Notes under the pieces: model-generated
The model's database searches: none
Seen by the model: only the letters and a program-made list of their open reading frames with translations
Told to the model about the DNA's origin: nothing
Position numbers and translations under genes: made by a program
Part shown: piece by piece, positions 1-59,710 of the stretch
Layout of the letters: every line of letters starts with the position of its first letter
Position numbering within the stretch: the stretch's first letter is position 1
Source of the DNA: Synergistaceae bacterium
GTDB lineage: Bacteria; Synergistota; Synergistia; Synergistales; Aminobacteriaceae
DNA length: 59,710 nt
Direction: 5' to 3'
Assembly (NCBI GenBank): GCA_031274425.1
Contig: JAISQE010000091.1
Coordinates: 1-59,710, forward strand

Positions 1-135
1 GGCGCCGTGGCCGGGGCGATCATTCACGACAATGTGAAAGAATACGCTTTGAAAACCGGTTTTTACGTCATCTCTCAGTCGGGAGACACCATGCGGATCG
101 ACGTCCCGGAAGGTTTCAAGCCTCGGGCTTGTTAA
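1..135 (+). CDS. C-terminal end of an unidentified protein
   Basis: Frame 1 is open from the window edge and ends at TAA 133-135, giving 44 residues that finish with a lysine-proline-arginine-alanine-cysteine tail. The stretch near the end (FYVISQSGDTMRIDVPE) reminds me of the C-termini of coiled-coil/nuclease-like hypothetical proteins (DUF3782 type), but this is memory of a motif and not an alignment. The gene converges on polA, and a small inverted repeat (GCCCGC at 155-160, GCGGGC at 173-178) lies between the two. Confidence 0.5.
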   Translation, partial: GAVAGAIIHDNVKEYALKTGFYVISQSGDTMRIDVPEGFKPRAC

Positions 136-154
136 TAGGATTCGAGTCCATACC

Positions 155-178
155 GCCCGCCCCTCCTATAGAGCGGGC
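155..178. terminator. Weak hairpin between convergent genes
   Basis: GCCCGC (155-160) can pair with GCGGGC (173-178) around a 12-nt loop, placed between the end of the first partial gene and the end of polA. There is no T-run on either side, so an intrinsic terminator is only a possibility. Confidence 0.2.
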
Positions 179-199
179 TCCGTGCCCCTGAGCTTAAAA

Positions 200-2920
200 T
201 CATACGTCCGCCAAGGAGCGGCCTGTTTTCAGATCGACCTCCAGGGGAACGGAGAGGGCGGCGGCCGACTTCATGACGCGGGCCAGGGCCTCCCCCACTT
301 CTTCGGCGCGCTCTTGGGGACACTCGCACACCAGGGAGTCGTGGATTTGCAGGAAAAGCCGAACGTCTCCGCCGGGGGCGAAACAGCGGTCGAAGTCGAT
401 CATCGCCTTGCGCGCGATGTCGGCGGCCGTGCCCTGTATGGGGGTGTTGACCGCGATGCGCTTCAGTCCGTTCCGGTCCCGAACCCCTTCCATGGCCTCG
501 CCGATCGGGCGGATGCGCCCGAAAAGAGTCCGAGTGTAGCCTCTGGTCTGGGCCGTCGCCGCGCTTTCCTCCAGATATTGCTTGACCCTCGGCAGGGCGG
601 CGAAGTAGCGGGAGATGATGCCGCGGGCCTCGCTCCGCCCGATGCCGAGACGATCGCCGAGGCCGAAGGAGCTCATGCCGTAGAGCAGCCCGAAGTTGAT
701 CATTTTCGCCACGCGCCGAAGCTCGGGGGTCACGTCCTCCGGCGGGGTGGAGAAAACCCACGCCGCCGTCTCCCGATGGATGTCCCGCCCGCCTTTGCGA
801 AAAGCCTCCTGCAGGCGCTCCTCTCCAGATAGGTGCGCCAGAACGCGCAACTCTATCTGTGAGTAGTCCGCCGCGACGAAGACCCGTGAAGACTCGGACG
901 CCGATTCCGCTTTGGGGATCAGCCCCTCCTTGATGCGGCGCGACCAGTGTCCGAAAGCCGGCAGATTTTGCAGGTTGGGGTCCCGGCTGCTGAGGCGTCC
1001 CGTCCCCGTAAAGGCCGCCTCGAAGGTGGTGTGCACCACGCCGCCCCCCGTGTTCGCCGCCCTCTGCAGGGGCACGACGAAGCCGCTCAGCATCTTGGAG
1101 AGCTCCCGATGCTCCAGCATCAGGCGGGGCACGTCGGAGTGAGGGAGGTTCAGCGCTGCCAAACTTTCCAGCACCGAGGCGCTGGTGGAAAAGCCCGTTT
1201 TGCCTTTGGTCTTCGCGCCGCTGGGGAGCCCCAACCGTTCGAACAGAAGCCATGCCACCTGTTTGGGAGAGTTGAGGTTGATCTCCTCCGGAAAGTCGTC
1301 GGCCCCCGCCGCCGCGGCGATCTCTTTTTCGATGTCGGCGACGCGCTCCTCCAGCTCTCGCTGCAACTCGATGAAAGCCCTCGGGGAAAGACGGATCCCT
1401 CCGCGTTCCATGTCGACCAGCACGGGAATCAAAGGGAGGTCGACCTGCTCCATCAACTCGGGAAGGCGTTCGTAACGCCGGATCTCCAGGTTCAGCTCCC
1501 GCGCCGCGCGCCGAAGAGCCAGCGCCGGGACTTGGTCGAGTTTTCTGTGAGGCAGGTCCTCCAGGGCATGAGAGGGCTTGTCGGGATGGAGCAGGTAATG
1601 GGCGGTTTTCAGGTCCCATACTTTACATCGCTCGAGTCGCCGCGCCCCGAAGCAGGCCGCCAGATCCTTGTAGTCGTTCACGAAGAGCTTCTTGCCCGAG
1701 AGGCGCGTCCAGAGGTCGGGCGCGATCTCCAATCCCCGCAGAACGGCGTAGCGGCCCTCGGCGTCGGCTAGTTGAAGCTCCACGCTCCCCGGCTCGGGAG
1801 GATATTTTTCAGGCTTTCCGGAGCGCAGTATCGCAATGGAAAGCTCCTCCCCGTCGAGGAGGCTCTCGAACCCCACTTCCTCGAATTCCCCTCGTTTGTC
1901 GCCTCCGTTGTCCCCGACATTTACGGCCTTCCCGGCCTCCATGACCTCCACGGAAACGTCCGCCGGGACCCCTGAAACCCCTTGGAGCGCCTGGTTTGAA
2001 GGGAGCTGGGGGCATGAGGATTGAGATTGAGCTTGAGATACTTTCAGCTTATCCATGAGCTTCGCCAGCCCCAGACGTTTGCAGAACGCGAAAACCTCGT
2101 CCAGGTTGGGCTGGGTTTTCGACAGAGACGGGGATAGCGGCAAATCGATTTTCAGGCGGATCAGCTCCCTGCTTCGAAAGGCGCTCTCCCTCCCCGCGAC
2201 GAGCTTTTTGCTCACCGCCGACGTTTTATTTTCTTGACCGTCCAGAGACTCGAAAAGCCGCTCCAGCGTCTCCATCGTCCCTATCAATTGAAGGGCGGTT
2301 TTTTCGCCGATCCCCGCCACGCCGGGGACATTGTCCGAGGCGTCGCCCAACAGCGCCAGGTAGTCGGGCATCGAGAGGGGCGGAAAACCGAACTCCGCCG
2401 CGAAAGAGCCCTCGTCGTACTCCTTCAGCGTCGTGATGCCCTTGATGGGCCTCAGCATCTTCACGCCCGGACCCAGCACCTGAAAGAGGTCCTTGTCCGA
2501 GGAGACGATCACGGCCTCCCCTCCCCGCCTGGCCACGTCCAGAGCCAGAGACGCGATGACGTCGTCGGCCTCCACGCCGAACTCCATGACGACGGGATAG
2601 CCCAGCGCGGTCAACAGTTCCCTCAACAGGGGAATCTGGGGCTTGAACTCCTCGGGAGTCGGCTTGCGGCCCGCCTTGTATTCTTTGTAAAGCTCGTGAC
2701 GGAAGGTGGGGCCGGGGGCGTCGAAAACCACGGCGCAGTCCGCGGGCGAGACGTCGGCCTCCACCTTCGTCAACATGTTCATGAAACCCAAAATCGCGTT
2801 CGTCGGGGTTCCGTCCGGGGCGTTCAGGGGGGGCACGGCGTAAAAGGCCCGAAACGCAAGCCCATGCCCGTCGACGATCAGTACCCTGTTGTTCGTGTTC
2901 TCGTCCATCCTGTTCTCCAT
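200..2920 (-). CDS. polA: DNA polymerase I
   Basis: The 906-residue length is close to the usual family length. The N-terminal third is a 5'-3' exonuclease/FEN domain (LIVDGHGLAFRAFYAVPPL near the start; SSDKDLFQ; GDASDNVPG). The C-terminal half is a family A polymerase with motif A DYSQIELRVLAH (about residue 685), motif B RRVAKMINFGLLYG (about 735) and motif C IHDSLVCE (about 859). The middle region aligns with the 3'-5' exonuclease domain but lacks the first acidic motif (the expected D-x-E strand reads LSIAILRSG), so proofreading is probably lost, as in many bacterial Pol I enzymes. It acts in Okazaki fragment maturation and repair. An in-frame ATG at 2908 is an alternative start. The gene is divergent from gltX. 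Confidence 0.97.
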   Translation of the reverse strand: MENRMDENTNNRVLIVDGHGLAFRAFYAVPPLNAPDGTPTNAILGFMNMLTKVEADVSPADCAVVFDAPGPTFRHELYKEYKAGRKPTPEEFKPQIPLLRELLTALGYPVVMEFGVEADDVIASLALDVARRGGEAVIVSSDKDLFQVLGPGVKMLRPIKGITTLKEYDEGSFAAEFGFPPLSMPDYLALLGDASDNVPGVAGIGEKTALQLIGTMETLERLFESLDGQENKTSAVSKKLVAGRESAFRSRELIRLKIDLPLSPSLSKTQPNLDEVFAFCKRLGLAKLMDKLKVSQAQSQSSCPQLPSNQALQGVSGVPADVSVEVMEAGKAVNVGDNGGDKRGEFEEVGFESLLDGEELSIAILRSGKPEKYPPEPGSVELQLADAEGRYAVLRGLEIAPDLWTRLSGKKLFVNDYKDLAACFGARRLERCKVWDLKTAHYLLHPDKPSHALEDLPHRKLDQVPALALRRAARELNLEIRRYERLPELMEQVDLPLIPVLVDMERGGIRLSPRAFIELQRELEERVADIEKEIAAAAGADDFPEEINLNSPKQVAWLLFERLGLPSGAKTKGKTGFSTSASVLESLAALNLPHSDVPRLMLEHRELSKMLSGFVVPLQRAANTGGGVVHTTFEAAFTGTGRLSSRDPNLQNLPAFGHWSRRIKEGLIPKAESASESSRVFVAADYSQIELRVLAHLSGEERLQEAFRKGGRDIHRETAAWVFSTPPEDVTPELRRVAKMINFGLLYGMSSFGLGDRLGIGRSEARGIISRYFAALPRVKQYLEESAATAQTRGYTRTLFGRIRPIGEAMEGVRDRNGLKRIAVNTPIQGTAADIARKAMIDFDRCFAPGGDVRLFLQIHDSLVCECPQERAEEVGEALARVMKSAAALSVPLEVDLKTGRSLADV

Positions 2921-2934
2921 CCTGTTTATCTCCC

Positions 2935-2963
2935 CAGTGTTTTGCCGTATGTTAGGCTATAAT
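2935..2963 (+). promoter_or_regulatory. Possible gltX promoter (-10 TATAAT)
   Basis: A perfect TATAAT lies at 2958-2963, 72 nt before the gltX start in the polA/gltX divergent gap. No convincing -35 is seen at 16-18 nt (the best candidate is CAGTGT), so the call rests mainly on position and the -10. Confidence 0.35.
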
Positions 2964-3034
2964 AACCCATTATGACGGCTCGGTAAATATAAGCGGCCGC
3001 AGGGCCGCGCCAAATCTACGGGAGGACAAAGAAA

Positions 3035-4381
3035 ATGGAAACACGCGTACGCTTCGCCCCAAGCCCCACGGGCGCTTTGCACATCGGAGGGGGACACACC
3101 GCCCTCTTCAACTGGCTGTGGGCCCGCCGCACGGGCGGCAAGTTCGTTCTTCGCATAGAGGACACGGACAGGGAACGCTCCACGCAGGAGTACGAGGAGA
3201 CCATCATGTCCGGCATGAGGTGGCTGGGTCTGGACTGGGACGAGGGCCCGGACCTCGGAGGCCCTTATGGCCCCTACCGCCAGTCCTCGCGGCTGGACCT
3301 GTACTGGGAAAACGCGGAGAAGCTGGCGGCGGAAGGGCACGCCTACAAGGACGGAAACGCCGTCATTTTCAAGGTCCTCCCGAACGTGGAACTCTCTTTC
3401 GACGACGTCGTCTACGGACGCATCGAGACGAAGAGCGACGGCCTCAGGGACAGGGAGTCGGGGGACCTCAAGGACATCGTGCTGCTCAAGGGCGACGGGA
3501 TGCCCACCTATAATTACGCCGTCGTCGTCGACGACCACTTCATGAAGATCACCCACGTCATCCGCGGCGAGGACCATATCTCGAACACCCCGAAGCAGCT
3601 CCTGATCTACAAAGCCCTCGGGTGGGAGCCGCCCCTTTTCGCGCACCTGCCGATGATTCTGGGCAAAGATAAGAAAAAGTTGAGCAAACGCCACGGGGCC
3701 ACCAGCGTTTACGAGTTCCGGGACATGGGCTACATGCCGGACTCCGTTTTCAACTTTTTGGCGAACCTGGGCTGGTCCGCCGGCGAAGACAAGGAGATCT
3801 TCGACCGGGAGGAGGCTGCAGAGCTGTTCGAGCTTTCCCGCGTGACGCGCAAGCCCGCCGTTTTCGACCCCGACAAGCTCAACTTCATCAATCAAGAGCA
3901 CTTGAAGCGCCTGGACCCGACGACGAGGCTCGGCCTGATAAAACCATTCTGGAAGGAAGCGGGGCTGCCCGTCGAGGAATACGACGACGCCTACCTCGCC
4001 GAGGCTCTGACCCTGATGGGCGGGCGCGGGCAGACCGCCAAAGAACTGGCCGCCTTTTCGGACTATTACGTATCCTTCGAGCCCGTGAAAGAACGCTGGA
4101 AGCCCGAGGGCGTTTCTCCCGTCGGAGTCACGGAGGAACTGCGCCCCAAGCTGAAGGACTTTTTTTCTGTTTTGCTGGCCGAGCCCCACTGGGCCGCGGA
4201 GGCCCTGGAGACCCGCGCCCGCGCGTGGGTGGAGGAAAAGGGCGTCAAGATGAAGGACTACGCGATGACGCTGCGTTACGCTCTGACGGGCATGAAGGTC
4301 AGTCCGGGCATTTTCGAGGTCGCAACCCTCCTTGGCCGCGACGAAGTGAAGCGCAGGCTGGAGTTTTACGACCTCGTATAA
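3035..4381 (+). CDS. gltX: Glutamyl-tRNA synthetase
   Basis: Class I aminoacyl-tRNA synthetase of 448 residues, slightly shorter than the usual 460-490. It opens with RFAPSPTGALHIGGG, containing the HIGH-type motif (HIGG at 16-19), and carries the KMSKS-type loop KKLSKRHG near residue 215. The C-terminal third is the helical anticodon-binding region. It charges tRNA-Glu, and in organisms without GlnRS also tRNA-Gln. The ATG follows a clear GGAGG 8 nt upstream. The stop lies only 3 nt from the stop of the convergent ftcD-like gene. Confidence 0.97.
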   Translation: METRVRFAPSPTGALHIGGGHTALFNWLWARRTGGKFVLRIEDTDRERSTQEYEETIMSGMRWLGLDWDEGPDLGGPYGPYRQSSRLDLYWENAEKLAAEGHAYKDGNAVIFKVLPNVELSFDDVVYGRIETKSDGLRDRESGDLKDIVLLKGDGMPTYNYAVVVDDHFMKITHVIRGEDHISNTPKQLLIYKALGWEPPLFAHLPMILGKDKKKLSKRHGATSVYEFRDMGYMPDSVFNFLANLGWSAGEDKEIFDREEAAELFELSRVTRKPAVFDPDKLNFINQEHLKRLDPTTRLGLIKPFWKEAGLPVEEYDDAYLAEALTLMGGRGQTAKELAAFSDYYVSFEPVKERWKPEGVSPVGVTEELRPKLKDFFSVLLAEPHWAAEALETRARAWVEEKGVKMKDYAMTLRYALTGMKVSPGIFEVATLLGRDEVKRRLEFYDLV

Positions 4382-4384
4382 ACG

Positions 4385-5284
4385 CTATTCTTCGAGCAGC
4401 CGCGCCTCCAGGACCTGTTCGCGCTTGAAGTCCTCTACGCGAAGGTAGAAGGCGGCGGCGTCCACCAGGGCCTGCATGGGAGTCAGGCCGATGACCTCGC
4501 TGCCCGTCACGTTGACGCCGTAGCGCGCGGCCTCGGACTTCACCGTTTCGAAGACGCGATGAAGGGGGGTGGCGGTGTAGTCGGTCATGTTGATCGAGAC
4601 CTGGGCGATTTTCCGATCGTCCAACAACAGGCCGATGGCGCGGCAGTTCACGTAACCGCCTTTGGCCGCGCGAATGGTCTGCGCGATTCTCTTCGCGATC
4701 GTCACGTCCGGGGTGTTCAGGTTGATGTTGAACGCCACCAGAAACGGGCGCGCTCCCACGACCGTCGCCCCCGCCGTGGGGTGCATCGTCTGCGGCCCCT
4801 CGTCCGGCGCTCGGTCAGGGGTCTTGATGGCCTCCTTCAGACCCTCGTATTCGCCCTTGCGCACGTCGGGCAGGGCTTTCATGCTCGCCCGTTTGGCGGC
4901 GGCTTCGTAGAAGTACACGGGAATGGAAAGTTTCTCCGCGATCTCCTTGCCCAGCTCGTGAGCCAGGACGACGCATTCCTCCATCGTGACGCCGGAGACG
5001 GGAACGAAGGGAATGACGTCCGTCGCGCCGATACGGGGATGCCCTCCCTTGTGTTTTTCCATGTCGATCAGCTCGGCCGCCTTGGCGCAGCAGGCGAACG
5101 CAGCTGTTTTGGCCGCCTGAGGCTCCCCGACGAAGGTCAAAACCGTCCGGTTGTGATCCGCGTCGGAAGAGTGATCCAGCACCTTCACCCCCCGCACGGC
5201 GCGCGCCGCGTTCACAATCGCGTCGACGACCTCCGTCCTCCGCCCCTCGCTGAAATTGGGCACGCACTCCACCAGTTTAGCCAT
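4385..5284 (-). CDS. ftcD: Glutamate formimidoyltransferase (formiminotransferase domain only)
   Basis: At 299 residues this matches the formiminotransferase half of FTCD: VECVPNFSEGR at the start, DADHNRTVLTFVG, then MEKHKGGHPRIGATDVIPFVP. The enzyme transfers the formimino group of N-formimino-glutamate, a histidine breakdown product, to tetrahydrofolate. The cyclodeaminase domain is absent here and not encoded next door. The neighbour upstream on the same strand is gltS, so glutamate or formimino-glutamate handling is a sensible shared theme. The two may be co-transcribed across a 77-nt gap. Confidence 0.93.
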   Translation of the reverse strand: MAKLVECVPNFSEGRRTEVVDAIVNAARAVRGVKVLDHSSDADHNRTVLTFVGEPQAAKTAAFACCAKAAELIDMEKHKGGHPRIGATDVIPFVPVSGVTMEECVVLAHELGKEIAEKLSIPVYFYEAAAKRASMKALPDVRKGEYEGLKEAIKTPDRAPDEGPQTMHPTAGATVVGARPFLVAFNINLNTPDVTIAKRIAQTIRAAKGGYVNCRAIGLLLDDRKIAQVSINMTDYTATPLHRVFETVKSEAARYGVNVTGSEVIGLTPMQALVDAAAFYLRVEDFKREQVLEARLLEE

Positions 5285-5361
5285 TGTTCCTCCCCGTCCT
5301 TTCCGTAATCGCTTTCAGCGCGTAAATCCCGGTACGTAATAAAATCAACGCGCAATAAAAA

Positions 5362-6615
5362 TCAATGCGTAAAATAATTGATGAACCAGACGATGTTGGG
5401 AATGGCGACCAAGTCGATCAGCACCGCCCCGCAAAGAGGAACGATCAGAAAAGCCTTGTAGGACATCACCCCGTAACGCTCGCACACCACGCCCATGTTG
5501 GAGACGGCGTTTGGCGTGGCTCCCATCCCGTGCCCGAGGAAGCCCGAACACATGACCGCCGCGTCGTAGTCCTTGCCCAGGATCGGGAACAGCACGAACA
5601 CGGCCAACAGCGCGATGGCCAGAGTTTGAAGCAGCAAAATCGCGATCAGCGGAATCGCCAGAGCGTAGAGATCCCAAATACGAAGGCTCATCATCGCCAT
5701 CGTGAGAAACAGTCCGATCGAGAGATCCGCGATCAACTCTATCGCCTTGTCGTGGATCTTCACCACCTTCAAGACGTCGTTCAGGTTGCGGAAGACCACC
5801 GCGACGAACATCGCCCCCACGTAGCCCGGCAGGGAGAAGTTCTTCCATTGCCAGACGTTTTTGGCCTGATCGTTGACCCAGTTCGAAACCACGCCGCCGA
5901 TCGCCATGACGACGAGAACCAGGGCCAACATGCGAAAAAGGTCGAAACTGTCGCTCAGCTCCGTCGTTTTCTCCAGATCCTGGTGTTCTTTGTAAAGGTG
6001 ATCCTGAGACGAGGACAGCTCCAGGCGGTTCTTACCGATCAACCAACTGGCGACAGGACCCCCCAGAAGCCCGCCCGCGATGAGACCGTAGGTCGCGGAC
6101 GCGATCGCCACGGCCTGGGCTCCTGCCACGCCCAGGTTTTCCGCCGTCGGCCCGAACGCCGCCGCCGCTCCGTGTCCGCCCTCCAGGGAGACGGCGCCCG
6201 CCATCACCCCAAGAACCGCGTGGATATCGAACAGTTTGGCCAACCCCACGCCGAACGCGTTTTGAAAAACCGCCAACCCCCAACAGGCTACCAGATACAC
6301 GATCAACGCCTTGCCTCCGCGCTTCAGAAGCGAAAGGCTGCCCCCGATCCCCACGGTCGTAAAAAAGGCCAACATCATCGGAGTTTGCATCGCCGTGTTG
6401 AAGGACATCGAAGCTCCCCCCTGATGATGCATGCCCAGCGTGACGAAGGCCATGATAAGACCCCCGATGACCGCGGACGGGATGCAAAAGCGCGTCAAAA
6501 ACGAAATGCGACGCCGCAGCGTCACGCCCAGGACAAAGAGAATCGCGGCGGCAGCCGTCGTGAACAGCGGGTCTAAAGCGAGCTTGAAGACACCGTCCAC
6601 CGTTTCCCACGTCAT
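5362..6615 (-). CDS. gltS: Sodium/glutamate symporter
   Basis: A 417-residue polytopic membrane protein of the GltS family, with about ten hydrophobic helices. Recognisable segments are PSAVIGGLIMAF, GLSLLKRGGKA-like loops, GGHGAAAAFGP (the conserved first re-entrant loop) and CSGFLGHGMGATPNAVSNM (the second). It imports glutamate with Na+. I start it at ATG 6615, which has GGGAGG 7 nt upstream, and not at the TTG five codons earlier. Two copies of a 17-18 nt direct repeat lie upstream (6636-6688). Confidence 0.95.
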   Translation of the reverse strand: MTWETVDGVFKLALDPLFTTAAAAILFVLGVTLRRRISFLTRFCIPSAVIGGLIMAFVTLGMHHQGGASMSFNTAMQTPMMLAFFTTVGIGGSLSLLKRGGKALIVYLVACWGLAVFQNAFGVGLAKLFDIHAVLGVMAGAVSLEGGHGAAAAFGPTAENLGVAGAQAVAIASATYGLIAGGLLGGPVASWLIGKNRLELSSSQDHLYKEHQDLEKTTELSDSFDLFRMLALVLVVMAIGGVVSNWVNDQAKNVWQWKNFSLPGYVGAMFVAVVFRNLNDVLKVVKIHDKAIELIADLSIGLFLTMAMMSLRIWDLYALAIPLIAILLLQTLAIALLAVFVLFPILGKDYDAAVMCSGFLGHGMGATPNAVSNMGVVCERYGVMSYKAFLIVPLCGAVLIDLVAIPNIVWFINYFTH

Positions 6616-6635
6616 AAAAAAACCTCCCAATCAAA

Positions 6636-6688
6636 ATGACAAAATATTTGACCAATCAACCTATTGGCGCGATGACAAATATTTTACC
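6636..6688. repeat. Two direct repeats upstream of gltS
   Basis: ATGACAAAATATTTGACC (6636-6653) and ATGACAAATATTTTACC (6672-6688) start 36 nt apart, directly upstream of the gltS ribosome binding site. The spacing and the AT-rich half-palindromic core suggest paired regulator sites. The sequence itself does not identify the regulator. Confidence 0.45.
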
Positions 6689-6768
6689 ACGCCGTGACGC
6701 CGAACGAGCTTTCAGGGGTTCTTACGCGTTTTTACGCGCCTTTTGCCCTCCGCGCGGGGTCTCCCCTA

Positions 6769-9747
6769 TCAAGCCGGCTCGCACAGCGCGATGTTCACCA
6801 GGTTGCTGTGTTGAGGGTTCCCCTTGGCGAGAGGCGTCGGGCGCGCGGTCGAGAGGGTGTTCACGCAGCCTCGGATGTCGACGCCCGATTCATCCGGCGC
6901 GTACCAGCCTCCCTGCGAGATGGCCAGAACGCCGCGAATAACCCGGTCCGTCACGTGAGCCCGTATTCGAACGCTCCCTCTGTCATTGAAAACATTCACC
7001 CAGTCGTCTTCGCGGATATTCCCGTCCTCGGCGTCTTCCAAGTTTATCCAGACGCGGTGCGGGGCAAGTTCTTCCATGCTTGGATTGTTGTCGTGCGTGG
7101 AGTGCGTCCTCCTCTTCGTGTGCCAGCCGATCAATTGGAACGGATATGTGGCGATCCGCGGGTCCCCCGGTCCCTCGAAGCTCGGGACGTACTTGGGGAT
7201 GGCCGGGATCTCCAGCGGATTGCCCCTGTCGTGCAGGCGAGGAGAGAAAATTTCGATCTTGCCGCTCGGCGTCGGAAAAGGATGGTTTTCGGGATCGCGG
7301 ATATTCTTCTCGAACGCTATAAAATGAGAACGATTCCTGTATCGATATATTCCATCCCCGCGAAACGCGTCGAAGTCGGGCATCCCAGGCTCGTTATCGA
7401 GAACGCCCTCGTAAACCTCCCTCAGAAGTTCCCGCAGTTCTTTGCCGCCACGGGTGAAGGCGCCGTGACAACCGAGATGACGCGCCACGTCGGAGAGCCA
7501 GTCGTACTCGAAGCGGCATTCGAACAGCGGCTCTATCGCCTTATTGCAGTACAAGATATAGTCGCCCTCGCGCCACGGTTTTCCGATGTTGTCTCCCTCG
7601 AACATCGACGTGCCTGGGAGCAGGATATCGGCGAATCTGGCGCTCGGCGTCATGAACAGGTCGGAGCACACGATGAACTCGCACATCGTCGTGTCCCTCA
7701 AAATCCCGGCGGTTCGCTTGACGTCGGAATGTTGGTTGATCAGCGTGTTGCCGGCCAAATTCCATATCATCTTGATATTGGCGTCCAGTTTTTGAACGCC
7801 GATCACCCCGTCGCGTCGCGCCGTCATCTCCGTTCCCCTGAAGACGGCGTCCGTCCATAAAAAAGATGGAATCTTGCCGCTGTACGGGTTGGGCGTCAAG
7901 GCCATACCGGGTTGCCTGTGCAGCTCGACCGCGCCGTTGCCGCAGGCCGAGCCGCCGGGAATACCGACGTTCCCCGTCAGGCAGGCCAGCATGGTGCCGC
8001 TCCGCACGATCTGCTCTCCGTTCCCGTTTCTCTGGGGCCCATAGCCCTGGAGAAGCGCCGCCGGCTTTGTTTGGGCGTAGCGTCGCGCCAGCCAGCGTAT
8101 CGTGTCCGGGTCCACACCCGTGATATCGGCCGCCCACTCCGCCGTTTTGGGCGTGCCGTCGTACTTGCCGAACGCGTAGTCCCGGTAGTTCTCGCAATCC
8201 TCCAGCCCCAGGAGCATGTGAGAGGCGTCGAATCCGAGGCAGAATCGATCCATGAATGCCTGGTCCTGCAGCCCCTCTTCGAGTATGGTGTAGGCCATGG
8301 CGTCCATTAGAGCGCCGTCCGTGGTGGGCCTGAGCCCTATCCAGCGGTCGGCCAGCGCGGAGGCGGTGTCGCTGAATCGAGGGTCGACGACCAGGATCTC
8401 GATCCCCGATTTTTTCGCCTCCCGGAGGTAAAACATCAAAGAGGAGCCGAACACGCTCTCCATGGGGTTATGCCCCCACAGGACGATCAGCTTGGAGTTC
8501 AGGAGGTCTTGGGAGCAATTTCCGGTCTCGTTGGTTCCGTAGGTATAGGGGGTCGTGAAGGAGGTGCACGCCGTGCTGTAAGTATTGTATTTGCCGAGAA
8601 AACCGCCGTTCAGAGCCAGAAGGTCCTGCGCGAACGCGTCGCCTCTGGCCACGGCGTTGACGCCGGAGGAGTAGTTGACGTACCTCGACTGAGGGCCGTA
8701 TCGCCTCCCGATGCGGTCTGCCTCGGCCGCGACGATTTCCGTCGCGGCTTCCCAGGAGACGCGTTCGAATCGGCCCTCGCCGCGCTCCCCCACTCGCCTC
8801 AGGGGGTAACGCAACCTGGCGCCGCTCAAAAATGTCCGGTGATAGGACGCCCCTCTGGCGCAGATCTTGATTCCCGGCGCTCTTACCGCGTCGGGATGAT
8901 TGGAGGGGCCGAGCCTCAGAACGCAGCCCTCCGCCGCGTCCGCCGTCAGTGGGCACCTGCCGCCGCAGTTGCCGGTCCCGCAGATCGGGATAGATTTTCG
9001 CCGCGTCTCTTTCTCGAGCTCGATCAGGGGGCGGAGGCATATTGGAGGGGCCGACAGGTCCTCGGAGTCCGACGCGACCCAGTGAGAGCGCGAGAGAAGC
9101 GCGGCCGACCGGCGCAGCAGGCGCGATGTCGTCGCGTAAAAAACCTCTCGCGCGCGCTCCTCCAGAGCCAAGCCAAACGCCTCCGCGAAGTGCCGCAGGT
9201 GCAGCTCGAAGAAAGAATGCGCGAGTTCGGCCCATCTCCCGCCGCCCCCTCCGCAGAGATGGGAGAAAAACGCGCATTCCGCTCCGATATGGTCGGGCGG
9301 CTGCCCGAGCGACTCGTCCACCCGCAGGCCCGCTTTGCGGTACATGGACGCCGCGTCGAAGGTGACGCGATTCATCAGCCGCCTGTCCTCCGCGCGGAAA
9401 CACGACTCCCAGAGATCGAGAGACGGGAACCTCAACCCCCAAAAAAGCGCTCGATATTCCTCCTCGAATACCCTCCAGTCACCCTCCGAGGCGCGATCCG
9501 CAAGTTCCGCGAGCGCATCGAGCCCCGGCAGGGCATGGCGGTACGGCGATCGGGCGCACCGCGCAAAACTCGCTCCCCACCTCTCCCGCGAGGGAGGATA
9601 CAGCAAAAGCTCCGAGAGAAGAGCGAAAAGAGGCTTGATTTCGGCGAGCCTGACGGAGCGCTCTTCATCTTTTTTCAAATCTTTCAAATCTTTCAAATCT
9701 CCCAATTCCAAATCTTCCAAATCCCCCAAAGACATTTCTATGGGCAT
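6769..9747 (-). CDS. TorD-type chaperone fused to a DMSO-reductase-family molybdoenzyme
   Basis: A 992-residue fusion. Residues 1-30 are a low-complexity Leu/Lys/Asp tail. Residues about 32-220 are an all-helical TorD/DmsD/NarJ-like chaperone domain (EEEYRALFWG, LGQPPDHIGAECAFFSHL). From about 250 comes a bis-MGD molybdenum oxidoreductase like DmsA, with Cys 256, 261, 265 and 296 for a 4Fe-4S cluster, GKYNTYS with the candidate serine Mo ligand, and VLWGHNPMES. No twin-arginine signal is present, so it should be cytoplasmic. No DmsB or DmsC partner is nearby. It starts at ATG 9747, right after the NifK-like stop, at the end of the operon. The substrate is unknown; an S-oxide such as DMSO is the natural guess from family and context. 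Confidence 0.88.
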   Translation of the reverse strand: MPIEMSLGDLEDLELGDLKDLKDLKKDEERSVRLAEIKPLFALLSELLLYPPSRERWGASFARCARSPYRHALPGLDALAELADRASEGDWRVFEEEYRALFWGLRFPSLDLWESCFRAEDRRLMNRVTFDAASMYRKAGLRVDESLGQPPDHIGAECAFFSHLCGGGGGRWAELAHSFFELHLRHFAEAFGLALEERAREVFYATTSRLLRRSAALLSRSHWVASDSEDLSAPPICLRPLIELEKETRRKSIPICGTGNCGGRCPLTADAAEGCVLRLGPSNHPDAVRAPGIKICARGASYHRTFLSGARLRYPLRRVGERGEGRFERVSWEAATEIVAAEADRIGRRYGPQSRYVNYSSGVNAVARGDAFAQDLLALNGGFLGKYNTYSTACTSFTTPYTYGTNETGNCSQDLLNSKLIVLWGHNPMESVFGSSLMFYLREAKKSGIEILVVDPRFSDTASALADRWIGLRPTTDGALMDAMAYTILEEGLQDQAFMDRFCLGFDASHMLLGLEDCENYRDYAFGKYDGTPKTAEWAADITGVDPDTIRWLARRYAQTKPAALLQGYGPQRNGNGEQIVRSGTMLACLTGNVGIPGGSACGNGAVELHRQPGMALTPNPYSGKIPSFLWTDAVFRGTEMTARRDGVIGVQKLDANIKMIWNLAGNTLINQHSDVKRTAGILRDTTMCEFIVCSDLFMTPSARFADILLPGTSMFEGDNIGKPWREGDYILYCNKAIEPLFECRFEYDWLSDVARHLGCHGAFTRGGKELRELLREVYEGVLDNEPGMPDFDAFRGDGIYRYRNRSHFIAFEKNIRDPENHPFPTPSGKIEIFSPRLHDRGNPLEIPAIPKYVPSFEGPGDPRIATYPFQLIGWHTKRRTHSTHDNNPSMEELAPHRVWINLEDAEDGNIREDDWVNVFNDRGSVRIRAHVTDRVIRGVLAISQGGWYAPDESGVDIRGCVNTLSTARPTPLAKGNPQHSNLVNIALCEPA
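9667..9735 (-). repeat. 9-nt tandem repeats in the 5' end of the molybdoenzyme gene
   Basis: Units close to TTTCAAATC on the plus strand recur several times and encode the L-x-D-L-K-D-L-K-D tail (residues about 5-26). The unit length is a multiple of three, so expansion or contraction would keep the frame. Confidence 0.7.
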
Positions 9748-9749
9748 TT

Positions 9750-11054
9750 CTATGTGTACCGGGTGAGGACCACCGAGTAGATGTCTTCCAGGAATTTGAG
9801 CGCGCCCTCGTAGCCCACGTACGAGCTGTTGATGACCAGGCGTTCGTTCAACGGCCATGAAATGGAGAGAAAGTGCGCCGCGGTTTCCACCGCCACCTTC
9901 TTTTCCCACGCGCTGCCGATGAGCAGCGGGTAGCCCATGTAGTCGGCCTTTTCGATCTCGTCGTGGACGGTATGCCCGTCCGTCTCGAATGAAATTTCGG
10001 CCTCGATGCCGTAGTTCATGTCTTTGAAATATTCCCGAATCGTCGATTGATGCCGCGCGGGCACGTCCTCCATAGCGTACTGCTTTTGCGGAAAGAGCCC
10101 CATGTCGTTGACGAGAAAACGGGTCAGCGCCAAGGCGTACTGCGCGTCGGAGACGACCGTGAAGCGTTTGGACATGATGCGGTTTTCAAGAAAAATGTCG
10201 GCGAAACGCTCAATGTAATAGTAATATTTGCTCTCTTTGTCGGCAATGAGTTTTTTCGTTTTTTCCACGTCCAATTTGGCAAATTCGCTGACCTCCATCA
10301 GAAATTTGCTGGTTTCGAAAGCGCCGACGGGCAGGTTCGGATAATGCAGGCAGGGGACCCCGAATTTTTGCTCCAGCAGTTGGGCGCTTTCGAGCCCCAG
10401 CCACGGGTTCACCACAAGGCTGAACTCCGCGCGCGGAATTCTCTCGATGTTCTTGAGCCCCTTGCCATAGCCGAATATGATGTTCGCCTCCAGCCCGATG
10501 TCGGCCAAAAGGTTCTCCAGCGCGTCCAGATTTCCGTACCAGAAAGGATCGTGGAGCGGCAAGCTCGCGAACACGTTGACGAGCCCTTTTTCGGTTTCGT
10601 ATTCCCTCCCGTCGTCCAGGAACTGCTCGAAAAGCGCCTGAAGTATCCACTCGTATCCAAGATAGTTGTTGCCCTTGAAACCAGCGGTGGAGGCGTGGAT
10701 GACCGGCTTCCCCTGGAGGCGGAAGGAGTTCACGACCTCCGCGGAGTCGTCGCCGATGATCTCCGACGAGCAGCCGGTGATCACCACGTACAGATCCGCG
10801 TCGATGACGCGCAGGGCGTTTTCTATCGTTTCCCTCAGGCGCTCCTCCCCGCCGAAGACGATCTCTTTTTCCGAAAGGTTGGTGCAGGGAAAGATGCGCG
10901 GAGCGAAATGCCCGGAGTTGCCGTTGCCGGTGGACAGCTTATCCGAGCAGCCCGGGCCCGCGTGAAGGATCGGCAATACCCGCTCGATGGACTGCACCGT
11001 CTGCATCGCGCCGAGAGCGCATTTATAGCGGACCTGATCCAGCGTCCTGCCCAT
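9750..11054 (-). CDS. NifK-like nitrogenase component 1 subunit, pair A
   Basis: A 434-residue protein of the oxidoreductase/nitrogenase component 1 superfamily, K type. Cysteines sit at the P-cluster positions: 12 (YKCAL), 36 (HAGPGC) and 95 (VITGCSSEIIGDD). The conserved EKEIVFGGEERL segment follows the second. It starts at ATG 11054 with AGGAGG 9 nt upstream, overlapping the end of the D-like gene and 2 nt past its stop. Translation coupling with the D-like partner is likely. It should form an alpha2beta2 component with the 11057-12520 product. Catalytic versus scaffold role is not decided by sequence alone. Confidence 0.85.
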   Translation of the reverse strand: MGRTLDQVRYKCALGAMQTVQSIERVLPILHAGPGCSDKLSTGNGNSGHFAPRIFPCTNLSEKEIVFGGEERLRETIENALRVIDADLYVVITGCSSEIIGDDSAEVVNSFRLQGKPVIHASTAGFKGNNYLGYEWILQALFEQFLDDGREYETEKGLVNVFASLPLHDPFWYGNLDALENLLADIGLEANIIFGYGKGLKNIERIPRAEFSLVVNPWLGLESAQLLEQKFGVPCLHYPNLPVGAFETSKFLMEVSEFAKLDVEKTKKLIADKESKYYYYIERFADIFLENRIMSKRFTVVSDAQYALALTRFLVNDMGLFPQKQYAMEDVPARHQSTIREYFKDMNYGIEAEISFETDGHTVHDEIEKADYMGYPLLIGSAWEKKVAVETAAHFLSISWPLNERLVINSSYVGYEGALKFLEDIYSVVLTRYT

Positions 11055-11056
11055 CT

Positions 11057-12520
11057 TTATTTGGCCTCCTGATATAAGGACGCGCTCTCCTGCCGGTACC
11101 ACCAATCGGTGTAAGGCAGCTTGATTCTGGACGATAGATTTTTTTCAAAGCTGCGGTTGGTGATCCTGTCGAGGATGGTGTACGCAAAGCTCAGAGTGCG
11201 TTTGTAGCCGAACGACATGTATTCGTCGGCCATGAAGATGGAGGGAACGCCCTGCTTGACGGCCCACACGGTGGTTCCCGGATGACGGGCCAGATAAAGG
11301 TCGGGCTTGTACTGGTTGAGGATATTCAGGATCTCGAAATTCTGCTGATCCGCGACGCTTATATTGAAATCCCTTGGCGAGTGCTCGGCCAGATACTGCA
11401 CGTGAGGAGGCGGGCTCCCGTCGTCGTACCGCGAATCGTAATGCCATGAGGCGATATAGGCGACCTCCATGCCCAGCTCCTGAATCACCCGCGCCACCTG
11501 AAACGCGAAGCTGGAGCCCATTCCGAGAACGACGCGCAGCCCCTTGAGCTTTGCCTTGACCTCTTCGAGTTTGGGCAGATATAGGGCGCGCTCGCGCTCG
11601 ATATAGGCCTCCGCCTCCGCCTCTTTGCCGATCACGCGTCCGATGTCCCGGAACCATGTCTCAAAACCGGCTACGCCAAGCGGATTGATGGTCTTGATGT
11701 AAGGGACGCCGTGCTGTTGTTCCAGCCCGTTGCCCAGGTAGGAGGCGAGCGTGCCGCAAATGGAGATGGTGGCAAGCGCTTCCGAGATATGCGAAAGCTC
11801 CTCCAGCGTCGTGTTGGAGTAGATCATGAAGACGTCCACGCCGATGGCGCGAAACATTTCCACGATATCGTCCCGGGCGCTCTCGTTGAAGTTCTTGAAG
11901 TTGATGAAGTTGCCTTTTTTTCGAGGCGGGGCCACGATTCTGGACAAAATCGCGTGATCCGCGGCGTCGAAACCCGTTGCCCAGACCTTGGATTTGAATC
12001 CTTCGCAGTGGATGGGCACGACCGGGATGGGAAGCTCCTCTCCGGTTTCGGCGATGACGGAGTCGACGTCCTCGCCGATGATGCCGGAGACGCAGGAAGT
12101 GGTGACGAAGATCGCCGCCGGTTTGTAACGGTTATAGGTCTCCAGGATCGTGTCGCGAAGAGTTCCCGCAGCGCCGAAGATGGTGTCCGATTCGTTCATG
12201 TCCGTTCCCAGGATCACGGTATTGTAGGACAGCCCCCGTTTGGAGGCGAGCTGCGTCTGGTTCGTGATCACGGAGGAGGCCCCGGCCGTGCAGCCGGACG
12301 GGGCATGGTTGATGATCGCGATATCCCGGATATGGGAAATATAACCGAGAACGCATCCCGCGTCGCAAGAACTGGATTGGGAGAAGCAACGCCCCCGATC
12401 CTTCAAAGACCCGCACCTCGACTGGCTGGCCAGGTCCTTGATCGTGCCGACGTAGCCCACAACGGAGCCCAGGCGTTCTTCTCGTTTCCCGAAAGTGGTG
12501 GAATTCAAATCGATAGTCAT
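11057..12520 (-). CDS. NifD-like nitrogenase component 1 subunit, pair A
   Basis: A 487-residue protein. P-cluster-type cysteines are at 52/56 (SSCDAGC), 77 (HAPSGC) and 143 (TTSCVSGIIGED). Cys255 (TISICGT) aligns with the cofactor-ligand Cys of NifD. The canonical cofactor histidine of NifD (in an MHSWDY context) is not present; the equivalent region reads IFMADEYMSFGY. A different His lies in LYLARHPGTT. It starts at ATG 12520 with AGGAG 8 nt upstream. The canonical NifD length is similar. It belongs to the nitrogenase-like groups outside Nif/Vnf/Anf; the methylthio-alkane reductase MarD is the nearest functional model, by context. Confidence 0.85.
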   Translation of the reverse strand: MTIDLNSTTFGKREERLGSVVGYVGTIKDLASQSRCGSLKDRGRCFSQSSSCDAGCVLGYISHIRDIAIINHAPSGCTAGASSVITNQTQLASKRGLSYNTVILGTDMNESDTIFGAAGTLRDTILETYNRYKPAAIFVTTSCVSGIIGEDVDSVIAETGEELPIPVVPIHCEGFKSKVWATGFDAADHAILSRIVAPPRKKGNFINFKNFNESARDDIVEMFRAIGVDVFMIYSNTTLEELSHISEALATISICGTLASYLGNGLEQQHGVPYIKTINPLGVAGFETWFRDIGRVIGKEAEAEAYIERERALYLPKLEEVKAKLKGLRVVLGMGSSFAFQVARVIQELGMEVAYIASWHYDSRYDDGSPPPHVQYLAEHSPRDFNISVADQQNFEILNILNQYKPDLYLARHPGTTVWAVKQGVPSIFMADEYMSFGYKRTLSFAYTILDRITNRSFEKNLSSRIKLPYTDWWYRQESASLYQEAK

Positions 12521-12559
12521 TTTTGTTCTCCTGTTCTGAATGATCCGCATCCAAATGAT

Positions 12560-13450
12560 CTATAAAAGCGCCGACGGCGAAATCGCGTCGGCGACGTCCT
12601 TTCCGGCGTCCGGGGAAAGGTTTCTGCCGGGCGCGTCGTCGTTCTGCAAAAACTCCCAGATCCTATGGGTGATCCATTTGTAGTCCGCCGACACCCGCAT
12701 ATCGGCCGCCGTGCGTGGGCGCGGCAGATCGATGTCGACGATTTTTTTTATCCTGCCGGGGCGAGCGGTCATCACAACGACCTGATCGGCGAGAAGAACC
12801 GCTTCCTCGATGCTGTGGGTGATAAAGACAATCGTCTTTCCGGTCTTCTCCCAAATGCTCAAGAGCTCGTCCTGCAGGGTTTCGCGGGTTTGCGCGTCCA
12901 CGGCCGCGAAGGGCTCGTCCATGAGCAGGACCGTCGGGTCGTAGGCCAAAGATCTGGCGATGGCGACCCTTTGGCGCATCCCGCCCGAAAGCTCGCTGGG
13001 ATATCGTTCTTCGAAGCCGTTCAACCCCACGAGATCGATATATTTTTTGCATATTTCCCGGCGTTGTTTTTTCGGCACGCGTTTGACCTCCAACCCGTAT
13101 CCCACGTTGTCGAGGACGGTTCTCCATGGAAACAAGGCGTAGCCCTGCATGATGAACCCTCTGTCCAAGGCGGGGCCGGTGACCAATTTCCCGTCGATCC
13201 GAATATCGCCGTGTTGGGGGCTTGACAGGCCCGCCAAGATGTCCAAAAGCGTGGATTTTCCGCAGCCGGAGGGGCCGACGATCGCCACGAAAGCGCCGTC
13301 GTCGACAGAAAGCGTGAAGTTTTCCAGCGCGACGAGCTCCTCTTTTTTCTTCCTCTCGGAGTTGCGAAGGTAGTAGACCTGTTTCAGATCGTGCAACACG
13401 ATCTTGGGTCGTTCTCGCGGCGCGCCGGCCGTCATCGTTTCCAGCGTCAT
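12560..13450 (-). CDS. NitT/TauT-type ABC transporter ATPase
   Basis: A 296-residue ATPase like SsuB/TauB/NrtD, with Walker [11 protein letters not shown]-loop [12 protein letters not shown], signature [12 protein letters not shown], Walker [12 protein letters not shown] and switch HSIEEA. It carries about 25 extra residues before the usual start. The matching permease (19321-20121) and binding proteins (20148-22148) lie upstream in the same operon. This ATPase is separated from them and placed between a cysteine synthase and the D-like gene of pair A, which ties import to the reductase genes. The TauT/SsuT family imports sulfonates and related small organosulfur or nitrogen compounds. Confidence 0.92.
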
Positions 13451-13453
13451 GCG

Positions 13454-14398
13454 TCAGTCCTCGTTTTCTCCGGTGTACAGCGTCGTGGACAGATACCGTT
13501 CGCCGGTGTCGGGAAAAATCGCAACAATGACTTTGCCCGAGTTTTCCGGGCGTTTCGCGATATCGGTAGCGGCGAACGCGGCCGCCCCGGAGGAAATCCC
13601 CACCAGCAATCCCTCGGTGCGCGCGAGCAAACGGGAGGCGTTGAAGGCCTCGGAGTTTTTTACGCGGAATATCTCATCGACGACCGCGCCATTGTAGGTG
13701 TCGGGGGCAAACCCCGCGCCGATGCCCTGTATTTTATGAGGCCCGGCCGCGCCTCCGGACAGGACGGGCGAGGCGTCCGGCTCTACGGCCACAATTCGGA
13801 CGGAACTGTTTTTCGCCTTCAAAGCCTCCCCGATCCCGCTGATGGTCCCGCCGGTTCCCACGCCTCCGACGACGACGTCCACTTTGCCGGCCGTGTCGTT
13901 CCATATCTCGACCGCCGTGGTTTCTCTATGAATTCTCGGATTGGCCGGGTTTTTGAATTGCTGCGGGATGTAGGATTTCGGAATTTTCTCCGCCAACTCT
14001 TCCGCTTTGCGTATCGCGCCCTTCATGCCCTCGGAACCGGGGGTCAATACAAGCTCCGCGCCGAGCGCGCTGAGCAGGCTTTGACGTTCGCGGCTCATAA
14101 ATTCCGGCATCGTGAGGATGACGCGGTATTTTTTCGCCGCCGCCACGATGGCGAGCGCAATTCCGGTGTTCCCGCTGGTGGGTTCGATGATGACGGAGTC
14201 TTTATCCAGGATGCCGTTGTCCTCGGCATCCCGGATCATCGCGAAACCAATGCGGTCCTTCACGCTGCCCCCCGGGTTGAAATACTCCAGCTTCGCCACG
14301 ATGGGGGCGGCCAAGCCCGCTTCCGAGCTGTAGTTTTCCAGCTGCAAAAGCGGCGTGTTGCCGATGAGGTCTGTCAATTTTCTCGCTATTCTAGGCAT
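13454..14398 (-). CDS. cysK: Cysteine synthase (O-acetylserine sulfhydrylase), first copy
   Basis: A 314-residue fold type II PLP enzyme: [10 protein letters not shown], the PLP lysine in [11 protein letters not shown], the substrate loop [20 protein letters not shown] for phosphate binding, and [11 protein letters not shown]. It makes cysteine from O-acetylserine and sulfide. The start lies 42 nt after the D-like gene of pair B and the stop lies 3 nt before the ATPase start, so it is embedded between the two nitrogenase-like pairs. It is clearly paralogous to the copy at 17305-18288, which suggests duplication of a unit with one synthase per D/K pair. Confidence 0.95.
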
Positions 14399-14440
14399 AT
14401 ACAGATGCCACCTCCCGATAGTCTATATCCAAAATGCTTT

Positions 14441-15946
14441 TTAAGCCTCTTTTATGTAATGAAAAGGATCTTGTTCGTACCATGACGCTTTATAGGGCAG
14501 CGGGCAGTGCCGCGCGATTTTTTTGTTGAACTGACCGTTCGCGAGGATTCTGCGAATGCGCCTGGCCACCTCGAACACGCCGGAGTAACCCATGTAGTTA
14601 TAGGTGGGCCCGAACAACGGCAGCAGGGGAAGCCCCTGTTTCGCGGAGAGGTTGCCGCCGCCGGTGTGGCCGATATAAAGGTCCGGCTTCAATCGGTTGA
14701 CCAGGTTGATCTGCTCGAAAGGTTGTTGCGTCGCGACGTTGAACAGCACGTCGTCCACGTCCTCCAGGCTTTCGAAAAGCGGCTCCGCGAATCGGTCGTA
14801 ATGGTGCCCTTTGAAGCCGATCACCTTCATCCCCAGGTCCTGCAGAATCTCCGCGGTGGCGACGACGCGGATTTCTCCGCCGCCAAGAAACACCCTCTTG
14901 TCTTTCAGATAAGGCCTGAATTGCGCGAGAGCCTCGTCGAGCTCCCTGCTTTCGGCGTCGATGAGCTGCTGTGCCCGATCCTGCAGATCAAAATGTTCCG
15001 CTATTTTAAGAAGCCACCGAGCCGTATTTTTGCGCCCTATCGGCATGGTGTCGATCACGTAGGGTATGCCGTAAAGAACTTTCAGGTGCTCGATGAAATA
15101 ATCGTCGTGCGTGCCGCAGATGCTGACGTTGAGAGCGGACAAGAGCGCGTAGCGGAAATCTTCCGCGCTGGAATAGCAAGGCAGCCACCGCGCGTTCAAG
15201 CCGATCGCGTTCAGAAGGCGCTCCAGTTCGGCTTCGTCCTGACGCGACATGGAACCCACGTTCAACAGATTTACCGTGCGGCTGTCCCGGTATTTTCGCC
15301 GCAGGTCGCTCAGGTCGTCCGATACCGTCCGCTGGTCCTCGCGGAGGTTCGGTTTTTTGACGAGGTGGCGCAGAACGCCATGATAGACGTCGTCGTAAGC
15401 GGTGGCCATCGCCTTGGTTTTGAATCCGGCGCAGTGGATGGGGATCAGGACGGCGGCGGTCTCCGCCTGCAATTCGGCGACCACCGCGTCCACGTCGTCG
15501 CCGATGAGGGAGGGCACGCAGCTTATCGGAACGCAAATCGTCTCCGGCCGGAACTCCTTGTCGGCGTAACGAATCGCTTCCTTGAGCTTGTTTTCGCCGC
15601 CGGCGATGACGTCCGCCTCGTTCAAGTTGGTGTTGAGCCAGATCAATCCCTCCGCGTTCGGGTCCCTCATGCGCTTGAAAGATTGGCTGGCGCCCACGGC
15701 GCCGATGGAGCACGAGCCGCAGCCTATGGGGCCGTGCATGATGATCACGGCATTTCGCAGAGAGTTGATGATGCCGAGGCTCAAGGTGAACTGGCAGCCC
15801 TGCGTCTGGGAAAAAGCGCGGCTCGCCCGGTTGATGCAACCCTCTCTCTGGGCGCATCGGAGTTCGCCGGCGGTTCCTCCGAACGCGACGCCGGTCCCTA
15901 GCCGTTCTTCCCTCACGGGAGGGCTTTTCAAGGTAATATAATTCAT
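14441..15946 (-). CDS. NifD-like nitrogenase component 1 subunit, pair B
   Basis: A 501-residue protein. P-cluster-type cysteines are at 51 (TQGCQF), 76 (HGPIGC) and 143 (ISCVPSLIGDD). Cys277 (VSICGTHDDYF) aligns with the NifD cofactor Cys. The canonical cofactor histidine is again missing (region LPLFGPTYNYMGYSG), while a His occurs in LYIGHTGGG, close to the corresponding His of pair A. It is only distantly similar to the pair A D-like protein, so the two pairs are ancient paralogues and not a recent duplication. It starts at ATG 15946 with GGGAGG upstream. In pair B the K-like gene precedes the D-like gene, the reverse of pair A. Confidence 0.85.
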   Translation of the reverse strand: MNYITLKSPPVREERLGTGVAFGGTAGELRCAQREGCINRASRAFSQTQGCQFTLSLGIINSLRNAVIIMHGPIGCGSCSIGAVGASQSFKRMRDPNAEGLIWLNTNLNEADVIAGGENKLKEAIRYADKEFRPETICVPISCVPSLIGDDVDAVVAELQAETAAVLIPIHCAGFKTKAMATAYDDVYHGVLRHLVKKPNLREDQRTVSDDLSDLRRKYRDSRTVNLLNVGSMSRQDEAELERLLNAIGLNARWLPCYSSAEDFRYALLSALNVSICGTHDDYFIEHLKVLYGIPYVIDTMPIGRKNTARWLLKIAEHFDLQDRAQQLIDAESRELDEALAQFRPYLKDKRVFLGGGEIRVVATAEILQDLGMKVIGFKGHHYDRFAEPLFESLEDVDDVLFNVATQQPFEQINLVNRLKPDLYIGHTGGGNLSAKQGLPLLPLFGPTYNYMGYSGVFEVARRIRRILANGQFNKKIARHCPLPYKASWYEQDPFHYIKEA

Positions 15947-15954
15947 TTTCGCTT

Positions 15955-17295
15955 CTACCTCCCCGCTATGAGCGTGCTCAACAAATCGCTGGCGAGACCG
16001 AGGCCGCCCTTGTAACCCGCGTAAGATTGATTCAGCACGATTCGGTTTGTCACCGGAAAAGAGACCGTCAGCAGAGGGACGCCCAGTTTTGCGGCCAGGT
16101 CGCGCTCGAACACGCTCCCGATCAAAAAGAGCGGGGAAAAACTGTCGTAATAGCGTTCATTTCCGCTGGGCTCCCAGGCATCTTGAAAATAACGCTGGAT
16201 GGACGACGTGTCCGTGTCGAATTTGACCAAGGGATAGGCGTCGCTTTCCCAACCCGTAAAACGTTTTTCTATCCGCCGGGTCTCCTCCCCGTCCAGCTCG
16301 TCCGTGACGACGGTCAAACGCGGCAGCCACCCGAGTTCGTCGGCGACGAAGCGGGAGATAGCCGGGGCGTAGTTGGCGTCCCCGACCACGACCGCGTATC
16401 GCTGCAGATCCACGTCGTTGTATATGTCCGCAATCCGTTCGATATAGTCGTAATAACGGGCTTCCTCGTCCGCGACGACCCGCTCGGCCGCCTCCCGAGA
16501 GAGGCGCAGCGCGTCCGCCGCCTCCAGGAGAAATTGCGACGTCTGTGCCGCCCCCACGGGCAACGGAAGGGAAATGTACGGAGTTCCGTGCGTTTTTTCG
16601 AACACGTCTGCCGCCTTGACCCCATAAACATCCGACAAAACGATGTTCAGTGACGCCTCCGAGGAATTTTTAAGGTTTTCCAAGGTCTCTCCCTCTCCGA
16701 AAAAGGTGTTGACGCGAAGCCCCAACCGCTCCAAAAGGCGCTTGATCTCCCCCAGGTTGCCTTTGTAGAAAGCGTCCTGCCCCGGCACGAGGCCGAGCAG
16801 GTTGACGACGTCCGCGCGTTTTTCGACGCCCTGCCGGACATAGTCGCTGAACAACCCGCCGAGGAGCATGTCGTAGCCGTCGTAGGAGTTCCCCTTGAAA
16901 CTGGGCGTGGAGACGGCGACGATTGGAACCTCTTCCCCCGCGAACTCGTCGAGGACCGCGCTAATGTCGTCGCCGATCATCTCCACCATGCAGCCGGTGA
17001 CCACGACGAACAAATCCCCGTCAATGAGTTCCAGGGTGGACCGGATTTGTTCGCTGAGGCGATCGGTTCCGCCGAATACGATCTCCCTCTCGACCACATT
17101 GGAGCTGCTCCACCCGGTCCCGCCGCAGTACCCGCCCCCCAGATAACCCGCGCCGGCGTTGCCCGTGGTGTAAAGGTTATAGCCGCAGCCCGCGCTGGCG
17201 TGAATGATGGGTATCGCCCTGGCCAAGGCCCGCAGGGTAAAGAGCGCGCCGCCCAAAGCGCAGCTGAATCGCGGCCTGTCTACAAATTTGTTCAT
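15955..17295 (-). CDS. NifK-like nitrogenase component 1 subunit, pair B
   Basis: A 446-residue protein. Cysteines are at the P-cluster positions 12 (FSCALGG), 37 (ASAGCGYN) and 102 (VTGCMVEMIGDD). A glycine-rich insertion (about 46-62) with an extra Cys57 precedes VEREIVFGGTDRL. It partners the D-like protein downstream, 8 nt away. It starts at ATG 17295 with GGGAGG 5 nt upstream. It could be a second catalytic component or the counterpart of the NifEN cofactor scaffold, which is otherwise missing from this set. Sequence inspection alone cannot separate these. Confidence 0.84.
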   Translation of the reverse strand: MNKFVDRPRFSCALGGALFTLRALARAIPIIHASAGCGYNLYTTGNAGAGYLGGGYCGGTGWSSSNVVEREIVFGGTDRLSEQIRSTLELIDGDLFVVVTGCMVEMIGDDISAVLDEFAGEEVPIVAVSTPSFKGNSYDGYDMLLGGLFSDYVRQGVEKRADVVNLLGLVPGQDAFYKGNLGEIKRLLERLGLRVNTFFGEGETLENLKNSSEASLNIVLSDVYGVKAADVFEKTHGTPYISLPLPVGAAQTSQFLLEAADALRLSREAAERVVADEEARYYDYIERIADIYNDVDLQRYAVVVGDANYAPAISRFVADELGWLPRLTVVTDELDGEETRRIEKRFTGWESDAYPLVKFDTDTSSIQRYFQDAWEPSGNERYYDSFSPLFLIGSVFERDLAAKLGVPLLTVSFPVTNRIVLNQSYAGYKGGLGLASDLLSTLIAGR

Positions 17296-17304
17296 TTTCC
17301 TCCC

Positions 17305-18288
17305 TCACCTCACGATTTCATCGAACAGCGGAGTGGACAAATAGCGCTCGCCCGTGTCCGGCAACAACACCACTACGTTTTTGTTCTCGTTTTCGGCTCG
17401 TTTCGCAAACTGAGTGGCCGCGAACGCGGCCGCCCCGGAGGAAATACCGACCAAAAGCCCTTCCTTCAACGCCAGAAGCTGCGCCGTCAAAAACGCTTCC
17501 TCGGAGCGGACTTTGTAAGTCTCGTCGACCGCGTGCCTATCGAACACCTTCGGAACGAAACCGGCTCCTATTCCCTGAATTTTATGGGCCCCCGCCGTCC
17601 CCCCCGACAGCACCGGCGAATCGTACGGCTCCACGGCCACGATTCTGACGCCGGGGTTCAGCTCTTTGAGCCGCAGCCCCACGCCCGTAACCGTGCCTCC
17701 GGTGCCGACGCCTCCCACGAACACGTCCACTTTCCCGCCGGTGTCCCTCCAGATTTCCTCGGCGGTCGTCGTCTTATGAATTTCGGGGTTGGCCGGATTG
17801 TCGAACTGCTGGGGAATATAGGAACCCGGAATAGACGCCGCAAGTTCTTCCGCTTTGCGAACGGCCCCTTTCATACCCAGCGCCCCCGGCGTGAGCACCA
17901 GCTCCGCGCCCAGAGCGGCCAACAGCTGGCGGCGTTCCACGCTCATGGTGTCCGGCATGGTCAGCACCAGCCGATACCCCTTCACGGCCGCCACAAAAGC
18001 GAGCCCTACGCCGGTGTTGCCGCTGGTAGGCTCGATCAGCACCGTGCCGGCGCGAATTTTTCCGCTTCTTTCCCCGCTCTCGATCATGGCGAGCGCAATC
18101 CGGTCTTTGACGCTGCCGAGGGGGTTGAAATACTCCAGCTTGGCGATGAGCCTGGCTCTTGCGCCGGTTTCTCTGCCATAAGCCCCCAGTTCCAGCAAAG
18201 GCGTGTCGCCGATCAACTCCGTCAACTTCGCCGCGATTTTTTCCGCGCGAATTTTTTCCACATCTTTTTCCACACACACTTTTCCCAT
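17305..18288 (-). CDS. cysK: Cysteine synthase (O-acetylserine sulfhydrylase), second copy
   Basis: A 327-residue CysK-family enzyme with the same motifs as the 13454-14398 copy: [10 protein letters not shown], the PLP lysine in [24 protein letters not shown] and GTGGTVTG. It has a charged N-terminal extension of about 20 residues. Start ATG 18288 has GGAGG 5 nt upstream; a GTG four codons earlier is less likely. It sits between the NifH-like gene (31 nt upstream) and the K-like gene of pair B (9 nt downstream), which supports use of sulfide released by, or required for, the reductase system. Confidence 0.95.
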
Positions 18289-18319
18289 GCGAACCTCCAC
18301 TCCGTCCCGCCCGGTAACG

Positions 18320-19294
<975 letters not shown>

Positions 19295-19320
19295 TCAGCG
19301 CGCTCCTGCAGCCGATGCGG

Positions 19321-20121
19321 TTATCCGTCGACGCCGACTTTTTCCCTCCACTGGAAAAGGCGCTGTTCGAGGGCGATCAGGGAATAACTGATCAAAAGCC
19401 CGAGGATAGCCATGACGACTATCATGGAGTACATTTCCGGGATACGGATTTGCCCCTCGAAGTAGTGAATGGCGAACCCCAGTCCCTTATTGGCGCCCAG
19501 CATCTCGGCCGCGATCAAAACCAGCACCGAGGACGTGGCGCTGACCCGGATGCCCGTCACGATCGACGGCATCGCCCCAGGCAGGATGACCTTCGCGAAA
19601 AGCATGAAGCCGGGCGTCGCCATGGCGCGGGCCGCCTTGACCAACTGCGGGTCGATGCTTTTTACGCCCGCTATGGTATTCAGCAAAAGCGTCCAGAGCG
19701 AACCCCAGAAAATAAGCGCGATCTTGGAAAATTCCCCAATGCCGAAGAGCAGCATGAAAACAGGCAAAAGAGCGAGGACGGAAAGATTCCTGAAAACCTG
19801 GATCAAGGGGTCGATAAAGTACTCGAATTTGCTGAACCAGCCGATAATCATCCCAGAGGGGATTCCCACCAGCATGCCCAGGCAAAACCCGGTCAACGAC
19901 CGTTGGGCGCTTATCGTAAAATGTTTTGCGAGTTCCCCCGTGGCGGCCAGCTTATAAAGAGAATAGGCCACTTTCGAAAAAGGAGGCAGGAAAACCGGGT
20001 TTACCAACCCAATCCGAGGCACGACCTCCCAAAGCAACAGGAAAATAAAAATCGCCAGCAGCCGATAGAGGCAAAAAATCACTCCATCCACGTATTTTCG
20101 CAACGTATGTCGTATGCCCAT
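19321..20121 (-). CDS. NitT/TauT-type ABC transporter permease
   Basis: A 266-residue SsuC/TauC-like permease with about six membrane helices and the EAA-type loop (VKAARAMATPGFMLFAKVILPGAMPSIVTGIRVS). I start it at ATG 20121 (MGIRHTLRKYVDG), 26 nt after the binding protein stop; the longer upstream frame would overlap that gene. No strong Shine-Dalgarno is visible, so translational coupling is likely. It partners the ATPase at 12560-13450 and the binding proteins immediately upstream. Confidence 0.93.
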   Translation of the reverse strand: MGIRHTLRKYVDGVIFCLYRLLAIFIFLLLWEVVPRIGLVNPVFLPPFSKVAYSLYKLAATGELAKHFTISAQRSLTGFCLGMLVGIPSGMIIGWFSKFEYFIDPLIQVFRNLSVLALLPVFMLLFGIGEFSKIALIFWGSLWTLLLNTIAGVKSIDPQLVKAARAMATPGFMLFAKVILPGAMPSIVTGIRVSATSSVLVLIAAEMLGANKGLGFAIHYFEGQIRIPEMYSMIVVMAILGLLISYSLIALEQRLFQWREKVGVDG

Positions 20122-20147
20122 CGTCTTAGTTTTAGAGTTCCGTCCGT

Positions 20148-21140
20148 TTACGGTTCGGGCGCGAACTCGTTGGTATAAATGTCCTCCGGCTTCAGATCGC
20201 CGTGATTCCAATAGCCAAGGCTTTCGCTGATTTCGAACCACAGCTCGATATCTTCCTTTACGAAGCCTGGGGTTTCCGCGTACCAACGTCCGTCCCACTC
20301 GGCGCTCACCTTTGTTGGATCAAGACCCAGCGCCTCGCTCACCAAGGGGACCGCTTTTTCCATGTTCGCGTCGATCCACTTTCTCGCCTTGTACATGGCC
20401 CGCGAAAAGGCCCTGAGTTTATCGGGGTGCTTTTGTATAAAATCCTCGGAGAAGGCTCGAATGGAGAGCCCCGCCGCCGAGCTGTTAAAAATATCCCAGG
20501 ATGTCGCGATCTGCCTGTTGCCGCCCGCCTGTTCGGCAAGGCTGCCATAGGGAGGATGGGAGGTGGTCAGGTCGATCAATCCCTGAGTCAGCGCTTGCTC
20601 CTGCTGGCCGCCGGTGGCAAGCACCACCCACTCGGCCTCGCCCTCGACGCCCTTTTTGGCGAGGTGGGCTTTCAGATACCCTTCATTGCAGGAACCGTAG
20701 GACATGATCGCGACCTTTTTGCCCACGATGTCATCCAACGACTTGATCGGGCCGTCTTCTCTGGCAAAATAGCGCACGTGGGGATACTTTGGATGGTCCA
20801 CCATGCCGGGGGCCACGGCCTTTACCTTGATGCCGGCAAGCCTCGCCTTGGCGACCTGATCCGGGTGCCCGTCCGCCACGTCGATCAGCCCCTGTCCCAG
20901 CATCTGGTATTTGTTCAATCCTTCCACCAGGCCGAGAAATTCGATCTTGAGGCCCTCCTCCTTATAGAAGCCAAGCAAATCGGCTACATGAAACTCGTTG
21001 AACACGGTCTGAGCGCTCGAACGTATAAGGAACAGCTCAGGTTCCGTTTCCGCTCCCTGAGCGGAGCGAGGAGCAAACGCGGTCAGCAATACGATGCTTG
21101 TTGCTGCGACAATGAAACTTCTTCCTAAATATTTGAGCAT
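20148..21140 (-). CDS. NitT/TauT-type substrate-binding protein, copy 2
   Basis: A 330-residue protein with an N-terminal signal peptide (hydrophobic run to about residue 30, cleavage near SAQGA). It has the NMT1/SsuA-like fold: VFNEFHVADLLGFYKEEGLKIEF, the GLNKYQMLGQGLIDVADGH pocket segment and PLYGSL-type hinge regions. Many stretches are identical to copy 1 (VDHPK-PHVRY-AREDGPI-LDDIVGKKV), so this is a tandem duplication that has diverged. Two receptors for one permease suggests two related ligands. ATG 21140 has GGAGAGGG upstream. Confidence 0.92.
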   Translation of the reverse strand: MLKYLGRSFIVAATSIVLLTAFAPRSAQGAETEPELFLIRSSAQTVFNEFHVADLLGFYKEEGLKIEFLGLVEGLNKYQMLGQGLIDVADGHPDQVAKARLAGIKVKAVAPGMVDHPKYPHVRYFAREDGPIKSLDDIVGKKVAIMSYGSCNEGYLKAHLAKKGVEGEAEWVVLATGGQQEQALTQGLIDLTTSHPPYGSLAEQAGGNRQIATSWDIFNSSAAGLSIRAFSEDFIQKHPDKLRAFSRAMYKARKWIDANMEKAVPLVSEALGLDPTKVSAEWDGRWYAETPGFVKEDIELWFEISESLGYWNHGDLKPEDIYTNEFAPEP

Positions 21141-21161
21141 ATTTCCCTCTCCTTATTCAGA

Positions 21162-22148
21162 TTATTTCCCTGTAGGGTCAAACTCATTGGTAAAGACTTC
21201 TTCCGGCTCGATGTCGCCATGATTCCAATATCCCAGGCTCTCGCTGATCTCGAACCACAGCTCGATGTCCTCTTTTTTGATGCCCGGCTCTTCGCTGAAC
21301 CAAAATGTGTCCAATTCGACGTTGACCTTCGCCGGGTCGAGGCCGAGCGCCTCGCTGACCAACGGGATCGCTTCGTTAGGGTTCTCGTTGATCCATTTCC
21401 TCGTCTTGTACATGGCTCGCGAGAAAGCCTTGACCTCCTCCGGGTGCGCCGCCAGGAAGTCTTCGTGGAACGCTCGGATGGAGAGGCCCGCCCCAGGGCT
21501 GTTGTAGAGGTCCCAAGTGCTCGCGACCTGCTTGCTGCCCCCCGCGTTGACGACAAGGCTGGCAAAGGGAGGATGGGTGGTGGACAAATCTATCAAACCC
21601 TGTGACAGGGCCTGTTCCATCTGACCGGCTTTCGGAAGCACCACCCACTCCACTTCCCCCTCAATTCCCCTTTTATTCAGGTAAGCCTTCAGATAGCCAT
21701 CATTGCAAGCCGCATAGTTGCTGATTCCGACTTTTTTGCCCACGATATCGTCGAGCGTCTCGATGGGACCGTCCTCTCTGGCGTAATAGCGCACGTGGGG
21801 GAGTTTAGGATGATCCACCATGCCGGGCAGCACCGCTTTCACCTTGATGCCCGCAAGCCTTGCCTGGGTCAGCTTGTCCGTGTGACCGTCCGTCACGTCT
21901 ATCAAGCCTTGCTCCAACATCTGGTAAACACTGAGACCCTCCAGCAGCCCTATAAACTCGGCTTTGATCCCTTCTTCCTCATAAAAACCCTTCAAGTCGG
22001 CCGCTGTGAACTCGTTGAATCCCGTTTTAAGCGGCACTCGTATGACAAACAGGTCGGGCTTCGCGCCCTCGGCGGGTCGGAAACCGGCCCCCGCCAGCAG
22101 CATCGCGCTGGCTATGACAACCATTGCGCTCTTTTTTAGATTTTGCAC
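21162..22148 (-). CDS. NitT/TauT-type substrate-binding protein, copy 1
   Basis: A 328-residue secreted binding protein with a signal peptide (KKSAMVVIASAMLLAGAGF, cleavage near AEGA). It is a close paralogue of copy 2 over the whole length. I choose GTG 22148 because GAGGGG lies about 8 nt upstream; the GTG at 22157 overlaps that site. The ligand cannot be read from sequence. The family includes receptors for taurine, alkanesulfonates, nitrate and thiamine precursors, and the operon context favours a small organosulfur compound. Confidence 0.91.
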   Translation of the reverse strand: MQNLKKSAMVVIASAMLLAGAGFRPAEGAKPDLFVIRVPLKTGFNEFTAADLKGFYEEEGIKAEFIGLLEGLSVYQMLEQGLIDVTDGHTDKLTQARLAGIKVKAVLPGMVDHPKLPHVRYYAREDGPIETLDDIVGKKVGISNYAACNDGYLKAYLNKRGIEGEVEWVVLPKAGQMEQALSQGLIDLSTTHPPFASLVVNAGGSKQVASTWDLYNSPGAGLSIRAFHEDFLAAHPEEVKAFSRAMYKTRKWINENPNEAIPLVSEALGLDPAKVNVELDTFWFSEEPGIKKEDIELWFEISESLGYWNHGDIEPEEVFTNEFDPTGK

Positions 22149-22303
22149 GTTTCTCACCCCTCAATTTTGTTTTGGTTCCTTCGTGTCGAGCAAAAACCCA
22201 TTCAAACAAACCCACAAGTCAACCTTTAGCCTCCTTTCTTCATTACGGCGGCATTGGGCGTAAACTGTACCGAGTAACATCTTGCTCGGGTTATGCGAAT
22301 AGG

Positions 22304-22407
22304 TATAGTGCCTTAACAAAAAAATGCACTGGTAAAAATGAATTAAACCCTTTAAAAAACTGATTTTAGCTATTCTAACTTTAGGCCTTTTACTTCAATT
22401 CACTATA
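22304..22407 (-). mobile_element. 104-bp MITE-like element, copy 1
   Basis: This segment is 96/104 identical, with no gaps, to the reverse complement of 50969-51072. Both copies begin TATAGTG and end CACTATA, with imperfect inverted termini (TATAGTG-nn-TT-n-A) and a TA at each edge, as expected for TA-target insertion. It is AT-rich and non-coding, in the gap between the LolD-like gene and binding protein copy 1. The rest of this 300-nt gap holds an isolated strong Shine-Dalgarno-like AAAGGAGG (minus strand, about 22230-22237) with no reading frame behind it. Confidence 0.8.
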
Positions 22408-22450
22408 AATTTGATTTGAGTAAATGAAAGCGAAAGGCTTCGGGCTTACG

Positions 22451-23122
22451 TCAACAGCTTTCCGTCAGTTTTCCCGCGTCCATGGAAAAATGCCTGCCGT
22501 TACGGCGGGCGGCATCCGCGTCATGCGTGACCACGATGACGGCGACTCCTTCCCTCGAAACTTGAGCGAACAAATTCATGACGTCTTCCGTGGTCTGTGG
22601 GTCCAGATCTCCGGTGGGCTCGTCCGCGATCAACAACCGCGGGGCGTTGACGAGGCTGCGCGCGATCGCCACTCGCCTGAGTTCTCCGCCGGAGAGCTGC
22701 GCGGGATAGGATTTTTCCAGATGGAGGATCCCCACCTGACCCATCAAATGACGCGCTCTGTCCGTGGGGTTCCCTTTTCTCCCGTGTAAATAGAAGGGAA
22801 GCCTGATGTTGTCCAACACCGAAAAATTTGCGAGAACGCTCTGCCCCTGCGGGATGTATCCGATCCGCGCGTTTCGAACAAAAGACAGCTCGCCGTCTTC
22901 CATCTCCGACAGATCCAGGCCGTCAAACACGACGCTGCCGGAGGTGGGCTTCAACAACCCGGCGATCATATTGAGAAGAGTGCTTTTCCCGCTTCCCGAC
23001 CGTCCGGTGACGAAAGCGACCTGCCCCTCGTCCAGGGACGCGCTCGCGTCGTCCACGGCCACAAAGGCCCTGTTCTCCCGCAGATATTCCTTTTTCAGGC
23101 GTCGCAGCTCCAAAAGCATCAT
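22451..23122 (-). CDS. LolD/MacB-type ABC transporter ATPase
   Basis: A 223-residue ATPase with Walker A GRSGSGKST, signature LSGGELRRVAIA, Walker B LLIADEPTGDLD and an H-loop VVTHD. It is the size and type paired with FtsX-like permeases. The start codon overlaps the stop of the FtsX-like gene (ATGATG at 23117-23122), showing tight coupling. Such pairs move lipoproteins, peptides or drugs, or act as mechanotransmitters. The role inside a nitrogenase-like operon is unknown. Confidence 0.92.
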   Translation of the reverse strand: MMLLELRRLKKEYLRENRAFVAVDDASASLDEGQVAFVTGRSGSGKSTLLNMIAGLLKPTSGSVVFDGLDLSEMEDGELSFVRNARIGYIPQGQSVLANFSVLDNIRLPFYLHGRKGNPTDRARHLMGQVGILHLEKSYPAQLSGGELRRVAIARSLVNAPRLLIADEPTGDLDPQTTEDVMNLFAQVSREGVAVIVVTHDADAARRNGRHFSMDAGKLTESC

Positions 23123-24330
23123 TCTCCCTCTTTCAGAATGGCGGAGGTCGCCAGCTTCCCGATGTTGGCCGCGGAGTAGGCCGACGCGAGAGCCCCCGTC
23201 AAAAAAGAAACCGCCAGGCATAGGCCCAGAAGAAACGCGGTCGTAGCGACGGAAGGCTGCAGATAGGGCATTTCCACCGTAAGGCCGATCAGCGGGGCGA
23301 ACGAGAACGCCAGGGCGCAGAGGAGCGCGATGCCGGTCACCGCGCCCCCCAGGCTGACGACGGCCGACTCGGACAAAACGATATAGACCAGCTTTTTTCG
23401 CGTGCTGCCCAGCGCCCTGAAGATCCCAAACTCCCTTTTGCGCTCGTTCAGGGTGACGGCGAACAGAATGGCGAGCACGCCTACGGCGAGCGCCCACAAA
23501 ATCAGCGCCAAAACCGCGATAAGAGTCAAAAGAGCGTTCAATCCCTTGGCGACGTTGCTGATCAGGCTTTTGGTCAAGATCACCTCCGCCCCCTCTTGGC
23601 GAAACCGGCCGCGGATGTTCCTGGCGAACTCGGTGGGGTCGGCGCCTCCCGCCAGGTCGACGGTTATGACCGAAACGGCGCTCTCGAGGTCCGGAATCCG
23701 CGCGCCGCTGTATTTGGCGTATTCTTTCAAGGTGTCGCGGGCGGTTTTCATGTTGAAGAACACGGTGGTGTCGAATCCCATCCCCGTTCTCTCAAGCTGC
23801 GCCTTGACCAGGTAGTCCGTGGCAAAGAAGCGCAGTTTGACTCCCGGCTTCGCTTCGATGCTGTTTCCGATCACGACCTCTCCGTCCCGCAAACCGCTGG
23901 GAAGCTGCTTTTTTAACCAGGGCGCGATGACGAAATCGCTCTCGGGGACGTAACCGATCAACTGGACCGGAAAAGCGCAGTGGGAGGAGTCCATCGTGGC
24001 GATGAAGAGCTGCGGCGACGCCTGGGCAATCCCCTCCACCCGCATCAGTTTTTGAGCGAGATCGCCGTCGAGGTAAAAAGCGCTGGGCTCTCCCCTGAGC
24101 AGCGCCCCCTCCACCTTGCGTTCGTAGCCTTTGGGAACCAGCAACGCCTCCGCGCCGAGGCGTTGGGACATGCTGGATATTCCGTTCAGCAGGCTGAAGG
24201 CCAGCAGTGACCCTCCGGAAAGCACGAAGGCCAGCAACGCGACGAACGCCGTCATGCAGAAGGTCCGAAAGGGCTTGCGCCTCAAATTTTCCAGAGCTAT
24301 GTCGAGCGAGGTAAATGTATGTTCACGCAT
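23119..24330 (-). CDS. FtsX/MacB-type ABC transporter permease
   Basis: A 403-residue protein with one N-terminal helix (about 25-50), a periplasmic domain of about 200 residues, and three C-terminal helices ending in the FtsX domain (LILWALAVGVLAILFAVTLNERKREFGIFRALGSTRKKL). It partners the ATPase it overlaps by 4 nt, and overlaps the upstream DUF4418 gene by 8 nt. The MacB-like periplasmic domain suggests a mechanotransmission or efflux role; the substrate is unknown. Confidence 0.9.
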   Translation of the reverse strand: MREHTFTSLDIALENLRRKPFRTFCMTAFVALLAFVLSGGSLLAFSLLNGISSMSQRLGAEALLVPKGYERKVEGALLRGEPSAFYLDGDLAQKLMRVEGIAQASPQLFIATMDSSHCAFPVQLIGYVPESDFVIAPWLKKQLPSGLRDGEVVIGNSIEAKPGVKLRFFATDYLVKAQLERTGMGFDTTVFFNMKTARDTLKEYAKYSGARIPDLESAVSVITVDLAGGADPTEFARNIRGRFRQEGAEVILTKSLISNVAKGLNALLTLIAVLALILWALAVGVLAILFAVTLNERKREFGIFRALGSTRKKLVYIVLSESAVVSLGGAVTGIALLCALAFSFAPLIGLTVEMPYLQPSVATTAFLLGLCLAVSFLTGALASAYSAANIGKLATSAILKEGE

Positions 24331-24745
24331 TGTCGGATATGCTTTTTCGAGATATTCTAAAAAGATAGATCGCGTCCGCCACGGCGAGCAGCGCGGCGCC
24401 CAGGCCGATCACGTTCAAAGCCGGCAGGGTCGTGAGGCGGCAGTTCATGTGCGGGTGCTCGCAGACTCCAATCAGTACGTTGGGAATCAGAAAGGCCAAA
24501 AGGGCGTTCAGGGTCAGCCCGACGCTCAAGCCGAGGCGGACGCGAGAATCCCTGGACAGCAAATACGCGACGCCTATCGCGGCGACGATCCCGCCGATTC
24601 CTATTTCGGCCCGCGCAGTCCAAAAGCATTGGGTGACATTGCCGTGGTGCGCTTGTTCGCAAACTTTAAAAAGATATTGTGGCCCAAGGGCAATCAAACC
24701 TCCCGAGACGATCGCCGTCAATCCAGCCAATATACGATTTTTCAT
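24323..24745 (-). CDS. DUF4418 family membrane protein
   Basis: A 140-residue protein with four predicted membrane helices and conserved cysteines on the outer side: KVCEQAHHGNVTQCFWTARAEIG and GVCEHPHMNCRLTTLP. This pattern matches what I know as DUF4418, a family of unknown function found next to FtsX/LolD-type ABC genes in anaerobes. It overlaps the FtsX-like gene by 8 nt. The paired Cys/His motifs suggest redox or metal sensing, which is inference only. Confidence 0.8.
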   Translation of the reverse strand: MKNRILAGLTAIVSGGLIALGPQYLFKVCEQAHHGNVTQCFWTARAEIGIGGIVAAIGVAYLLSRDSRVRLGLSVGLTLNALLAFLIPNVLIGVCEHPHMNCRLTTLPALNVIGLGAALLAVADAIYLFRISRKSISDNA

Positions 24746-24800
24746 TGAAAAAACCTCTCTTTTTCATTTCTTTTTCATTTTTGACGAACTCTTCAATTCT

Positions 24801-25211
24801 TCAATACGCGCCGCAACCGCCGACGGAACAACCTCCGCAGCCGGCTCTACAGGCTGCCGCGGCCGGAGTCTCGCAGATTGCCAGGTTTTTGAGCAGGCCT
24901 CGACGCCTGACATAGTTCCGTAAAGTTTTTTGTACGTTTCCCGGCAGGGCATATCCCGTTATGTTGGACGAGGCCAACGCGTCCACGGCATGAGGGCCGA
25001 TCTGCGCGCACAAGACATACGACACGTCCGAAAGCAGTTTCACCGCCGCCTCCAATCGGTCGCCGACGGCTTGGGGCGGCAGGCAGCGGCGCTCTTCCCG
25101 CGCGACGCCGTCGTCGTCAATCTCATAAACGTAAAAATGTTCGGCGCGGCCGAAATGCTGATCGATATTGATTCCATCCGTGCTGGCTACAGCTATCTTC
25201 GTCATCGTCAT
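24801..25211 (-). CDS. NifX/NafY-like dinitrogenase cofactor-handling protein
   Basis: A 136-residue protein: KIAVASTDGINIDQHFGRAEHFYVYEI is the hallmark start of the NifX/NafY/NifB C-terminal family, which binds nitrogenase cofactor precursors. The C-terminus is cysteine-rich (CRAGCGGCSVGGC), suggesting Fe-S or metal binding. It starts at ATG 25211 or 25205; the latter has better spacing to AGAGG. The open frame continues upstream, but that part overlaps the NifB-like gene and is not credible. In many NifB proteins this domain is fused to the radical SAM part; here it is a separate gene directly downstream. Confidence 0.88.
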   Translation of the reverse strand: MTMTKIAVASTDGINIDQHFGRAEHFYVYEIDDDGVAREERRCLPPQAVGDRLEAAVKLLSDVSYVLCAQIGPHAVDALASSNITGYALPGNVQKTLRNYVRRRGLLKNLAICETPAAAACRAGCGGCSVGGCGAY

Positions 25212-25258
25212 CGCCTCTTTTGTCCATATCTCTTTTATCCATGCCTCTTTTATCCATG
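25212..25258 (-). repeat. Three tandem 15-nt repeats between NifB-like and NifX-like genes
   Basis: Read on the minus strand, ATGGATAAAAGAGGC is followed by ATGGATAAAAGAGAT and ATGGACAAAAGAGGC. The first unit contains the NifB-like stop codon and the last unit provides the ribosome binding site of the NifX-like gene. Each unit carries an AGAG(G) element and an ATG. Confidence 0.75.
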
Positions 25259-26167
25259 GGAGAACGTCTCCATCTGCCCGCCGTAGAGCTCCCGCGAAAA
25301 TTCGCTTATCCCCGGAATCCCGCAGGCGTCCGCCCGACAGTGTTTGCAGTGTTGAAACACCTCCAGGTGTCTGGCCCCCGCCTCCCTCGCCCTTTGGAGC
25401 ATGTCGCAGTCGGGCTCTTCGATGTGAGAGAGTTCGTGTTGCGGAATCAGGGGTATGATGTTGTAAATATGCGCCCCGGCCTCGCTGGCCGCTCTGGCGA
25501 TGTCCTCGATATGCTCGTCGTTGACGCCGGGGACCAGCACGGTATTCACCTTCACCGTCGCGCCCAGATCGCTCGCCCTGCGGATGCCCTCGAGCTGCCT
25601 CGCCGTCAAAATGCCGCCCATCTCCGGGCCGGTTATCCGCTTTCCCTCGAAGACGATGTAGGACACCACCTTTTCCAGGATGTACGGATCGACGGCGTTC
25701 ACGGTTACCGTGATGGTCTTCACCCCCACCTCGAGGAGCTCTTCCGCGCGGTCTGGAAGGAGCAGCCCATTGGTGCTGAGGCACTTTATCAGGTGCGGGT
25801 AGGCTTTATGGACGGCGCGAAATGCCTCTACGGCGGAGTTCGTCGCCAGCGTGTCCCCTGGCCCGGCTATTCCCACCACGGTGATGTCCGGGCAGAGCGA
25901 TAGGGCCTTTTTCACGGTCTCCACGGCTTGATTGGGGTGCAGAATGCCTGCCGTCACGCCCGGGCGCACCTCTTCTTTATTGAACGCGCGATTGCAAAAC
26001 CGGCACTGGATATTGCAGGCCGGAGATACCGGGAGGTGGAGCCTGCCGAATTTGTTGTGCGCTTCCGCTCCGAAGCAGGGGTGAAGCTGACTGACCTTTC
26101 GCGCGGACTCCTGCGCGGACTTTCTCGCCATTGCCATTACAGTTCCAATTTCTGTTATTCTGGCCAT
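25250..26167 (-). CDS. NifB-like radical SAM protein (cofactor precursor synthesis)
   Basis: A 305-residue radical SAM enzyme with the NifB hallmark HPCFGAEAHNKFGRLHLPVSPACNIQC split over residues 29-55: Cys31, and the SAM cluster CxxxCxxC at 51, 55 and 58 (CNIQCRFC). A C-terminal HCKHCRADACG segment matches NifB. NifB builds the 8Fe-9S-C core (NifB-co). The C-terminal NifX-like domain is absent here. I choose ATG 26167, with GAGGG 10 nt upstream; GTG 26176 is possible. It is the first enzyme gene of the nitrogenase-like set, preceded by a leader with a terminator. Confidence 0.93.
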   Translation of the reverse strand: MARITEIGTVMAMARKSAQESARKVSQLHPCFGAEAHNKFGRLHLPVSPACNIQCRFCNRAFNKEEVRPGVTAGILHPNQAVETVKKALSLCPDITVVGIAGPGDTLATNSAVEAFRAVHKAYPHLIKCLSTNGLLLPDRAEELLEVGVKTITVTVNAVDPYILEKVVSYIVFEGKRITGPEMGGILTARQLEGIRRASDLGATVKVNTVLVPGVNDEHIEDIARAASEAGAHIYNIIPLIPQHELSHIEEPDCDMLQRAREAGARHLEVFQHCKHCRADACGIPGISEFSRELYGGQMETFSHG

Positions 26168-26215
26168 CGTTTGCACGTTCCCTCGTCGTCATAAATTCGA
26201 GCGTAAATTTGAGAA

Positions 26216-26253
26216 TGAAAAAAAGTCAGCTTCCTGATGAAAGCTGACTTCAA
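26216..26253 (-). terminator. Intrinsic terminator (attenuator) before the NifB-like gene
   Basis: On the minus strand AAGTCAGCTT and AAGCTGACTT form a perfect 10-bp stem (26241-26250 with 26223-26232) around an 8-nt loop, followed by seven T. It lies downstream of the promoter at 26464-26491 and upstream of the NifB-like start (26167). Readthrough is therefore needed to express the operon from that promoter. Confidence 0.85.
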
Positions 26254-26389
26254 AACGGGATCTTCTTATTTCGCGGCGTCACATCATCATGGCAAACACA
26301 AATCTATATATGTACATTCGCGGCAAGCATCGCTCATCCGCTGCATCCGATTGCACATACACATGATTTGCGTTCCGAAGTCCCGTTTT
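26252..26389 (-). promoter_or_regulatory. Long-range complementary arms in the nitrogenase-like operon leader
   Basis: The start of the leader frame (AAAACGGGACTTC, minus strand 26389-26377) is complementary to GAAGATCCCGTTTT (26265-26252) just before the terminator: 9 bp, one bulge, then 4 bp. The GACTTC part could instead pair with GAAGTC of the terminator's own 5' arm. These pairings would depend on whether a ribosome occupies the leader frame. Confidence 0.5.
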
Positions 26390-26394
26390 CGCAT
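26287..26394 (-). CDS. 35-codon Met/Cys-rich leader peptide
   Basis: A small frame, ATG 26394 to TGA 26289-26287, with GAGAGGG about 10 nt upstream. Met occurs at 1, 11, 13, 17 and 20, and Cys at 12, 14, 24, 27 and 33. The core IMCMCNRMQRM has four Met and two Cys in eleven codons. It lies between the promoter and the attenuator-like terminator. The codon content fits ribosome-stalling control by methionine and cysteine supply, as in amino-acid biosynthetic leaders. An alternative is a functional small Cys-rich metal or Fe-S binding protein (C-x-C, C-x2-C). An in-frame ATG at 26403 has poorer spacing. Confidence 0.65.
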   Translation of the reverse strand: MRKRDFGTQIMCMCNRMQRMSDACRECTYIDLCLP

Positions 26395-26425
26395 AAAATT
26401 CATTCCCTCTCGATCTTTTAAAAGC

Positions 26426-26452
26426 AATAACTTATAAAATCAATAAGTTATT
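26426..26452. promoter_or_regulatory. Perfect 10-bp inverted repeat just downstream of the promoter
   Basis: AATAACTTAT (26426-26435) and ATAAGTTATT (26443-26452) are perfect complements with a 7-nt spacer. The repeat lies at about +5 to +31 of the predicted transcript, so it could be an operator or a 5' RNA hairpin. Confidence 0.6.
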
Positions 26453-26463
26453 AATAATTTGAG

Positions 26464-26491
26464 ATTATACCTCCTGATACTTATTTGTCAA
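26464..26491 (-). promoter_or_regulatory. Strong sigma70-type promoter of the nitrogenase-like operon
   Basis: On the minus strand a consensus TTGACA (26491-26486) and a consensus TATAAT (26469-26464) are separated by 16 nt. This is the only strong promoter I see driving the 26.4-6.8 kb gene set. Confidence 0.8.
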
Positions 26492-26513
26492 GACGCGATC
26501 ATCCCCAAACTGC

Positions 26514-26550
26514 AGGGTAGGGTATAGGGTATAGGGTATAAGGGTATAAG
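26514..26550. repeat. Heptamer repeat (GGGTATA)n
   Basis: About four near-perfect GGGTATA units lie in the gap between the nitrogenase-like operon promoter and the 3' end of the Sel1 gene. Confidence 0.75.
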
Positions 26551-26568
26551 TCTCAATGAATTTTTCGA

Positions 26569-26597
26569 GTTCGATGGGGCATTTCTTCGCATCGAAC
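26569..26597 (-). terminator. Hairpin after the Sel1-repeat gene
   Basis: GTTCGATG (26569-26576) and CATCGAAC (26590-26597) form an 8-bp stem 37 nt past the Sel1 stop. There is no T-run, so terminator function is uncertain. Confidence 0.35.
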
Positions 26598-26633
26598 CGC
26601 GTGGTATCCTGCGTCGGAGTCGTATCGCTATGG

Positions 26634-28601
26634 TCAATTTCCACTCGCAGTGGAAGCCTTGCGTTCCCACTCGGCGGCCTGCGCTTCGTCGGGCTGGACG
26701 CCTAATCCTTCGCGGTAGATGATGGACATATTCTCCATCGCCTTTGCGTTGCCGCCTTCGGCCGCGACGCGCGTCCATTTCACGCCCTCCGCAGGGTTTT
26801 GAGCGACCCCGGCCCCGGTGAGATATGCCACGCCGACGCACATCTGCGCCTCAGCGTTTCCTCCATCAGCGGCTTTCATGAACAGCTCGAACGCGCGCGC
26901 CTTGTCCTGCGGAACGCCGTCACCCTCGTCGTACATGCGCCCGAGGTAAAGCGCCGAATTGACGTGCCCGGCGTCCGCGGCTTTCTGGTGCCATTCGGCG
27001 GCGCGAGCGTGGTCTTTCTCGACGCCCTCGCCGTTGTAGCACATCACGCCGATGCTGCTCATCGCGAACATGTCGCCCAGATTCGCGCTCTTGAGATACC
27101 ATTCCATCGCTTTCGCGTAATCCTGATTCACGCCGCGCCCGTAGTGATAAAAGTTGCCCGTGAACATCATCGCTCGCGGATGCCCGTTTTCGGCTTCGGC
27201 GGCCTGTCTGAGGTACGCGAACGCCTTCGTGTCGTCTTCCGGGATTCCGTCGCCATCCTTGTACATCTGTCCCAGGTAGAGAGCGGAGAGCGCGTCGCCC
27301 GCGTTGGCCGCCCGTTCGTGCCAGCGTGCGGCCTCCGCGGGGTCGGCGGGTCCGGCATCGCCGTTGTAGTACATCGCCCCGACCATTCTCATGGCGCTCA
27401 CTTCCCCGGCTTCGGCAGCTTTTTTGTACCACTCCATCGCCGACGCGAGATTTTTCTCCGTGCCGAGGCCGTCGTGATACATGGTTCCCAGTCTCAGATA
27501 CGCCCCCTCATAACCCTGACGCGCGGCGGCGAGGTACAGCTCGAACGCCTTCGCCAGGTCCTTCGGCACGCCTTTCGTGTTTCCGTCGTAATACATGTTC
27601 GCGGCCTCGGTCTGCCACTTCGCCTCACCGGCCTCGGCCCGCTTCATCACGTCTACGACGTCCGACCGCTCGATCGATGCGCCTTTATTCGTCACTGTCA
27701 CGGTTGAATTGGAAATTCCCCCCCGCGATTCGACGGCAACGTCTGCCGTCGAAGAAGACGACGCGAGAGCCGACAGCTTCCTCTCCGCGTCAGGGTATCC
27801 CTGGGCCGCGGATTGGCGATACCATTCCAGAGCCGCAGCTTTGTCCTCCGTCACGCCAATACCGTTTTCAAGGAATATCCCCATGTTGTACTGCGCCGTA
27901 GCATCGCCCTGTTCGGCGGATTTTCGGAACAATTGGGCGGCTTTTACCTCGTCCTTCGGCACTCCCAGCCCCCGGAAATACGCCACTCCAAGATTCAGTT
28001 GTCCGCTGGAATTTCCCTGAGCGGCGGATTTACCGAACCATTGCGCGGCGGCGCTATGATCCTGCGGTACTCCAATGCCGTCGCGGTACAGCACGCCCAG
28101 GTTATCCTGCGCCTGTGAATTCCCTTGTTCGGCGGATTTGCGGTACCACTCGGCGGCCTTCGCGAAATCCCGCTCACCGCCGCGCCCCGTCTTGTACATC
28201 ATGCCCATCGCCATTTGAGCGCGCGGCTCGCCCTGTTCCGCCGCCTCGATGAACCACTTCTTCGCCTCTACGTCGTCGTTTGCCGTGCCGTTCCCGTTCA
28301 GGTAGGCCACACCAGCGTTGAACTGCGCGTCGGCGTGGCCCTGCGCCGCGGATTTCAGAAACCACTCCAGCGCCCTGGCGTAATCTTGCGGTATGCCTTT
28401 GTGATAGCCGTTGTAGTAGATTATCCCAACCTCGAACTGCGCGTCCGGGTCGCCGTTCTCCGCGGCCTTCATGATCTCCGGCAGGTTGCCCTGTTCGATC
28501 TCTACGGTGACGGCAAAAACCCCAGATGAAAACATTCCCTCGAACAAAAGAGCCATAAACGACAGTACGCAAATTACCGCGACACGAATTTTCATCCTCA
28601 T
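26634..28601 (-). CDS. Secreted Sel1-repeat protein
   Basis: A 655-residue protein with a signal peptide (VAVICVLSFMALLFEGMFS, cleavage near FA-V) followed almost entirely by Sel1-like repeats of about 36 residues, roughly fifteen copies (pattern A-x2-G-x3-A-x2-x-L-G-x2-Y-x2-G-x-G-V-x2-D). A short non-repeat linker near residues 285-320 (SSSSTADVAVESRGGISNS) divides two blocks. Sel1 arrays are protein-binding solenoids; no partner is identifiable. The three minus-strand genes upstream also encode exported proteins, so this may be an envelope or secretion locus. The first of three closely spaced ATGs is used. Confidence 0.9.
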   Translation of the reverse strand: MRMKIRVAVICVLSFMALLFEGMFSSGVFAVTVEIEQGNLPEIMKAAENGDPDAQFEVGIIYYNGYHKGIPQDYARALEWFLKSAAQGHADAQFNAGVAYLNGNGTANDDVEAKKWFIEAAEQGEPRAQMAMGMMYKTGRGGERDFAKAAEWYRKSAEQGNSQAQDNLGVLYRDGIGVPQDHSAAAQWFGKSAAQGNSSGQLNLGVAYFRGLGVPKDEVKAAQLFRKSAEQGDATAQYNMGIFLENGIGVTEDKAAALEWYRQSAAQGYPDAERKLSALASSSSTADVAVESRGGISNSTVTVTNKGASIERSDVVDVMKRAEAGEAKWQTEAANMYYDGNTKGVPKDLAKAFELYLAAARQGYEGAYLRLGTMYHDGLGTEKNLASAMEWYKKAAEAGEVSAMRMVGAMYYNGDAGPADPAEAARWHERAANAGDALSALYLGQMYKDGDGIPEDDTKAFAYLRQAAEAENGHPRAMMFTGNFYHYGRGVNQDYAKAMEWYLKSANLGDMFAMSSIGVMCYNGEGVEKDHARAAEWHQKAADAGHVNSALYLGRMYDEGDGVPQDKARAFELFMKAADGGNAEAQMCVGVAYLTGAGVAQNPAEGVKWTRVAAEGGNAKAMENMSIIYREGLGVQPDEAQAAEWERKASTASGN

Positions 28602-28623
28602 TCATCTCCTGTACATTGATTTT

Positions 28624-28758
28624 TCAGAACAGCTCCGGCATAACTTCGTACTCGGCCAGTTTCAACACCAGTTCCTTTATGGCGGACATGACTTGTCGCG
28701 GTGAAGCGTCGACGCACAGATTGATGCACGATTTATCTTTCCCTTTTTTCGCGGGCTG
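28624..28758 (-). other. In-frame open segment directly after a stop codon
   Basis: After the TAA of the 28759-29940 gene the same frame stays open for 44 sense codons to TGA at 28624-28626. The translation looks protein-like (SPRQVMSAIKELVLKLAEYE). It could be a small separate gene starting at an internal ATG, or the former C-terminus of the upstream protein cut off by a nonsense change. No ribosome binding site decides this. Confidence 0.35.
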
Positions 28759-29940
28759 TTACCACGGAACCTTTTCCATCTGCGACCAGTCACCGCTGAA
28801 GTTCGACGAATGGTTGGGATTGAACGTGGAGTCGTTAGTGTAGTATGTGTTGCCGTCGCCGTTTCTCCACGCGTAGCCGTAGCCCGTCGGGGCATCGTAC
28901 TTTTCGCCGCCGCCGCTCCACGTATCTACGCCGGTGATGGCGTTCGTCCAGCCGCGCGTAACGTTCGACTGGGCCTGTCGCCGATTTTCGATGGCTGACT
29001 GATTATTGCTCGCCCGTACCTGGGCGGCCCGTATCGTCCGGATCGCGTCTTCCTGGCGTTTGATCTCGCGCAGCATCCCTTGCGTCGTTATCGTCTCGAC
29101 CGTTTCAGCCCATACTGGGTCGGGGCCACTGTTGCTCAAGATTAAAGCGAAATCATTCTCATGCGCCTTTAATTTCCCCTCAAGTGCGCTCATGGCCATA
29201 ATCTGAACATCCCACAGAATGGAATACTTCCCGTAAGAGAGCGGCGACGTACTCATCCACGTTCTGTAATTGGCCACAATGAACCCGACTTCTTCATGCC
29301 GTTTGCCCTCTTTGACGTAGGAGTATTCCGCCACGGCCAGATCGTAAGTCCGGCCTTGATAGATGTTGCATGACGCCATAGCATTGAGGCGCGGTATATC
29401 TCTGGCGTTTTCCTCCTCGACGGCTTTGTTGATCACGCTGTCCAAGCCTTGAGGGCGCGTAATTTCTTTTATCCGTACGCCGGAGATTTCAGAATTTTGC
29501 TTTAACAGCCAGTTGAGGAAATCGGAGGCCGTCATGAGCTGCAACGCCAACACTCCGAAATCCGGGTCTATCTGTAACTGCGAAAATGACGCGGGCGGCG
29601 TGAACATCGGCCACTTTTGATTGAAATGGAATTTGAAGGGCGTGGAGTAAACGAACTTAGCTTCGTCGGGGCCATTGACCTCGAACATGAGGTACGCGGG
29701 ATTTGCGTAAATGTTAAGGTTCCACACAACCTGAGAACCTTTCCCGATCTCCCACCCGTCCGGCACAGCCACGGTCGCCGCTACCGCGTCGTTCATCTGC
29801 GGATCGAGCATCTCGTGTCGCTTGACCAGCAGCCCCTGAGCCGCGAAGACCGGAGCTGAGGCAAAAATCGCCGCCGTCAAAACCAGCGTGGCCGTAAATC
29901 CCGTACGCGCCCAAAAGCGTTTTTTTCCGTGATTTCTCAT
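28759..29940 (-). CDS. Secreted protein of unknown function
   Basis: A 393-residue protein with a signal peptide (ATLVLTAAIFASAPVFA). Residues about 40-130 contain VAVPDGWEIGKGSQVVWN, resembling the 'VPDGW' start of the repeated domains in the next upstream protein. The C-terminus (GYGYAWRNGDGNTYYTNDS, then NFSGDWSQME) is a tail I associate with uncharacterised exported bacterial proteins. The start overlaps the end of the 29937-30845 gene by 4 nt, so the two are co-translated. I do not recognise a function. Confidence 0.75.
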   Translation of the reverse strand: MRNHGKKRFWARTGFTATLVLTAAIFASAPVFAAQGLLVKRHEMLDPQMNDAVAATVAVPDGWEIGKGSQVVWNLNIYANPAYLMFEVNGPDEAKFVYSTPFKFHFNQKWPMFTPPASFSQLQIDPDFGVLALQLMTASDFLNWLLKQNSEISGVRIKEITRPQGLDSVINKAVEEENARDIPRLNAMASCNIYQGRTYDLAVAEYSYVKEGKRHEEVGFIVANYRTWMSTSPLSYGKYSILWDVQIMAMSALEGKLKAHENDFALILSNSGPDPVWAETVETITTQGMLREIKRQEDAIRTIRAAQVRASNNQSAIENRRQAQSNVTRGWTNAITGVDTWSGGGEKYDAPTGYGYAWRNGDGNTYYTNDSTFNPNHSSNFSGDWSQMEKVPW

Positions 29941-30845
29941 TTCGTCGCCTCCCTGAACATCTTAGCGAGCTGATTTCTCCCGTATCCGACTTTCAGTGAG
30001 AGTATCAGGGTTTTCAAGTCCCTGTGCTCACCCATCACCGTTACGGCGTCGCTTATGCCATCCTCAACGCCCACCAGGACAAATCCCGTGGCCCCGGTTG
30101 CGTTTGTGCAGGAAATTCTGTAGAACCCACCGTCAGTTTTTTCCGGCGCGCCGGTCCTGGAGCCCTGACTTTCGATCCCCTCTATCGTGCTTTTCATTAA
30201 GGTCTCCGTATCCTCCTCGCCTTCGGCGGATACGGCGCTCGTTACCATAACGACCGCCGCCATACCCGGGGAAGTTATGACGACGCTGCCCGCGTTGTCG
30301 TCGTTCGCCGTCCAGCCCGCGGGGATTTCGACCGAGAAATGACCAAAATCCCCGGCGTCGTCGAGCGCCGCCCACATGCTTTCGATGTCGGGGTGTTCGC
30401 CGCGAATTTTTATGGAAGCCTCAATCGCCGCGAGTTCCGGGTGTCTGCCCAACGACATCACGGCGAAACCCGTGCCGTTCTCCGCCCAGGCGCACATGTG
30501 GCCTGTCTTTCCGTATCCGTTCCTCATCGTAAAGGCGTAACGCCCGCCGCCCATATCCCTGGGGACGGTGCCCTTTTGCCCGTCGGACAATACCTCGGCG
30601 TAGGTTTTGGAATCCCCGCCCTCGGCGTCGCCCGCCGCTACCATGACCACAACCACCGCCTCGCTGTCCGGGGACAGGAGAGTCACGCCGCCGTTTTCAT
30701 CCTCCTGCGACTGCCAGCCGTCAGGCACTTCCACCGAGATATTTTCAAATTCCCTCACGGCTGCGATCGCGGACGCCGTGAAAAACAGGATAAAAACCAA
30801 AACCGCTGCCGCCGTGAAAATTTTTTTGCTGTTTTTGCGCGTCAT
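29937..30845 (-). CDS. Secreted protein with two copies of a 'VPDGW' domain
   Basis: A 302-residue protein with a signal peptide (IFTAAAVLVFILFFTASAIA). Two internal repeats are visible: ISVEVPDGWQSQEDENGG with LLSPDSEAVVVVMV (about 37-72), and FSVEIPAGWTANDDNAGS with VITSPGMAAVVMVTS (about 165-200). Each is followed by a segment ending in a G-x-H-P/R-(E/D)-L pattern. It starts at ATG 30845 with AAGGAG 9 nt upstream; the earlier ATG lacks a site. The function is unknown. It is probably co-transcribed with the 28759-29940 and 30895-31323 genes. Confidence 0.75.
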   Translation of the reverse strand: MTRKNSKKIFTAAAVLVFILFFTASAIAAVREFENISVEVPDGWQSQEDENGGVTLLSPDSEAVVVVMVAAGDAEGGDSKTYAEVLSDGQKGTVPRDMGGGRYAFTMRNGYGKTGHMCAWAENGTGFAVMSLGRHPELAAIEASIKIRGEHPDIESMWAALDDAGDFGHFSVEIPAGWTANDDNAGSVVITSPGMAAVVMVTSAVSAEGEEDTETLMKSTIEGIESQGSRTGAPEKTDGGFYRISCTNATGATGFVLVGVEDGISDAVTVMGEHRDLKTLILSLKVGYGRNQLAKMFREATK

Positions 30846-30894
30846 ATCGTTTTCTCCTTTCATAATTTACATCTCTCCCTTACTCCGGTGCCGC

Positions 30895-31323
30895 TCATCG
30901 CCCACCTGCCGACAAGTTTTCGTCCGGCACGGCGCGGGACGTTCGCTCTTTTCGCGTGAATATCATTTCCTCGTCCTCGTAGCTCAGCGTAAGGATGAGT
31001 TTTTCGCCCTCGATCCTGTACCCGAAATCCATCCCCGTGTCCTCGATCTCAGGTATATCGCGAGAGTGTACGCGAAGCGTTTTACCGTCCGCCTCCCACG
31101 TCGCGTTCGCGAACTGTTCCCTGTCGCCGAGGCGATTTTCAAAAAAGGCCGTGCCGTCGGCCCTGAAAGTGAAAGTTGTCGTCTCGACGGGAGTATATTC
31201 CTCGTCCCTGTGTTCCCACGCCCCAATCAGCCGCTCGTCGTTCGCCGCCCGCGCGGGCCTCGGCAAAAAAGCGGCAAAAAACAGGAGCGCGATTGCCGCG
31301 AGCGCAAAAATTTTTTCCCTCAA
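30895..31323 (-). CDS. Small secreted lipocalin-like protein
   Basis: A 142-residue protein with a signal peptide ending near ARA-A. The mature part (LIGAWEHRDEEYT, TFTFRADGTAFFEN, ATWEADGKTLRVH, LILTLSYEDEEMIFTRK) is the alternating beta pattern of lipocalin-like/DUF5640-type stress or copper-resistance-like domains of unknown role. It is the first gene in the run of exported-protein genes on this strand. Confidence 0.7.
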   Translation of the reverse strand: MREKIFALAAIALLFFAAFLPRPARAANDERLIGAWEHRDEEYTPVETTTFTFRADGTAFFENRLGDREQFANATWEADGKTLRVHSRDIPEIEDTGMDFGYRIEGEKLILTLSYEDEEMIFTRKERTSRAVPDENLSAGGR

Positions 31324-31352
31324 TGATATTAGCCCCTTTATGAAAATCTTTT

Positions 31353-32011
31353 TTATTTCGATCTCAGAATCGCCTCGTTGCGAGCTTTTAATGCTTTGTC
31401 TGCGGCGTCCGCCGCCTCGGACAGCTCCTCACGCACCGAAATAGACGGTTCTGTGTCGGCCATGAACATCTCAGCCCGCGCCTCCAGGTCGTCGATGCTG
31501 AGAGTGAGCGCGCGCTCAACGGGCTTCGGGGCCTGGGCGGGTTCGGAGTAGAGCAGATTGTCGGCCAGCTTGCGGAGTTTTGTTACGTTAGAGCCTGGCT
31601 GTTTGCGCTCGATGCGCGACAGGATATTCTCCACGCGCGTGGCCTCGTTTTTGAGATTGTTCCGCGCGTTTCTCGCAATGGATTTTCCGTCCGCGCTCTT
31701 CACGGCAGCCATGTTTATCATCTGGAGCGGAAGCAGGAACACGAGCCCCGCGCCTATCTGAATGAGGAAATAATTCACGAGACTGAACCCGGAAAATCCG
31801 TTGACGACGGCCAGGGCGATAACGGCCACGGTATAGAGAGCCGCGAGCGCGAGTTGCGTGAACGTGTGCGGCGGCTGTCTCCTGTTGTCCGAATGCGTCC
31901 GTTACTCGTATCCGAGAGAGTGATCTTCGCGTGTTGAAGCTCGATCAGGTCATGTACCACACACAGCAGATGCCGAACGCCGCGCTTGTAATTCCGTTCT
32001 TCCTTAAACAT
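31353..32011 (-). pseudogene. Frameshifted membrane protein gene
   Basis: The 3' part (from about 31880 down to 31353) encodes two membrane helices (TQLALAALYTVAVIALAVV, then YFLIQIGAGLVFLLPLQMI) and a soluble tail rich in Arg/Glu/Ala, but has no ATG or ribosome site. Immediately upstream, in another frame, ATG 32011 with GAGGGG ahead opens a 5' part (FKEERNYKRGVRHLLCVVHDL) whose later residues turn non-protein-like. Joining the frames around 31880-31900 gives one sensible protein of about 217 residues. A one-base indel, real or from sequencing, is the simplest explanation. The function is unknown. Confidence 0.55.
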
Positions 32012-32167
32012 AAATTTGAATTTGCCCCTCTTTTTTATGTTTTGAGCAGAAAAAATTTAATCTCTGTCCGAAAGAACGAGAAGTTTGATTTTTGCGTTTA
32101 GGGGTTGTAATTTTGAGCTATATTTTCGCGTGAGGTTTGAATTTTCGATTTTTAATCGATTTCTATC

Positions 32168-32196
32168 TTGTTCTGAAATTTGAAATATCGTATAAT
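32168..32196 (+). promoter_or_regulatory. Promoter of the MFS-LuxR gene
   Basis: TTGTTC (32168-32173), 17 nt, and a consensus TATAAT (32191-32196) lie 46 nt before the GTG start. The surrounding 230-nt divergent gap is strongly AT-rich. Confidence 0.65.
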
Positions 32197-32242
32197 ATTT
32201 TGTTCAGTCTTTGAATGCAGCTGTTAATCTGTCCGAAGCGGA

Positions 32243-33751
32243 GTGAGCGAAAACGGAGTGAGCGTCTTGCGTGGGAAAAACGAGTTTTTGAGTTCGCCGT
32301 TCTGGATTTTTGTTGTTCTCATGACCTTATATTTCGGATTTAGCAAAGGGTATGTCTTGGCGTTCATGGGGGTCGCTTCGCCCCGTATACCGGGCGGCAC
32401 GATGTTTGCCTGGATCGCGGCGTCTATGGCGCTCGGAAATTTCACTGCCGCAATGTTGGGAGACGGGCGCGTCACAAAAAAATTCTTTACGCCCCGGCGT
32501 ATGATTGATATTGGCGCCGTCGCGACCCTGATTCTCACGGCAGCCGATATTTTTGTTCCATCCGCCCCCTTTGGGGCGCACGTTGCCTTATGCCTGGCCG
32601 TCAACTATCTGCAAGGCTGTTTTACTGTTGTACTGTGCGCCGACATGTTGCGCCGCGTCCCGTTCAACCGCCGCGGGACAGCGTTCGGGCTGGGTTTCGG
32701 GTTATCGACGCTCATCAATCTGCCTGCGAGGCTGGAGGATTTCCCATTCCCCGCCATTCAAACCATCCAAGGCCAACTTGTGTACTCTTTTGCCCTCATG
32801 ATAATCTGCGCATTGTTCCTGTTTCTGCCCGACGTTCAAAGAGCATTTACCTCCCATGCCAGAACGGAAACCTCACGGGAAGGCGAAGTTGTCGGGCGGC
32901 GTTTCGGATTCATGGTGTTTCTTATCATGGTCTGTTACTTTTTCCTCTATACTTCTTACGGCATCTTCAACACTATGACCGACAACTACATCGGGACGCA
33001 TACCGTCAGCTTCGAGTACGCCCGTATCGCCGACGTGTTCGCAAACATCATTGTCGGCGTGTTATGCGATGTGGTAGGCCGCGGAATTACGCTTTCGGCG
33101 TCCGGCGTCCTTCTTATCTGTGGGGCCGTCGGATGCCTGTTCGAGTTCGACGGGCGCGCGGCGGTCGCGATGAGCGCCATCACCATCGTCGGAGCGATAG
33201 GGTACTCCGACCCCATACGCGTCATATTCGTCGATGTTTCCGCAGGCATGAAACGCCCGATGCTCGTTTGCGCACTGGGCTTTATCTGTCATTTCCTGTT
33301 TCAGGCCACCGGTGGACCTGCCGCCGTCTACACGCAGCATCACGGTGTCGTCGCGCAGGCCGCGATTATCATTGCATTGTGCGTCATTGCCACGCCCGGA
33401 CTCACCCTGCTCGTGGAAATTTTGAGAAATATCAACGTGGAGCGGCAATCGTCGATGATGAACAGAGTCAAAGTGGAATCCGCGTGCAGTGTCACCCCTT
33501 CGCGCCTCGGAGAAATTCTGGGGCCCTGCAATCTGACGAAACGGGAACAGCAAATTTACGATTTGTCCGTCGCGGGGAAATCTGTACCGGAAATAGCGGA
33601 GTTTCTTTTCATATCCGAAGCCACAGTAAAAAGCCACGTAAACCGCACACTCAAAAAGACCGGGACCAAAAACCGCAGCGAATGGACTACCGGCGGCGGG
33701 AACAGGAAACCCGAAAAAAACGATTCCACCCTGCCAAATGAAGCAGGATGA
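32243..33751 (+). CDS. Membrane-bound LuxR-family regulator with an MFS-like sensor domain
   Basis: A 502-residue protein. Residues about 15-400 form about twelve hydrophobic helices with MFS-like organisation (FGFSKGYVLAF; a central cytoplasmic loop with SHARTETSREGE; CDVVGRGITL). The C-terminus is a LuxR/GerE helix-turn-helix: LTKREQQIYDLSVAGKSVPE, then EATVKSHVNRTLKKTG. Such fusions are common in Eggerthella-type and other gut anaerobes as one-component regulators sensing a transported ligand. The start is GTG 32243; a GTG five codons later is possible. The target genes are unknown; the adjacent divergent membrane gene or the exported-protein genes are candidates. Confidence 0.9.
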   Translation: MSENGVSVLRGKNEFLSSPFWIFVVLMTLYFGFSKGYVLAFMGVASPRIPGGTMFAWIAASMALGNFTAAMLGDGRVTKKFFTPRRMIDIGAVATLILTAADIFVPSAPFGAHVALCLAVNYLQGCFTVVLCADMLRRVPFNRRGTAFGLGFGLSTLINLPARLEDFPFPAIQTIQGQLVYSFALMIICALFLFLPDVQRAFTSHARTETSREGEVVGRRFGFMVFLIMVCYFFLYTSYGIFNTMTDNYIGTHTVSFEYARIADVFANIIVGVLCDVVGRGITLSASGVLLICGAVGCLFEFDGRAAVAMSAITIVGAIGYSDPIRVIFVDVSAGMKRPMLVCALGFICHFLFQATGGPAAVYTQHHGVVAQAAIIIALCVIATPGLTLLVEILRNINVERQSSMMNRVKVESACSVTPSRLGEILGPCNLTKREQQIYDLSVAGKSVPEIAEFLFISEATVKSHVNRTLKKTGTKNRSEWTTGGGNRKPEKNDSTLPNEAG

Positions 33752-34009
33752 GCTGTCCCTTAACTCCACTACGATGAAGAAAGGGTTCAAAAATATTTTC
33801 GACGAGCCCATCTACGCCCACCACAGGAATATGTGTTTGAACCTAGCCGCGACGCTGTTGCTTGAAACGGATAATCAGTTTTTGAAATCGCAACGAGTAT
33901 CGGGTATTCAAATAGCGGAAATTTTGGCAACGCCTTAAAAAATCATTACGGCATTACGCCGGGCCAATATCGTCGAAAGGGGAAGCTGCCCTGCCGACTC
34001 TTGGGCTGA
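33738..34009 (+). pseudogene. Remnant of an AraC-family regulator
   Basis: The first frame gives LNSTTMKKGFKNIFDEPIYA and then AATLLLETDN, the middle of an AraC double helix-turn-helix. After about 33871 the sense continues one frame over (VFEIATSIGYSNSGNFGNAL, then HYGITPGQYRRKGKLP) to TGA 34007-34009. Restoring one base near GATAATCAG gives the canonical ETDKSVFEIA. The N-terminal effector domain is missing: the remnant begins right at the end of the MFS-LuxR gene, which it overlaps by 14 nt. Confidence 0.8.
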
Positions 34010-34022
34010 ACTCTCAGCCCAG
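34000..34022. terminator. Hairpin after the AraC remnant
   Basis: GGGCTGA (34003-34009) pairs with TCAGCCC (34014-34020), extended by two outer pairs around one bulge, with the 4-nt loop ACTC. There is no T-run, so it is a weak terminator candidate. The rest of the gap to 34192 holds nothing I can name. Confidence 0.35.
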
Positions 34023-34192
34023 CAACGGCAGAGTTCCTATCTGGAGACCTAATCCGGCGTTTGGAAATTTCGGCGCGGAGAAACTCCCGATGAGACGCGT
34101 CTATCCCCCCCCATGTAAAAAACCCTATAATAAAGCGTACGCCAAATTTGGATCGTTCTGACTACTGGGCTATCGTTTTTCATCGACCTGCC

Positions 34193-35503
34193 TTATTTGC
34201 GAAATTCGGAGGGGGACATGCCCACATTTTTTTTGAAGACGTAGCTGAAGTAATGGGGGTCGTTGTAGCCCACCATGTAGGCTATTTCGGAGGCGCGAAC
34301 CTGTGTGGACTTGAGGAGATCTTGGGCTTTGCGGAGTCTCGTTCGGGTGAGACACTCGATGAAGGTCTCTCCGGTCTCTTGACTGAACACGGTGCTGAAG
34401 TGATTGGGCGACAACCCCACGGACTCCGCCACGGTATTGAGGGAGATGGACTGCTCGGCGTAATGGGCGGAAATGTATTCTCTGGATTTCTTGATAATAT
34501 CGCAATACCTGGAGGTTTTGTTGAGATCGGACGAGGGCGGAGAACCCCTCTCCGAAGGCTTTTTCGGCTCGCTGAAGAGCCCGCCGCGAGGCTCGCCCGG
34601 GTCCATATCCTTGAATCCAAGAATGAGGCGGCGTCCGGTTTTTTCAAGATATCGCATCGCCTTTTTTGCGCAGGACATCGATTGGGGCAGTTCGGCGATG
34701 CTTTTGACGGGCAAACCTATCGCCACCGAGACGAGGCAGGGATTGTTGCGTTCGCTGTCGTACTTGACCGCCTGGGCCGTGGCGTAGACGTCCTCCTCCA
34801 GGGCGTCTTCGTCGTTGGCGGCGTATACGCAGACGATCCGCTCCGCGCCCTCGGGAAAGGCGACGACGTTTTCGTTCGGGGCGAGAATCGCGAATATCGA
34901 CGAACACGCCCGCGCCGCCGTTTTTCCGTCGTCAGGATCGTTCGGAATAATCTCTATCAGCGTCGTTTGATAACATCGCGCGTCGGTCAGGGCAAGGCGC
35001 TTCTCGTCCGGCGAAAAATCCTCCGTTATGCCGTAGAGCAGATTCGACAAAAATTTTTCCGTCTGCAGCCTGCGGGCGTCGGTCGCGGCTTTTTGCAGGT
35101 TTTCGATCGCTTTGCGCCGTTCCCTTTCCGCCGCGATTTCCTTTGCCGCCGTCTCCAGGGCCTGAAACAAGATCGAGGACGTCACGGGCTTCAGCAGATA
35201 CTCGCTTACCCCGATTTTTATCGCCTGCTTGGCGTACTCGAACTCGTCGTGTCCGCTCAGGATGATGATTTTCACCCACGGCATCGTGCGGGCGACGCGC
35301 CTCGAAAGCTCGATGCCGTCCATGAAGGGCATCTTGACGTCCGTAATCAGGATGTCCGGTAGAGTTTCGGCGATAAGCGACAGAGCCATCTCGCCGTCGG
35401 GGGCCTCCCCCACCAGCGAGAAGCCGGAACCGTCTCGGCTGATGCTGTCTCGAAGCCCGGCGCGCATCGCCGCCTCGTCGTCGACGAAAAAGACCTTATA
35501 CAC
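34193..35503 (-). CDS. AraC-type response regulator (YesN family)
   Basis: A 436-residue protein. The receiver domain (1-120) has FVDDEAAMRAGL, phospho-acceptor D55 in ILITDVKMPFMDG, and the lysine in EYLLKPV. The middle region (about 130-320) is a variable linker. The C-terminus (about 330-436) is an AraC double helix-turn-helix (SLNTVAESVGLSPNHFSTVF, ASEIAYMVGYNDPHYFSYVF, VGMSPSEFRK). It is the output of the sensor kinase encoded immediately upstream, which it overlaps by 8 nt. YesN-type regulators typically control carbohydrate uptake genes. Confidence 0.95.
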   Translation of the reverse strand: MYKVFFVDDEAAMRAGLRDSISRDGSGFSLVGEAPDGEMALSLIAETLPDILITDVKMPFMDGIELSRRVARTMPWVKIIILSGHDEFEYAKQAIKIGVSEYLLKPVTSSILFQALETAAKEIAAERERRKAIENLQKAATDARRLQTEKFLSNLLYGITEDFSPDEKRLALTDARCYQTTLIEIIPNDPDDGKTAARACSSIFAILAPNENVVAFPEGAERIVCVYAANDEDALEEDVYATAQAVKYDSERNNPCLVSVAIGLPVKSIAELPQSMSCAKKAMRYLEKTGRRLILGFKDMDPGEPRGGLFSEPKKPSERGSPPSSDLNKTSRYCDIIKKSREYISAHYAEQSISLNTVAESVGLSPNHFSTVFSQETGETFIECLTRTRLRKAQDLLKSTQVRASEIAYMVGYNDPHYFSYVFKKNVGMSPSEFRK

Positions 35504-37010
35504 GCTCCATCACTTTTCCCTCCGATTTCGGCGGCGCGTTCGGCAAAATGAAGGAGACCGTCGTTCCCCCGGAGGGCGCGGATTCGATGGACAGGACGCT
35601 CTCCGGGCCGTAATAGAGTTCGAGCCTCCGATTGACGTTAAACAGCCCGAAGCCGGTCTTTTTGTCCGCCCCCTCCGGACTGTCCTTCGGCCCTTCTTTC
35701 ATCTGGGTCCTGACCTGCTCCAGCTTTTCTCTCGTCATTCCGACGCCCGTGTCCGCAATGCCGAAGTATATTCCGGCGGGGTGCTTCATCGCCTCCACCA
35801 GCACATGCCCGCGTCCCCGCGTGTTCCGTATCCCGTGATAAATGGCATTTTCCACCAGAGGCTGAAGCAAAAGCTTCAACACCACTTTGTCCCGTATTTC
35901 CTCGTCCACCTTGATAGTATATTTCAAAATATCGTTATAGCGCATTTGCTGAATGATCAAATAGTTCTCCACGTGCTGGATTTCGTCGCGCAACGGGATA
36001 AAATCCACTCCATGGCTGAGCGTGATCCTGAAAAACGAAGAGAGCGCCGAGACGAGTTTGATGACGTCCCCGGACCTGTTGGACTCGGCGGCCCAGATGA
36101 TCGCGTCCAGCGTATTGTAAAGAAAATGCGGGGTAACCTGAGTCTGCAATGTTTTCATCTCGGATTTTTTCAGGTTGCGCTCCTCCTCGATGCTTTTTTG
36201 CAGCAATATCTCGATCTGTTTTGCCATGGAGTTCATGCTGTCGGCCAGCTCTGAGAGCTCCCCGTCCCGCTCCAGCGATATCCTGGAGTGGAAGTCGCCC
36301 TGCGCGATTTTGGCCGCCATGCGCCTCAGCTTTTCGATAGGGCGCGTGATGCTTCCCGAAATCGTCCATACGGCGAAAAAACCGGTGGTGAGCATCGCGA
36401 AGAGAAGCAACAGGTTGAAGATGAAAACTTTTCGACTCCGCCCGCCGATCCTTTCGTTGAGCGTGGAGACCTCTTCCATCTGTTTCGCGATGAAGTCCTG
36501 CATCAAATCGGAGATCAAGGCGGCGACGCCCCGAATTTCCTCGAGCGTCGCCTCGTTTTCGGAAACCGGGCTTCTTTCCGCGATCTGCCGTTCCAATACG
36601 CCGATGTAGCCCTCAAGGGTCGACATCGTGCGAAGCACCACGTCCATCACGGTCCGGTTGTTCCGACTGTAATAATCCAATCGGATGGCGTTCATCCGAG
36701 ACCGGATGTCCGACATCAGCGCCTTGATGCCGCTGGTCTCGAACTTCGTTTTGCCGGCGACGATATCCCAGACGATGGGCTCGATCTCCGTTTTTATCGT
36801 CATGTTGAGGCTGTTGGCCCGCCCCACGTTGTGGATGATCGCTCCGTACTCGTTCGCCTGCCGGATGCCGGCGACGCTTTGAATGACGATGAGGGGCAGC
36901 ATCAACAGAAAAACGGCGACGAACGAGGCGATGATTTTTTGCCTTATCCCCGCAAGAAGGAACATCTTTTTAACGCCAAGGAACATCTTTTTGACGCCGG
37001 GGAACCTCAT
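35496..37010 (-). CDS. Sensor histidine kinase (YesM family)
   Basis: A 504-residue protein. TM1 is at about 25-45 and TM2 at about 205-225, flanking an all-helical extracytoplasmic domain. They are followed by a HAMP domain (GSITRPIEKLRRMAAKIAQG), a His_kinase domain with the phospho-acceptor in TQVTPHFLYNTLDAI, and an HATPase domain (LLLQPLVENAIYHG, GIADTGVGM). The first ATG follows the binding-protein stop by 1 nt. The N-terminus is a tandem duplication (GVKKMFL twice), so internal ATGs are possible starts. It forms an operon with the periplasmic sugar-binding protein and the response regulator. Confidence 0.95.
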   Translation of the reverse strand: MRFPGVKKMFLGVKKMFLLAGIRQKIIASFVAVFLLMLPLIVIQSVAGIRQANEYGAIIHNVGRANSLNMTIKTEIEPIVWDIVAGKTKFETSGIKALMSDIRSRMNAIRLDYYSRNNRTVMDVVLRTMSTLEGYIGVLERQIAERSPVSENEATLEEIRGVAALISDLMQDFIAKQMEEVSTLNERIGGRSRKVFIFNLLLLFAMLTTGFFAVWTISGSITRPIEKLRRMAAKIAQGDFHSRISLERDGELSELADSMNSMAKQIEILLQKSIEEERNLKKSEMKTLQTQVTPHFLYNTLDAIIWAAESNRSGDVIKLVSALSSFFRITLSHGVDFIPLRDEIQHVENYLIIQQMRYNDILKYTIKVDEEIRDKVVLKLLLQPLVENAIYHGIRNTRGRGHVLVEAMKHPAGIYFGIADTGVGMTREKLEQVRTQMKEGPKDSPEGADKKTGFGLFNVNRRLELYYGPESVLSIESAPSGGTTVSFILPNAPPKSEGKVMERV

Positions 37011-37011
37011 G

Positions 37012-38025
37012 TCAGTAGGGATGAACGGGCAGATCTTCCGGGGCGTCGTCCTCGGTGTAGACTTTTTCCTCGCTGTAAATTCTGGACGGAACGCTCACGC
37101 CGGCCACGAGCTTACGGACCAGCTCCATCAATCGATCGCCCACGTAGGGGTTGCACTCGACGATGCAGTTGATCTTTCCCTGTTTCATGGCCTCGACGGC
37201 CGATCTCTGAGCGTCCACGGAGATGACGACGACGTCTTTGCCGGGCCTTATGCCTCGCTCCTCCATGGCCTCGACGGCGCCCATCGCCATATCGTCGTTG
37301 TGGGCGAACAGAACGTCGATGTTGGAATAGGAGGACAGGATTTGCTCCATGGTCTCCCTGCCTTTCGAACGCATGAAGTCGCCCCTGAGGGAACAAAGGA
37401 CCTTGAATTGCGCGGAACTCTTCGGGTCGTTGTCCCAATCGTTGTCCCCCAGGGCCTCGCGAAACCCTTCGTACCGGCCCCGCATGGGGGAAGAACCTTC
37501 CGTCCCGCGCAACTCCACGACCCTGACCTCGCCCTCGGCGTCGGCAAATTTTTTGCGCAGCCACCGCCCGGCTTTTCTGCCCTCTTCTACGAAATCGGAA
37601 CCGACGAAAGCCGCGAAAAGCCCGTCGGACTCGGTTCGAATATGACGATCGACCAAAACCACGGGAATTCCCTCGGCCTTGGCCTCGAGAAGAATGTTGT
37701 CCCATCCGGTTTCGACGATTGGAGAAAAAGCGATGACGTCCACCCTGTGGGCGATGAAAGAACGGATGGCCTTGATCTGATTTTCCTGCTTCTGCTGGGC
37801 GTTTTCGAACATCAGCTCTATGCCGTACCGCCGAGCCGCGTCTTTGATGCTGGCGGAGGAGGCGCTGCGCCATTCGCTCTCGGCCCCGAGCTGCGCGAAC
37901 CCAAGAACGATCTTGCTCCCGAAATCGTTCTCGGTTTCGAGAAAGGAGTCGTCAAGATACAAAAGATACGTCGAGATCGCGGACGCGACCAAGACGACAA
38001 GCGACGCCAGAAAAAGTTTTTTCAT
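37012..38025 (-). CDS. Periplasmic sugar-binding protein (YtfQ-like, type I fold)
   Basis: A 337-residue protein with an N-terminal hydrophobic segment (LFLASLVVLVASAISTYLL), either a signal peptide or an anchor since no clear cleavage site follows. The PBP1 fold shows IVLGFAQLGAESEWR, the HRVDVIAFSPIVETGWD site, GIPVVLVDRH, and FAHNDDMAMGAVEAMEE. It is closest to galactofuranose-type binding proteins. No transporter genes adjoin it; it is followed at once by the sensor kinase and regulator. It therefore most likely presents a sugar to the sensor as a ligand-sensing accessory. Confidence 0.88.
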   Translation of the reverse strand: MKKLFLASLVVLVASAISTYLLYLDDSFLETENDFGSKIVLGFAQLGAESEWRSASSASIKDAARRYGIELMFENAQQKQENQIKAIRSFIAHRVDVIAFSPIVETGWDNILLEAKAEGIPVVLVDRHIRTESDGLFAAFVGSDFVEEGRKAGRWLRKKFADAEGEVRVVELRGTEGSSPMRGRYEGFREALGDNDWDNDPKSSAQFKVLCSLRGDFMRSKGRETMEQILSSYSNIDVLFAHNDDMAMGAVEAMEERGIRPGKDVVVISVDAQRSAVEAMKQGKINCIVECNPYVGDRLMELVRKLVAGVSVPSRIYSEEKVYTEDDAPEDLPVHPY

Positions 38026-38035
38026 GATCTCCTTG

Positions 38036-38068
38036 AAAATAGGGATCCCTTAAAGAGGGATCCCTTTC
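38036..38068 (-). terminator. Terminator after the DinB-like gene
   Basis: Two self-complementary AGGGATCCCT units (38041-38050 and 38056-38065) can pair around a 5-nt loop; on the minus strand ATTTTC follows. It sits between the DinB-like stop and the sugar-binding protein start. Confidence 0.5.
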
Positions 38069-38080
38069 TCCGCCTCGTCG

Positions 38081-38563
38081 TCAATAGACCCCGAGGTGTC
38101 CTTTTTCGCGAAGAATGGTGTCGTTGCAGCCGACGTGATAAAAATTGTGAGCGATCAGGTTGGACAAAACCATCCCGTTGGTCACGTCCATATTTCTCCT
38201 CGCGGAAGAACCCTCGTGCTTTTGGGCGAGGGCCTCGTCCGTAAGTCCATCGAGCCAGGCGTCCGCGGAGGCTTTCTTGGCCTTCCCGAACTCGCGGATG
38301 ACGTCTTTGGAGAGAACCTCCTTGGGAGATTCCTTAAACATGGCGATATCGATGGAGCCAGGCCCCAGATCGATATTTCCCCCCACGGGAAGGATGAAGA
38401 AATCGACGCAGGCAAAAGCGTGGTAAACGTGCTGCCAGTAATGCCATTTTCCTGCCTTCGCCTTCCACGCCTCGTCCGAGGCCTCCTCGATCTGTTGGAA
38501 CAGAAAACCGAATCCTCTTTCGTAATTTTTCCGCAACTCCCCCACGATGTCCTTCATAACCAT
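38081..38563 (-). CDS. DinB-like family protein
   Basis: A 160-residue four-helix protein. WHYWQHVYHAFACVDFF and NLIAHNFYHVGCNDTIL place histidines as in DinB/YfiT-like metal-binding bundles (H-x3-D-type and H-x3-H-type ligands). Members include bacillithiol/mycothiol-dependent transferases and damage-inducible proteins of unknown role. ATG 38563 with GAGGGG upstream is chosen over the TTG four codons before. Confidence 0.75.
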   Translation of the reverse strand: MVMKDIVGELRKNYERGFGFLFQQIEEASDEAWKAKAGKWHYWQHVYHAFACVDFFILPVGGNIDLGPGSIDIAMFKESPKEVLSKDVIREFGKAKKASADAWLDGLTDEALAQKHEGSSARRNMDVTNGMVLSNLIAHNFYHVGCNDTILREKGHLGVY

Positions 38564-38602
38564 TTTCCCCCTCAAAGCGTGCTCGACGCGAATACGCGAC
38601 TT

Positions 38603-39304
38603 TCAGTCGCGCGAATCCCTTCTCAGCGCCGCAAGCGCGAGAAGCCTCAGCAACTGCATAACGGCCATCAAAGTCGCCGCGACGTAGGTCCAGGCGGCGG
38701 CGTTCAGCACGCTGCCGGCTCCTTGCAGTTCATCGCCGCTCAAAGCTCCGGTTTGCTCCAGGATGGCCACAGCCCTCGAACTGGCGTTGAACTCCACCGG
38801 CAGCGTGACCAAATGAAAAATCACCACGCCCAGGAACAAAAAGATGCCGATATTCATCCATAGGGACCCCCGAAACAAAAACCCGATGAAAAAAAGCGGC
38901 ATGGCCATAAACGACCCAAGGTTGACGACCGGGACGAGGTTGTTGCGAATCCCCAAGGGCACATAGCCGACGCTGTTTTGTATCGCGTGCCCTACCTCGT
39001 GAGCCGCCACGCCGATCGCCGCGATGCTGGCGTTGCCGTAGACGGAGTCCGAAAGGCTGAGGGATTTGTCCCGCGGATCGTAATGGTCCGTCAACTGCCC
39101 CGCCACCCGCTTCACGGAGACGGAGGTCAAGCCGAATCGGTCCAAAAGCATCCTCGCCACCCGGTCCGCCGTCATGCCGCGCCGTGTCCCCACATGGCTG
39201 TATCGTTCGAATGTCGATTTCACCCTCAACTGCGCCCATCCCGCGAGAAGCAGCGCAGGCAACAAGAGAATCATCGTCGGATCGAAAAAATACGGAAGCA
39301 TCAT
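38603..39304 (-). CDS. Zinc-dependent membrane protease, YugP type
   Basis: A 233-residue integral membrane protein: an N-terminal helix, then RYSHVGTRRGMTADRVARML, DHYDPRDKSLSLS, the zinc motif AAHEVGHAIQ (about 112-121), and three C-terminal helices. This is the neutral zinc metallopeptidase family (Zn_peptidase_2, YugP). Its substrates are unknown. Start ATG 39304 has AGGTGG about 8 nt upstream. Confidence 0.92.
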   Translation of the reverse strand: MMLPYFFDPTMILLLPALLLAGWAQLRVKSTFERYSHVGTRRGMTADRVARMLLDRFGLTSVSVKRVAGQLTDHYDPRDKSLSLSDSVYGNASIAAIGVAAHEVGHAIQNSVGYVPLGIRNNLVPVVNLGSFMAMPLFFIGFLFRGSLWMNIGIFLFLGVVIFHLVTLPVEFNASSRAVAILEQTGALSGDELQGAGSVLNAAAWTYVAATLMAVMQLLRLLALAALRRDSRD

Positions 39305-39464
39305 GAAAACCGCCACCTTTCTTGCTATGTCTCGCTTTTCTTTATCTCTCGCTCTTTTCTATTGCCCTTCTCTACCGTGGCGCAAGCATAACAATAACGT
39401 TTCGAAAGGCCATCGGCATTTTCGACGGAAAATCAGGATAACCGCAACCCGGTCGAAAACGGCC

Positions 39465-40646
39465 TCACTTTTCGTAAAAAAACTCCGCGATCGCGTCCAC
39501 GAGTTTTTCTTGCTCCTCGGGCAACAGCCCGACGAAAAGGGGCAACGCCAGAGACTCTCGGGAAAGGCGTTCCGACTCCGGCAGGTCGCCCGGCCTGTAT
39601 CCCAAAAAGGCGAAGCACTTCTGCAAATGCAAGGGCAGCGGGTAGTAAATCCGCGTGGAAAATCCCCGTGCCTCCAGCCGGGCCATCAACTCGTCGCGCC
39701 GAGGAACGCGGACCACATACTGGTGGTAAATATGAAAATTTCCATCCAGTTCCGCCGGAAGCGTCACGAACTCCTGGAGTTTTTTCATGCCGAAAAACAT
39801 GCGGTAACGGTCGGCAAGCACCCGGCGCTCCGCGTTCCACTCTTCGAGATGGCGGAACTTCACGTCCAGGATAGCGGCCTGCATGGCGTCAAGGCGGCTG
39901 TTCAACCCCACCTCGTCATGAAGGTACGCCGCGCCCTCGCCGTGCACCCGCAGCTTCCCGACGCGTTTCCCCAGCTCCGCGTCGACGGCGACGACCATGC
40001 CCGCGTCGCCGCAAGCGCCCAGATTTTTCGTGGGAAAGAACGAATAACACCCTATGTCCCCCATGACTCCGGCCCGGACGATTTTCTCCTCGATCCCGCC
40101 TTCTTCGCTCGAACCCCGCGAGCTTCGCTCCTGGCGCACCTTACGCCAGGAGCCGAACGCCTGGGCGGCATCCTCGACGACGGCGATGCCCCGTTCGCGG
40201 CACAACCCCGCGATTTCCTCCACCGGGGTCATCTGGCCGAACAGATGCACCGGCAGAAACGCCTTTGTCTTCGGCCCGAACTTGGCGGCGGCGTGTTTCA
40301 AATCGATATTGTACGTCGCGGGGTCGATGTCCGCGAAAACGGGCGTCGCTCCCAGCCTCGCTATACAGCCCGCCGTGGCGAAAAAACTATAGGGCGTCGT
40401 CACGACTTCGTCTCCCGGCCCGATGTCCAAGGCCATCAACGCCAAAACCAGAGCGTCCGTTCCCGAGGCGCAGCCGACGGCCGTGCCCTTTTCCAAATAA
40501 CTCTCCACGTGTTCCTCGAAAGTCCGCACTTCCCGCCCCAGAATAAACGCCTGCGATTCGAGAACCCGCTCCAGCGCTTCCCTGATTTCGTCTTTGACGG
40601 CCGCGTAACTTCGTTTCAAATCCAAAATCGGCAACTTGTCGGCCAT
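39465..40646 (-). CDS. DegT/DnrJ/EryC1-family aminotransferase
   Basis: A 393-residue fold type I PLP enzyme acting on nucleotide-sugar keto groups: LDLKRSYAAVKDEI, GCASGTDALVLALMAL, AVVEDAAQAFGS, the PLP lysine in SFFPTKNLGACGDAG, and LPLFVGLLPEEQEKLVDAI. A charged insertion of about 25 residues (around 175-200) interrupts the usual SxxGxxxG-to-lysine spacing; its DNA contains an inverted repeat TCCTGGCG/CGCCAGGA. Start ATG 40646 has GAGGTG 7 nt upstream. It is probably for cell-surface sugar synthesis; no partner genes are in view. The 160-nt gap on its 3' side holds nothing notable. Confidence 0.92.
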   Translation of the reverse strand: MADKLPILDLKRSYAAVKDEIREALERVLESQAFILGREVRTFEEHVESYLEKGTAVGCASGTDALVLALMALDIGPGDEVVTTPYSFFATAGCIARLGATPVFADIDPATYNIDLKHAAAKFGPKTKAFLPVHLFGQMTPVEEIAGLCRERGIAVVEDAAQAFGSWRKVRQERSSRGSSEEGGIEEKIVRAGVMGDIGCYSFFPTKNLGACGDAGMVVAVDAELGKRVGKLRVHGEGAAYLHDEVGLNSRLDAMQAAILDVKFRHLEEWNAERRVLADRYRMFFGMKKLQEFVTLPAELDGNFHIYHQYVVRVPRRDELMARLEARGFSTRIYYPLPLHLQKCFAFLGYRPGDLPESERLSRESLALPLFVGLLPEEQEKLVDAIAEFFYEK

Positions 40647-40742
40647 TGATGGCACCTCTTCCCGTACTAGAATTTACGAATTTACTTCAATAATTCGCGC
40701 CGCGCGACATCGCCCGGCAGGCAAACAAACGGCGCGGACAAA

Positions 40743-43019
40743 CTACCGTTCCTCCCGAGGAGTTCGAGAGGCGGCGCGATCTTCCAAACGCTCTCGCACG
40801 GCGTCGTATTCCAGGTTTTCTATTTGCTCCCGCAGCCATACGACGAGTTCTCCGTCGGATTCGTACTCGTATCGCTCCAGTTCCGACAAGACATCCTCCA
40901 GAGGCTTCAAGTCAAATTGCCTGGCCGCCCGCAACATTTTCTCCAGTAACGCGGCGTTCGGCGCGGACGCGCGTTTTTTGGGGGCGCTGGGGCCGGCCGC
41001 GTTTTCCAAAAGTTTTTTCACGCCGGCGATCAAGGTTTCCGCCCGTTCCAGGAGGGTTTCATGGTTTGCCCGCACTGTTTCCACATCTCTTTTCTTCGCC
41101 GCGAACTCCAACGCCTCGGCCCGTTTGCCGATATCGTCGGCGCAGATGCCGTAACTGCTGCCCTTCAAGCCATGCACCGCAATGGCGTACTCCGCCAGAT
41201 CGCTTTCGACGCAATCGCGCAGGCGCTGGAGCAGGGCCGGCGTGTGGGTCGCGTAGGAGCGGAGGACCTGCAGGTAAACGGCCTCGTTTTCAAAACGCCT
41301 GATGCCCGCCGAGAGGTCGAGGCCCTCCGCCTGGGAGCCGTTCAAGGACTGGAAGCTATTCAAGGAAAAGAAGGGCGCGTCCCCCTTCGTCTCGGCGTTC
41401 GCCCTCTCTTCCGTGTTTCGCGACGTCTCCCGGTCTTGACGGTCTCGCACCCATGTGTTGAGCACCGTATCCAGGCGCATGACGTCGATGGGTTTCGACA
41501 AGAACGCATTGAAGCCGTTCGCGAGAAATATCTCCTCGTTGCCCACCAGCGCGTTCGCCGTGAGCGCGATGATGGGGACGGTTCGCGCGTACTCCGTGCC
41601 GATCTCGCCGCGGATGATGCGGGTCGCTTCGATCCCGTCCATCTCCGGCATCATGTGGTCCATGAACACCACGTCGTATTGTTCGGGCGCGCCGTCCCCC
41701 GCGGCTTTTATCTTCTCTATGGCCTCCCGGCCGCTCGCGGCGCAGTCCACCGTCAGCCCGTAGGGCGCCATGAGCCCGGCGGCCACGTCCAGGTTCGTCA
41801 CCACGTCGTCCACGATCAGGACTTTCCCATAAGGCATGGGGGTGCGGGCGAAGTTTTTGCCCCAATCGGCGTTGCCTCCCATAAAGCGAAAACGTCTCAG
41901 GTTTTCCGCGGTTTCTTTTCCTATGGGCGTGGCGTCCACAATCTTTTGACGGATGACGGCTTTGAACGTGCTGCCCGCGCCGTACTCGCTTTCCGCCGTG
42001 ATCGTTCCCCCCATCAGCATGACGAACGTTTTCGTAATGAAAAGGCCGAGCCCCGTCCCCTCGATGTGGCGATTGGCTTGCAGGTCCAACTGGCCGTATT
42101 CCGAAAAAAGCTTCTCCATGTCCTTTTCTTTGATGCCTATGCCCGTGTCGCTGACGAGAAGGGTGAGCCGGGCGTCGTCTTCCTGCCGCTCCCAATAGAT
42201 TTTGAGGACGACGCTTCCTTCTTTCGTGTACTTGAAGGCGTTGGAAAGCAGATTGGTCAGGATCTGCTTCACCCGCAGCTCGTCGCCGTGCAGCCTGACC
42301 GGGATCGTCTCGTCGATCTCCAGCTCGAAGGAGATCTTTTTCGCCCCGATGCGCACGACGTTCAACTGCACCACGTCGTTGACGAGCTCGGGGACGTCGT
42401 AATCCGCGGGGAGCAGATCGAAATTCCCCGCCTCGATTTTGGAGATGTCCAGAATGTCGTTGATGATGCTCAGCAAAGTCCTGCCCGAATTGTGAATTTT
42501 TTCGAGACCGGCGTGAGTATCGTCCGGCAATTGTTTTTGGAGTTGTATCTCGGATAGGCCGATAATCGCGTTGAGCGGCGTGCGTATTTCGTGACTCATC
42601 GCGGCGAGAAAATGGCTTTTGGATTTCGACGCGGCCTCCGCCTCGAGCCTGGCCTTCAAAAGGACTTCGTGCCTTTGGCTCAACTGCTCGATCATGGCGT
42701 TGAAGGCCTTGGAGAAATCCCCCATGAACGCCACCCGTTGTTGATAATCCCCGTCGGCCACCGCCTGCGTTTGCCAGGTCAGGTGGTTCAGGGAAGCGTG
42801 CAGCGCTTTCAGAGGATCGGCCATCCTGTTGTCGCGCGAGGGTTGTTTGCCGTGCAGATCTCCCCTCGACAACGCGCTGGCCATTTCGCGAACCTCCGTA
42901 ATGCACCTGACAAGATGCTGCAGTTTCCGCCCCAAATCGCGAAACCCATCAGGCAACTGCTCCAACCCCAATTCGCCGTGCGCGGGTTTGGACATCGCGT
43001 CGTTCAAATAGTCGAACAA
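40743..43019 (-). CDS. Hybrid histidine kinase with receiver and HPt domains
   Basis: A 758-residue cytoplasmic protein with no membrane helix. N-terminal helical/HAMP-like segments (about 25-125) precede HisKA (phospho-acceptor in AAMSHEIRTPLNAIIG), HATPase (LTNLLSNAFKYT, VSDTGIGI, GTGLGLFI), a receiver (LIVDDVVTN, acceptor D in VVFMDHMMPEMDG, SKPI), and an HPt domain (AVHGLKGSSYGI). No PAS or other sensor domain is recognisable. A separate response regulator for its HPt is not adjacent. The start is uncertain: TTG 43019 is the most upstream option, and an internal ATG follows eight codons later. Confidence 0.92.
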   Translation of the reverse strand: MFDYLNDAMSKPAHGELGLEQLPDGFRDLGRKLQHLVRCITEVREMASALSRGDLHGKQPSRDNRMADPLKALHASLNHLTWQTQAVADGDYQQRVAFMGDFSKAFNAMIEQLSQRHEVLLKARLEAEAASKSKSHFLAAMSHEIRTPLNAIIGLSEIQLQKQLPDDTHAGLEKIHNSGRTLLSIINDILDISKIEAGNFDLLPADYDVPELVNDVVQLNVVRIGAKKISFELEIDETIPVRLHGDELRVKQILTNLLSNAFKYTKEGSVVLKIYWERQEDDARLTLLVSDTGIGIKEKDMEKLFSEYGQLDLQANRHIEGTGLGLFITKTFVMLMGGTITAESEYGAGSTFKAVIRQKIVDATPIGKETAENLRRFRFMGGNADWGKNFARTPMPYGKVLIVDDVVTNLDVAAGLMAPYGLTVDCAASGREAIEKIKAAGDGAPEQYDVVFMDHMMPEMDGIEATRIIRGEIGTEYARTVPIIALTANALVGNEEIFLANGFNAFLSKPIDVMRLDTVLNTWVRDRQDRETSRNTEERANAETKGDAPFFSLNSFQSLNGSQAEGLDLSAGIRRFENEAVYLQVLRSYATHTPALLQRLRDCVESDLAEYAIAVHGLKGSSYGICADDIGKRAEALEFAAKKRDVETVRANHETLLERAETLIAGVKKLLENAAGPSAPKKRASAPNAALLEKMLRAARQFDLKPLEDVLSELERYEYESDGELVVWLREQIENLEYDAVRERLEDRAASRTPREER

Positions 43020-43126
43020 AATTTTTGCAGTCGGATCCGTAAAACCTCACCCGCTTCCACAAACACGCTCGTGGAGCTTCCGCGTCTTTCGTTTTCGACG
43101 CGCTTCCCAATTTTTACTTTACGAAC

Positions 43127-43154
43127 TTTATCTTAACGATTTTATCTTAATGAT
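43127..43154. repeat. Tandem 14-mers upstream of the hybrid kinase gene
   Basis: TTTATCTTAACGAT and TTTATCTTAATGAT are adjacent, about 110 nt before the kinase start, in the divergent gap to livJ. This is a possible regulator site. Confidence 0.5.
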
Positions 43155-43262
43155 TGATAAATGCAAGCGTCAAGCCGATTGGGGCGTTTTCAACGTATGA
43201 GGGGAATCGCATGCCCAATATCATGGCCCAATATCATGAATGAATAAATTTAAATTAAGCAG

Positions 43263-43291
43263 TTGACATGGCATTTATACATGCTTATAAT
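43263..43291 (+). promoter_or_regulatory. Consensus promoter of the liv operon
   Basis: TTGACA (43263-43268), exactly 17 nt, and TATAAT (43286-43291): both elements are perfect consensus. The predicted transcript starts near 43298, about 200 nt before livJ. Confidence 0.88.
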
Positions 43292-43295
43292 GCCA
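43269..43295. promoter_or_regulatory. Operator-like palindrome inside the liv promoter
   Basis: TGGCATT (43269-43275) and AATGCCA (43289-43295) are perfect inverted arms spanning the spacer and the -10. A repressor bound here would block RNA polymerase. Confidence 0.5.
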
Positions 43296-43296
43296 C

Positions 43297-43330
43297 AAAA
43301 CATGCAAAAATATCATTTCTAGCATGTTTT
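43297..43330 (+). promoter_or_regulatory. Hairpin at the 5' end of the liv transcript
   Basis: AAAACATGC (43297-43305) and GCATGTTTT (43322-43330) are perfect 9-bp arms at about +1 to +33: either a second operator or a 5' stabilising stem. Confidence 0.5.
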
Positions 43331-43406
43331 TGCTTATAAATTCTAAGTTCATTCCAAAACAAGACCTTGGGCTTCGCATATTTTCGTACCGAAGGCAGGA
43401 GGGTTT

Positions 43407-43425
43407 GGGGGGTTCCGTTCCCCCC
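43407..43425 (+). promoter_or_regulatory. GC hairpin in the liv leader
   Basis: Six G (43407-43412) and six C (43420-43425) enclose TTCCGTT. It is a very stable stem 70 nt before livJ, without a T-run directly behind it. The leader otherwise shows no known riboswitch motif. Confidence 0.45.
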
Positions 43426-43494
43426 GAGCTTCAAATTGGTTTTATTTGGCGGGCCGGCGGCGGTTTTAGCCGGGAATATCGAGGGAGGCGATGT

Positions 43495-44775
43495 ATGGTG
43501 AAACGGTTGTGCGGGTTTTTCGCGTTGGGGTTGGCTTTGGCGGTCTGTACTTTCTTCATTTACGGCGTTTGCGGTTTCGCTTACGCCGCGGAAAAGACGG
43601 TGAAGGTGGGCGCGATTTTCCCCCTGTCCGGGGGCGTGGCCCAAACGGGGGTTTTGTGCAAGGCCGCTATGGAAATAGCGCAGGAGATCGTCAACGGAAA
43701 GGTGGACGACATTCTCGTCCCTGGGGCGACCACCGAGGGGTTCGCGAATCTGGGGGCCAAACTGGAGCTGGTCTTCATGGACTCCCAGAACGTCCCCGAG
43801 AAGGCGATGAGCGCGGCGGAGCAGTTGATCACGCAGGAAAACGTGGTCGCCCTTCTGGGATGCTACACCTCGGCCACGACCGCCACGGCGTCTCAGGCCG
43901 CGGAAAGGCTGGGCATCCCCTTCCTCAACGAAAGCTCCACGTCCCCGATTCTGACGAACCGCGGTTTCCAGTGGTTCTTTCGCTGCACGCCCGACGACGA
44001 CTTCTTCACGCGGAACTTTTTCGAGTTCCTTCGTGACGAGGAAGCCAAGGGCAAAAACTACGGCAGGTCGATCGCCGTTCTCTACGAAAACACCCTTTGG
44101 GGGGCGGACGTGGCGAAAGCCGTGCAGAAATACGCCGCGGAGTTCGATTACAAGATCATCGCCGACGTTCCCTACACGGCCCGCGCGGCAAGCCTGACCA
44201 GCGAGGTCCAGCAGATCAAGAGCGCGAACGCCGACATCGTGATGCTGGCCAGTTACGTCTCCGACGCCATCTTGCTTCAGACGACGTTCAGGGACCTGGA
44301 CTACAGTCCGTCGATCATCCTGGCCCACGACGCCGGGTTCAACGATCCCAACTTCCTCAAGACCGTCGGAAGCGCGGGGAACTACGTCTTGAGCCGGGAG
44401 GTTTACGCGTCCACGCTGTTGAACAAACCGTCGGTCAAAAAACTCAACGAGCTGATGGTCGCGAAAACGGGCTATCCCCTTGACGGAAACTCCGCGCGGG
44501 CTCTCATGGGCGTCCTGGTTCTCTCCGACGCCCTCCTGAGGACGAAATCCACGGAGCCCGACGACCTGCGTCAAGCGCTGCTCGAAACGGACATCCCGGC
44601 GGAGCAGGTGATCTTTCCCTGGCTCGGCGTCAAGTTCGACCCGGAGACCCACCAGATCACCACCGGCCGAGGCATCGTCGTTCAGATACAGGATCAGAAC
44701 TACATTCCGGTGTGGCCCTACGAGATAGCCGGGGCGGACGTTCTCTATCCGATCCCGCAGTGGAAGGACCGCTAG
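43495..44775 (+). CDS. livJ: Branched-chain amino-acid-type ABC substrate-binding protein
   Basis: A 426-residue protein with a signal peptide (CGFFALGLALAVCTFFIYGV, cleavage near YAA-E). The Leu/Ile/Val-binding fold shows KVGAIFPLSGGVAQTG, LLGCYTSATTATASQAAERLGIPF and NGSAR-type hinge sequences. It is longer than typical LivJ (about 370), as in Leu/Ile/Val-type receptors for other amino acids or amides, so the true ligand is open. ATG 43495 has GGAGG 8 nt upstream; the frame is open further up through the leader but lacks another site. It is first in the livJHMGF operon. Confidence 0.9.
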   Translation: MVKRLCGFFALGLALAVCTFFIYGVCGFAYAAEKTVKVGAIFPLSGGVAQTGVLCKAAMEIAQEIVNGKVDDILVPGATTEGFANLGAKLELVFMDSQNVPEKAMSAAEQLITQENVVALLGCYTSATTATASQAAERLGIPFLNESSTSPILTNRGFQWFFRCTPDDDFFTRNFFEFLRDEEAKGKNYGRSIAVLYENTLWGADVAKAVQKYAAEFDYKIIADVPYTARAASLTSEVQQIKSANADIVMLASYVSDAILLQTTFRDLDYSPSIILAHDAGFNDPNFLKTVGSAGNYVLSREVYASTLLNKPSVKKLNELMVAKTGYPLDGNSARALMGVLVLSDALLRTKSTEPDDLRQALLETDIPAEQVIFPWLGVKFDPETHQITTGRGIVVQIQDQNYIPVWPYEIAGADVLYPIPQWKDR

Positions 44776-44790
44776 AGCGAGGCGAATTTC

Positions 44791-45654
44791 TTGGAACATA
44801 TAGAGCAGGTGCTGGTCAGCGGACTTTTCGCCGGTATGGTGTACGGGCTCATCTCCATAGGTCTCAGCCTGATCTGGGGAATCATGGATATGGTGAACTT
44901 CGCCCATTCCGACTTCATGATGCTGGCCATGTATTTCACCTACCTTTTGTTTTCCAAGCTCGGCCTGGATCCGCTTTTTTCCCTACCCCTCGTCGCCGCC
45001 GGGATGTTCTGCCTGGGCGTTCTGACGTATTTTCTCGTCATTCGCCACGTCATCGGCGGAGAACTGGTGCAGCAGACGCTTTGCACTTTCGGCCTCGTCG
45101 TCCTCCTGCAAAGCGTCGCGCAATATCTATGGACCGGCAATTATCAGATGATCAACGAGCCCCTGGTCTCCGGGAACATTCGAATCTTCGCCGCGTCCCT
45201 CTCCAAAGGCCAGGTGGTCGCCGGCGTCGCCTCGCTTTTCCTGGCCGGGGCGATCTGGTGGGTCATCCAGAAAACTCGAATCGGGTGGGCCCTGATGGCC
45301 ACCGCCCAGAATCGCTATTCGGCCCCCCTCGTGGGGATCAAAGTCGATAGGATGTTCGCCCTGGCCTGGGGGATCGGTTTGGCCAGCGTCGGGGCCGCGG
45401 GCGTTTTCCTCGCCAACTATTATTACATCTACCCTCAGGTGGGGGCCACCTTCCAGTTGCTGGCGCTGGTCGCCGTGGCCTTGGGGGGGTTCGGCAGCAT
45501 CCCGGGGGCCATCGTCGCCGGGATAGCGGTGGGCTTGATCGAGGCTCTTTCGGGGTACCTGATAGAGCCCGCCTACAAATATCTCGTCGTGTTCAGTCTT
45601 TATATCGTAGTGGTTCTGGTGCGCCCTCACGGGTTCTTCGGGACCCACAGCTAG
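44791..45654 (+). CDS. livH: Branched-chain amino-acid ABC permease LivH
   Basis: A 287-residue membrane permease: GMVYGLISIGLSLIWGIMDMVNFAHSDF is the LivH signature near the N-terminus, and VALGGFGSIPGAIVAGIAVGLIE is the conserved cytoplasmic loop. It starts at TTG 44791, 15 nt after livJ, with GCGAGGCG upstream. It pairs with LivM. Confidence 0.93.
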   Translation: MEHIEQVLVSGLFAGMVYGLISIGLSLIWGIMDMVNFAHSDFMMLAMYFTYLLFSKLGLDPLFSLPLVAAGMFCLGVLTYFLVIRHVIGGELVQQTLCTFGLVVLLQSVAQYLWTGNYQMINEPLVSGNIRIFAASLSKGQVVAGVASLFLAGAIWWVIQKTRIGWALMATAQNRYSAPLVGIKVDRMFALAWGIGLASVGAAGVFLANYYYIYPQVGATFQLLALVAVALGGFGSIPGAIVAGIAVGLIEALSGYLIEPAYKYLVVFSLYIVVVLVRPHGFFGTHS

Positions 45655-45662
45655 GTGACGGC

Positions 45663-46694
45663 ATGAATCGGACCTTCGTAAAGCGGAGCTTTTGGACAAA
45701 AAAGAACGCGTTTCCCATCGCCGCGTTTTTGACGCTGACGGCGGTCGCCCTGTTGGCCCCCGTCTACATCAAGATTTTGTTTCCTCTGCACGTGCTGATC
45801 ATGATCTACCTGTATTCCGCTTTGGGGACCTCGTGGAATATCCTGAGCGGCTACGCGGGGCAAATTTCTTTGGGGCAGTCCGTTTTTGTGGGCGTCGGCG
45901 GGTACACCTCCTCCGTGCTGTTCGTCAGCTACGGCGTCAATCCCTGGCTGGGCATGATCGCCGGGGCGTTGCTGGCCGCGATTTTCGGGTGGCTGATCGG
46001 GAAACCCTGTTTCCGCCTGAGCGGGCGTTATTTTGCCATCGCGACCATGGCGGTCGTTCAGATCGCTTACATCATCGTCACCCGCTGGGAGTTCGTCGGC
46101 GGGGCGCGGGGGATTTATTTTCCCCTGAAAAACTGGGGATTGCGGTTTTTCGCGTTTCGGGCCAAGGCCCCGTACTACTACATCGCTTTCGGCCTGATGC
46201 TGTTTTCCTTTTTGATGGTCCTAATCATCGAAAAATCCCACATAGGCTACTACCTGAAAACGATCCGCGAGGACGAGGACGTCGCCAAGGCGCTGGGCAT
46301 CGACGTCCCCAAATACAAAGCCATCGCGATGGCTTTCAGCACGACCCTCGCGGCCATGGGCGGGACCTTTCTGGCTCAGTATCTTTTATTTGCGGACCCG
46401 GATTCTCTTTTCATGCTCTCCATTCCCATCATGCTCCTGACCGTCATGGGGGGAACGGGTTCCATGTTCGGCCCCCTGATCGGAGCGGGCGTCCTGATCC
46501 CGGTCCAGGAGTACGCCCGCGCCTATTGGAGCGGTTCCGGGCAGGCACTGGACCAGATCCTCTACGGATTGATCATCGTGGTCATCGTCATATTACAGCC
46601 CCGAGGCCTCATCGGAATTTTCGAGGGAGCCCGGCGGCGTTTTTTTAGATCGGAAGCGGCGCAAACGAAAACACCGCAAAGGGAGGGAATTTAA
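45663..46694 (+). CDS. livM: Branched-chain amino-acid ABC permease LivM
   Basis: A 343-residue permease: SALGTSWNILSGYAGQISLGQ, the ISLGQSVFVGVGGYTSS motif, KAIAMAFSTTLAAMGGTFLA, and VMGGTGSMFGPLIGAG. It lies 8 nt after livH and 4 nt before livG. It forms the heterodimeric channel with LivH. Confidence 0.94.
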   Translation: MNRTFVKRSFWTKKNAFPIAAFLTLTAVALLAPVYIKILFPLHVLIMIYLYSALGTSWNILSGYAGQISLGQSVFVGVGGYTSSVLFVSYGVNPWLGMIAGALLAAIFGWLIGKPCFRLSGRYFAIATMAVVQIAYIIVTRWEFVGGARGIYFPLKNWGLRFFAFRAKAPYYYIAFGLMLFSFLMVLIIEKSHIGYYLKTIREDEDVAKALGIDVPKYKAIAMAFSTTLAAMGGTFLAQYLLFADPDSLFMLSIPIMLLTVMGGTGSMFGPLIGAGVLIPVQEYARAYWSGSGQALDQILYGLIIVVIVILQPRGLIGIFEGARRRFFRSEAAQTKTPQREGI

Positions 46695-46698
46695 AATT

Positions 46699-47415
46699 AT
46701 GGAGCTGCTGGAAATCAGGGGGGTCTCGAAGCGCTTTGGAGGTCTGGCCGCGGTGGACTCCGTGGACATGTACGTGAGCAGGGGGGAGATCGTGGGGCTC
46801 ATCGGACCCAACGGGGCGGGCAAGACGACGCTCTTCAACTGCGTCGCCGGACACTGCGGGATCACCGGAGGGGAAATTTATTTCGACGGGCGCAGGATCG
46901 ACGGAATGTCCCCGAACGAGATATGCGCCATGAAACTGGCCCGGACTTTTCAGATCGTGAAGTCCATCACCAGAATGACGGTCTTGGAGAACATCATGGT
47001 GGGCGCGTTCATGGTCTCGAAGCGCATCCCCCTGGCGAGGGAGTGGGCGCGGGAGGTCATGGACTTCTGCGGGCTGTCCCCCTTGGCGGACGCGAAGGCC
47101 GGGTCCCTCACCATCGGAGACAAAAAACGCTTGGAGGTGGCCAGGGCGCTGGCGACGGAGCCCGAGCTTCTGCTTCTGGACGAGGTCATGGCCGGCCTGA
47201 CCGGCAAAGAGAGCCGGGACGCCGTGGAGCTGATCTACAAGATACGGAACTGGGGCGTCACCGTCTTGATGGTGGAACACATCATGGAGATCATCATGCC
47301 TATTTCCGACAGGATCGTCGTTTTGGACTCGGGAACGAAGATCGCCGAGGACACTCCCGAGAAAATCGCTCGGGATAAAAAGGTCATCGACGCCTATCTG
47401 GGGAGCGCGGCGTGA
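46699..47415 (+). CDS. livG: Branched-chain amino-acid ABC ATPase LivG
   Basis: A 238-residue ATPase with Walker A GPNGAGKTT, ARTFQIVKSITRMTVLENIMVG (LivG-type Q-loop region), Walker B LLLLDEVMAGL and the H-loop VEHIMEII. The signature region reads LTIGDKKRLEVARAL; the normal LS-G-G is replaced by LTIGD, as is common in LivG. It ends overlapping livF by 4 nt. Confidence 0.94.
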   Translation: MELLEIRGVSKRFGGLAAVDSVDMYVSRGEIVGLIGPNGAGKTTLFNCVAGHCGITGGEIYFDGRRIDGMSPNEICAMKLARTFQIVKSITRMTVLENIMVGAFMVSKRIPLAREWAREVMDFCGLSPLADAKAGSLTIGDKKRLEVARALATEPELLLLDEVMAGLTGKESRDAVELIYKIRNWGVTVLMVEHIMEIIMPISDRIVVLDSGTKIAEDTPEKIARDKKVIDAYLGSAA

Positions 47416-48194
47416 AAAAAAACGAAACGGAAGCCGCAAAAGCCGCAAATTACCCGGAAGAGGATCTTTCGCGGCTTTCGCGGCTTTTGCGGCTGGAAAA
47501 AGTCTCCTCCGGGTACGAGGGGACGAACGTGCTTTCCGACGTGTCGCTTTACGTCGACAAGGGCGAGTTCGTCTCCATCGTGGGTTCCAACGGAGCGGGC
47601 AAATCCACGCTGCTTCGAACGATCTCGGGCACCGTGCGGCCCCGAAGCGGCGAAGTTCGCTTCGAGGGCAGGCCGATTGTGGGCCGGGACCCGGCGGACG
47701 TGGTCAGGGAGTGCAGGATCTCCCACGTGCCGGAGGGGCGGCTGCTCTTTCCCCGCATGACGGTGTACCAAAATCTGATGCTGGGCGCTTTTACGACTCG
47801 GAACAAAAAACGGAAAGAGGAGCGCCTGGCCTACGTGATGGAGCTTTTTCCTCGCCTTGCGGAGCGCAGCCGGCAGTCGGCCGGAACCATGTCCGGCGGA
47901 GAACAGCAGATGTGCGCCATCGCCAGAGGGCTGATGCTGGAGCCGCGGCTCCTGATGCTGGACGAGCCCTCTTTGGGCGTTCAACCCAACATCGTGGCCC
48001 GTATTTACGAGACGCTCGAAAAAATCAACAAACAAGAGGGCATCGCCGTCCTGCTCGTCGAGCAGGACATCCATCATTCTCTTCGGATGGCGGACAGAGC
48101 CTACGTGATGCAGACGGGACGCATCGCGGCGGAGGGAAGGGGCGCGGAACTTCTGGAGTCGGAGCTGGTGCGCAAGGCGTATCTGGGCCTGTAG
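47412..48194 (+). CDS. livF: Branched-chain amino-acid ABC ATPase LivF
   Basis: A 260-residue ATPase with Walker A GSNGAGKST, VPEGRLLFPRMTVYQNLMLG, signature MSGGEQQMCAIAR, Walker B LLMLDEPSLG and VEQDIHHSLRMADRAYVM. It starts at GTG 47412, overlapping livG. An unusual N-terminal extension of about 30 residues (EAAKAANYPEEDLSRLSRLL) is encoded by DNA with a perfect 15-bp inverted repeat at 47432-47494. Confidence 0.94.
   Translation: MKKNETEAAKAANYPEEDLSRLSRLLRLEKVSSGYEGTNVLSDVSLYVDKGEFVSIVGSNGAGKSTLLRTISGTVRPRSGEVRFEGRPIVGRDPADVVRECRISHVPEGRLLFPRMTVYQNLMLGAFTTRNKKRKEERLAYVMELFPRLAERSRQSAGTMSGGEQQMCAIARGLMLEPRLLMLDEPSLGVQPNIVARIYETLEKINKQEGIAVLLVEQDIHHSLRMADRAYVMQTGRIAAEGRGAELLESELVRKAYLGL
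47432..47494 (+). repeat. 15-bp inverted repeat inside the livF 5' end
   Basis: AGCCGCAAAAGCCGC (47432-47446) and GCGGCTTTTGCGGCT (47480-47494) are perfect complements with a 33-nt spacer, starting 20 nt into the coding frame. In mRNA this would be a strong hairpin just behind the livF start. Confidence 0.75.
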
Positions 48195-48273
48195 CCTGTC
48201 GGGCGTGGTATCATCATTACATAACAAAATCATTCATAATAAAATCGTTCGGTAAAGAAAGGCGGCGACGGGT

Positions 48274-49035
48274 ATGACCGTTTCCTCGAAGGACGACGTT
48301 CCGCTCCTTTTTCCGCGTTTGCTTCGCGCCGGGGAAAACTGCGTCGTCGTCGAGTTCGGCGACGGCATCGACTTGAACGTCAACGTGCGCGTTTATGGGC
48401 TGCGCAAAAAAATAGAGGCGAATCCTTTTCCGGGGCTCGTGGAGACGGTGCCGACCTATCGCTCGTTGGCTGTGTGTTTCGACGCCCTGAGGGCGCCGGA
48501 GGGGCTGGAAAAACTCCTGCTGAAAATGTCCGAGGACCTGGCGGCGGAGGAAAAGGGCGACGAGGAACTCCTGACGATTCCCGCGTGTTACGAGGGAGAC
48601 CTCGCGCCAGACCTGGAACGGGTCGCGTCGCACACGGGGCTTTCCCCCGACGAGGTGGTGCGCCGGCACACCGGGAGGGATTGCCGCTGCTACATGCTGG
48701 GGTTCGTTCCCGGGTATTCCTATCTGGGCGGGATGGACCCGTCGCTGGAGACGCCGCGCCTGAAGGAGCCGAGGGAGAAAATCCCGCCCGGCTCCGTGGG
48801 GATCGGCGGAAAGCAGACGGGCATTTACACCATCGAGAGCCCCGGCGGGTGGAACTTGATCGGCACGACGCCGTTGCGCATGTTCGACCCGGAGCGGGAC
48901 CCGGCGATATTTCTGAACGCGGGCATGTGGGTGCGTTTCGTCCCGATCGGCAGGGCGGAGTTCGACGCTCTGGCTCGGGAGTCCGCGACGCCGGGCTGGA
49001 AACCGGACGTTCGAAGAAGGGAGACGACGCGGTGA
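48274..49035 (+). CDS. pxpB: 5-oxoprolinase subunit PxpB (KipI/AHS1 family)
   Basis: A 253-residue allophanate-hydrolase-subunit-1-type protein: YRSLAVCFDA, IPACYEGDLAPDLERVA, GFVPGYSYLGGMDPSLETPRL, and GSVGIGGKQTGIYTIESPGGW. With PxpC and PxpA it forms the ATP-dependent 5-oxoprolinase that opens pyroglutamate to glutamate. ATG 48274 is 80 nt after livF, and the gene is possibly in the same transcript. The end overlaps pxpC by 4 nt. Confidence 0.92.
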   Translation: MTVSSKDDVPLLFPRLLRAGENCVVVEFGDGIDLNVNVRVYGLRKKIEANPFPGLVETVPTYRSLAVCFDALRAPEGLEKLLLKMSEDLAAEEKGDEELLTIPACYEGDLAPDLERVASHTGLSPDEVVRRHTGRDCRCYMLGFVPGYSYLGGMDPSLETPRLKEPREKIPPGSVGIGGKQTGIYTIESPGGWNLIGTTPLRMFDPERDPAIFLNAGMWVRFVPIGRAEFDALARESATPGWKPDVRRRETTR

Positions 49036-50150
49036 AACTTCTGATCGAAAAACCGGGCATGTTCACCACCGTCCAGGACCTGGGACGGCACGGACGGCAG
49101 ACGCAGGGCGTCCCCGTCGCCGGGGCGATGGATGCCGCGGCGCTCCGCGTCGGGAACATTCTGGTGGGCAACGACGGAAGCCCCTCGGCCCGCGAGCTCG
49201 CGGGGCTGGAAATCACCGTGGCCGGACCGGCGATCAGGGTGCTGGAGGGCGAGGGATGTTTCGTCGTCACGGGCGCGGAGGTCGGAGTGACGAAAAACGG
49301 CGTCTCTCTGCCCTGCTGGACGGTTCACAGGCTCGCCGCCGGCGACGCGGTCGCCTTCTTTCCTCCTAATTTTTCTCCCAATTTTTCTCCCCAATTTTCT
49401 CCCCAGGGGGGCTCGCGGGCGTACTTCTGCGTTTCCGGGGGCATCGACGTTCCGCTGGTGATGGGCAGCCGGTCCACCTATACGCGCGGAAAGTTCGGCG
49501 GGCACCAGGGGCGTTCTTTGAGAACCGGCGACGTGCTCGCCGCCGGCGCGCCCCACGTGCTGTGGGCGGAGTGCGAGGGGCTGGAGTGCCCGCCGCGGCT
49601 GCGCCCGAGCCGAGACCCCTCCGCGCCGCTGCGGGCGATTCCCGGCCCTCAGGACGACCTCTTCACGGAGGAGGGGCTCGCGACCTTCTACTCGTCCGAG
49701 TACGTCATAGCGAACTCAGCCGATCGCATGGGCTATCGGCTGGAGGGCCCAGCGATCGCCCACAGGAACGGCGCGGACATCGTCTCCGACGCCGTCTCCC
49801 TGGGCAGCGTTCAGGTGCCGGGGGACGGACGGCCGATCGTGATGCTGGCGGACCGCCAGACGACGGGCGGCTACACGAAAATCGCCACGGTCTGCGCGGT
49901 GGACGTGGGGAACTTGGCCCAGCGTCTGCCCGGCCAAGGGGTTCGCTTCGAAAAAATCACGGTGGCCGAGGCCGTGGCCCTGCTGCGCCACGAGGAGGAA
50001 CTCTTCGGGCAGGTGCGGCGTCTGCGGGCGGCCTGGCGCTCGAGGCCGGAAGTTTACGCCGTTTGCGGGGCCGCGGTTCCCCAGGCGGGAATTTTTTCCG
50101 TCTGCGTCGACGGCGAGCCCCACCGCGTGGAATGGGAAAGACTGGAATAA
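49032..50150 (+). CDS. pxpC: 5-oxoprolinase subunit PxpC (KipA/AHS2 family)
   Basis: A 372-residue biotin-dependent-carboxyltransferase-like protein (AHS2 family): IEKPGMFTTVQDLGRHG, GVPVAGAMDAAALRVGN, NSADRMGYRLEGP, and ADRQTTGGYTKIATV. It starts at GTG 49032, overlapping pxpB. A local tandem repeat (NFSPNFSPQFSPQ, encoded at about 49367-49405) is inserted between strands near residue 115. The insertion is in frame and apparently tolerated. Confidence 0.92.
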   Translation: MKLLIEKPGMFTTVQDLGRHGRQTQGVPVAGAMDAAALRVGNILVGNDGSPSARELAGLEITVAGPAIRVLEGEGCFVVTGAEVGVTKNGVSLPCWTVHRLAAGDAVAFFPPNFSPNFSPQFSPQGGSRAYFCVSGGIDVPLVMGSRSTYTRGKFGGHQGRSLRTGDVLAAGAPHVLWAECEGLECPPRLRPSRDPSAPLRAIPGPQDDLFTEEGLATFYSSEYVIANSADRMGYRLEGPAIAHRNGADIVSDAVSLGSVQVPGDGRPIVMLADRQTTGGYTKIATVCAVDVGNLAQRLPGQGVRFEKITVAEAVALLRHEEELFGQVRRLRAAWRSRPEVYAVCGAAVPQAGIFSVCVDGEPHRVEWERLE

Positions 50151-50200
50151 AATCAAAAAAAGTAAAAAAAGTGAACGTCAAGCTCAGAGGGGGCGCGAAA

Positions 50201-50986
50201 ATGCCGGTAGTGGATCTCAACAGCGATTTGGGCGAGAGTTTCGGCGCGTGGAAAATGGGAATGGACGAAGACGTGATGGAGCACATCAGCTCGTCGAACA
50301 TCGCGTGCGGATGGCACGCGGGCGACGCCGAGGTCATGGTGAAGACGGTCCGCGCCGCGAAGCGCAAGGGAGTCGCGGTGGGGGCGCATCCGGGCTATCC
50401 GGACCTGCTGGGGTTCGGACGCCGCGACATGACCTGCACGCCGAACGAGGTATACGCCTACACGCTCTGCCAAGTGGGGGCGCTCAAGAGCGTTTGCGAA
50501 TCCGAGGGGCTGGAACTCCAGCACGTGAAGCCTCACGGCGCGATGTACAATCAGGCGGCGAAAGACCCGAAACTGGCGGCGGCTATCGCCAGGGCCGTCA
50601 AGGGCGCGGGGGAAAAGATCATTCTGGTGGGGCTCGCGAACTCCGCCTTCGAGACGGCGGCGGCGGAACTGGGAGTGCCTTTCGCGGCGGAGGCATTCGC
50701 CGACCGCGGTTACATGCCCGACGGCTCGCTGGTTCCCCGCGGTCGGCCCGGAGCGTTCGTCCACGACCCCGACGAGGCGGCGGCCCGCATGGTGAAGTTG
50801 GTCAATGAAGGAGTCGTCGCCACCCCCGACGGGCAGATTTTGAAGTTGAAGGCCCATTCCATTTGTATGCACGGAGATAACCCCGCGGCCGTGAAAATGG
50901 CGGAGGCCGTCCGGGCGACCCTGGAGAAAAACGGCGTCGCGGTGAAAAACCTGAGAGAAGTTTTGCGATATAGTGAATTGAAGTAA
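50201..50986 (+). CDS. pxpA: 5-oxoprolinase subunit PxpA (LamB/YcsF family)
   Basis: A 261-residue LamB/YcsF protein: VVDLNSDLGESFGAWKMG, SSNIACGWHAGDAEVM, GAHPGYPDLLGFGRR, HVKPHGAMYNQAAKD, and KAHSICMHGDNP. It is the catalytic partner of PxpBC. ATG 50201 has AGAGGGG 7 nt upstream. The last codons (Tyr-Ser-Glu-Leu-Lys) and the TAA lie inside the 104-bp element at 50969-51072, so an insertion replaced the original C-terminus. Confidence 0.93.
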   Translation: MPVVDLNSDLGESFGAWKMGMDEDVMEHISSSNIACGWHAGDAEVMVKTVRAAKRKGVAVGAHPGYPDLLGFGRRDMTCTPNEVYAYTLCQVGALKSVCESEGLELQHVKPHGAMYNQAAKDPKLAAAIARAVKGAGEKIILVGLANSAFETAAAELGVPFAAEAFADRGYMPDGSLVPRGRPGAFVHDPDEAAARMVKLVNEGVVATPDGQILKLKAHSICMHGDNPAAVKMAEAVRATLEKNGVAVKNLREVLRYSELK

Positions 50987-51072
50987 AATGCCTAAAGTTA
51001 GAAGAGCTAAAAACAGTTTTTTAAAGGGTTTAACTCATTTTTGCCAGTACATTCTTTTGTTAAAGCACTATA
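50969..51072 (+). mobile_element. 104-bp MITE-like element, copy 2
   Basis: Matches the reverse complement of 22304-22407 with 8 substitutions and no gaps. It carries TATAGTG...CACTATA termini. It overlaps the 3' end of pxpA, providing its stop codon. There is no coding capacity. Confidence 0.8.
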
Positions 51073-51152
51073 ACACCCAAGCTCAAGGAACGGAGCCCGC
51101 TTTGAGCGACTCACTCACTCACTCGACTGTTTTAGAAGGAGGCGGTAGATTT

Positions 51153-51953
51153 ATGGCTAAAATGAGCGATTACGCGTCGTGGAGCCCGCGGGACGTGAGG
51201 CGGATGATCCGCGAGGGCGAGTGGGACCGGCCCACGTCGGGGATGTGCGCCGGACATGTGCAGGGAAACCTGGTGGTGCTCCCGAGGGATTGGGCCTACG
51301 ATTTTTTGGTCTTCGCGCAGCGCAACCCGAAACCCTGCCCGATTCTCGACGTAACCGAGCCCGGCGACCCCGAGCCCCGGATGGTGGCCCCCGGCGCCAG
51401 CATCGCTACCGACATTCCCCGCTACCGCGTCTGGAAAAACGGCGAGTGCGTCGACGAGCCCACGGACGTTACGAAATACTGGCGCGAGGACCTGGTGGGC
51501 TTTCTCCTGGGGTGTTCCTTTTCGTTCGAGGGAGCCCTGATCCAGTCGCATATCGCGGTGCGCCACATCGACCGCGACCGCAACGTGCCGATGTACGTCA
51601 CGAACATCCCCTGCCGTCCGGCGGGGAGGCTGAAGGGACCCATGGTCGTTTCGATGCGCCCCGTCCCCGCCTCCCTGGTTTCCAAAGCCGTGTTGTGCAC
51701 GGGGCGCTTTCCGGCGGTGCACGGCGCGCCGGTGCATATCGGAGAACCGGCGGACATCGGGATCGCGGACATCGCCAAGCCCGACTTCGGCGACTCCGTG
51801 CCCATCGAGCCGGGGGAGCTCCCTGTTTTCTGGGCTTGCGGCGTCACCCCCCAGGCCGCGATCATGACGGCAAAGCCGGAGTTCGCGATCACTCACGCCC
51901 CCGGCTGCATGTTCATCGCCGACCCGCTGGACAACGACTACGCCGTGTTCTAG
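51153..51953 (+). CDS. DUF1445 putative hydro-lyase / D-glutamate cyclase-like protein
   Basis: A 266-residue protein of the YcsI/DUF1445 family: RPTSGMCAGHVQGNLVVLP, FLLGCSFSFEGALIQ, YVTNIPCRPAG, RFPAVHGAPVHIG, and WACGVTPQAAI. Mammalian DGLUCY shares this domain and cyclises D-glutamate to 5-oxo-D-proline. Its position after pxpBCA (5-oxoprolinase) fits a D-Glu/5-oxoproline pathway, as inference. ATG 51153 has AGGAGG upstream. The 3' end overlaps the convergent gcl-like gene by 4 nt. Confidence 0.88.
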   Translation: MAKMSDYASWSPRDVRRMIREGEWDRPTSGMCAGHVQGNLVVLPRDWAYDFLVFAQRNPKPCPILDVTEPGDPEPRMVAPGASIATDIPRYRVWKNGECVDEPTDVTKYWREDLVGFLLGCSFSFEGALIQSHIAVRHIDRDRNVPMYVTNIPCRPAGRLKGPMVVSMRPVPASLVSKAVLCTGRFPAVHGAPVHIGEPADIGIADIAKPDFGDSVPIEPGELPVFWACGVTPQAAIMTAKPEFAITHAPGCMFIADPLDNDYAVF

Positions 51954-53611
51954 AACTCCTTTACGTTGTCGAGGGCGGCGCCCATGGAGCAGTCGGAGTT
52001 CGGGTCGCACACGATGTCGATCACAGCGGGTTTCCCGCTCTTGACCGCCCGGTCGAGGGCCGCGGGAATCTGGGCGGGATCGAACACCCGCTCGCCGTAG
52101 CAGGCAAAGCCCTCGGCTACTTTGACGTAGTCCATCATCCCCTGGTTCTCGGGCATCGCCACGTCGCATTCGTACTGGTAGGCGTACTTCTGATTCTGGC
52201 GTATGAGCCCCAGGTAGGCGTTGTTGACGACGACCACGACGACCGGAATTTTGTTGGCGGCGCAGACGGCCAGCTCCTGCACGTGAAAGGTGAAGCCGAA
52301 GTCGCCCATCACCGCCACGCTCCGTTTGCCCGTGGCGACGGTCGCGCCGAAAGCGGCCGGAATGTCGTAGCCGAGGCACCCCGCGCCCCCGGAAGGCAAG
52401 TACCTGCGGGGTTTGTCGATGTCCTGCAACTGCCCGGACCAGATCTGAGTGATGCCGCACCCCGTGGTGAACAGGGTCTCGCTGTCGAAGAATTTGTTCA
52501 GCTCGGCGAAAACGCGATGGGGGTGGATGGGTTTTACGTCGTAATCGACCTTGCGGGCCAATTCCTTGCGCAACCGCGGCAGGTCGGCGACGTCCACGTG
52601 GGCGCTTTTCTTTCCGTTCTTTTTGGCCTCGGCCAGAAGCGCGTCGACGGCTTTTTTGGCGTCCGCGACGATCCCCAGGTCCGCCGGAAAGATCTTCCCG
52701 ATTTCGCTCGCCTCCACATTGATATGGATAAATTTGCGGGCTCCGCGATAGACGTCGATCGCTCCGGTGTGGCGGTCGGTGAAACGGCAACCGATCCCCA
52801 ACACCAGGTCGGAGTCGAGAAACACTTTGTTGCCGATGGGCTGCCCCACCTGAATGCCGCAGTGTCCGGCGTTCAAAGGATGCTCCACCGGAATGGCGCC
52901 CTTCGCCATGTAGGTGGTGATCACCGGGAGGTTCAAAGTTTCCGCCAGGGCCACGCACTCCTTCTCCGCCCCGGCGAGCAGGACCCCGCCCCCCATGAGC
53001 AAAAGTGGATTTTTGGCCTTGTTGACCATATCGATGGCCTTGACGATGTCCTCCGCCTTGGGCGCGGGATTCTCGAAGGACAGGGGCGCATATTTCGCCG
53101 GGTCGAAGTCGATGTCGGCGTTTTGCACGTCGAGGGGCAAGTCGACGAGCACGGGGCCGGGCTTGCCCTCCCTGGCGATCCGAAAGGCCTCCGCGAAAAC
53201 CTCGGGAACCCGCTTGGGGTCGGTGACGCAGTAGGTCTTCTTCGCGACGGGCGCGCATATCTTGGCGATGTCGACGCACTGAAAGGCGTCCTTGCCCAGT
53301 TGAGAGACGACGGCTTGCCCCGTCACGGCGACGACGGGAATGCTGTCGATGTTACAGGTGTAGATTCCGGTCACGAAATTGGTGGCTCCGGGGCCGGAGG
53401 TGCACATGGCCACGGCCATTTTCCCGCTGGCCCGGAAGTGCCCGCCCGCGGCGTGGACGCAGGCCTCCTCGTGACGATGACAAAAATGCCTCAAAACGGC
53501 GGATTGCCCCAGGTATTTATACACGCCGTTGATCCCCGCGCCGGGGATGCCGTAGACGGCGTCGATGCCCTCCATCTCCAAAATCTTGACGATAGCCTCC
53601 GCAGCTTTCAT
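51950..53611 (-). CDS. gcl: Glyoxylate carboligase-like thiamine-diphosphate enzyme
   Basis: A 553-residue TPP enzyme. The N-terminal Pyr domain has GIPGAGINGVYKYLG and the middle domain RFTDRHTGAIDVY. The PP domain has the GDFGFTFHVQELAV TPP motif and VVNNAYLGLIRQNQ, and the C-terminus reads MGAALDNVKEF; all of these closely resemble E. coli Gcl. One difference: Gcl lacks the catalytic glutamate (a Val in its RHVEGA segment), whereas here RHEEAC carries the Glu typical of acetolactate synthases. The reaction may thus be tartronate-semialdehyde synthase or another 2-oxoacid ligation. AGGAGG precedes ATG 53611. Confidence 0.82.
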   Translation of the reverse strand: MKAAEAIVKILEMEGIDAVYGIPGAGINGVYKYLGQSAVLRHFCHRHEEACVHAAGGHFRASGKMAVAMCTSGPGATNFVTGIYTCNIDSIPVVAVTGQAVVSQLGKDAFQCVDIAKICAPVAKKTYCVTDPKRVPEVFAEAFRIAREGKPGPVLVDLPLDVQNADIDFDPAKYAPLSFENPAPKAEDIVKAIDMVNKAKNPLLLMGGGVLLAGAEKECVALAETLNLPVITTYMAKGAIPVEHPLNAGHCGIQVGQPIGNKVFLDSDLVLGIGCRFTDRHTGAIDVYRGARKFIHINVEASEIGKIFPADLGIVADAKKAVDALLAEAKKNGKKSAHVDVADLPRLRKELARKVDYDVKPIHPHRVFAELNKFFDSETLFTTGCGITQIWSGQLQDIDKPRRYLPSGGAGCLGYDIPAAFGATVATGKRSVAVMGDFGFTFHVQELAVCAANKIPVVVVVVNNAYLGLIRQNQKYAYQYECDVAMPENQGMMDYVKVAEGFACYGERVFDPAQIPAALDRAVKSGKPAVIDIVCDPNSDCSMGAALDNVKEF

Positions 53612-53741
53612 ATTAAATTTCCCTCCTTAATTAAAGTCAAAATGATAAGTCAAAATGGCAAATCTAATTTCAATAAATAAAATATAAATTTTATTTGATT
53701 TTATTTGTAAGAAAGGATACCGCTTTTTGACTCGTTCATCA

Positions 53742-53791
53742 AGAGGTTTTTTCTAATTAGAGGGTTTTCTAGTCAGAGGGTTTTTCTAGTC
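53742..53791. repeat. Three imperfect 16-17-nt tandem repeats
   Basis: AGAGGTTTTTTCTAATT, AGAGGGTTTTCTAGTC and AGAGGGTTTTTCTAGTC follow each other just past the QueG-like stop. The rest of the gap to 53611 is AT-rich and gene-free. Confidence 0.7.
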
Positions 53792-53804
53792 TTCCGCGCC
53801 CCCG

Positions 53805-54590
53805 TCACACCGCGTTTCTCGACCCGAAGTTCTGGCAGTGGGCGACGCCTTCTTTCGTGACGGAGGAGTTTCCGTAGATTTTGCGGTCTTGGCCGATCGG
53901 GCAGACCATGGTGCAGACGCCGCATGGATAGCGCAGCTCGTCCTTCAACTTTTGATGGTAGGCCGCGCATTTGTTTTTGGCCATGTTCGCTATCAAGACG
54001 TCCGGGTTCGGCGTAAACGCGTTCACGGGACAGTTTCGTTTGCAGACGCCGCACCGGATGCACAAGTCTTTCTCGATGACCTTGTCCGGGGCGACGTCCA
54101 CGTCGGAGATCACCGAGACGAGCCGCACCCGCGGCCCGTACTCGGGGGTCAAAAGGGTGTGGTTGAACCCGATCGTGCCCAAGCCCGCGTACTTTCCGGC
54201 AATGACGTGGGAAAAGGCGGCCTCCGGTTTTTTGACCAACACCGAGATGTCGCCGTAACAATCGCGAGGGAAAAAGAAGGCCCTCCGCCCCAGCGTGTTG
54301 AGGAAGTTCGCGAGGCGATAGGCGACCTCGTCCAGCATCCGGTTCGTGGTGTTGTAAAGCTCGGAGTAGACCACCGAGGGAGTGGTCTCGATCATCGGAA
54401 GGAAAATCTGCACTCCCAGCACGATCACCGTCCGGCTCCAGGGCCAGATGGTCGTCGGGAAAAAAGCCCGGTCCGTCTCGGCGTACTCTTCCCAGCGTTC
54501 CACGTTGGCGACGCCGATGAGGTTCATTCCGAGTTTTTTTGCCTCTCGCTTGATTTTCCGCTTCAGCTCCGCTCGATCGCTCTTGGGCAT
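53805..54590 (-). CDS. QueG-like 4Fe-4S protein
   Basis: A 261-residue protein. A soluble N-terminal domain (about 1-165) includes FFFPRDCYGDISV and GKYAGLGTIGFNHTLLTPEYGPRVR. Two ferredoxin-type clusters follow: CIRCGVCKRNCPVNAF (about 178-193) and CGVCTMVCP (about 226-234). It resembles the iron-sulfur half of epoxyqueuosine reductase and related proteins but is about 100 residues shorter than QueG, so queuosine synthesis should not be assumed. It is last in the metNIQQ/methionine-lyase gene set. Confidence 0.75.
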   Translation of the reverse strand: MPKSDRAELKRKIKREAKKLGMNLIGVANVERWEEYAETDRAFFPTTIWPWSRTVIVLGVQIFLPMIETTPSVVYSELYNTTNRMLDEVAYRLANFLNTLGRRAFFFPRDCYGDISVLVKKPEAAFSHVIAGKYAGLGTIGFNHTLLTPEYGPRVRLVSVISDVDVAPDKVIEKDLCIRCGVCKRNCPVNAFTPNPDVLIANMAKNKCAAYHQKLKDELRYPCGVCTMVCPIGQDRKIYGNSSVTKEGVAHCQNFGSRNAV

Positions 54591-54618
54591 GAGTCCTATT
54601 CCTCGCTAAATTTTCTCG

Positions 54619-55821
54619 CTAAATTTTATTCAGGCCTCGGGTGAGGTCTTCCACGATGTCGTCCGCGTCCTCGAGCCCGATCGAAAACCGGAGCTGCCCG
54701 GGGGCGATGCCCGCCTCCTCCAGCGCGTCCCGGCTGTAGGAGCGATGGGACGTCTTGACCGGGTAGGACACGGTCGTAGCGGTCCCGGCCAGGCTGGGGA
54801 CGAACGCTATCATGTCGAGTTCCTGGATGAGGGCGGAGGCCTCTTTCACTCCGCCCTTCAAGTTGACGCTGAGCATTCCTCCGCAACGCCCGTCGACGAA
54901 CTGCCGCCGCGCCCTTTCGTGGGACGGCGATGAGGCCAGTCCAGGGTAGAACACCTTCTCCACCTTGGCGTGCGACTCCAAAAATTTCGCGACGGCAAGG
55001 GCGTTTTTCGAGTGCTTCTTCATCCGAAGCTCAAGGGTCCGCAGGCTTCGGGCGAGCAGCCAGCAGTCGACCGGGCTCGGCACGGCCCCGTAAAGCACCT
55101 GAAACCTTTTGATCGTGTCGATGAGGTCGGAGCGGGAGACGACGGCCCCGCCGGTGATGTCGCTGTGGCCTCCCAGGTATTTCGTCGTGCTGTACAAGGC
55201 CACGTCCGCGCCGAGCGTCAGAGGTTTCGCGATGACCGGGGTCGCGAAGGTGTTGTCCACGAACACCAGCGCCCCTCGCTCGTGAGCCGTTTTCGAGACC
55301 GCGACGATATCGGGAACCTCCATGAGGGGATTGCTGATCGTCTCGGTGTAGACCAATTTCGTGTTGGCGCGGATACGCGGGGCCAGGTCCTCCTTCAGGA
55401 GATCGATGAACGTGACCTCCACGCCGAAACGCGCCAGCTCGTTGGCAAGATAGTCGTACACGCCGCCGTACAGGACGCTCGACGCGACGACGTGATCGCC
55501 GGTCTTCACGAAGGACAGAATGGAGGTCGTGATCGCGGCCATGCCGGAGGAGAACACCAACGCTTTTTCGCCCTCGTCCGCCGCGGCCAAAATTCGGGAG
55601 ACCGCGTCCATATTCGGGTTCGCCATCCTGGAGTAGATGTAGCCCTCCGCCTCGCGCCCGTAAATCGCGTCCACCGAGGGAACGTCGTCGAAGGCGAAAA
55701 CGGAGGTCAGGTAGACGGGAAAGGTCTCGGGCACGGACGCGGTTTTCCCCAGTTCTTTACAGACCTGCCCGTCCCCCGTGTGAATCAGCTCCGTAGACAA
55801 CTTCTTTTTGCTCATGTCCAT
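54619..55821 (-). CDS. Methionine gamma-lyase / cystathionine gamma-lyase family PLP enzyme
   Basis: A 400-residue Cys/Met-metabolism PLP enzyme: IYSRMANPNMDAV, VFSSGMAAITTSIL, the PLP lysine in YSTTKYLGGHSDITGG, PSLAGTATTVSYP, and LRFSIGLED. In the active-site loop the methionine gamma-lyase-specific cysteine (YGCT) is replaced by glycine (VLYGGVYDY), so the substrate may be methionine, homocysteine or cystathionine. It lies 17 nt after metQ and downstream of the methionine importer, favouring methionine breakdown to methanethiol, ammonia and 2-oxobutyrate. Confidence 0.88.
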   Translation of the reverse strand: MDMSKKKLSTELIHTGDGQVCKELGKTASVPETFPVYLTSVFAFDDVPSVDAIYGREAEGYIYSRMANPNMDAVSRILAAADEGEKALVFSSGMAAITTSILSFVKTGDHVVASSVLYGGVYDYLANELARFGVEVTFIDLLKEDLAPRIRANTKLVYTETISNPLMEVPDIVAVSKTAHERGALVFVDNTFATPVIAKPLTLGADVALYSTTKYLGGHSDITGGAVVSRSDLIDTIKRFQVLYGAVPSPVDCWLLARSLRTLELRMKKHSKNALAVAKFLESHAKVEKVFYPGLASSPSHERARRQFVDGRCGGMLSVNLKGGVKEASALIQELDMIAFVPSLAGTATTVSYPVKTSHRSYSRDALEEAGIAPGQLRFSIGLEDADDIVEDLTRGLNKI

Positions 55822-55837
55822 GCCCGTCGTATATTAT

Positions 55838-56659
55838 TTATTTCCACGCGGGCAGGTAGGAACCCTCGAAGTACTCCAGGAAGACCTTTTTCACGTCGTC
55901 CGACTGGTAGGCCGCGACGACTTTTTTGAAAACTTCCTTGTCGGCGTCCTGGGTTCGCGCGGCGATGACGTTGATGTAGCTGTTGTCCTTGTAAAAACTC
56001 AAATCGTCGTAAAAAATCGAATCCTTGGACGGGCTCAACCCGAAATCCAGCGCGTAGTTGCCGTTGATGACGCCTGCCGCCACGTCGGGGAGAATCGAGG
56101 GGACCTGCGCGGCGTCGACGGGCACAAACTCCAACGAGAGCGGGTTTTCGATGATGTCCGGGACGTCGGGGTTGGCCACGTCCGGCTTCAGTTTGATGAG
56201 CCCGGCCCCCTGCAACACCGTCAAGGCGCGTCCCTGGTTGACCAGGTCGTTGGGAAACGCGATCTTGTCGCCTTTCTTGATCTCGCCCACGTTTTTGATC
56301 TTTCTGGAGTAAAGGCACATCGCGGAAAGGAACGTCTCGCCGATCGGCGTCAGCTTGTAGCCTTTGGTCTGAATTTCGTTGTTCAGATACTTGTGGTGCT
56401 GAAAGGCGTTCAGGTCGATCTCGCCCGCGTCCAGAGCGGCGTTCGGGAGAGTGTACTCCGCGAAGTTCACCAATTCGACGTCGATGCCCTCCGTGGCAAG
56501 TCTTTTGATTACCGGCGCCCAAATCTCCTGGTAGCTCTCTCCGACGATCCCGACCTTGAGTTTGACCCTTTCGCCGTCCGCGGCCTCGCCCAGGCCGGCC
56601 CAAAGGCCCGCCGTCAAAACCAATGCCCCGATGACCCCTAAAATTGCGCTGCGTTTCAT
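55838..56659 (-). CDS. metQ: Methionine-binding lipoprotein-type protein MetQ, copy 1
   Basis: A 273-residue NlpA/MetQ-family receptor: a signal peptide (AILGVIGALVLTAGLWAGLG), then KVGIVGESYQEIWAPVIK, NFAEYTLPNAALDAGEIDLNAFQHH, FVPVDAAQVP, and DFGLSPSKDSIFYDD. No lipobox cysteine is seen. ATG 56659 has GGAGG upstream, preferred over ATG 56674. It is paralogous to the next gene; two receptors serve one MetNI pump. Confidence 0.93.
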   Translation of the reverse strand: MKRSAILGVIGALVLTAGLWAGLGEAADGERVKLKVGIVGESYQEIWAPVIKRLATEGIDVELVNFAEYTLPNAALDAGEIDLNAFQHHKYLNNEIQTKGYKLTPIGETFLSAMCLYSRKIKNVGEIKKGDKIAFPNDLVNQGRALTVLQGAGLIKLKPDVANPDVPDIIENPLSLEFVPVDAAQVPSILPDVAAGVINGNYALDFGLSPSKDSIFYDDLSFYKDNSYINVIAARTQDADKEVFKKVVAAYQSDDVKKVFLEYFEGSYLPAWK

Positions 56660-56704
56660 TTCCTTTTCCTCCATTCTTGTTTCTATCTTGTTTCTATCTC
56701 GTTC

Positions 56705-57550
56705 CTATTCCCAGACGGGCAGCAGCGCCCCCTGGAACTTGTCCGCCAGCACGCGCTTCACCTCGTCCGAGTGGAACGCTTTGACGACGCGCTTGTAAAC
56801 TTCGTTGTCTTTGTCGGCCGTTCTCGCGGCGACGAGGTTGACGTAGCCTTTATCTTTGTAAAAACTCAGGTCGTCGTAAAAGATAGCGTCCTTGGAGGGG
56901 CTCAGGCCGAAGTCGAGGGCGTAACCTCCGTTGACGACGCCGGCCGCCACGTCCGGGAGCAAAGAGGGAACCTGCGCGGCGTCGACGGGCACGAACTCGA
57001 TCTTGAGAGGGTTGGCGGTGATGTCCGTGGTCTCCGGAGTGTTGCCCTTGGAGGGATCCAGTTCGATGACCCCCGCGCCCTGTATCACCAGAAGGGCCCG
57101 TCCCGTGTTGATGACGTCGTTGGGGATCGCGATTTTGTCGCCCTCTTTCAGTTCGCTCAACTTGGAAATTTTTTTGGAATACACGGACATCGAGGAAAGG
57201 AAGGTGTCGGCGATGGCCGTGATCTTGTACCCTTTGGTCTTGATCTCGTTGTTCAGGTAGTTGTAGTGCTGAAACGTGTTCAGGTCGATTTCTCCCGCGT
57301 CCAGCGCCGCGTTCGGCAGGGTGTAGTCGGAAAAGCTGACCAGTTCCAGGTCGATCCCCTCGGCCGCCAGCTCCGTTATCGCCGGTCCCCATACGTCCTG
57401 ATAGATTTCGCCGGTGACCCCGACCTTCACCGTGGTCCTCTTCTCGTCCGCGGCCTCGGCAAAAACTCCCGCCGTCAGCGTCAGCAGAAGGAGCGTCCAC
57501 AGGCATAAATTTTTAAAAAATTTCATGTTCTGTTTCATGATTTGTTTCAC
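56705..57550 (-). CDS. metQ: Methionine-binding lipoprotein-type protein MetQ, copy 2
   Basis: A 281-residue close paralogue of copy 1, sharing YTLPNAALDAGEIDLN, FVPVDAAQVPS, LDFGLSPSKD and IFYDDLSFYKD. The signal peptide is FKNLCLWTLLLLTLTAGVFA with no lipobox. The start is GTG 57550 or ATG 57538; the site GGGG upstream is not well spaced to either. The ligand is probably methionine or a related amino acid. Confidence 0.93.
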   Translation of the reverse strand: MKQIMKQNMKFFKNLCLWTLLLLTLTAGVFAEAADEKRTTVKVGVTGEIYQDVWGPAITELAAEGIDLELVSFSDYTLPNAALDAGEIDLNTFQHYNYLNNEIKTKGYKITAIADTFLSSMSVYSKKISKLSELKEGDKIAIPNDVINTGRALLVIQGAGVIELDPSKGNTPETTDITANPLKIEFVPVDAAQVPSLLPDVAAGVVNGGYALDFGLSPSKDAIFYDDLSFYKDKGYVNLVAARTADKDNEVYKRVVKAFHSDEVKRVLADKFQGALLPVWE

Positions 57551-57590
57551 GATCCCCGTCCCTTTCTTTCGTATATTTTTTCGTAATATT

Positions 57591-58292
57591 TTAATGGCTG
57601 TTTCTTTTGACGACCAGGTTGCCCAAAATCTGGATGACGTTCACGATCAGCACCAGCGTGAGGACCGTCACGTAGGTGACGTCCAGTTGGTTGCGTTGGT
57701 GGCCGTAGCGTATCGCGAAATCGCCGAGCCCGCCCGCCCCCACCGCGCCCGCCATGGCGCTGAGCCCGATCAGGTTGATCGCCGTGATGGTGGTGCCGCG
57801 CGCGATTCCCCCCAGGCTCTCTCTCAGGTAGACGCGGACGACGATCTCCATCGGGCCGGAGCCCATGGACTGCGCCGCCTCGACGACGCCCCGGTCGACC
57901 TCCGCCAGCGCGGTTTCGATCTGCCGCGTGAAAAACGGCACGGTGCCGAACACCAGGGGAATGATGGCTCCCTTCACGCCGATCGCCGAACCCATGACCC
58001 ACCGCGTCAACGGAATCAGGCTCGCCAGAAGGATGATGAAGGGAATCGAGCGGAAGAAGTTCACGGTTTTGTCGAGGGTCTGGTAGATCGCCGCGTTTTG
58101 CAGGATGCCGTTCTTTTTGGTCACCGTGACCGTTATCCCCAAAAACAGGCCGAACACAAAGGAGATAGCCCCGGAGCACCCCACCATCACCAGCGTTTCC
58201 CCGATGGACCTAAAAAACACGGGCCACTTCGACGTCACATTGGGCATCAGGTAGTCCAGGTAGCTCAGGTAGCTCAGAAGTTCCTCTAGCAT
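57591..58292 (-). CDS. metI: Methionine ABC permease MetI
   Basis: A 233-residue permease: FFRSIPFIILLASLIPLTRW, GTVPFFTRQIETALAEV and VEAAQSMGSGPMEIVVRVYL (EAA loop), and AINLIGLSAMAGAVGAGGLGD. ATG 58292 has an exceptional Shine-Dalgarno (GGAGGTGATT) 9 nt before it. This makes an 83-nt overlap with metN convincing. The N-terminus contains a repeat, LSYLSYLDYL. Confidence 0.93.
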   Translation of the reverse strand: MLEELLSYLSYLDYLMPNVTSKWPVFFRSIGETLVMVGCSGAISFVFGLFLGITVTVTKKNGILQNAAIYQTLDKTVNFFRSIPFIILLASLIPLTRWVMGSAIGVKGAIIPLVFGTVPFFTRQIETALAEVDRGVVEAAQSMGSGPMEIVVRVYLRESLGGIARGTTITAINLIGLSAMAGAVGAGGLGDFAIRYGHQRNQLDVTYVTVLTLVLIVNVIQILGNLVVKRNSH

Positions 58293-59319
58293 CCAAAATC
58301 ACCTCCACTCCGACGTTTTTGTCGCGCATATAATCGATGGCGTCGTCTATGTCCTGCCGCCTGCCGCTGGCGATCACCACGAGCCCCCCCAGCGGGGCTT
58401 CGCCGATCAGTTCCAGGTTCCCGAAAATGATGTTCACGTCCACGTCGAACCGTCTCGAAATCGTCGACACCAGCGCCTCGGAGACGTTTTTTTCCAGGTA
58501 CTTGAACTTGAGGATGCACTCCCCAGGCTTCAGCTTCACCACGGGGGAGCCCTCCGCGATCAGCCCGTAGATTTTCGAGAGGTTCGAGGTCGTGTCGATG
58601 AAATCGCGGGTGATCGGCCGCTTCGGGTCGGCGAACACCGAAAACACGTCCCCTTCCTCGACGACGCGGCCCTCCTCCATCACGGCCACCCTGTCGCATA
58701 TTTCCTTCACCACCTGCATCTCGTGCGTGATGACCACGATGGTGATCCCCAATTGACCGTTCAGCTTCTTCAAGAGCTTCAATATGGAAAGCGTCGACTG
58801 AGGGTCCAGCGAGCTGGTCGCCTCGTCGCAAAGCAGAACCCCGGGGTCGTTGGCGAGAGCCCTGGCGATGGCCACCCGTTGCTTTTGCCCTCCGCTGAGC
58901 TGAGAGGGATACGCGCGCTCCTTGTCCTCCAACCCCACCAGGCTCAGAAGCTCGCTCACCTTATCCGCCACTTGTTTCCTGCTCAGGCCGCTGTTTTTCA
59001 GAGGGTAAGCGATGTTCTGCGCCACGGTGCGCGAGGCGAAGAGGTTGAACTGCTGAAAGATCATCCCGATTTTGCGCCGCGCCCTTCGAAGCTCCCGCTC
59101 CGGCAATCGGGTGAGCTCCACCCCGTCCACGAAAACCCTGCCGGTGGTCGGCCGCTCCAGCAAATTGACGCACCGTACGAGCGTGGATTTCCCCGCGCCG
59201 GAGAACCCGATGATCCCATAAATCTCCCCCTTCCCAATCCTCAAGTTCACGTCTTTGACCGCCTCGATGGAACTTTCGTTCGTCTCGAAGGCCTTCCCGA
59301 TGTTTTCCAATACGATCAT
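58210..59319 (-). CDS. metN: Methionine ABC transporter ATPase MetN
   Basis: A 369-residue ATPase with Walker A GFSGAGKST, FQQFNLFASRTVAQNIAYPL, signature LSGGQKQRVAIARAL, Walker B VLLCDEATSSLD and the switch THEMQVV. A C-terminal NIL/ACT-like regulatory domain (about 260-345: FKYLEKNVSEALVSTISRRF, GGLVVIASG) binds methionine in this family and inhibits transport. An extra tail (about 346-369) overlaps metI. It is first in the operon, behind an attenuator-like leader. Confidence 0.95.
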   Translation of the reverse strand: MIVLENIGKAFETNESSIEAVKDVNLRIGKGEIYGIIGFSGAGKSTLVRCVNLLERPTTGRVFVDGVELTRLPERELRRARRKIGMIFQQFNLFASRTVAQNIAYPLKNSGLSRKQVADKVSELLSLVGLEDKERAYPSQLSGGQKQRVAIARALANDPGVLLCDEATSSLDPQSTLSILKLLKKLNGQLGITIVVITHEMQVVKEICDRVAVMEEGRVVEEGDVFSVFADPKRPITRDFIDTTSNLSKIYGLIAEGSPVVKLKPGECILKFKYLEKNVSEALVSTISRRFDVDVNIIFGNLELIGEAPLGGLVVIASGRRQDIDDAIDYMRDKNVGVEVILDARGTSELPELPGLPDAQCDVEVARVF

Positions 59320-59373
59320 CTTTTGCCATCCCTAATTTAGCTACATCCGTTCCGCAAGGAGAAGAGTTTACGC

Positions 59374-59409
59374 AAAAAAAATTGGAAGCCCTTCTTGCGA
59401 AGCTTCCAA
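59374..59409 (-). terminator. Intrinsic terminator (attenuator) upstream of metN
   Basis: On the minus strand TTGGAAG + CTTC, loop GCAA, GAAG, a GG bulge, then CTTCCAA, followed by eight T (59381-59374). It lies 55 nt before metN and within its leader, so it controls readthrough into the operon. Confidence 0.88.
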
Positions 59410-59504
59410 GATATCCTGCCTATACGACGTGAACTTACGAGAAAAACCGCAACTCAAAATCTCTTTCTCGGCGCGCGACATCGTACGACGCAGGCATCTT
59501 GGAA
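59404..59504 (-). promoter_or_regulatory. Antiterminator arms of the metN leader
   Basis: TTCCAAGAT-G-CCTGC (minus strand 59504-59490) is complementary to GCAGG-AT-ATCTTGGAA (59419-59404): 5 + 9 bp. The second arm shares TTGGAA with the 5' arm of the terminator, so the two folds exclude each other. No SAM-I, T-box or other known riboswitch core is visible. Confidence 0.7.
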
Positions 59505-59597
59505 CCGCGTCATCCACATTCGCATATCGAGACAGACACTATCGAACGGCTTCACATCCAGCACTTTCATATTCAGCGCTTTCGCATCCACCTCCAT
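59454..59597 (-). CDS. 47-codon leader peptide with clustered Met codons
   Basis: A frame from ATG 59597 to TGA 59456-59454. GTG 59591 is a better-spaced start for GGGAGG and keeps the frame. Met codons are at 1, 10, 25, 27 and 29; the cluster DMRMWMTRF ends 7 nt before the first antiterminator arm. Position and composition fit a methionine-sensing leader peptide for the methionine transporter. Residues 4-16 derive from 15-nt tandem repeats (DAKAL, NMKVL, DVKP). It could still be a chance frame. Confidence 0.55.
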   Translation of the reverse strand: MEVDAKALNMKVLDVKPFDSVCLDMRMWMTRFQDACVVRCRAPRKRF

Positions 59598-59652
59598 CAC
59601 CTCCCGTCAAACAAATTAATGTAGAGATATTAAGTAAGAATTAACACGAGGT

Positions 59653-59680
59653 AATATAACATGATTTCAGAGAATGTCAA
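59653..59680 (-). promoter_or_regulatory. Promoter of the met operon
   Basis: Minus-strand TTGACA (59680-59675), 16 nt, TATATT (59658-59653). It lies upstream of the Met-rich leader and the terminator. Nothing further is visible between it and the window end. Confidence 0.65.
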
Positions 59681-59710
59681 CCGACGCCGACGCCTTTGCG
59701 CACGATGGAC

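Follow-up and report, generated by a model that had tools for sequence, protein, structure and literature searches.

A Met/Cys-codon leader peptide as a very likely transcription attenuator before a nitrogenase-like operon of Synergistaceae

The nitrogenase-like operon of a Synergistaceae bacterium is preceded by a short leader which is very likely (probability about 0.87) a ribosome-mediated transcription attenuator sensing charged tRNA-Met and tRNA-Cys, a reading based on computation without RNA or expression data. The leader lies in a stretch of 59,710 nucleotides, i.e., the window, from a genome of 3.29 Mb, the closest named relatives of which (Synergistaceae MAGs) we take to be from termite guts, judged by their isolate series. 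Nitrogenase-like enzymes of Group IV are widespread among anaerobes of gut and soil, and what most of them do is unknown. By reading Met and Cys codons, a leader would tell what the cell wants from such an operon, with no need to guess the substrate of its enzymes. The mechanism is classical; what is new is the combination of sensor and target.

The attenuator region is on the - strand, flanked by a SEL1-repeat-like gene and the NifB-like gene, and its elements are, in order of transcription:

26464..26491, - strand: sigma-70-type promoter TTGACA-16-TATAAT, 12/12 consensus match (-35 TTGACA 26491-26486; -10 TATAAT 26469-26464; spacer 16 nt)
26426..26452, - strand: AT-rich palindrome AATAACTTAT-N7-ATAAGTTATT, just past the -10, probable operator
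26405..26410, - strand: Shine-Dalgarno sequence AGAGGG, 10 nt upstream of the ATG, read from the sequence
26287..26394, - strand: leader ORF MRKRDFGTQIMCMCNRMQRMSDACRECTYIDLCLP, 35 codons, ATG at 26394, stop codon TGA 26289-26287
26353..26364, - strand: core of segment 1, control codons Met-Cys-Met-Cys, able to pair with segment 2
26278..26294, - strand: segment 2, stop codon plus UGAUGAUGUGAC, predicted 5' strand of the antiterminator
26235..26250, - strand: segment 3, 5' arm of the terminator plus the invariant bases UCAUC
26223..26232, - strand: segment 4, 3' arm of the terminator
26218..26224, - strand: T7 tract of the intrinsic terminator

An earlier note, made without database searches, had listed a promoter, palindrome, ribosome binding site, 35-codon frame, complementary long-range arms and a 10-bp terminator with T7 before a NifB-like gene. 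Computation shows all of these on the - strand, and the first gene 3' of the leader is indeed a NifB-like radical SAM gene. The promoter is the sole promoter match within 1.7 kb, and its placement relative to the leader is identical at three related loci (L002, L085, L086). The terminator stem is a perfect 10 bp (AAGTCAGCTT 26250-26241 / AAGCTGACTT 26232-26223, - strand), and since it falls between a promoter and that promoter's own first gene, it is a premature terminator. The long-range arms are AAAACGGGA (26389-26381) and TCCCGTTTT (26260-26252), both on the - strand. RNA of the leader region folds at -87.8 kcal/mol (z = -6.3), a stability reached by none of 200 shuffles.

With 5 Met and 5 Cys among its 35 codons, the ORF attains a density of 6 Met/Cys codons in 12, which no other of the 486 small ORFs in the window reaches. 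One rival, a chance small ORF before an ordinary terminator with control solely by a protein at the palindrome, could appeal to how widespread the palindrome is, even after a promoter without a leader (L088). It is all but excluded by 0/5000 dinucleotide shuffles of the region reaching the Met/Cys density, by the position of the terminator between promoter and gene, and by two results given below, the top enrichment of the CM residue pair in two sets of loci and the covariation of the terminator.

The palindrome motif is also found 3' of the leader promoters of L010 and L085 and of the metN leader promoters, as well as after the promoter of L088, a locus with neither leader nor terminator. Because it follows a promoter lacking a leader, the palindrome is probably an operator, not a part of the attenuator. 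It is likely the operator of an unidentified (sulfur) regulator, an inference from sequence alone. At L007 and L012 the promoter and palindrome are as in the window, but no clear leader was found. Across phyla, many promoters of Mar-like and met genes have a palindrome of the type AAACATAT..ATATGTTT or AATAACTTAT..ATAAGTTATT after the -10, e.g., window 26426-26452, L088, L010, L049, L044, L041 and the metN loci L115-L117. A further observation concerns L178, where a gene for a LysR-type regulator, located upstream of a nitrogenase-like cluster, is preceded at about 4667-5000 by a Met/Cys leader, CSCKFDMCMCCRM; this regulator is a possible candidate for binding the palindrome.

Conservation of the leader within Synergistaceae is shown by an alignment of seven leaders, i.e., the window leader, a paralogue in the same genome (C133) and those of G071, G074, G075, G077 and G078, which precede NifB-, NifD- or NifK-like genes. 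Their core codons read MCMC, MCVC, MSMC or RCMC, and Cys is encoded by both TGT and TGC, therefore it is the amino acid and not the base that is conserved. Met/Cys positions remain Met/Cys in 0.66 of comparisons, compared with an identity of 0.25 at other residues. The prediction set beforehand, that Met/Cys codons would be conserved while other codons drift, thus held in this alignment, and an unconserved frame or terminator, which the earlier note had said would refute the idea, was not what we saw, as both are conserved in Synergistaceae. BLAST with the leader DNA returned close relatives only. A covariance model built from the seven leaders matched further leaders on contigs outside the model set, one before metY of G072 (E 4e-26) and others before NifX, SsuA-like and SsuACB genes. 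A leader before NifDK at L226 was kept only as weak.

Outside Synergistaceae, the retention of Met and Cys was far more striking, being carried by unrelated leaders in Bacillota and one Fusobacteriaceae MAG. Related loci were scanned for small ORFs directly before a terminator. The first set of loci gave leaders without other similarity, namely MCMMCCMRM (L021), MCMMCQMRM (L020), CCCCSICCCM (L033), CANMCCCCM (L051) and RCCC (L010). A second set (L152-L210), the genomes of which partly overlap the first, gave six more, all upstream of a nitrogenase-like cluster: MMMCCCMMMM (L166), SCCCKTVCMCMNM (L194), CCYCKAVCMCM (L198), the CSCKFDMCMCCRM of L178, NMNMCQCCCM (L203) and LMCCHLCM (L159). The Fusobacteriaceae MAG carries VCCMCCSMCCC before a NifH-like gene. 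CM was the most enriched of 190 residue pairs in each set, with 8 occurrences where 0.06 were expected and 5 where 0.04 were expected, and in nearly all leaders the stop codon lies 22-51 nt ahead of the terminator. Of the 152 nitrogenase-like loci scanned, which are redundant, often truncated and include many MAG fragments, the majority had no such leader that we could detect. One candidate, L167 (..AMAMCMG..), has no recognised gene downstream and was rejected as chance.

These leaders bear on a second rival, in which the product of the ORF is a functional small protein, rich in Cys and binding metal or Fe-S, and the hairpin is merely a terminator. In its favour, some residues other than Met and Cys are shared among the Synergistaceae leaders (DAC..C, Q.M, LCLP). 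However, these residues overlap paired RNA segments, a terminator separates ORF from operon in nearly every case, and the Bacillota leaders at the same operon type have only Met/Cys richness in common, with differing length and Cys spacing. Conservation of the peptide beyond Met/Cys, which would have refuted the starting idea had it shown a functional Cys-rich protein, is limited to some residues within Synergistaceae and does not extend to the Bacillota leaders, and we hold this rival to be very unlikely.

Also very unlikely is a reading of the RNA as a T-box or a metabolite riboswitch, of SAM type or new, with an incidental ORF. The strong folding z-score and the presence of SAM riboswitches around one related cluster speak for it; against it, no Rfam family, SAM riboswitch and T-box included, matched the window at gathering score, unrelated sequences from several phyla repeatedly carry Met/Cys codons, and synonymous Cys codons are exchanged. 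Rfam scans of 80 related loci returned only SAM riboswitches (L040), one T-box (L021), one Flavo-1 sRNA and tRNAs. At L040, from Sporanaerobium, the SAM riboswitches (1898-2006 and 11069-11167) flank a related NifB-like locus on both sides, an RNA device of another kind serving the same amino acids.

The leader type is also shown before ordinary genes for sulfur amino acids. A divergent metY-metA operon at L021 is preceded by MDCMMCVMCIMCCGM, metY at L013 by CICRTCICRIC and cysK at L185 by MCKCCNMCCK. The window itself holds a second example:

59382..59597, - strand: second Met/Cys leader with terminator, before metNIQ; ORF 59597-59454 (..CLDMRMWMTRFQDACVVRC..), terminator 59409-59382

This leader (region about 59373-59680, - strand) reads ..CLDMRMWM..DACVVRC.. 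and has orthologues before metN in G071, G074, G075 and G077, while an unrelated Met-rich sequence, MMMCMGMMMRMCTM, precedes metN in G015 (L132). Since the same leader type stands before metY, metNIQ and cysK, a role in sulfur amino acid metabolism is supported independently of the nitrogenase-like genes. The earlier note had proposed that the nitrogenase-like set serves sulfur amino acid supply; these leaders support that proposal, and the supply of sulfur for both amino acids remains an inference.

The core is Cys-only in some relatives, which leaves Cys as a possible main signal. Taken further, this gives a rival in which only cysteine is sensed and the Met codons serve RNA pairing or are a minor input. 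The Cys-only or nearly Cys-only cores of L033, L013 and L010 favour it; Met-dominated cores at L166 and before metN (L132), together with the retention of Met codons in the Synergistaceae core, count against it, and we regard it as unlikely. The mixed Met/Cys cores favour, if only tentatively, both amino acids as the signal, and any relative weighting of Met against Cys is inferred.

Turning to RNA structure, the seven leaders fit an attenuator of four segments, and the terminator helix (3:4) is the best supported in them, with 98.7% of cells paired and 10 two-sided changes, a score that none of 500 shuffles reached; this covariation is shown by computation. The terminator stem drifts, whereas UGAUGA at the stop codon and UCAUC in the arm and loop of the terminator are invariant in 7/7 leaders. 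The antiterminator is likely the stop-codon region UGAUGA..UGAC paired with the 5' arm of the terminator, a prediction for which covariation is weak. This helix (2:3) is short; 94.3% of its cells are paired in the seven leaders, against at most 54.3% when slid, two-sided changes occur at two pairs, and 47 of 500 shuffles reach its score. A further helix, 1:2, was found unprompted by RNAalifold (85.7% paired), with no covariation beyond chance in the seven leaders, and is possible but unproven. The arms AAAACGGGA/TCCCGTTTT, initially considered for this role, exist in the sequence but were dropped as antiterminator, being absent from relatives in the seven-leader alignment, and the stop-codon region takes their place. 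The arms probably compete with the antiterminator.

Folding with and without a ribosome, as the earlier note had suggested, gave a two-part answer. Masking a single ribosome at the stop codon removed the antiterminator in 7/7 leaders, while with the ribosome stalled it formed clearly in only 4/7, and masking at the Met/Cys core did not free it in the window or G071. In the window, the antiterminator does not form with one ribosome because a long-range pairing competes. When the translated stretch behind the ribosome was masked as well (the trailing-ribosome model), the window antiterminator was freed, with a probability of at least 0.9 at nearly all positions as far as codon 31, dropping to zero over the last codons and at the stop. 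Under this model it was lost at the stop codon in 7/7, and in G074 and G078 its probability was only low to moderate at many positions. Availability of the antiterminator by ribosome position is thus shown computationally, and the predicted behaviour is that of a classical attenuator. At equilibrium, full-length RNA always prefers the terminator, therefore a kinetic switch is needed. Evidence for a mutually exclusive antiterminator is confined to the Synergistaceae leaders, where complementarity is conserved, covariation is weak and a competing structure appears with a single ribosome.

In the proposed mechanism, ample Met and Cys would let the leading ribosome reach the stop UGA and cover segment 2, so that terminator 3:4 would form and transcription would end before the NifB-like gene. 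When Met or Cys is short, the ribosome would stall at the Met/Cys codons and leave segment 2 (UGAUGA..UGAC) free; once made, the 5' arm of the terminator would pair with it, the terminator would fail and the Mar-like operon would be transcribed. The palindrome at the promoter would probably add protein-based control. Stalling and termination in the cell are inferred. The original starvation model, in which shortage of Met and Cys stalls the ribosome and opens the operon, is supported computationally, the regulation itself being inferred without expression data.

Classical leader-peptide attenuators control the trp, his, thr and ilvGMEDA operons of enterobacteria. Like these, the window leader has a promoter, a Shine-Dalgarno sequence, a short ORF with control codons and a stop codon within segment 2, mutually exclusive 2:3 and 3:4 helices (the antiterminator here being predicted) and a premature intrinsic terminator, and the thr and ilv leaders are a precedent for sensing more than one amino acid. 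It differs from them in its Met plus Cys control codons, in its nitrogenase-like (Mar-like) target and in its occurrence in Synergistota, Bacillota and one Fusobacteriaceae MAG. Actinobacteria have known Cys leader peptides, at the cys operon of Mycobacterium and cbs of Bifidobacterium (PMC1262725), which are similar in that a short ORF ahead of genes for sulfur amino acids contains runs of Cys codons; however, no terminator hairpin was found there and Rho was proposed (PMC1262725), whereas the window leader has a covarying intrinsic terminator and Met codons. Ribosome-mediated attenuation has also been proposed for uORFC-8-2, with tandem Cys codons and an intrinsic terminator, before cysS of Rhodobacterales (PMC8632094), which shares that proposed mechanism and terminator type with the window leader but differs in gene, phylum, RNA and codon set.

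In Bacillota, RNA control of genes of this kind is usually exerted by SAM riboswitches and T-boxes. Classical attenuation has been stated to be absent for aminoacyl-tRNA synthetase genes of Firmicutes (PMC1262725). The leaders described here would extend classical attenuation to new lineages, Bacillota above all. In the open-access literature that we searched, which leaves subscription literature uncovered, no paper linked nitrogenase with leader-peptide attenuation and none dealt with Met-codon leader peptides, consistent with the initial remark that no such leader was known on a nitrogenase-like operon.

The operon runs, in order, through NifB-like, NifX-like, DUF4418, FtsX-type permease, ABC ATPase, two SsuA-like, SsuC-like permease, NifH-like, CysK, NifK-/NifD-like, CysK, SsuB-like, a second NifD/NifK-like pair and a DMSO-reductase-type A subunit. 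Its main features are:

25250..26176, - strand: NifB-like radical SAM protein (MarB-like), first gene under the putative control; PF04055; TIGR01290 best, below cut-off
24801..25208, - strand: NifX-like protein (Nitro_FeMo-Co); PF02579
20148..22157, - strand: two SsuA-like substrate-binding proteins; 21162-22157 of the TIGR01728 family, below cut-off
18320..19171, - strand: NifH-like reductase; PF00142; TIGR01287 above cut-off
14441..17295 (15955-17295, 14441-15946), - strand: first MarK/MarD-like pair; best PDB matches MarDK 9FMG/9D9U
13454..14398 and 17305-18300, - strand: cysteine synthases (CysK); TIGR01139 above cut-off, both
9750..12550 (11057-12550, 9750-11105), - strand: second MarD/MarK-like pair; MarD E 9e-96, MarK E 3e-111
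6772..9909, - strand: DMSO-reductase-type A subunit with N-terminal TorD/NarJ-like domain; TIGR02166 above cut-off; PF02613 N-terminal

The second SsuA-like protein was assigned through its similarity to the first. Methylthio-alkane reductase (9FMG/9D9U) is the best solved relative of both NifD-like and both NifK-like proteins. Using the ligand residues given in the paper on 9FMG (PMC12552129), the P-cluster Cys66, 91 and 158, the cofactor Cys270 and the Mar-specific His429 of MarD align in both MarD-like proteins; equivalents of the MarK P-cluster Cys32, 56 and 121 align in the second MarK-like protein, and the first is assigned by best hit only. The MarD ligand alignment and the best solved relatives therefore support a Mar-like (methylthio-alkane reductase-like) operon, which we consider likely, with substrate and reductive C-S cleavage inferred without enzymology. 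It resembles MarBHDK of Rhodospirillum rubrum (North et al. 2020; PDB 9FMG, PMC12552129) in its NifB-, NifH-, MarD- and MarK-like proteins, and differs in having two DK pairs, two cysteine synthases, SsuA-like transporters, a DMSO-reductase-type subunit and a leader attenuator. Neither a riboswitch nor the regulator SalR is mentioned in the full text of the 9FMG paper (PMC12552129). The presence of two MarDK-like pairs alongside two cysteine synthases in a single operon (9750-18300, - strand) suggests two substrates or a cysteine-directed product.

A bolder reading, towards which we lean only slightly, is that anaerobes of at least three phyla have put Mar-like nitrogenases together with metY, metNIQ and cysK under combined Met/Cys-codon attenuation, these being the first Met-codon attenuators known to us. 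If true, Mar-like nitrogenase relatives would be assimilatory sulfur enzymes, fed in the window operon by DMSO reduction.

Two minor observations complete the picture of this genome. The A subunit of DMSO-reductase type, fused to the TorD/NarJ-like domain, closes the Mar-like operon past the second pair, and DMSO reduction would give DMS, on which Mar is known to act. The genome also has another nitrogenase-like cluster (L101, G000:C133, about 5400-12900), with its own NifH-like gene (51% identical) and the paralogous leader.
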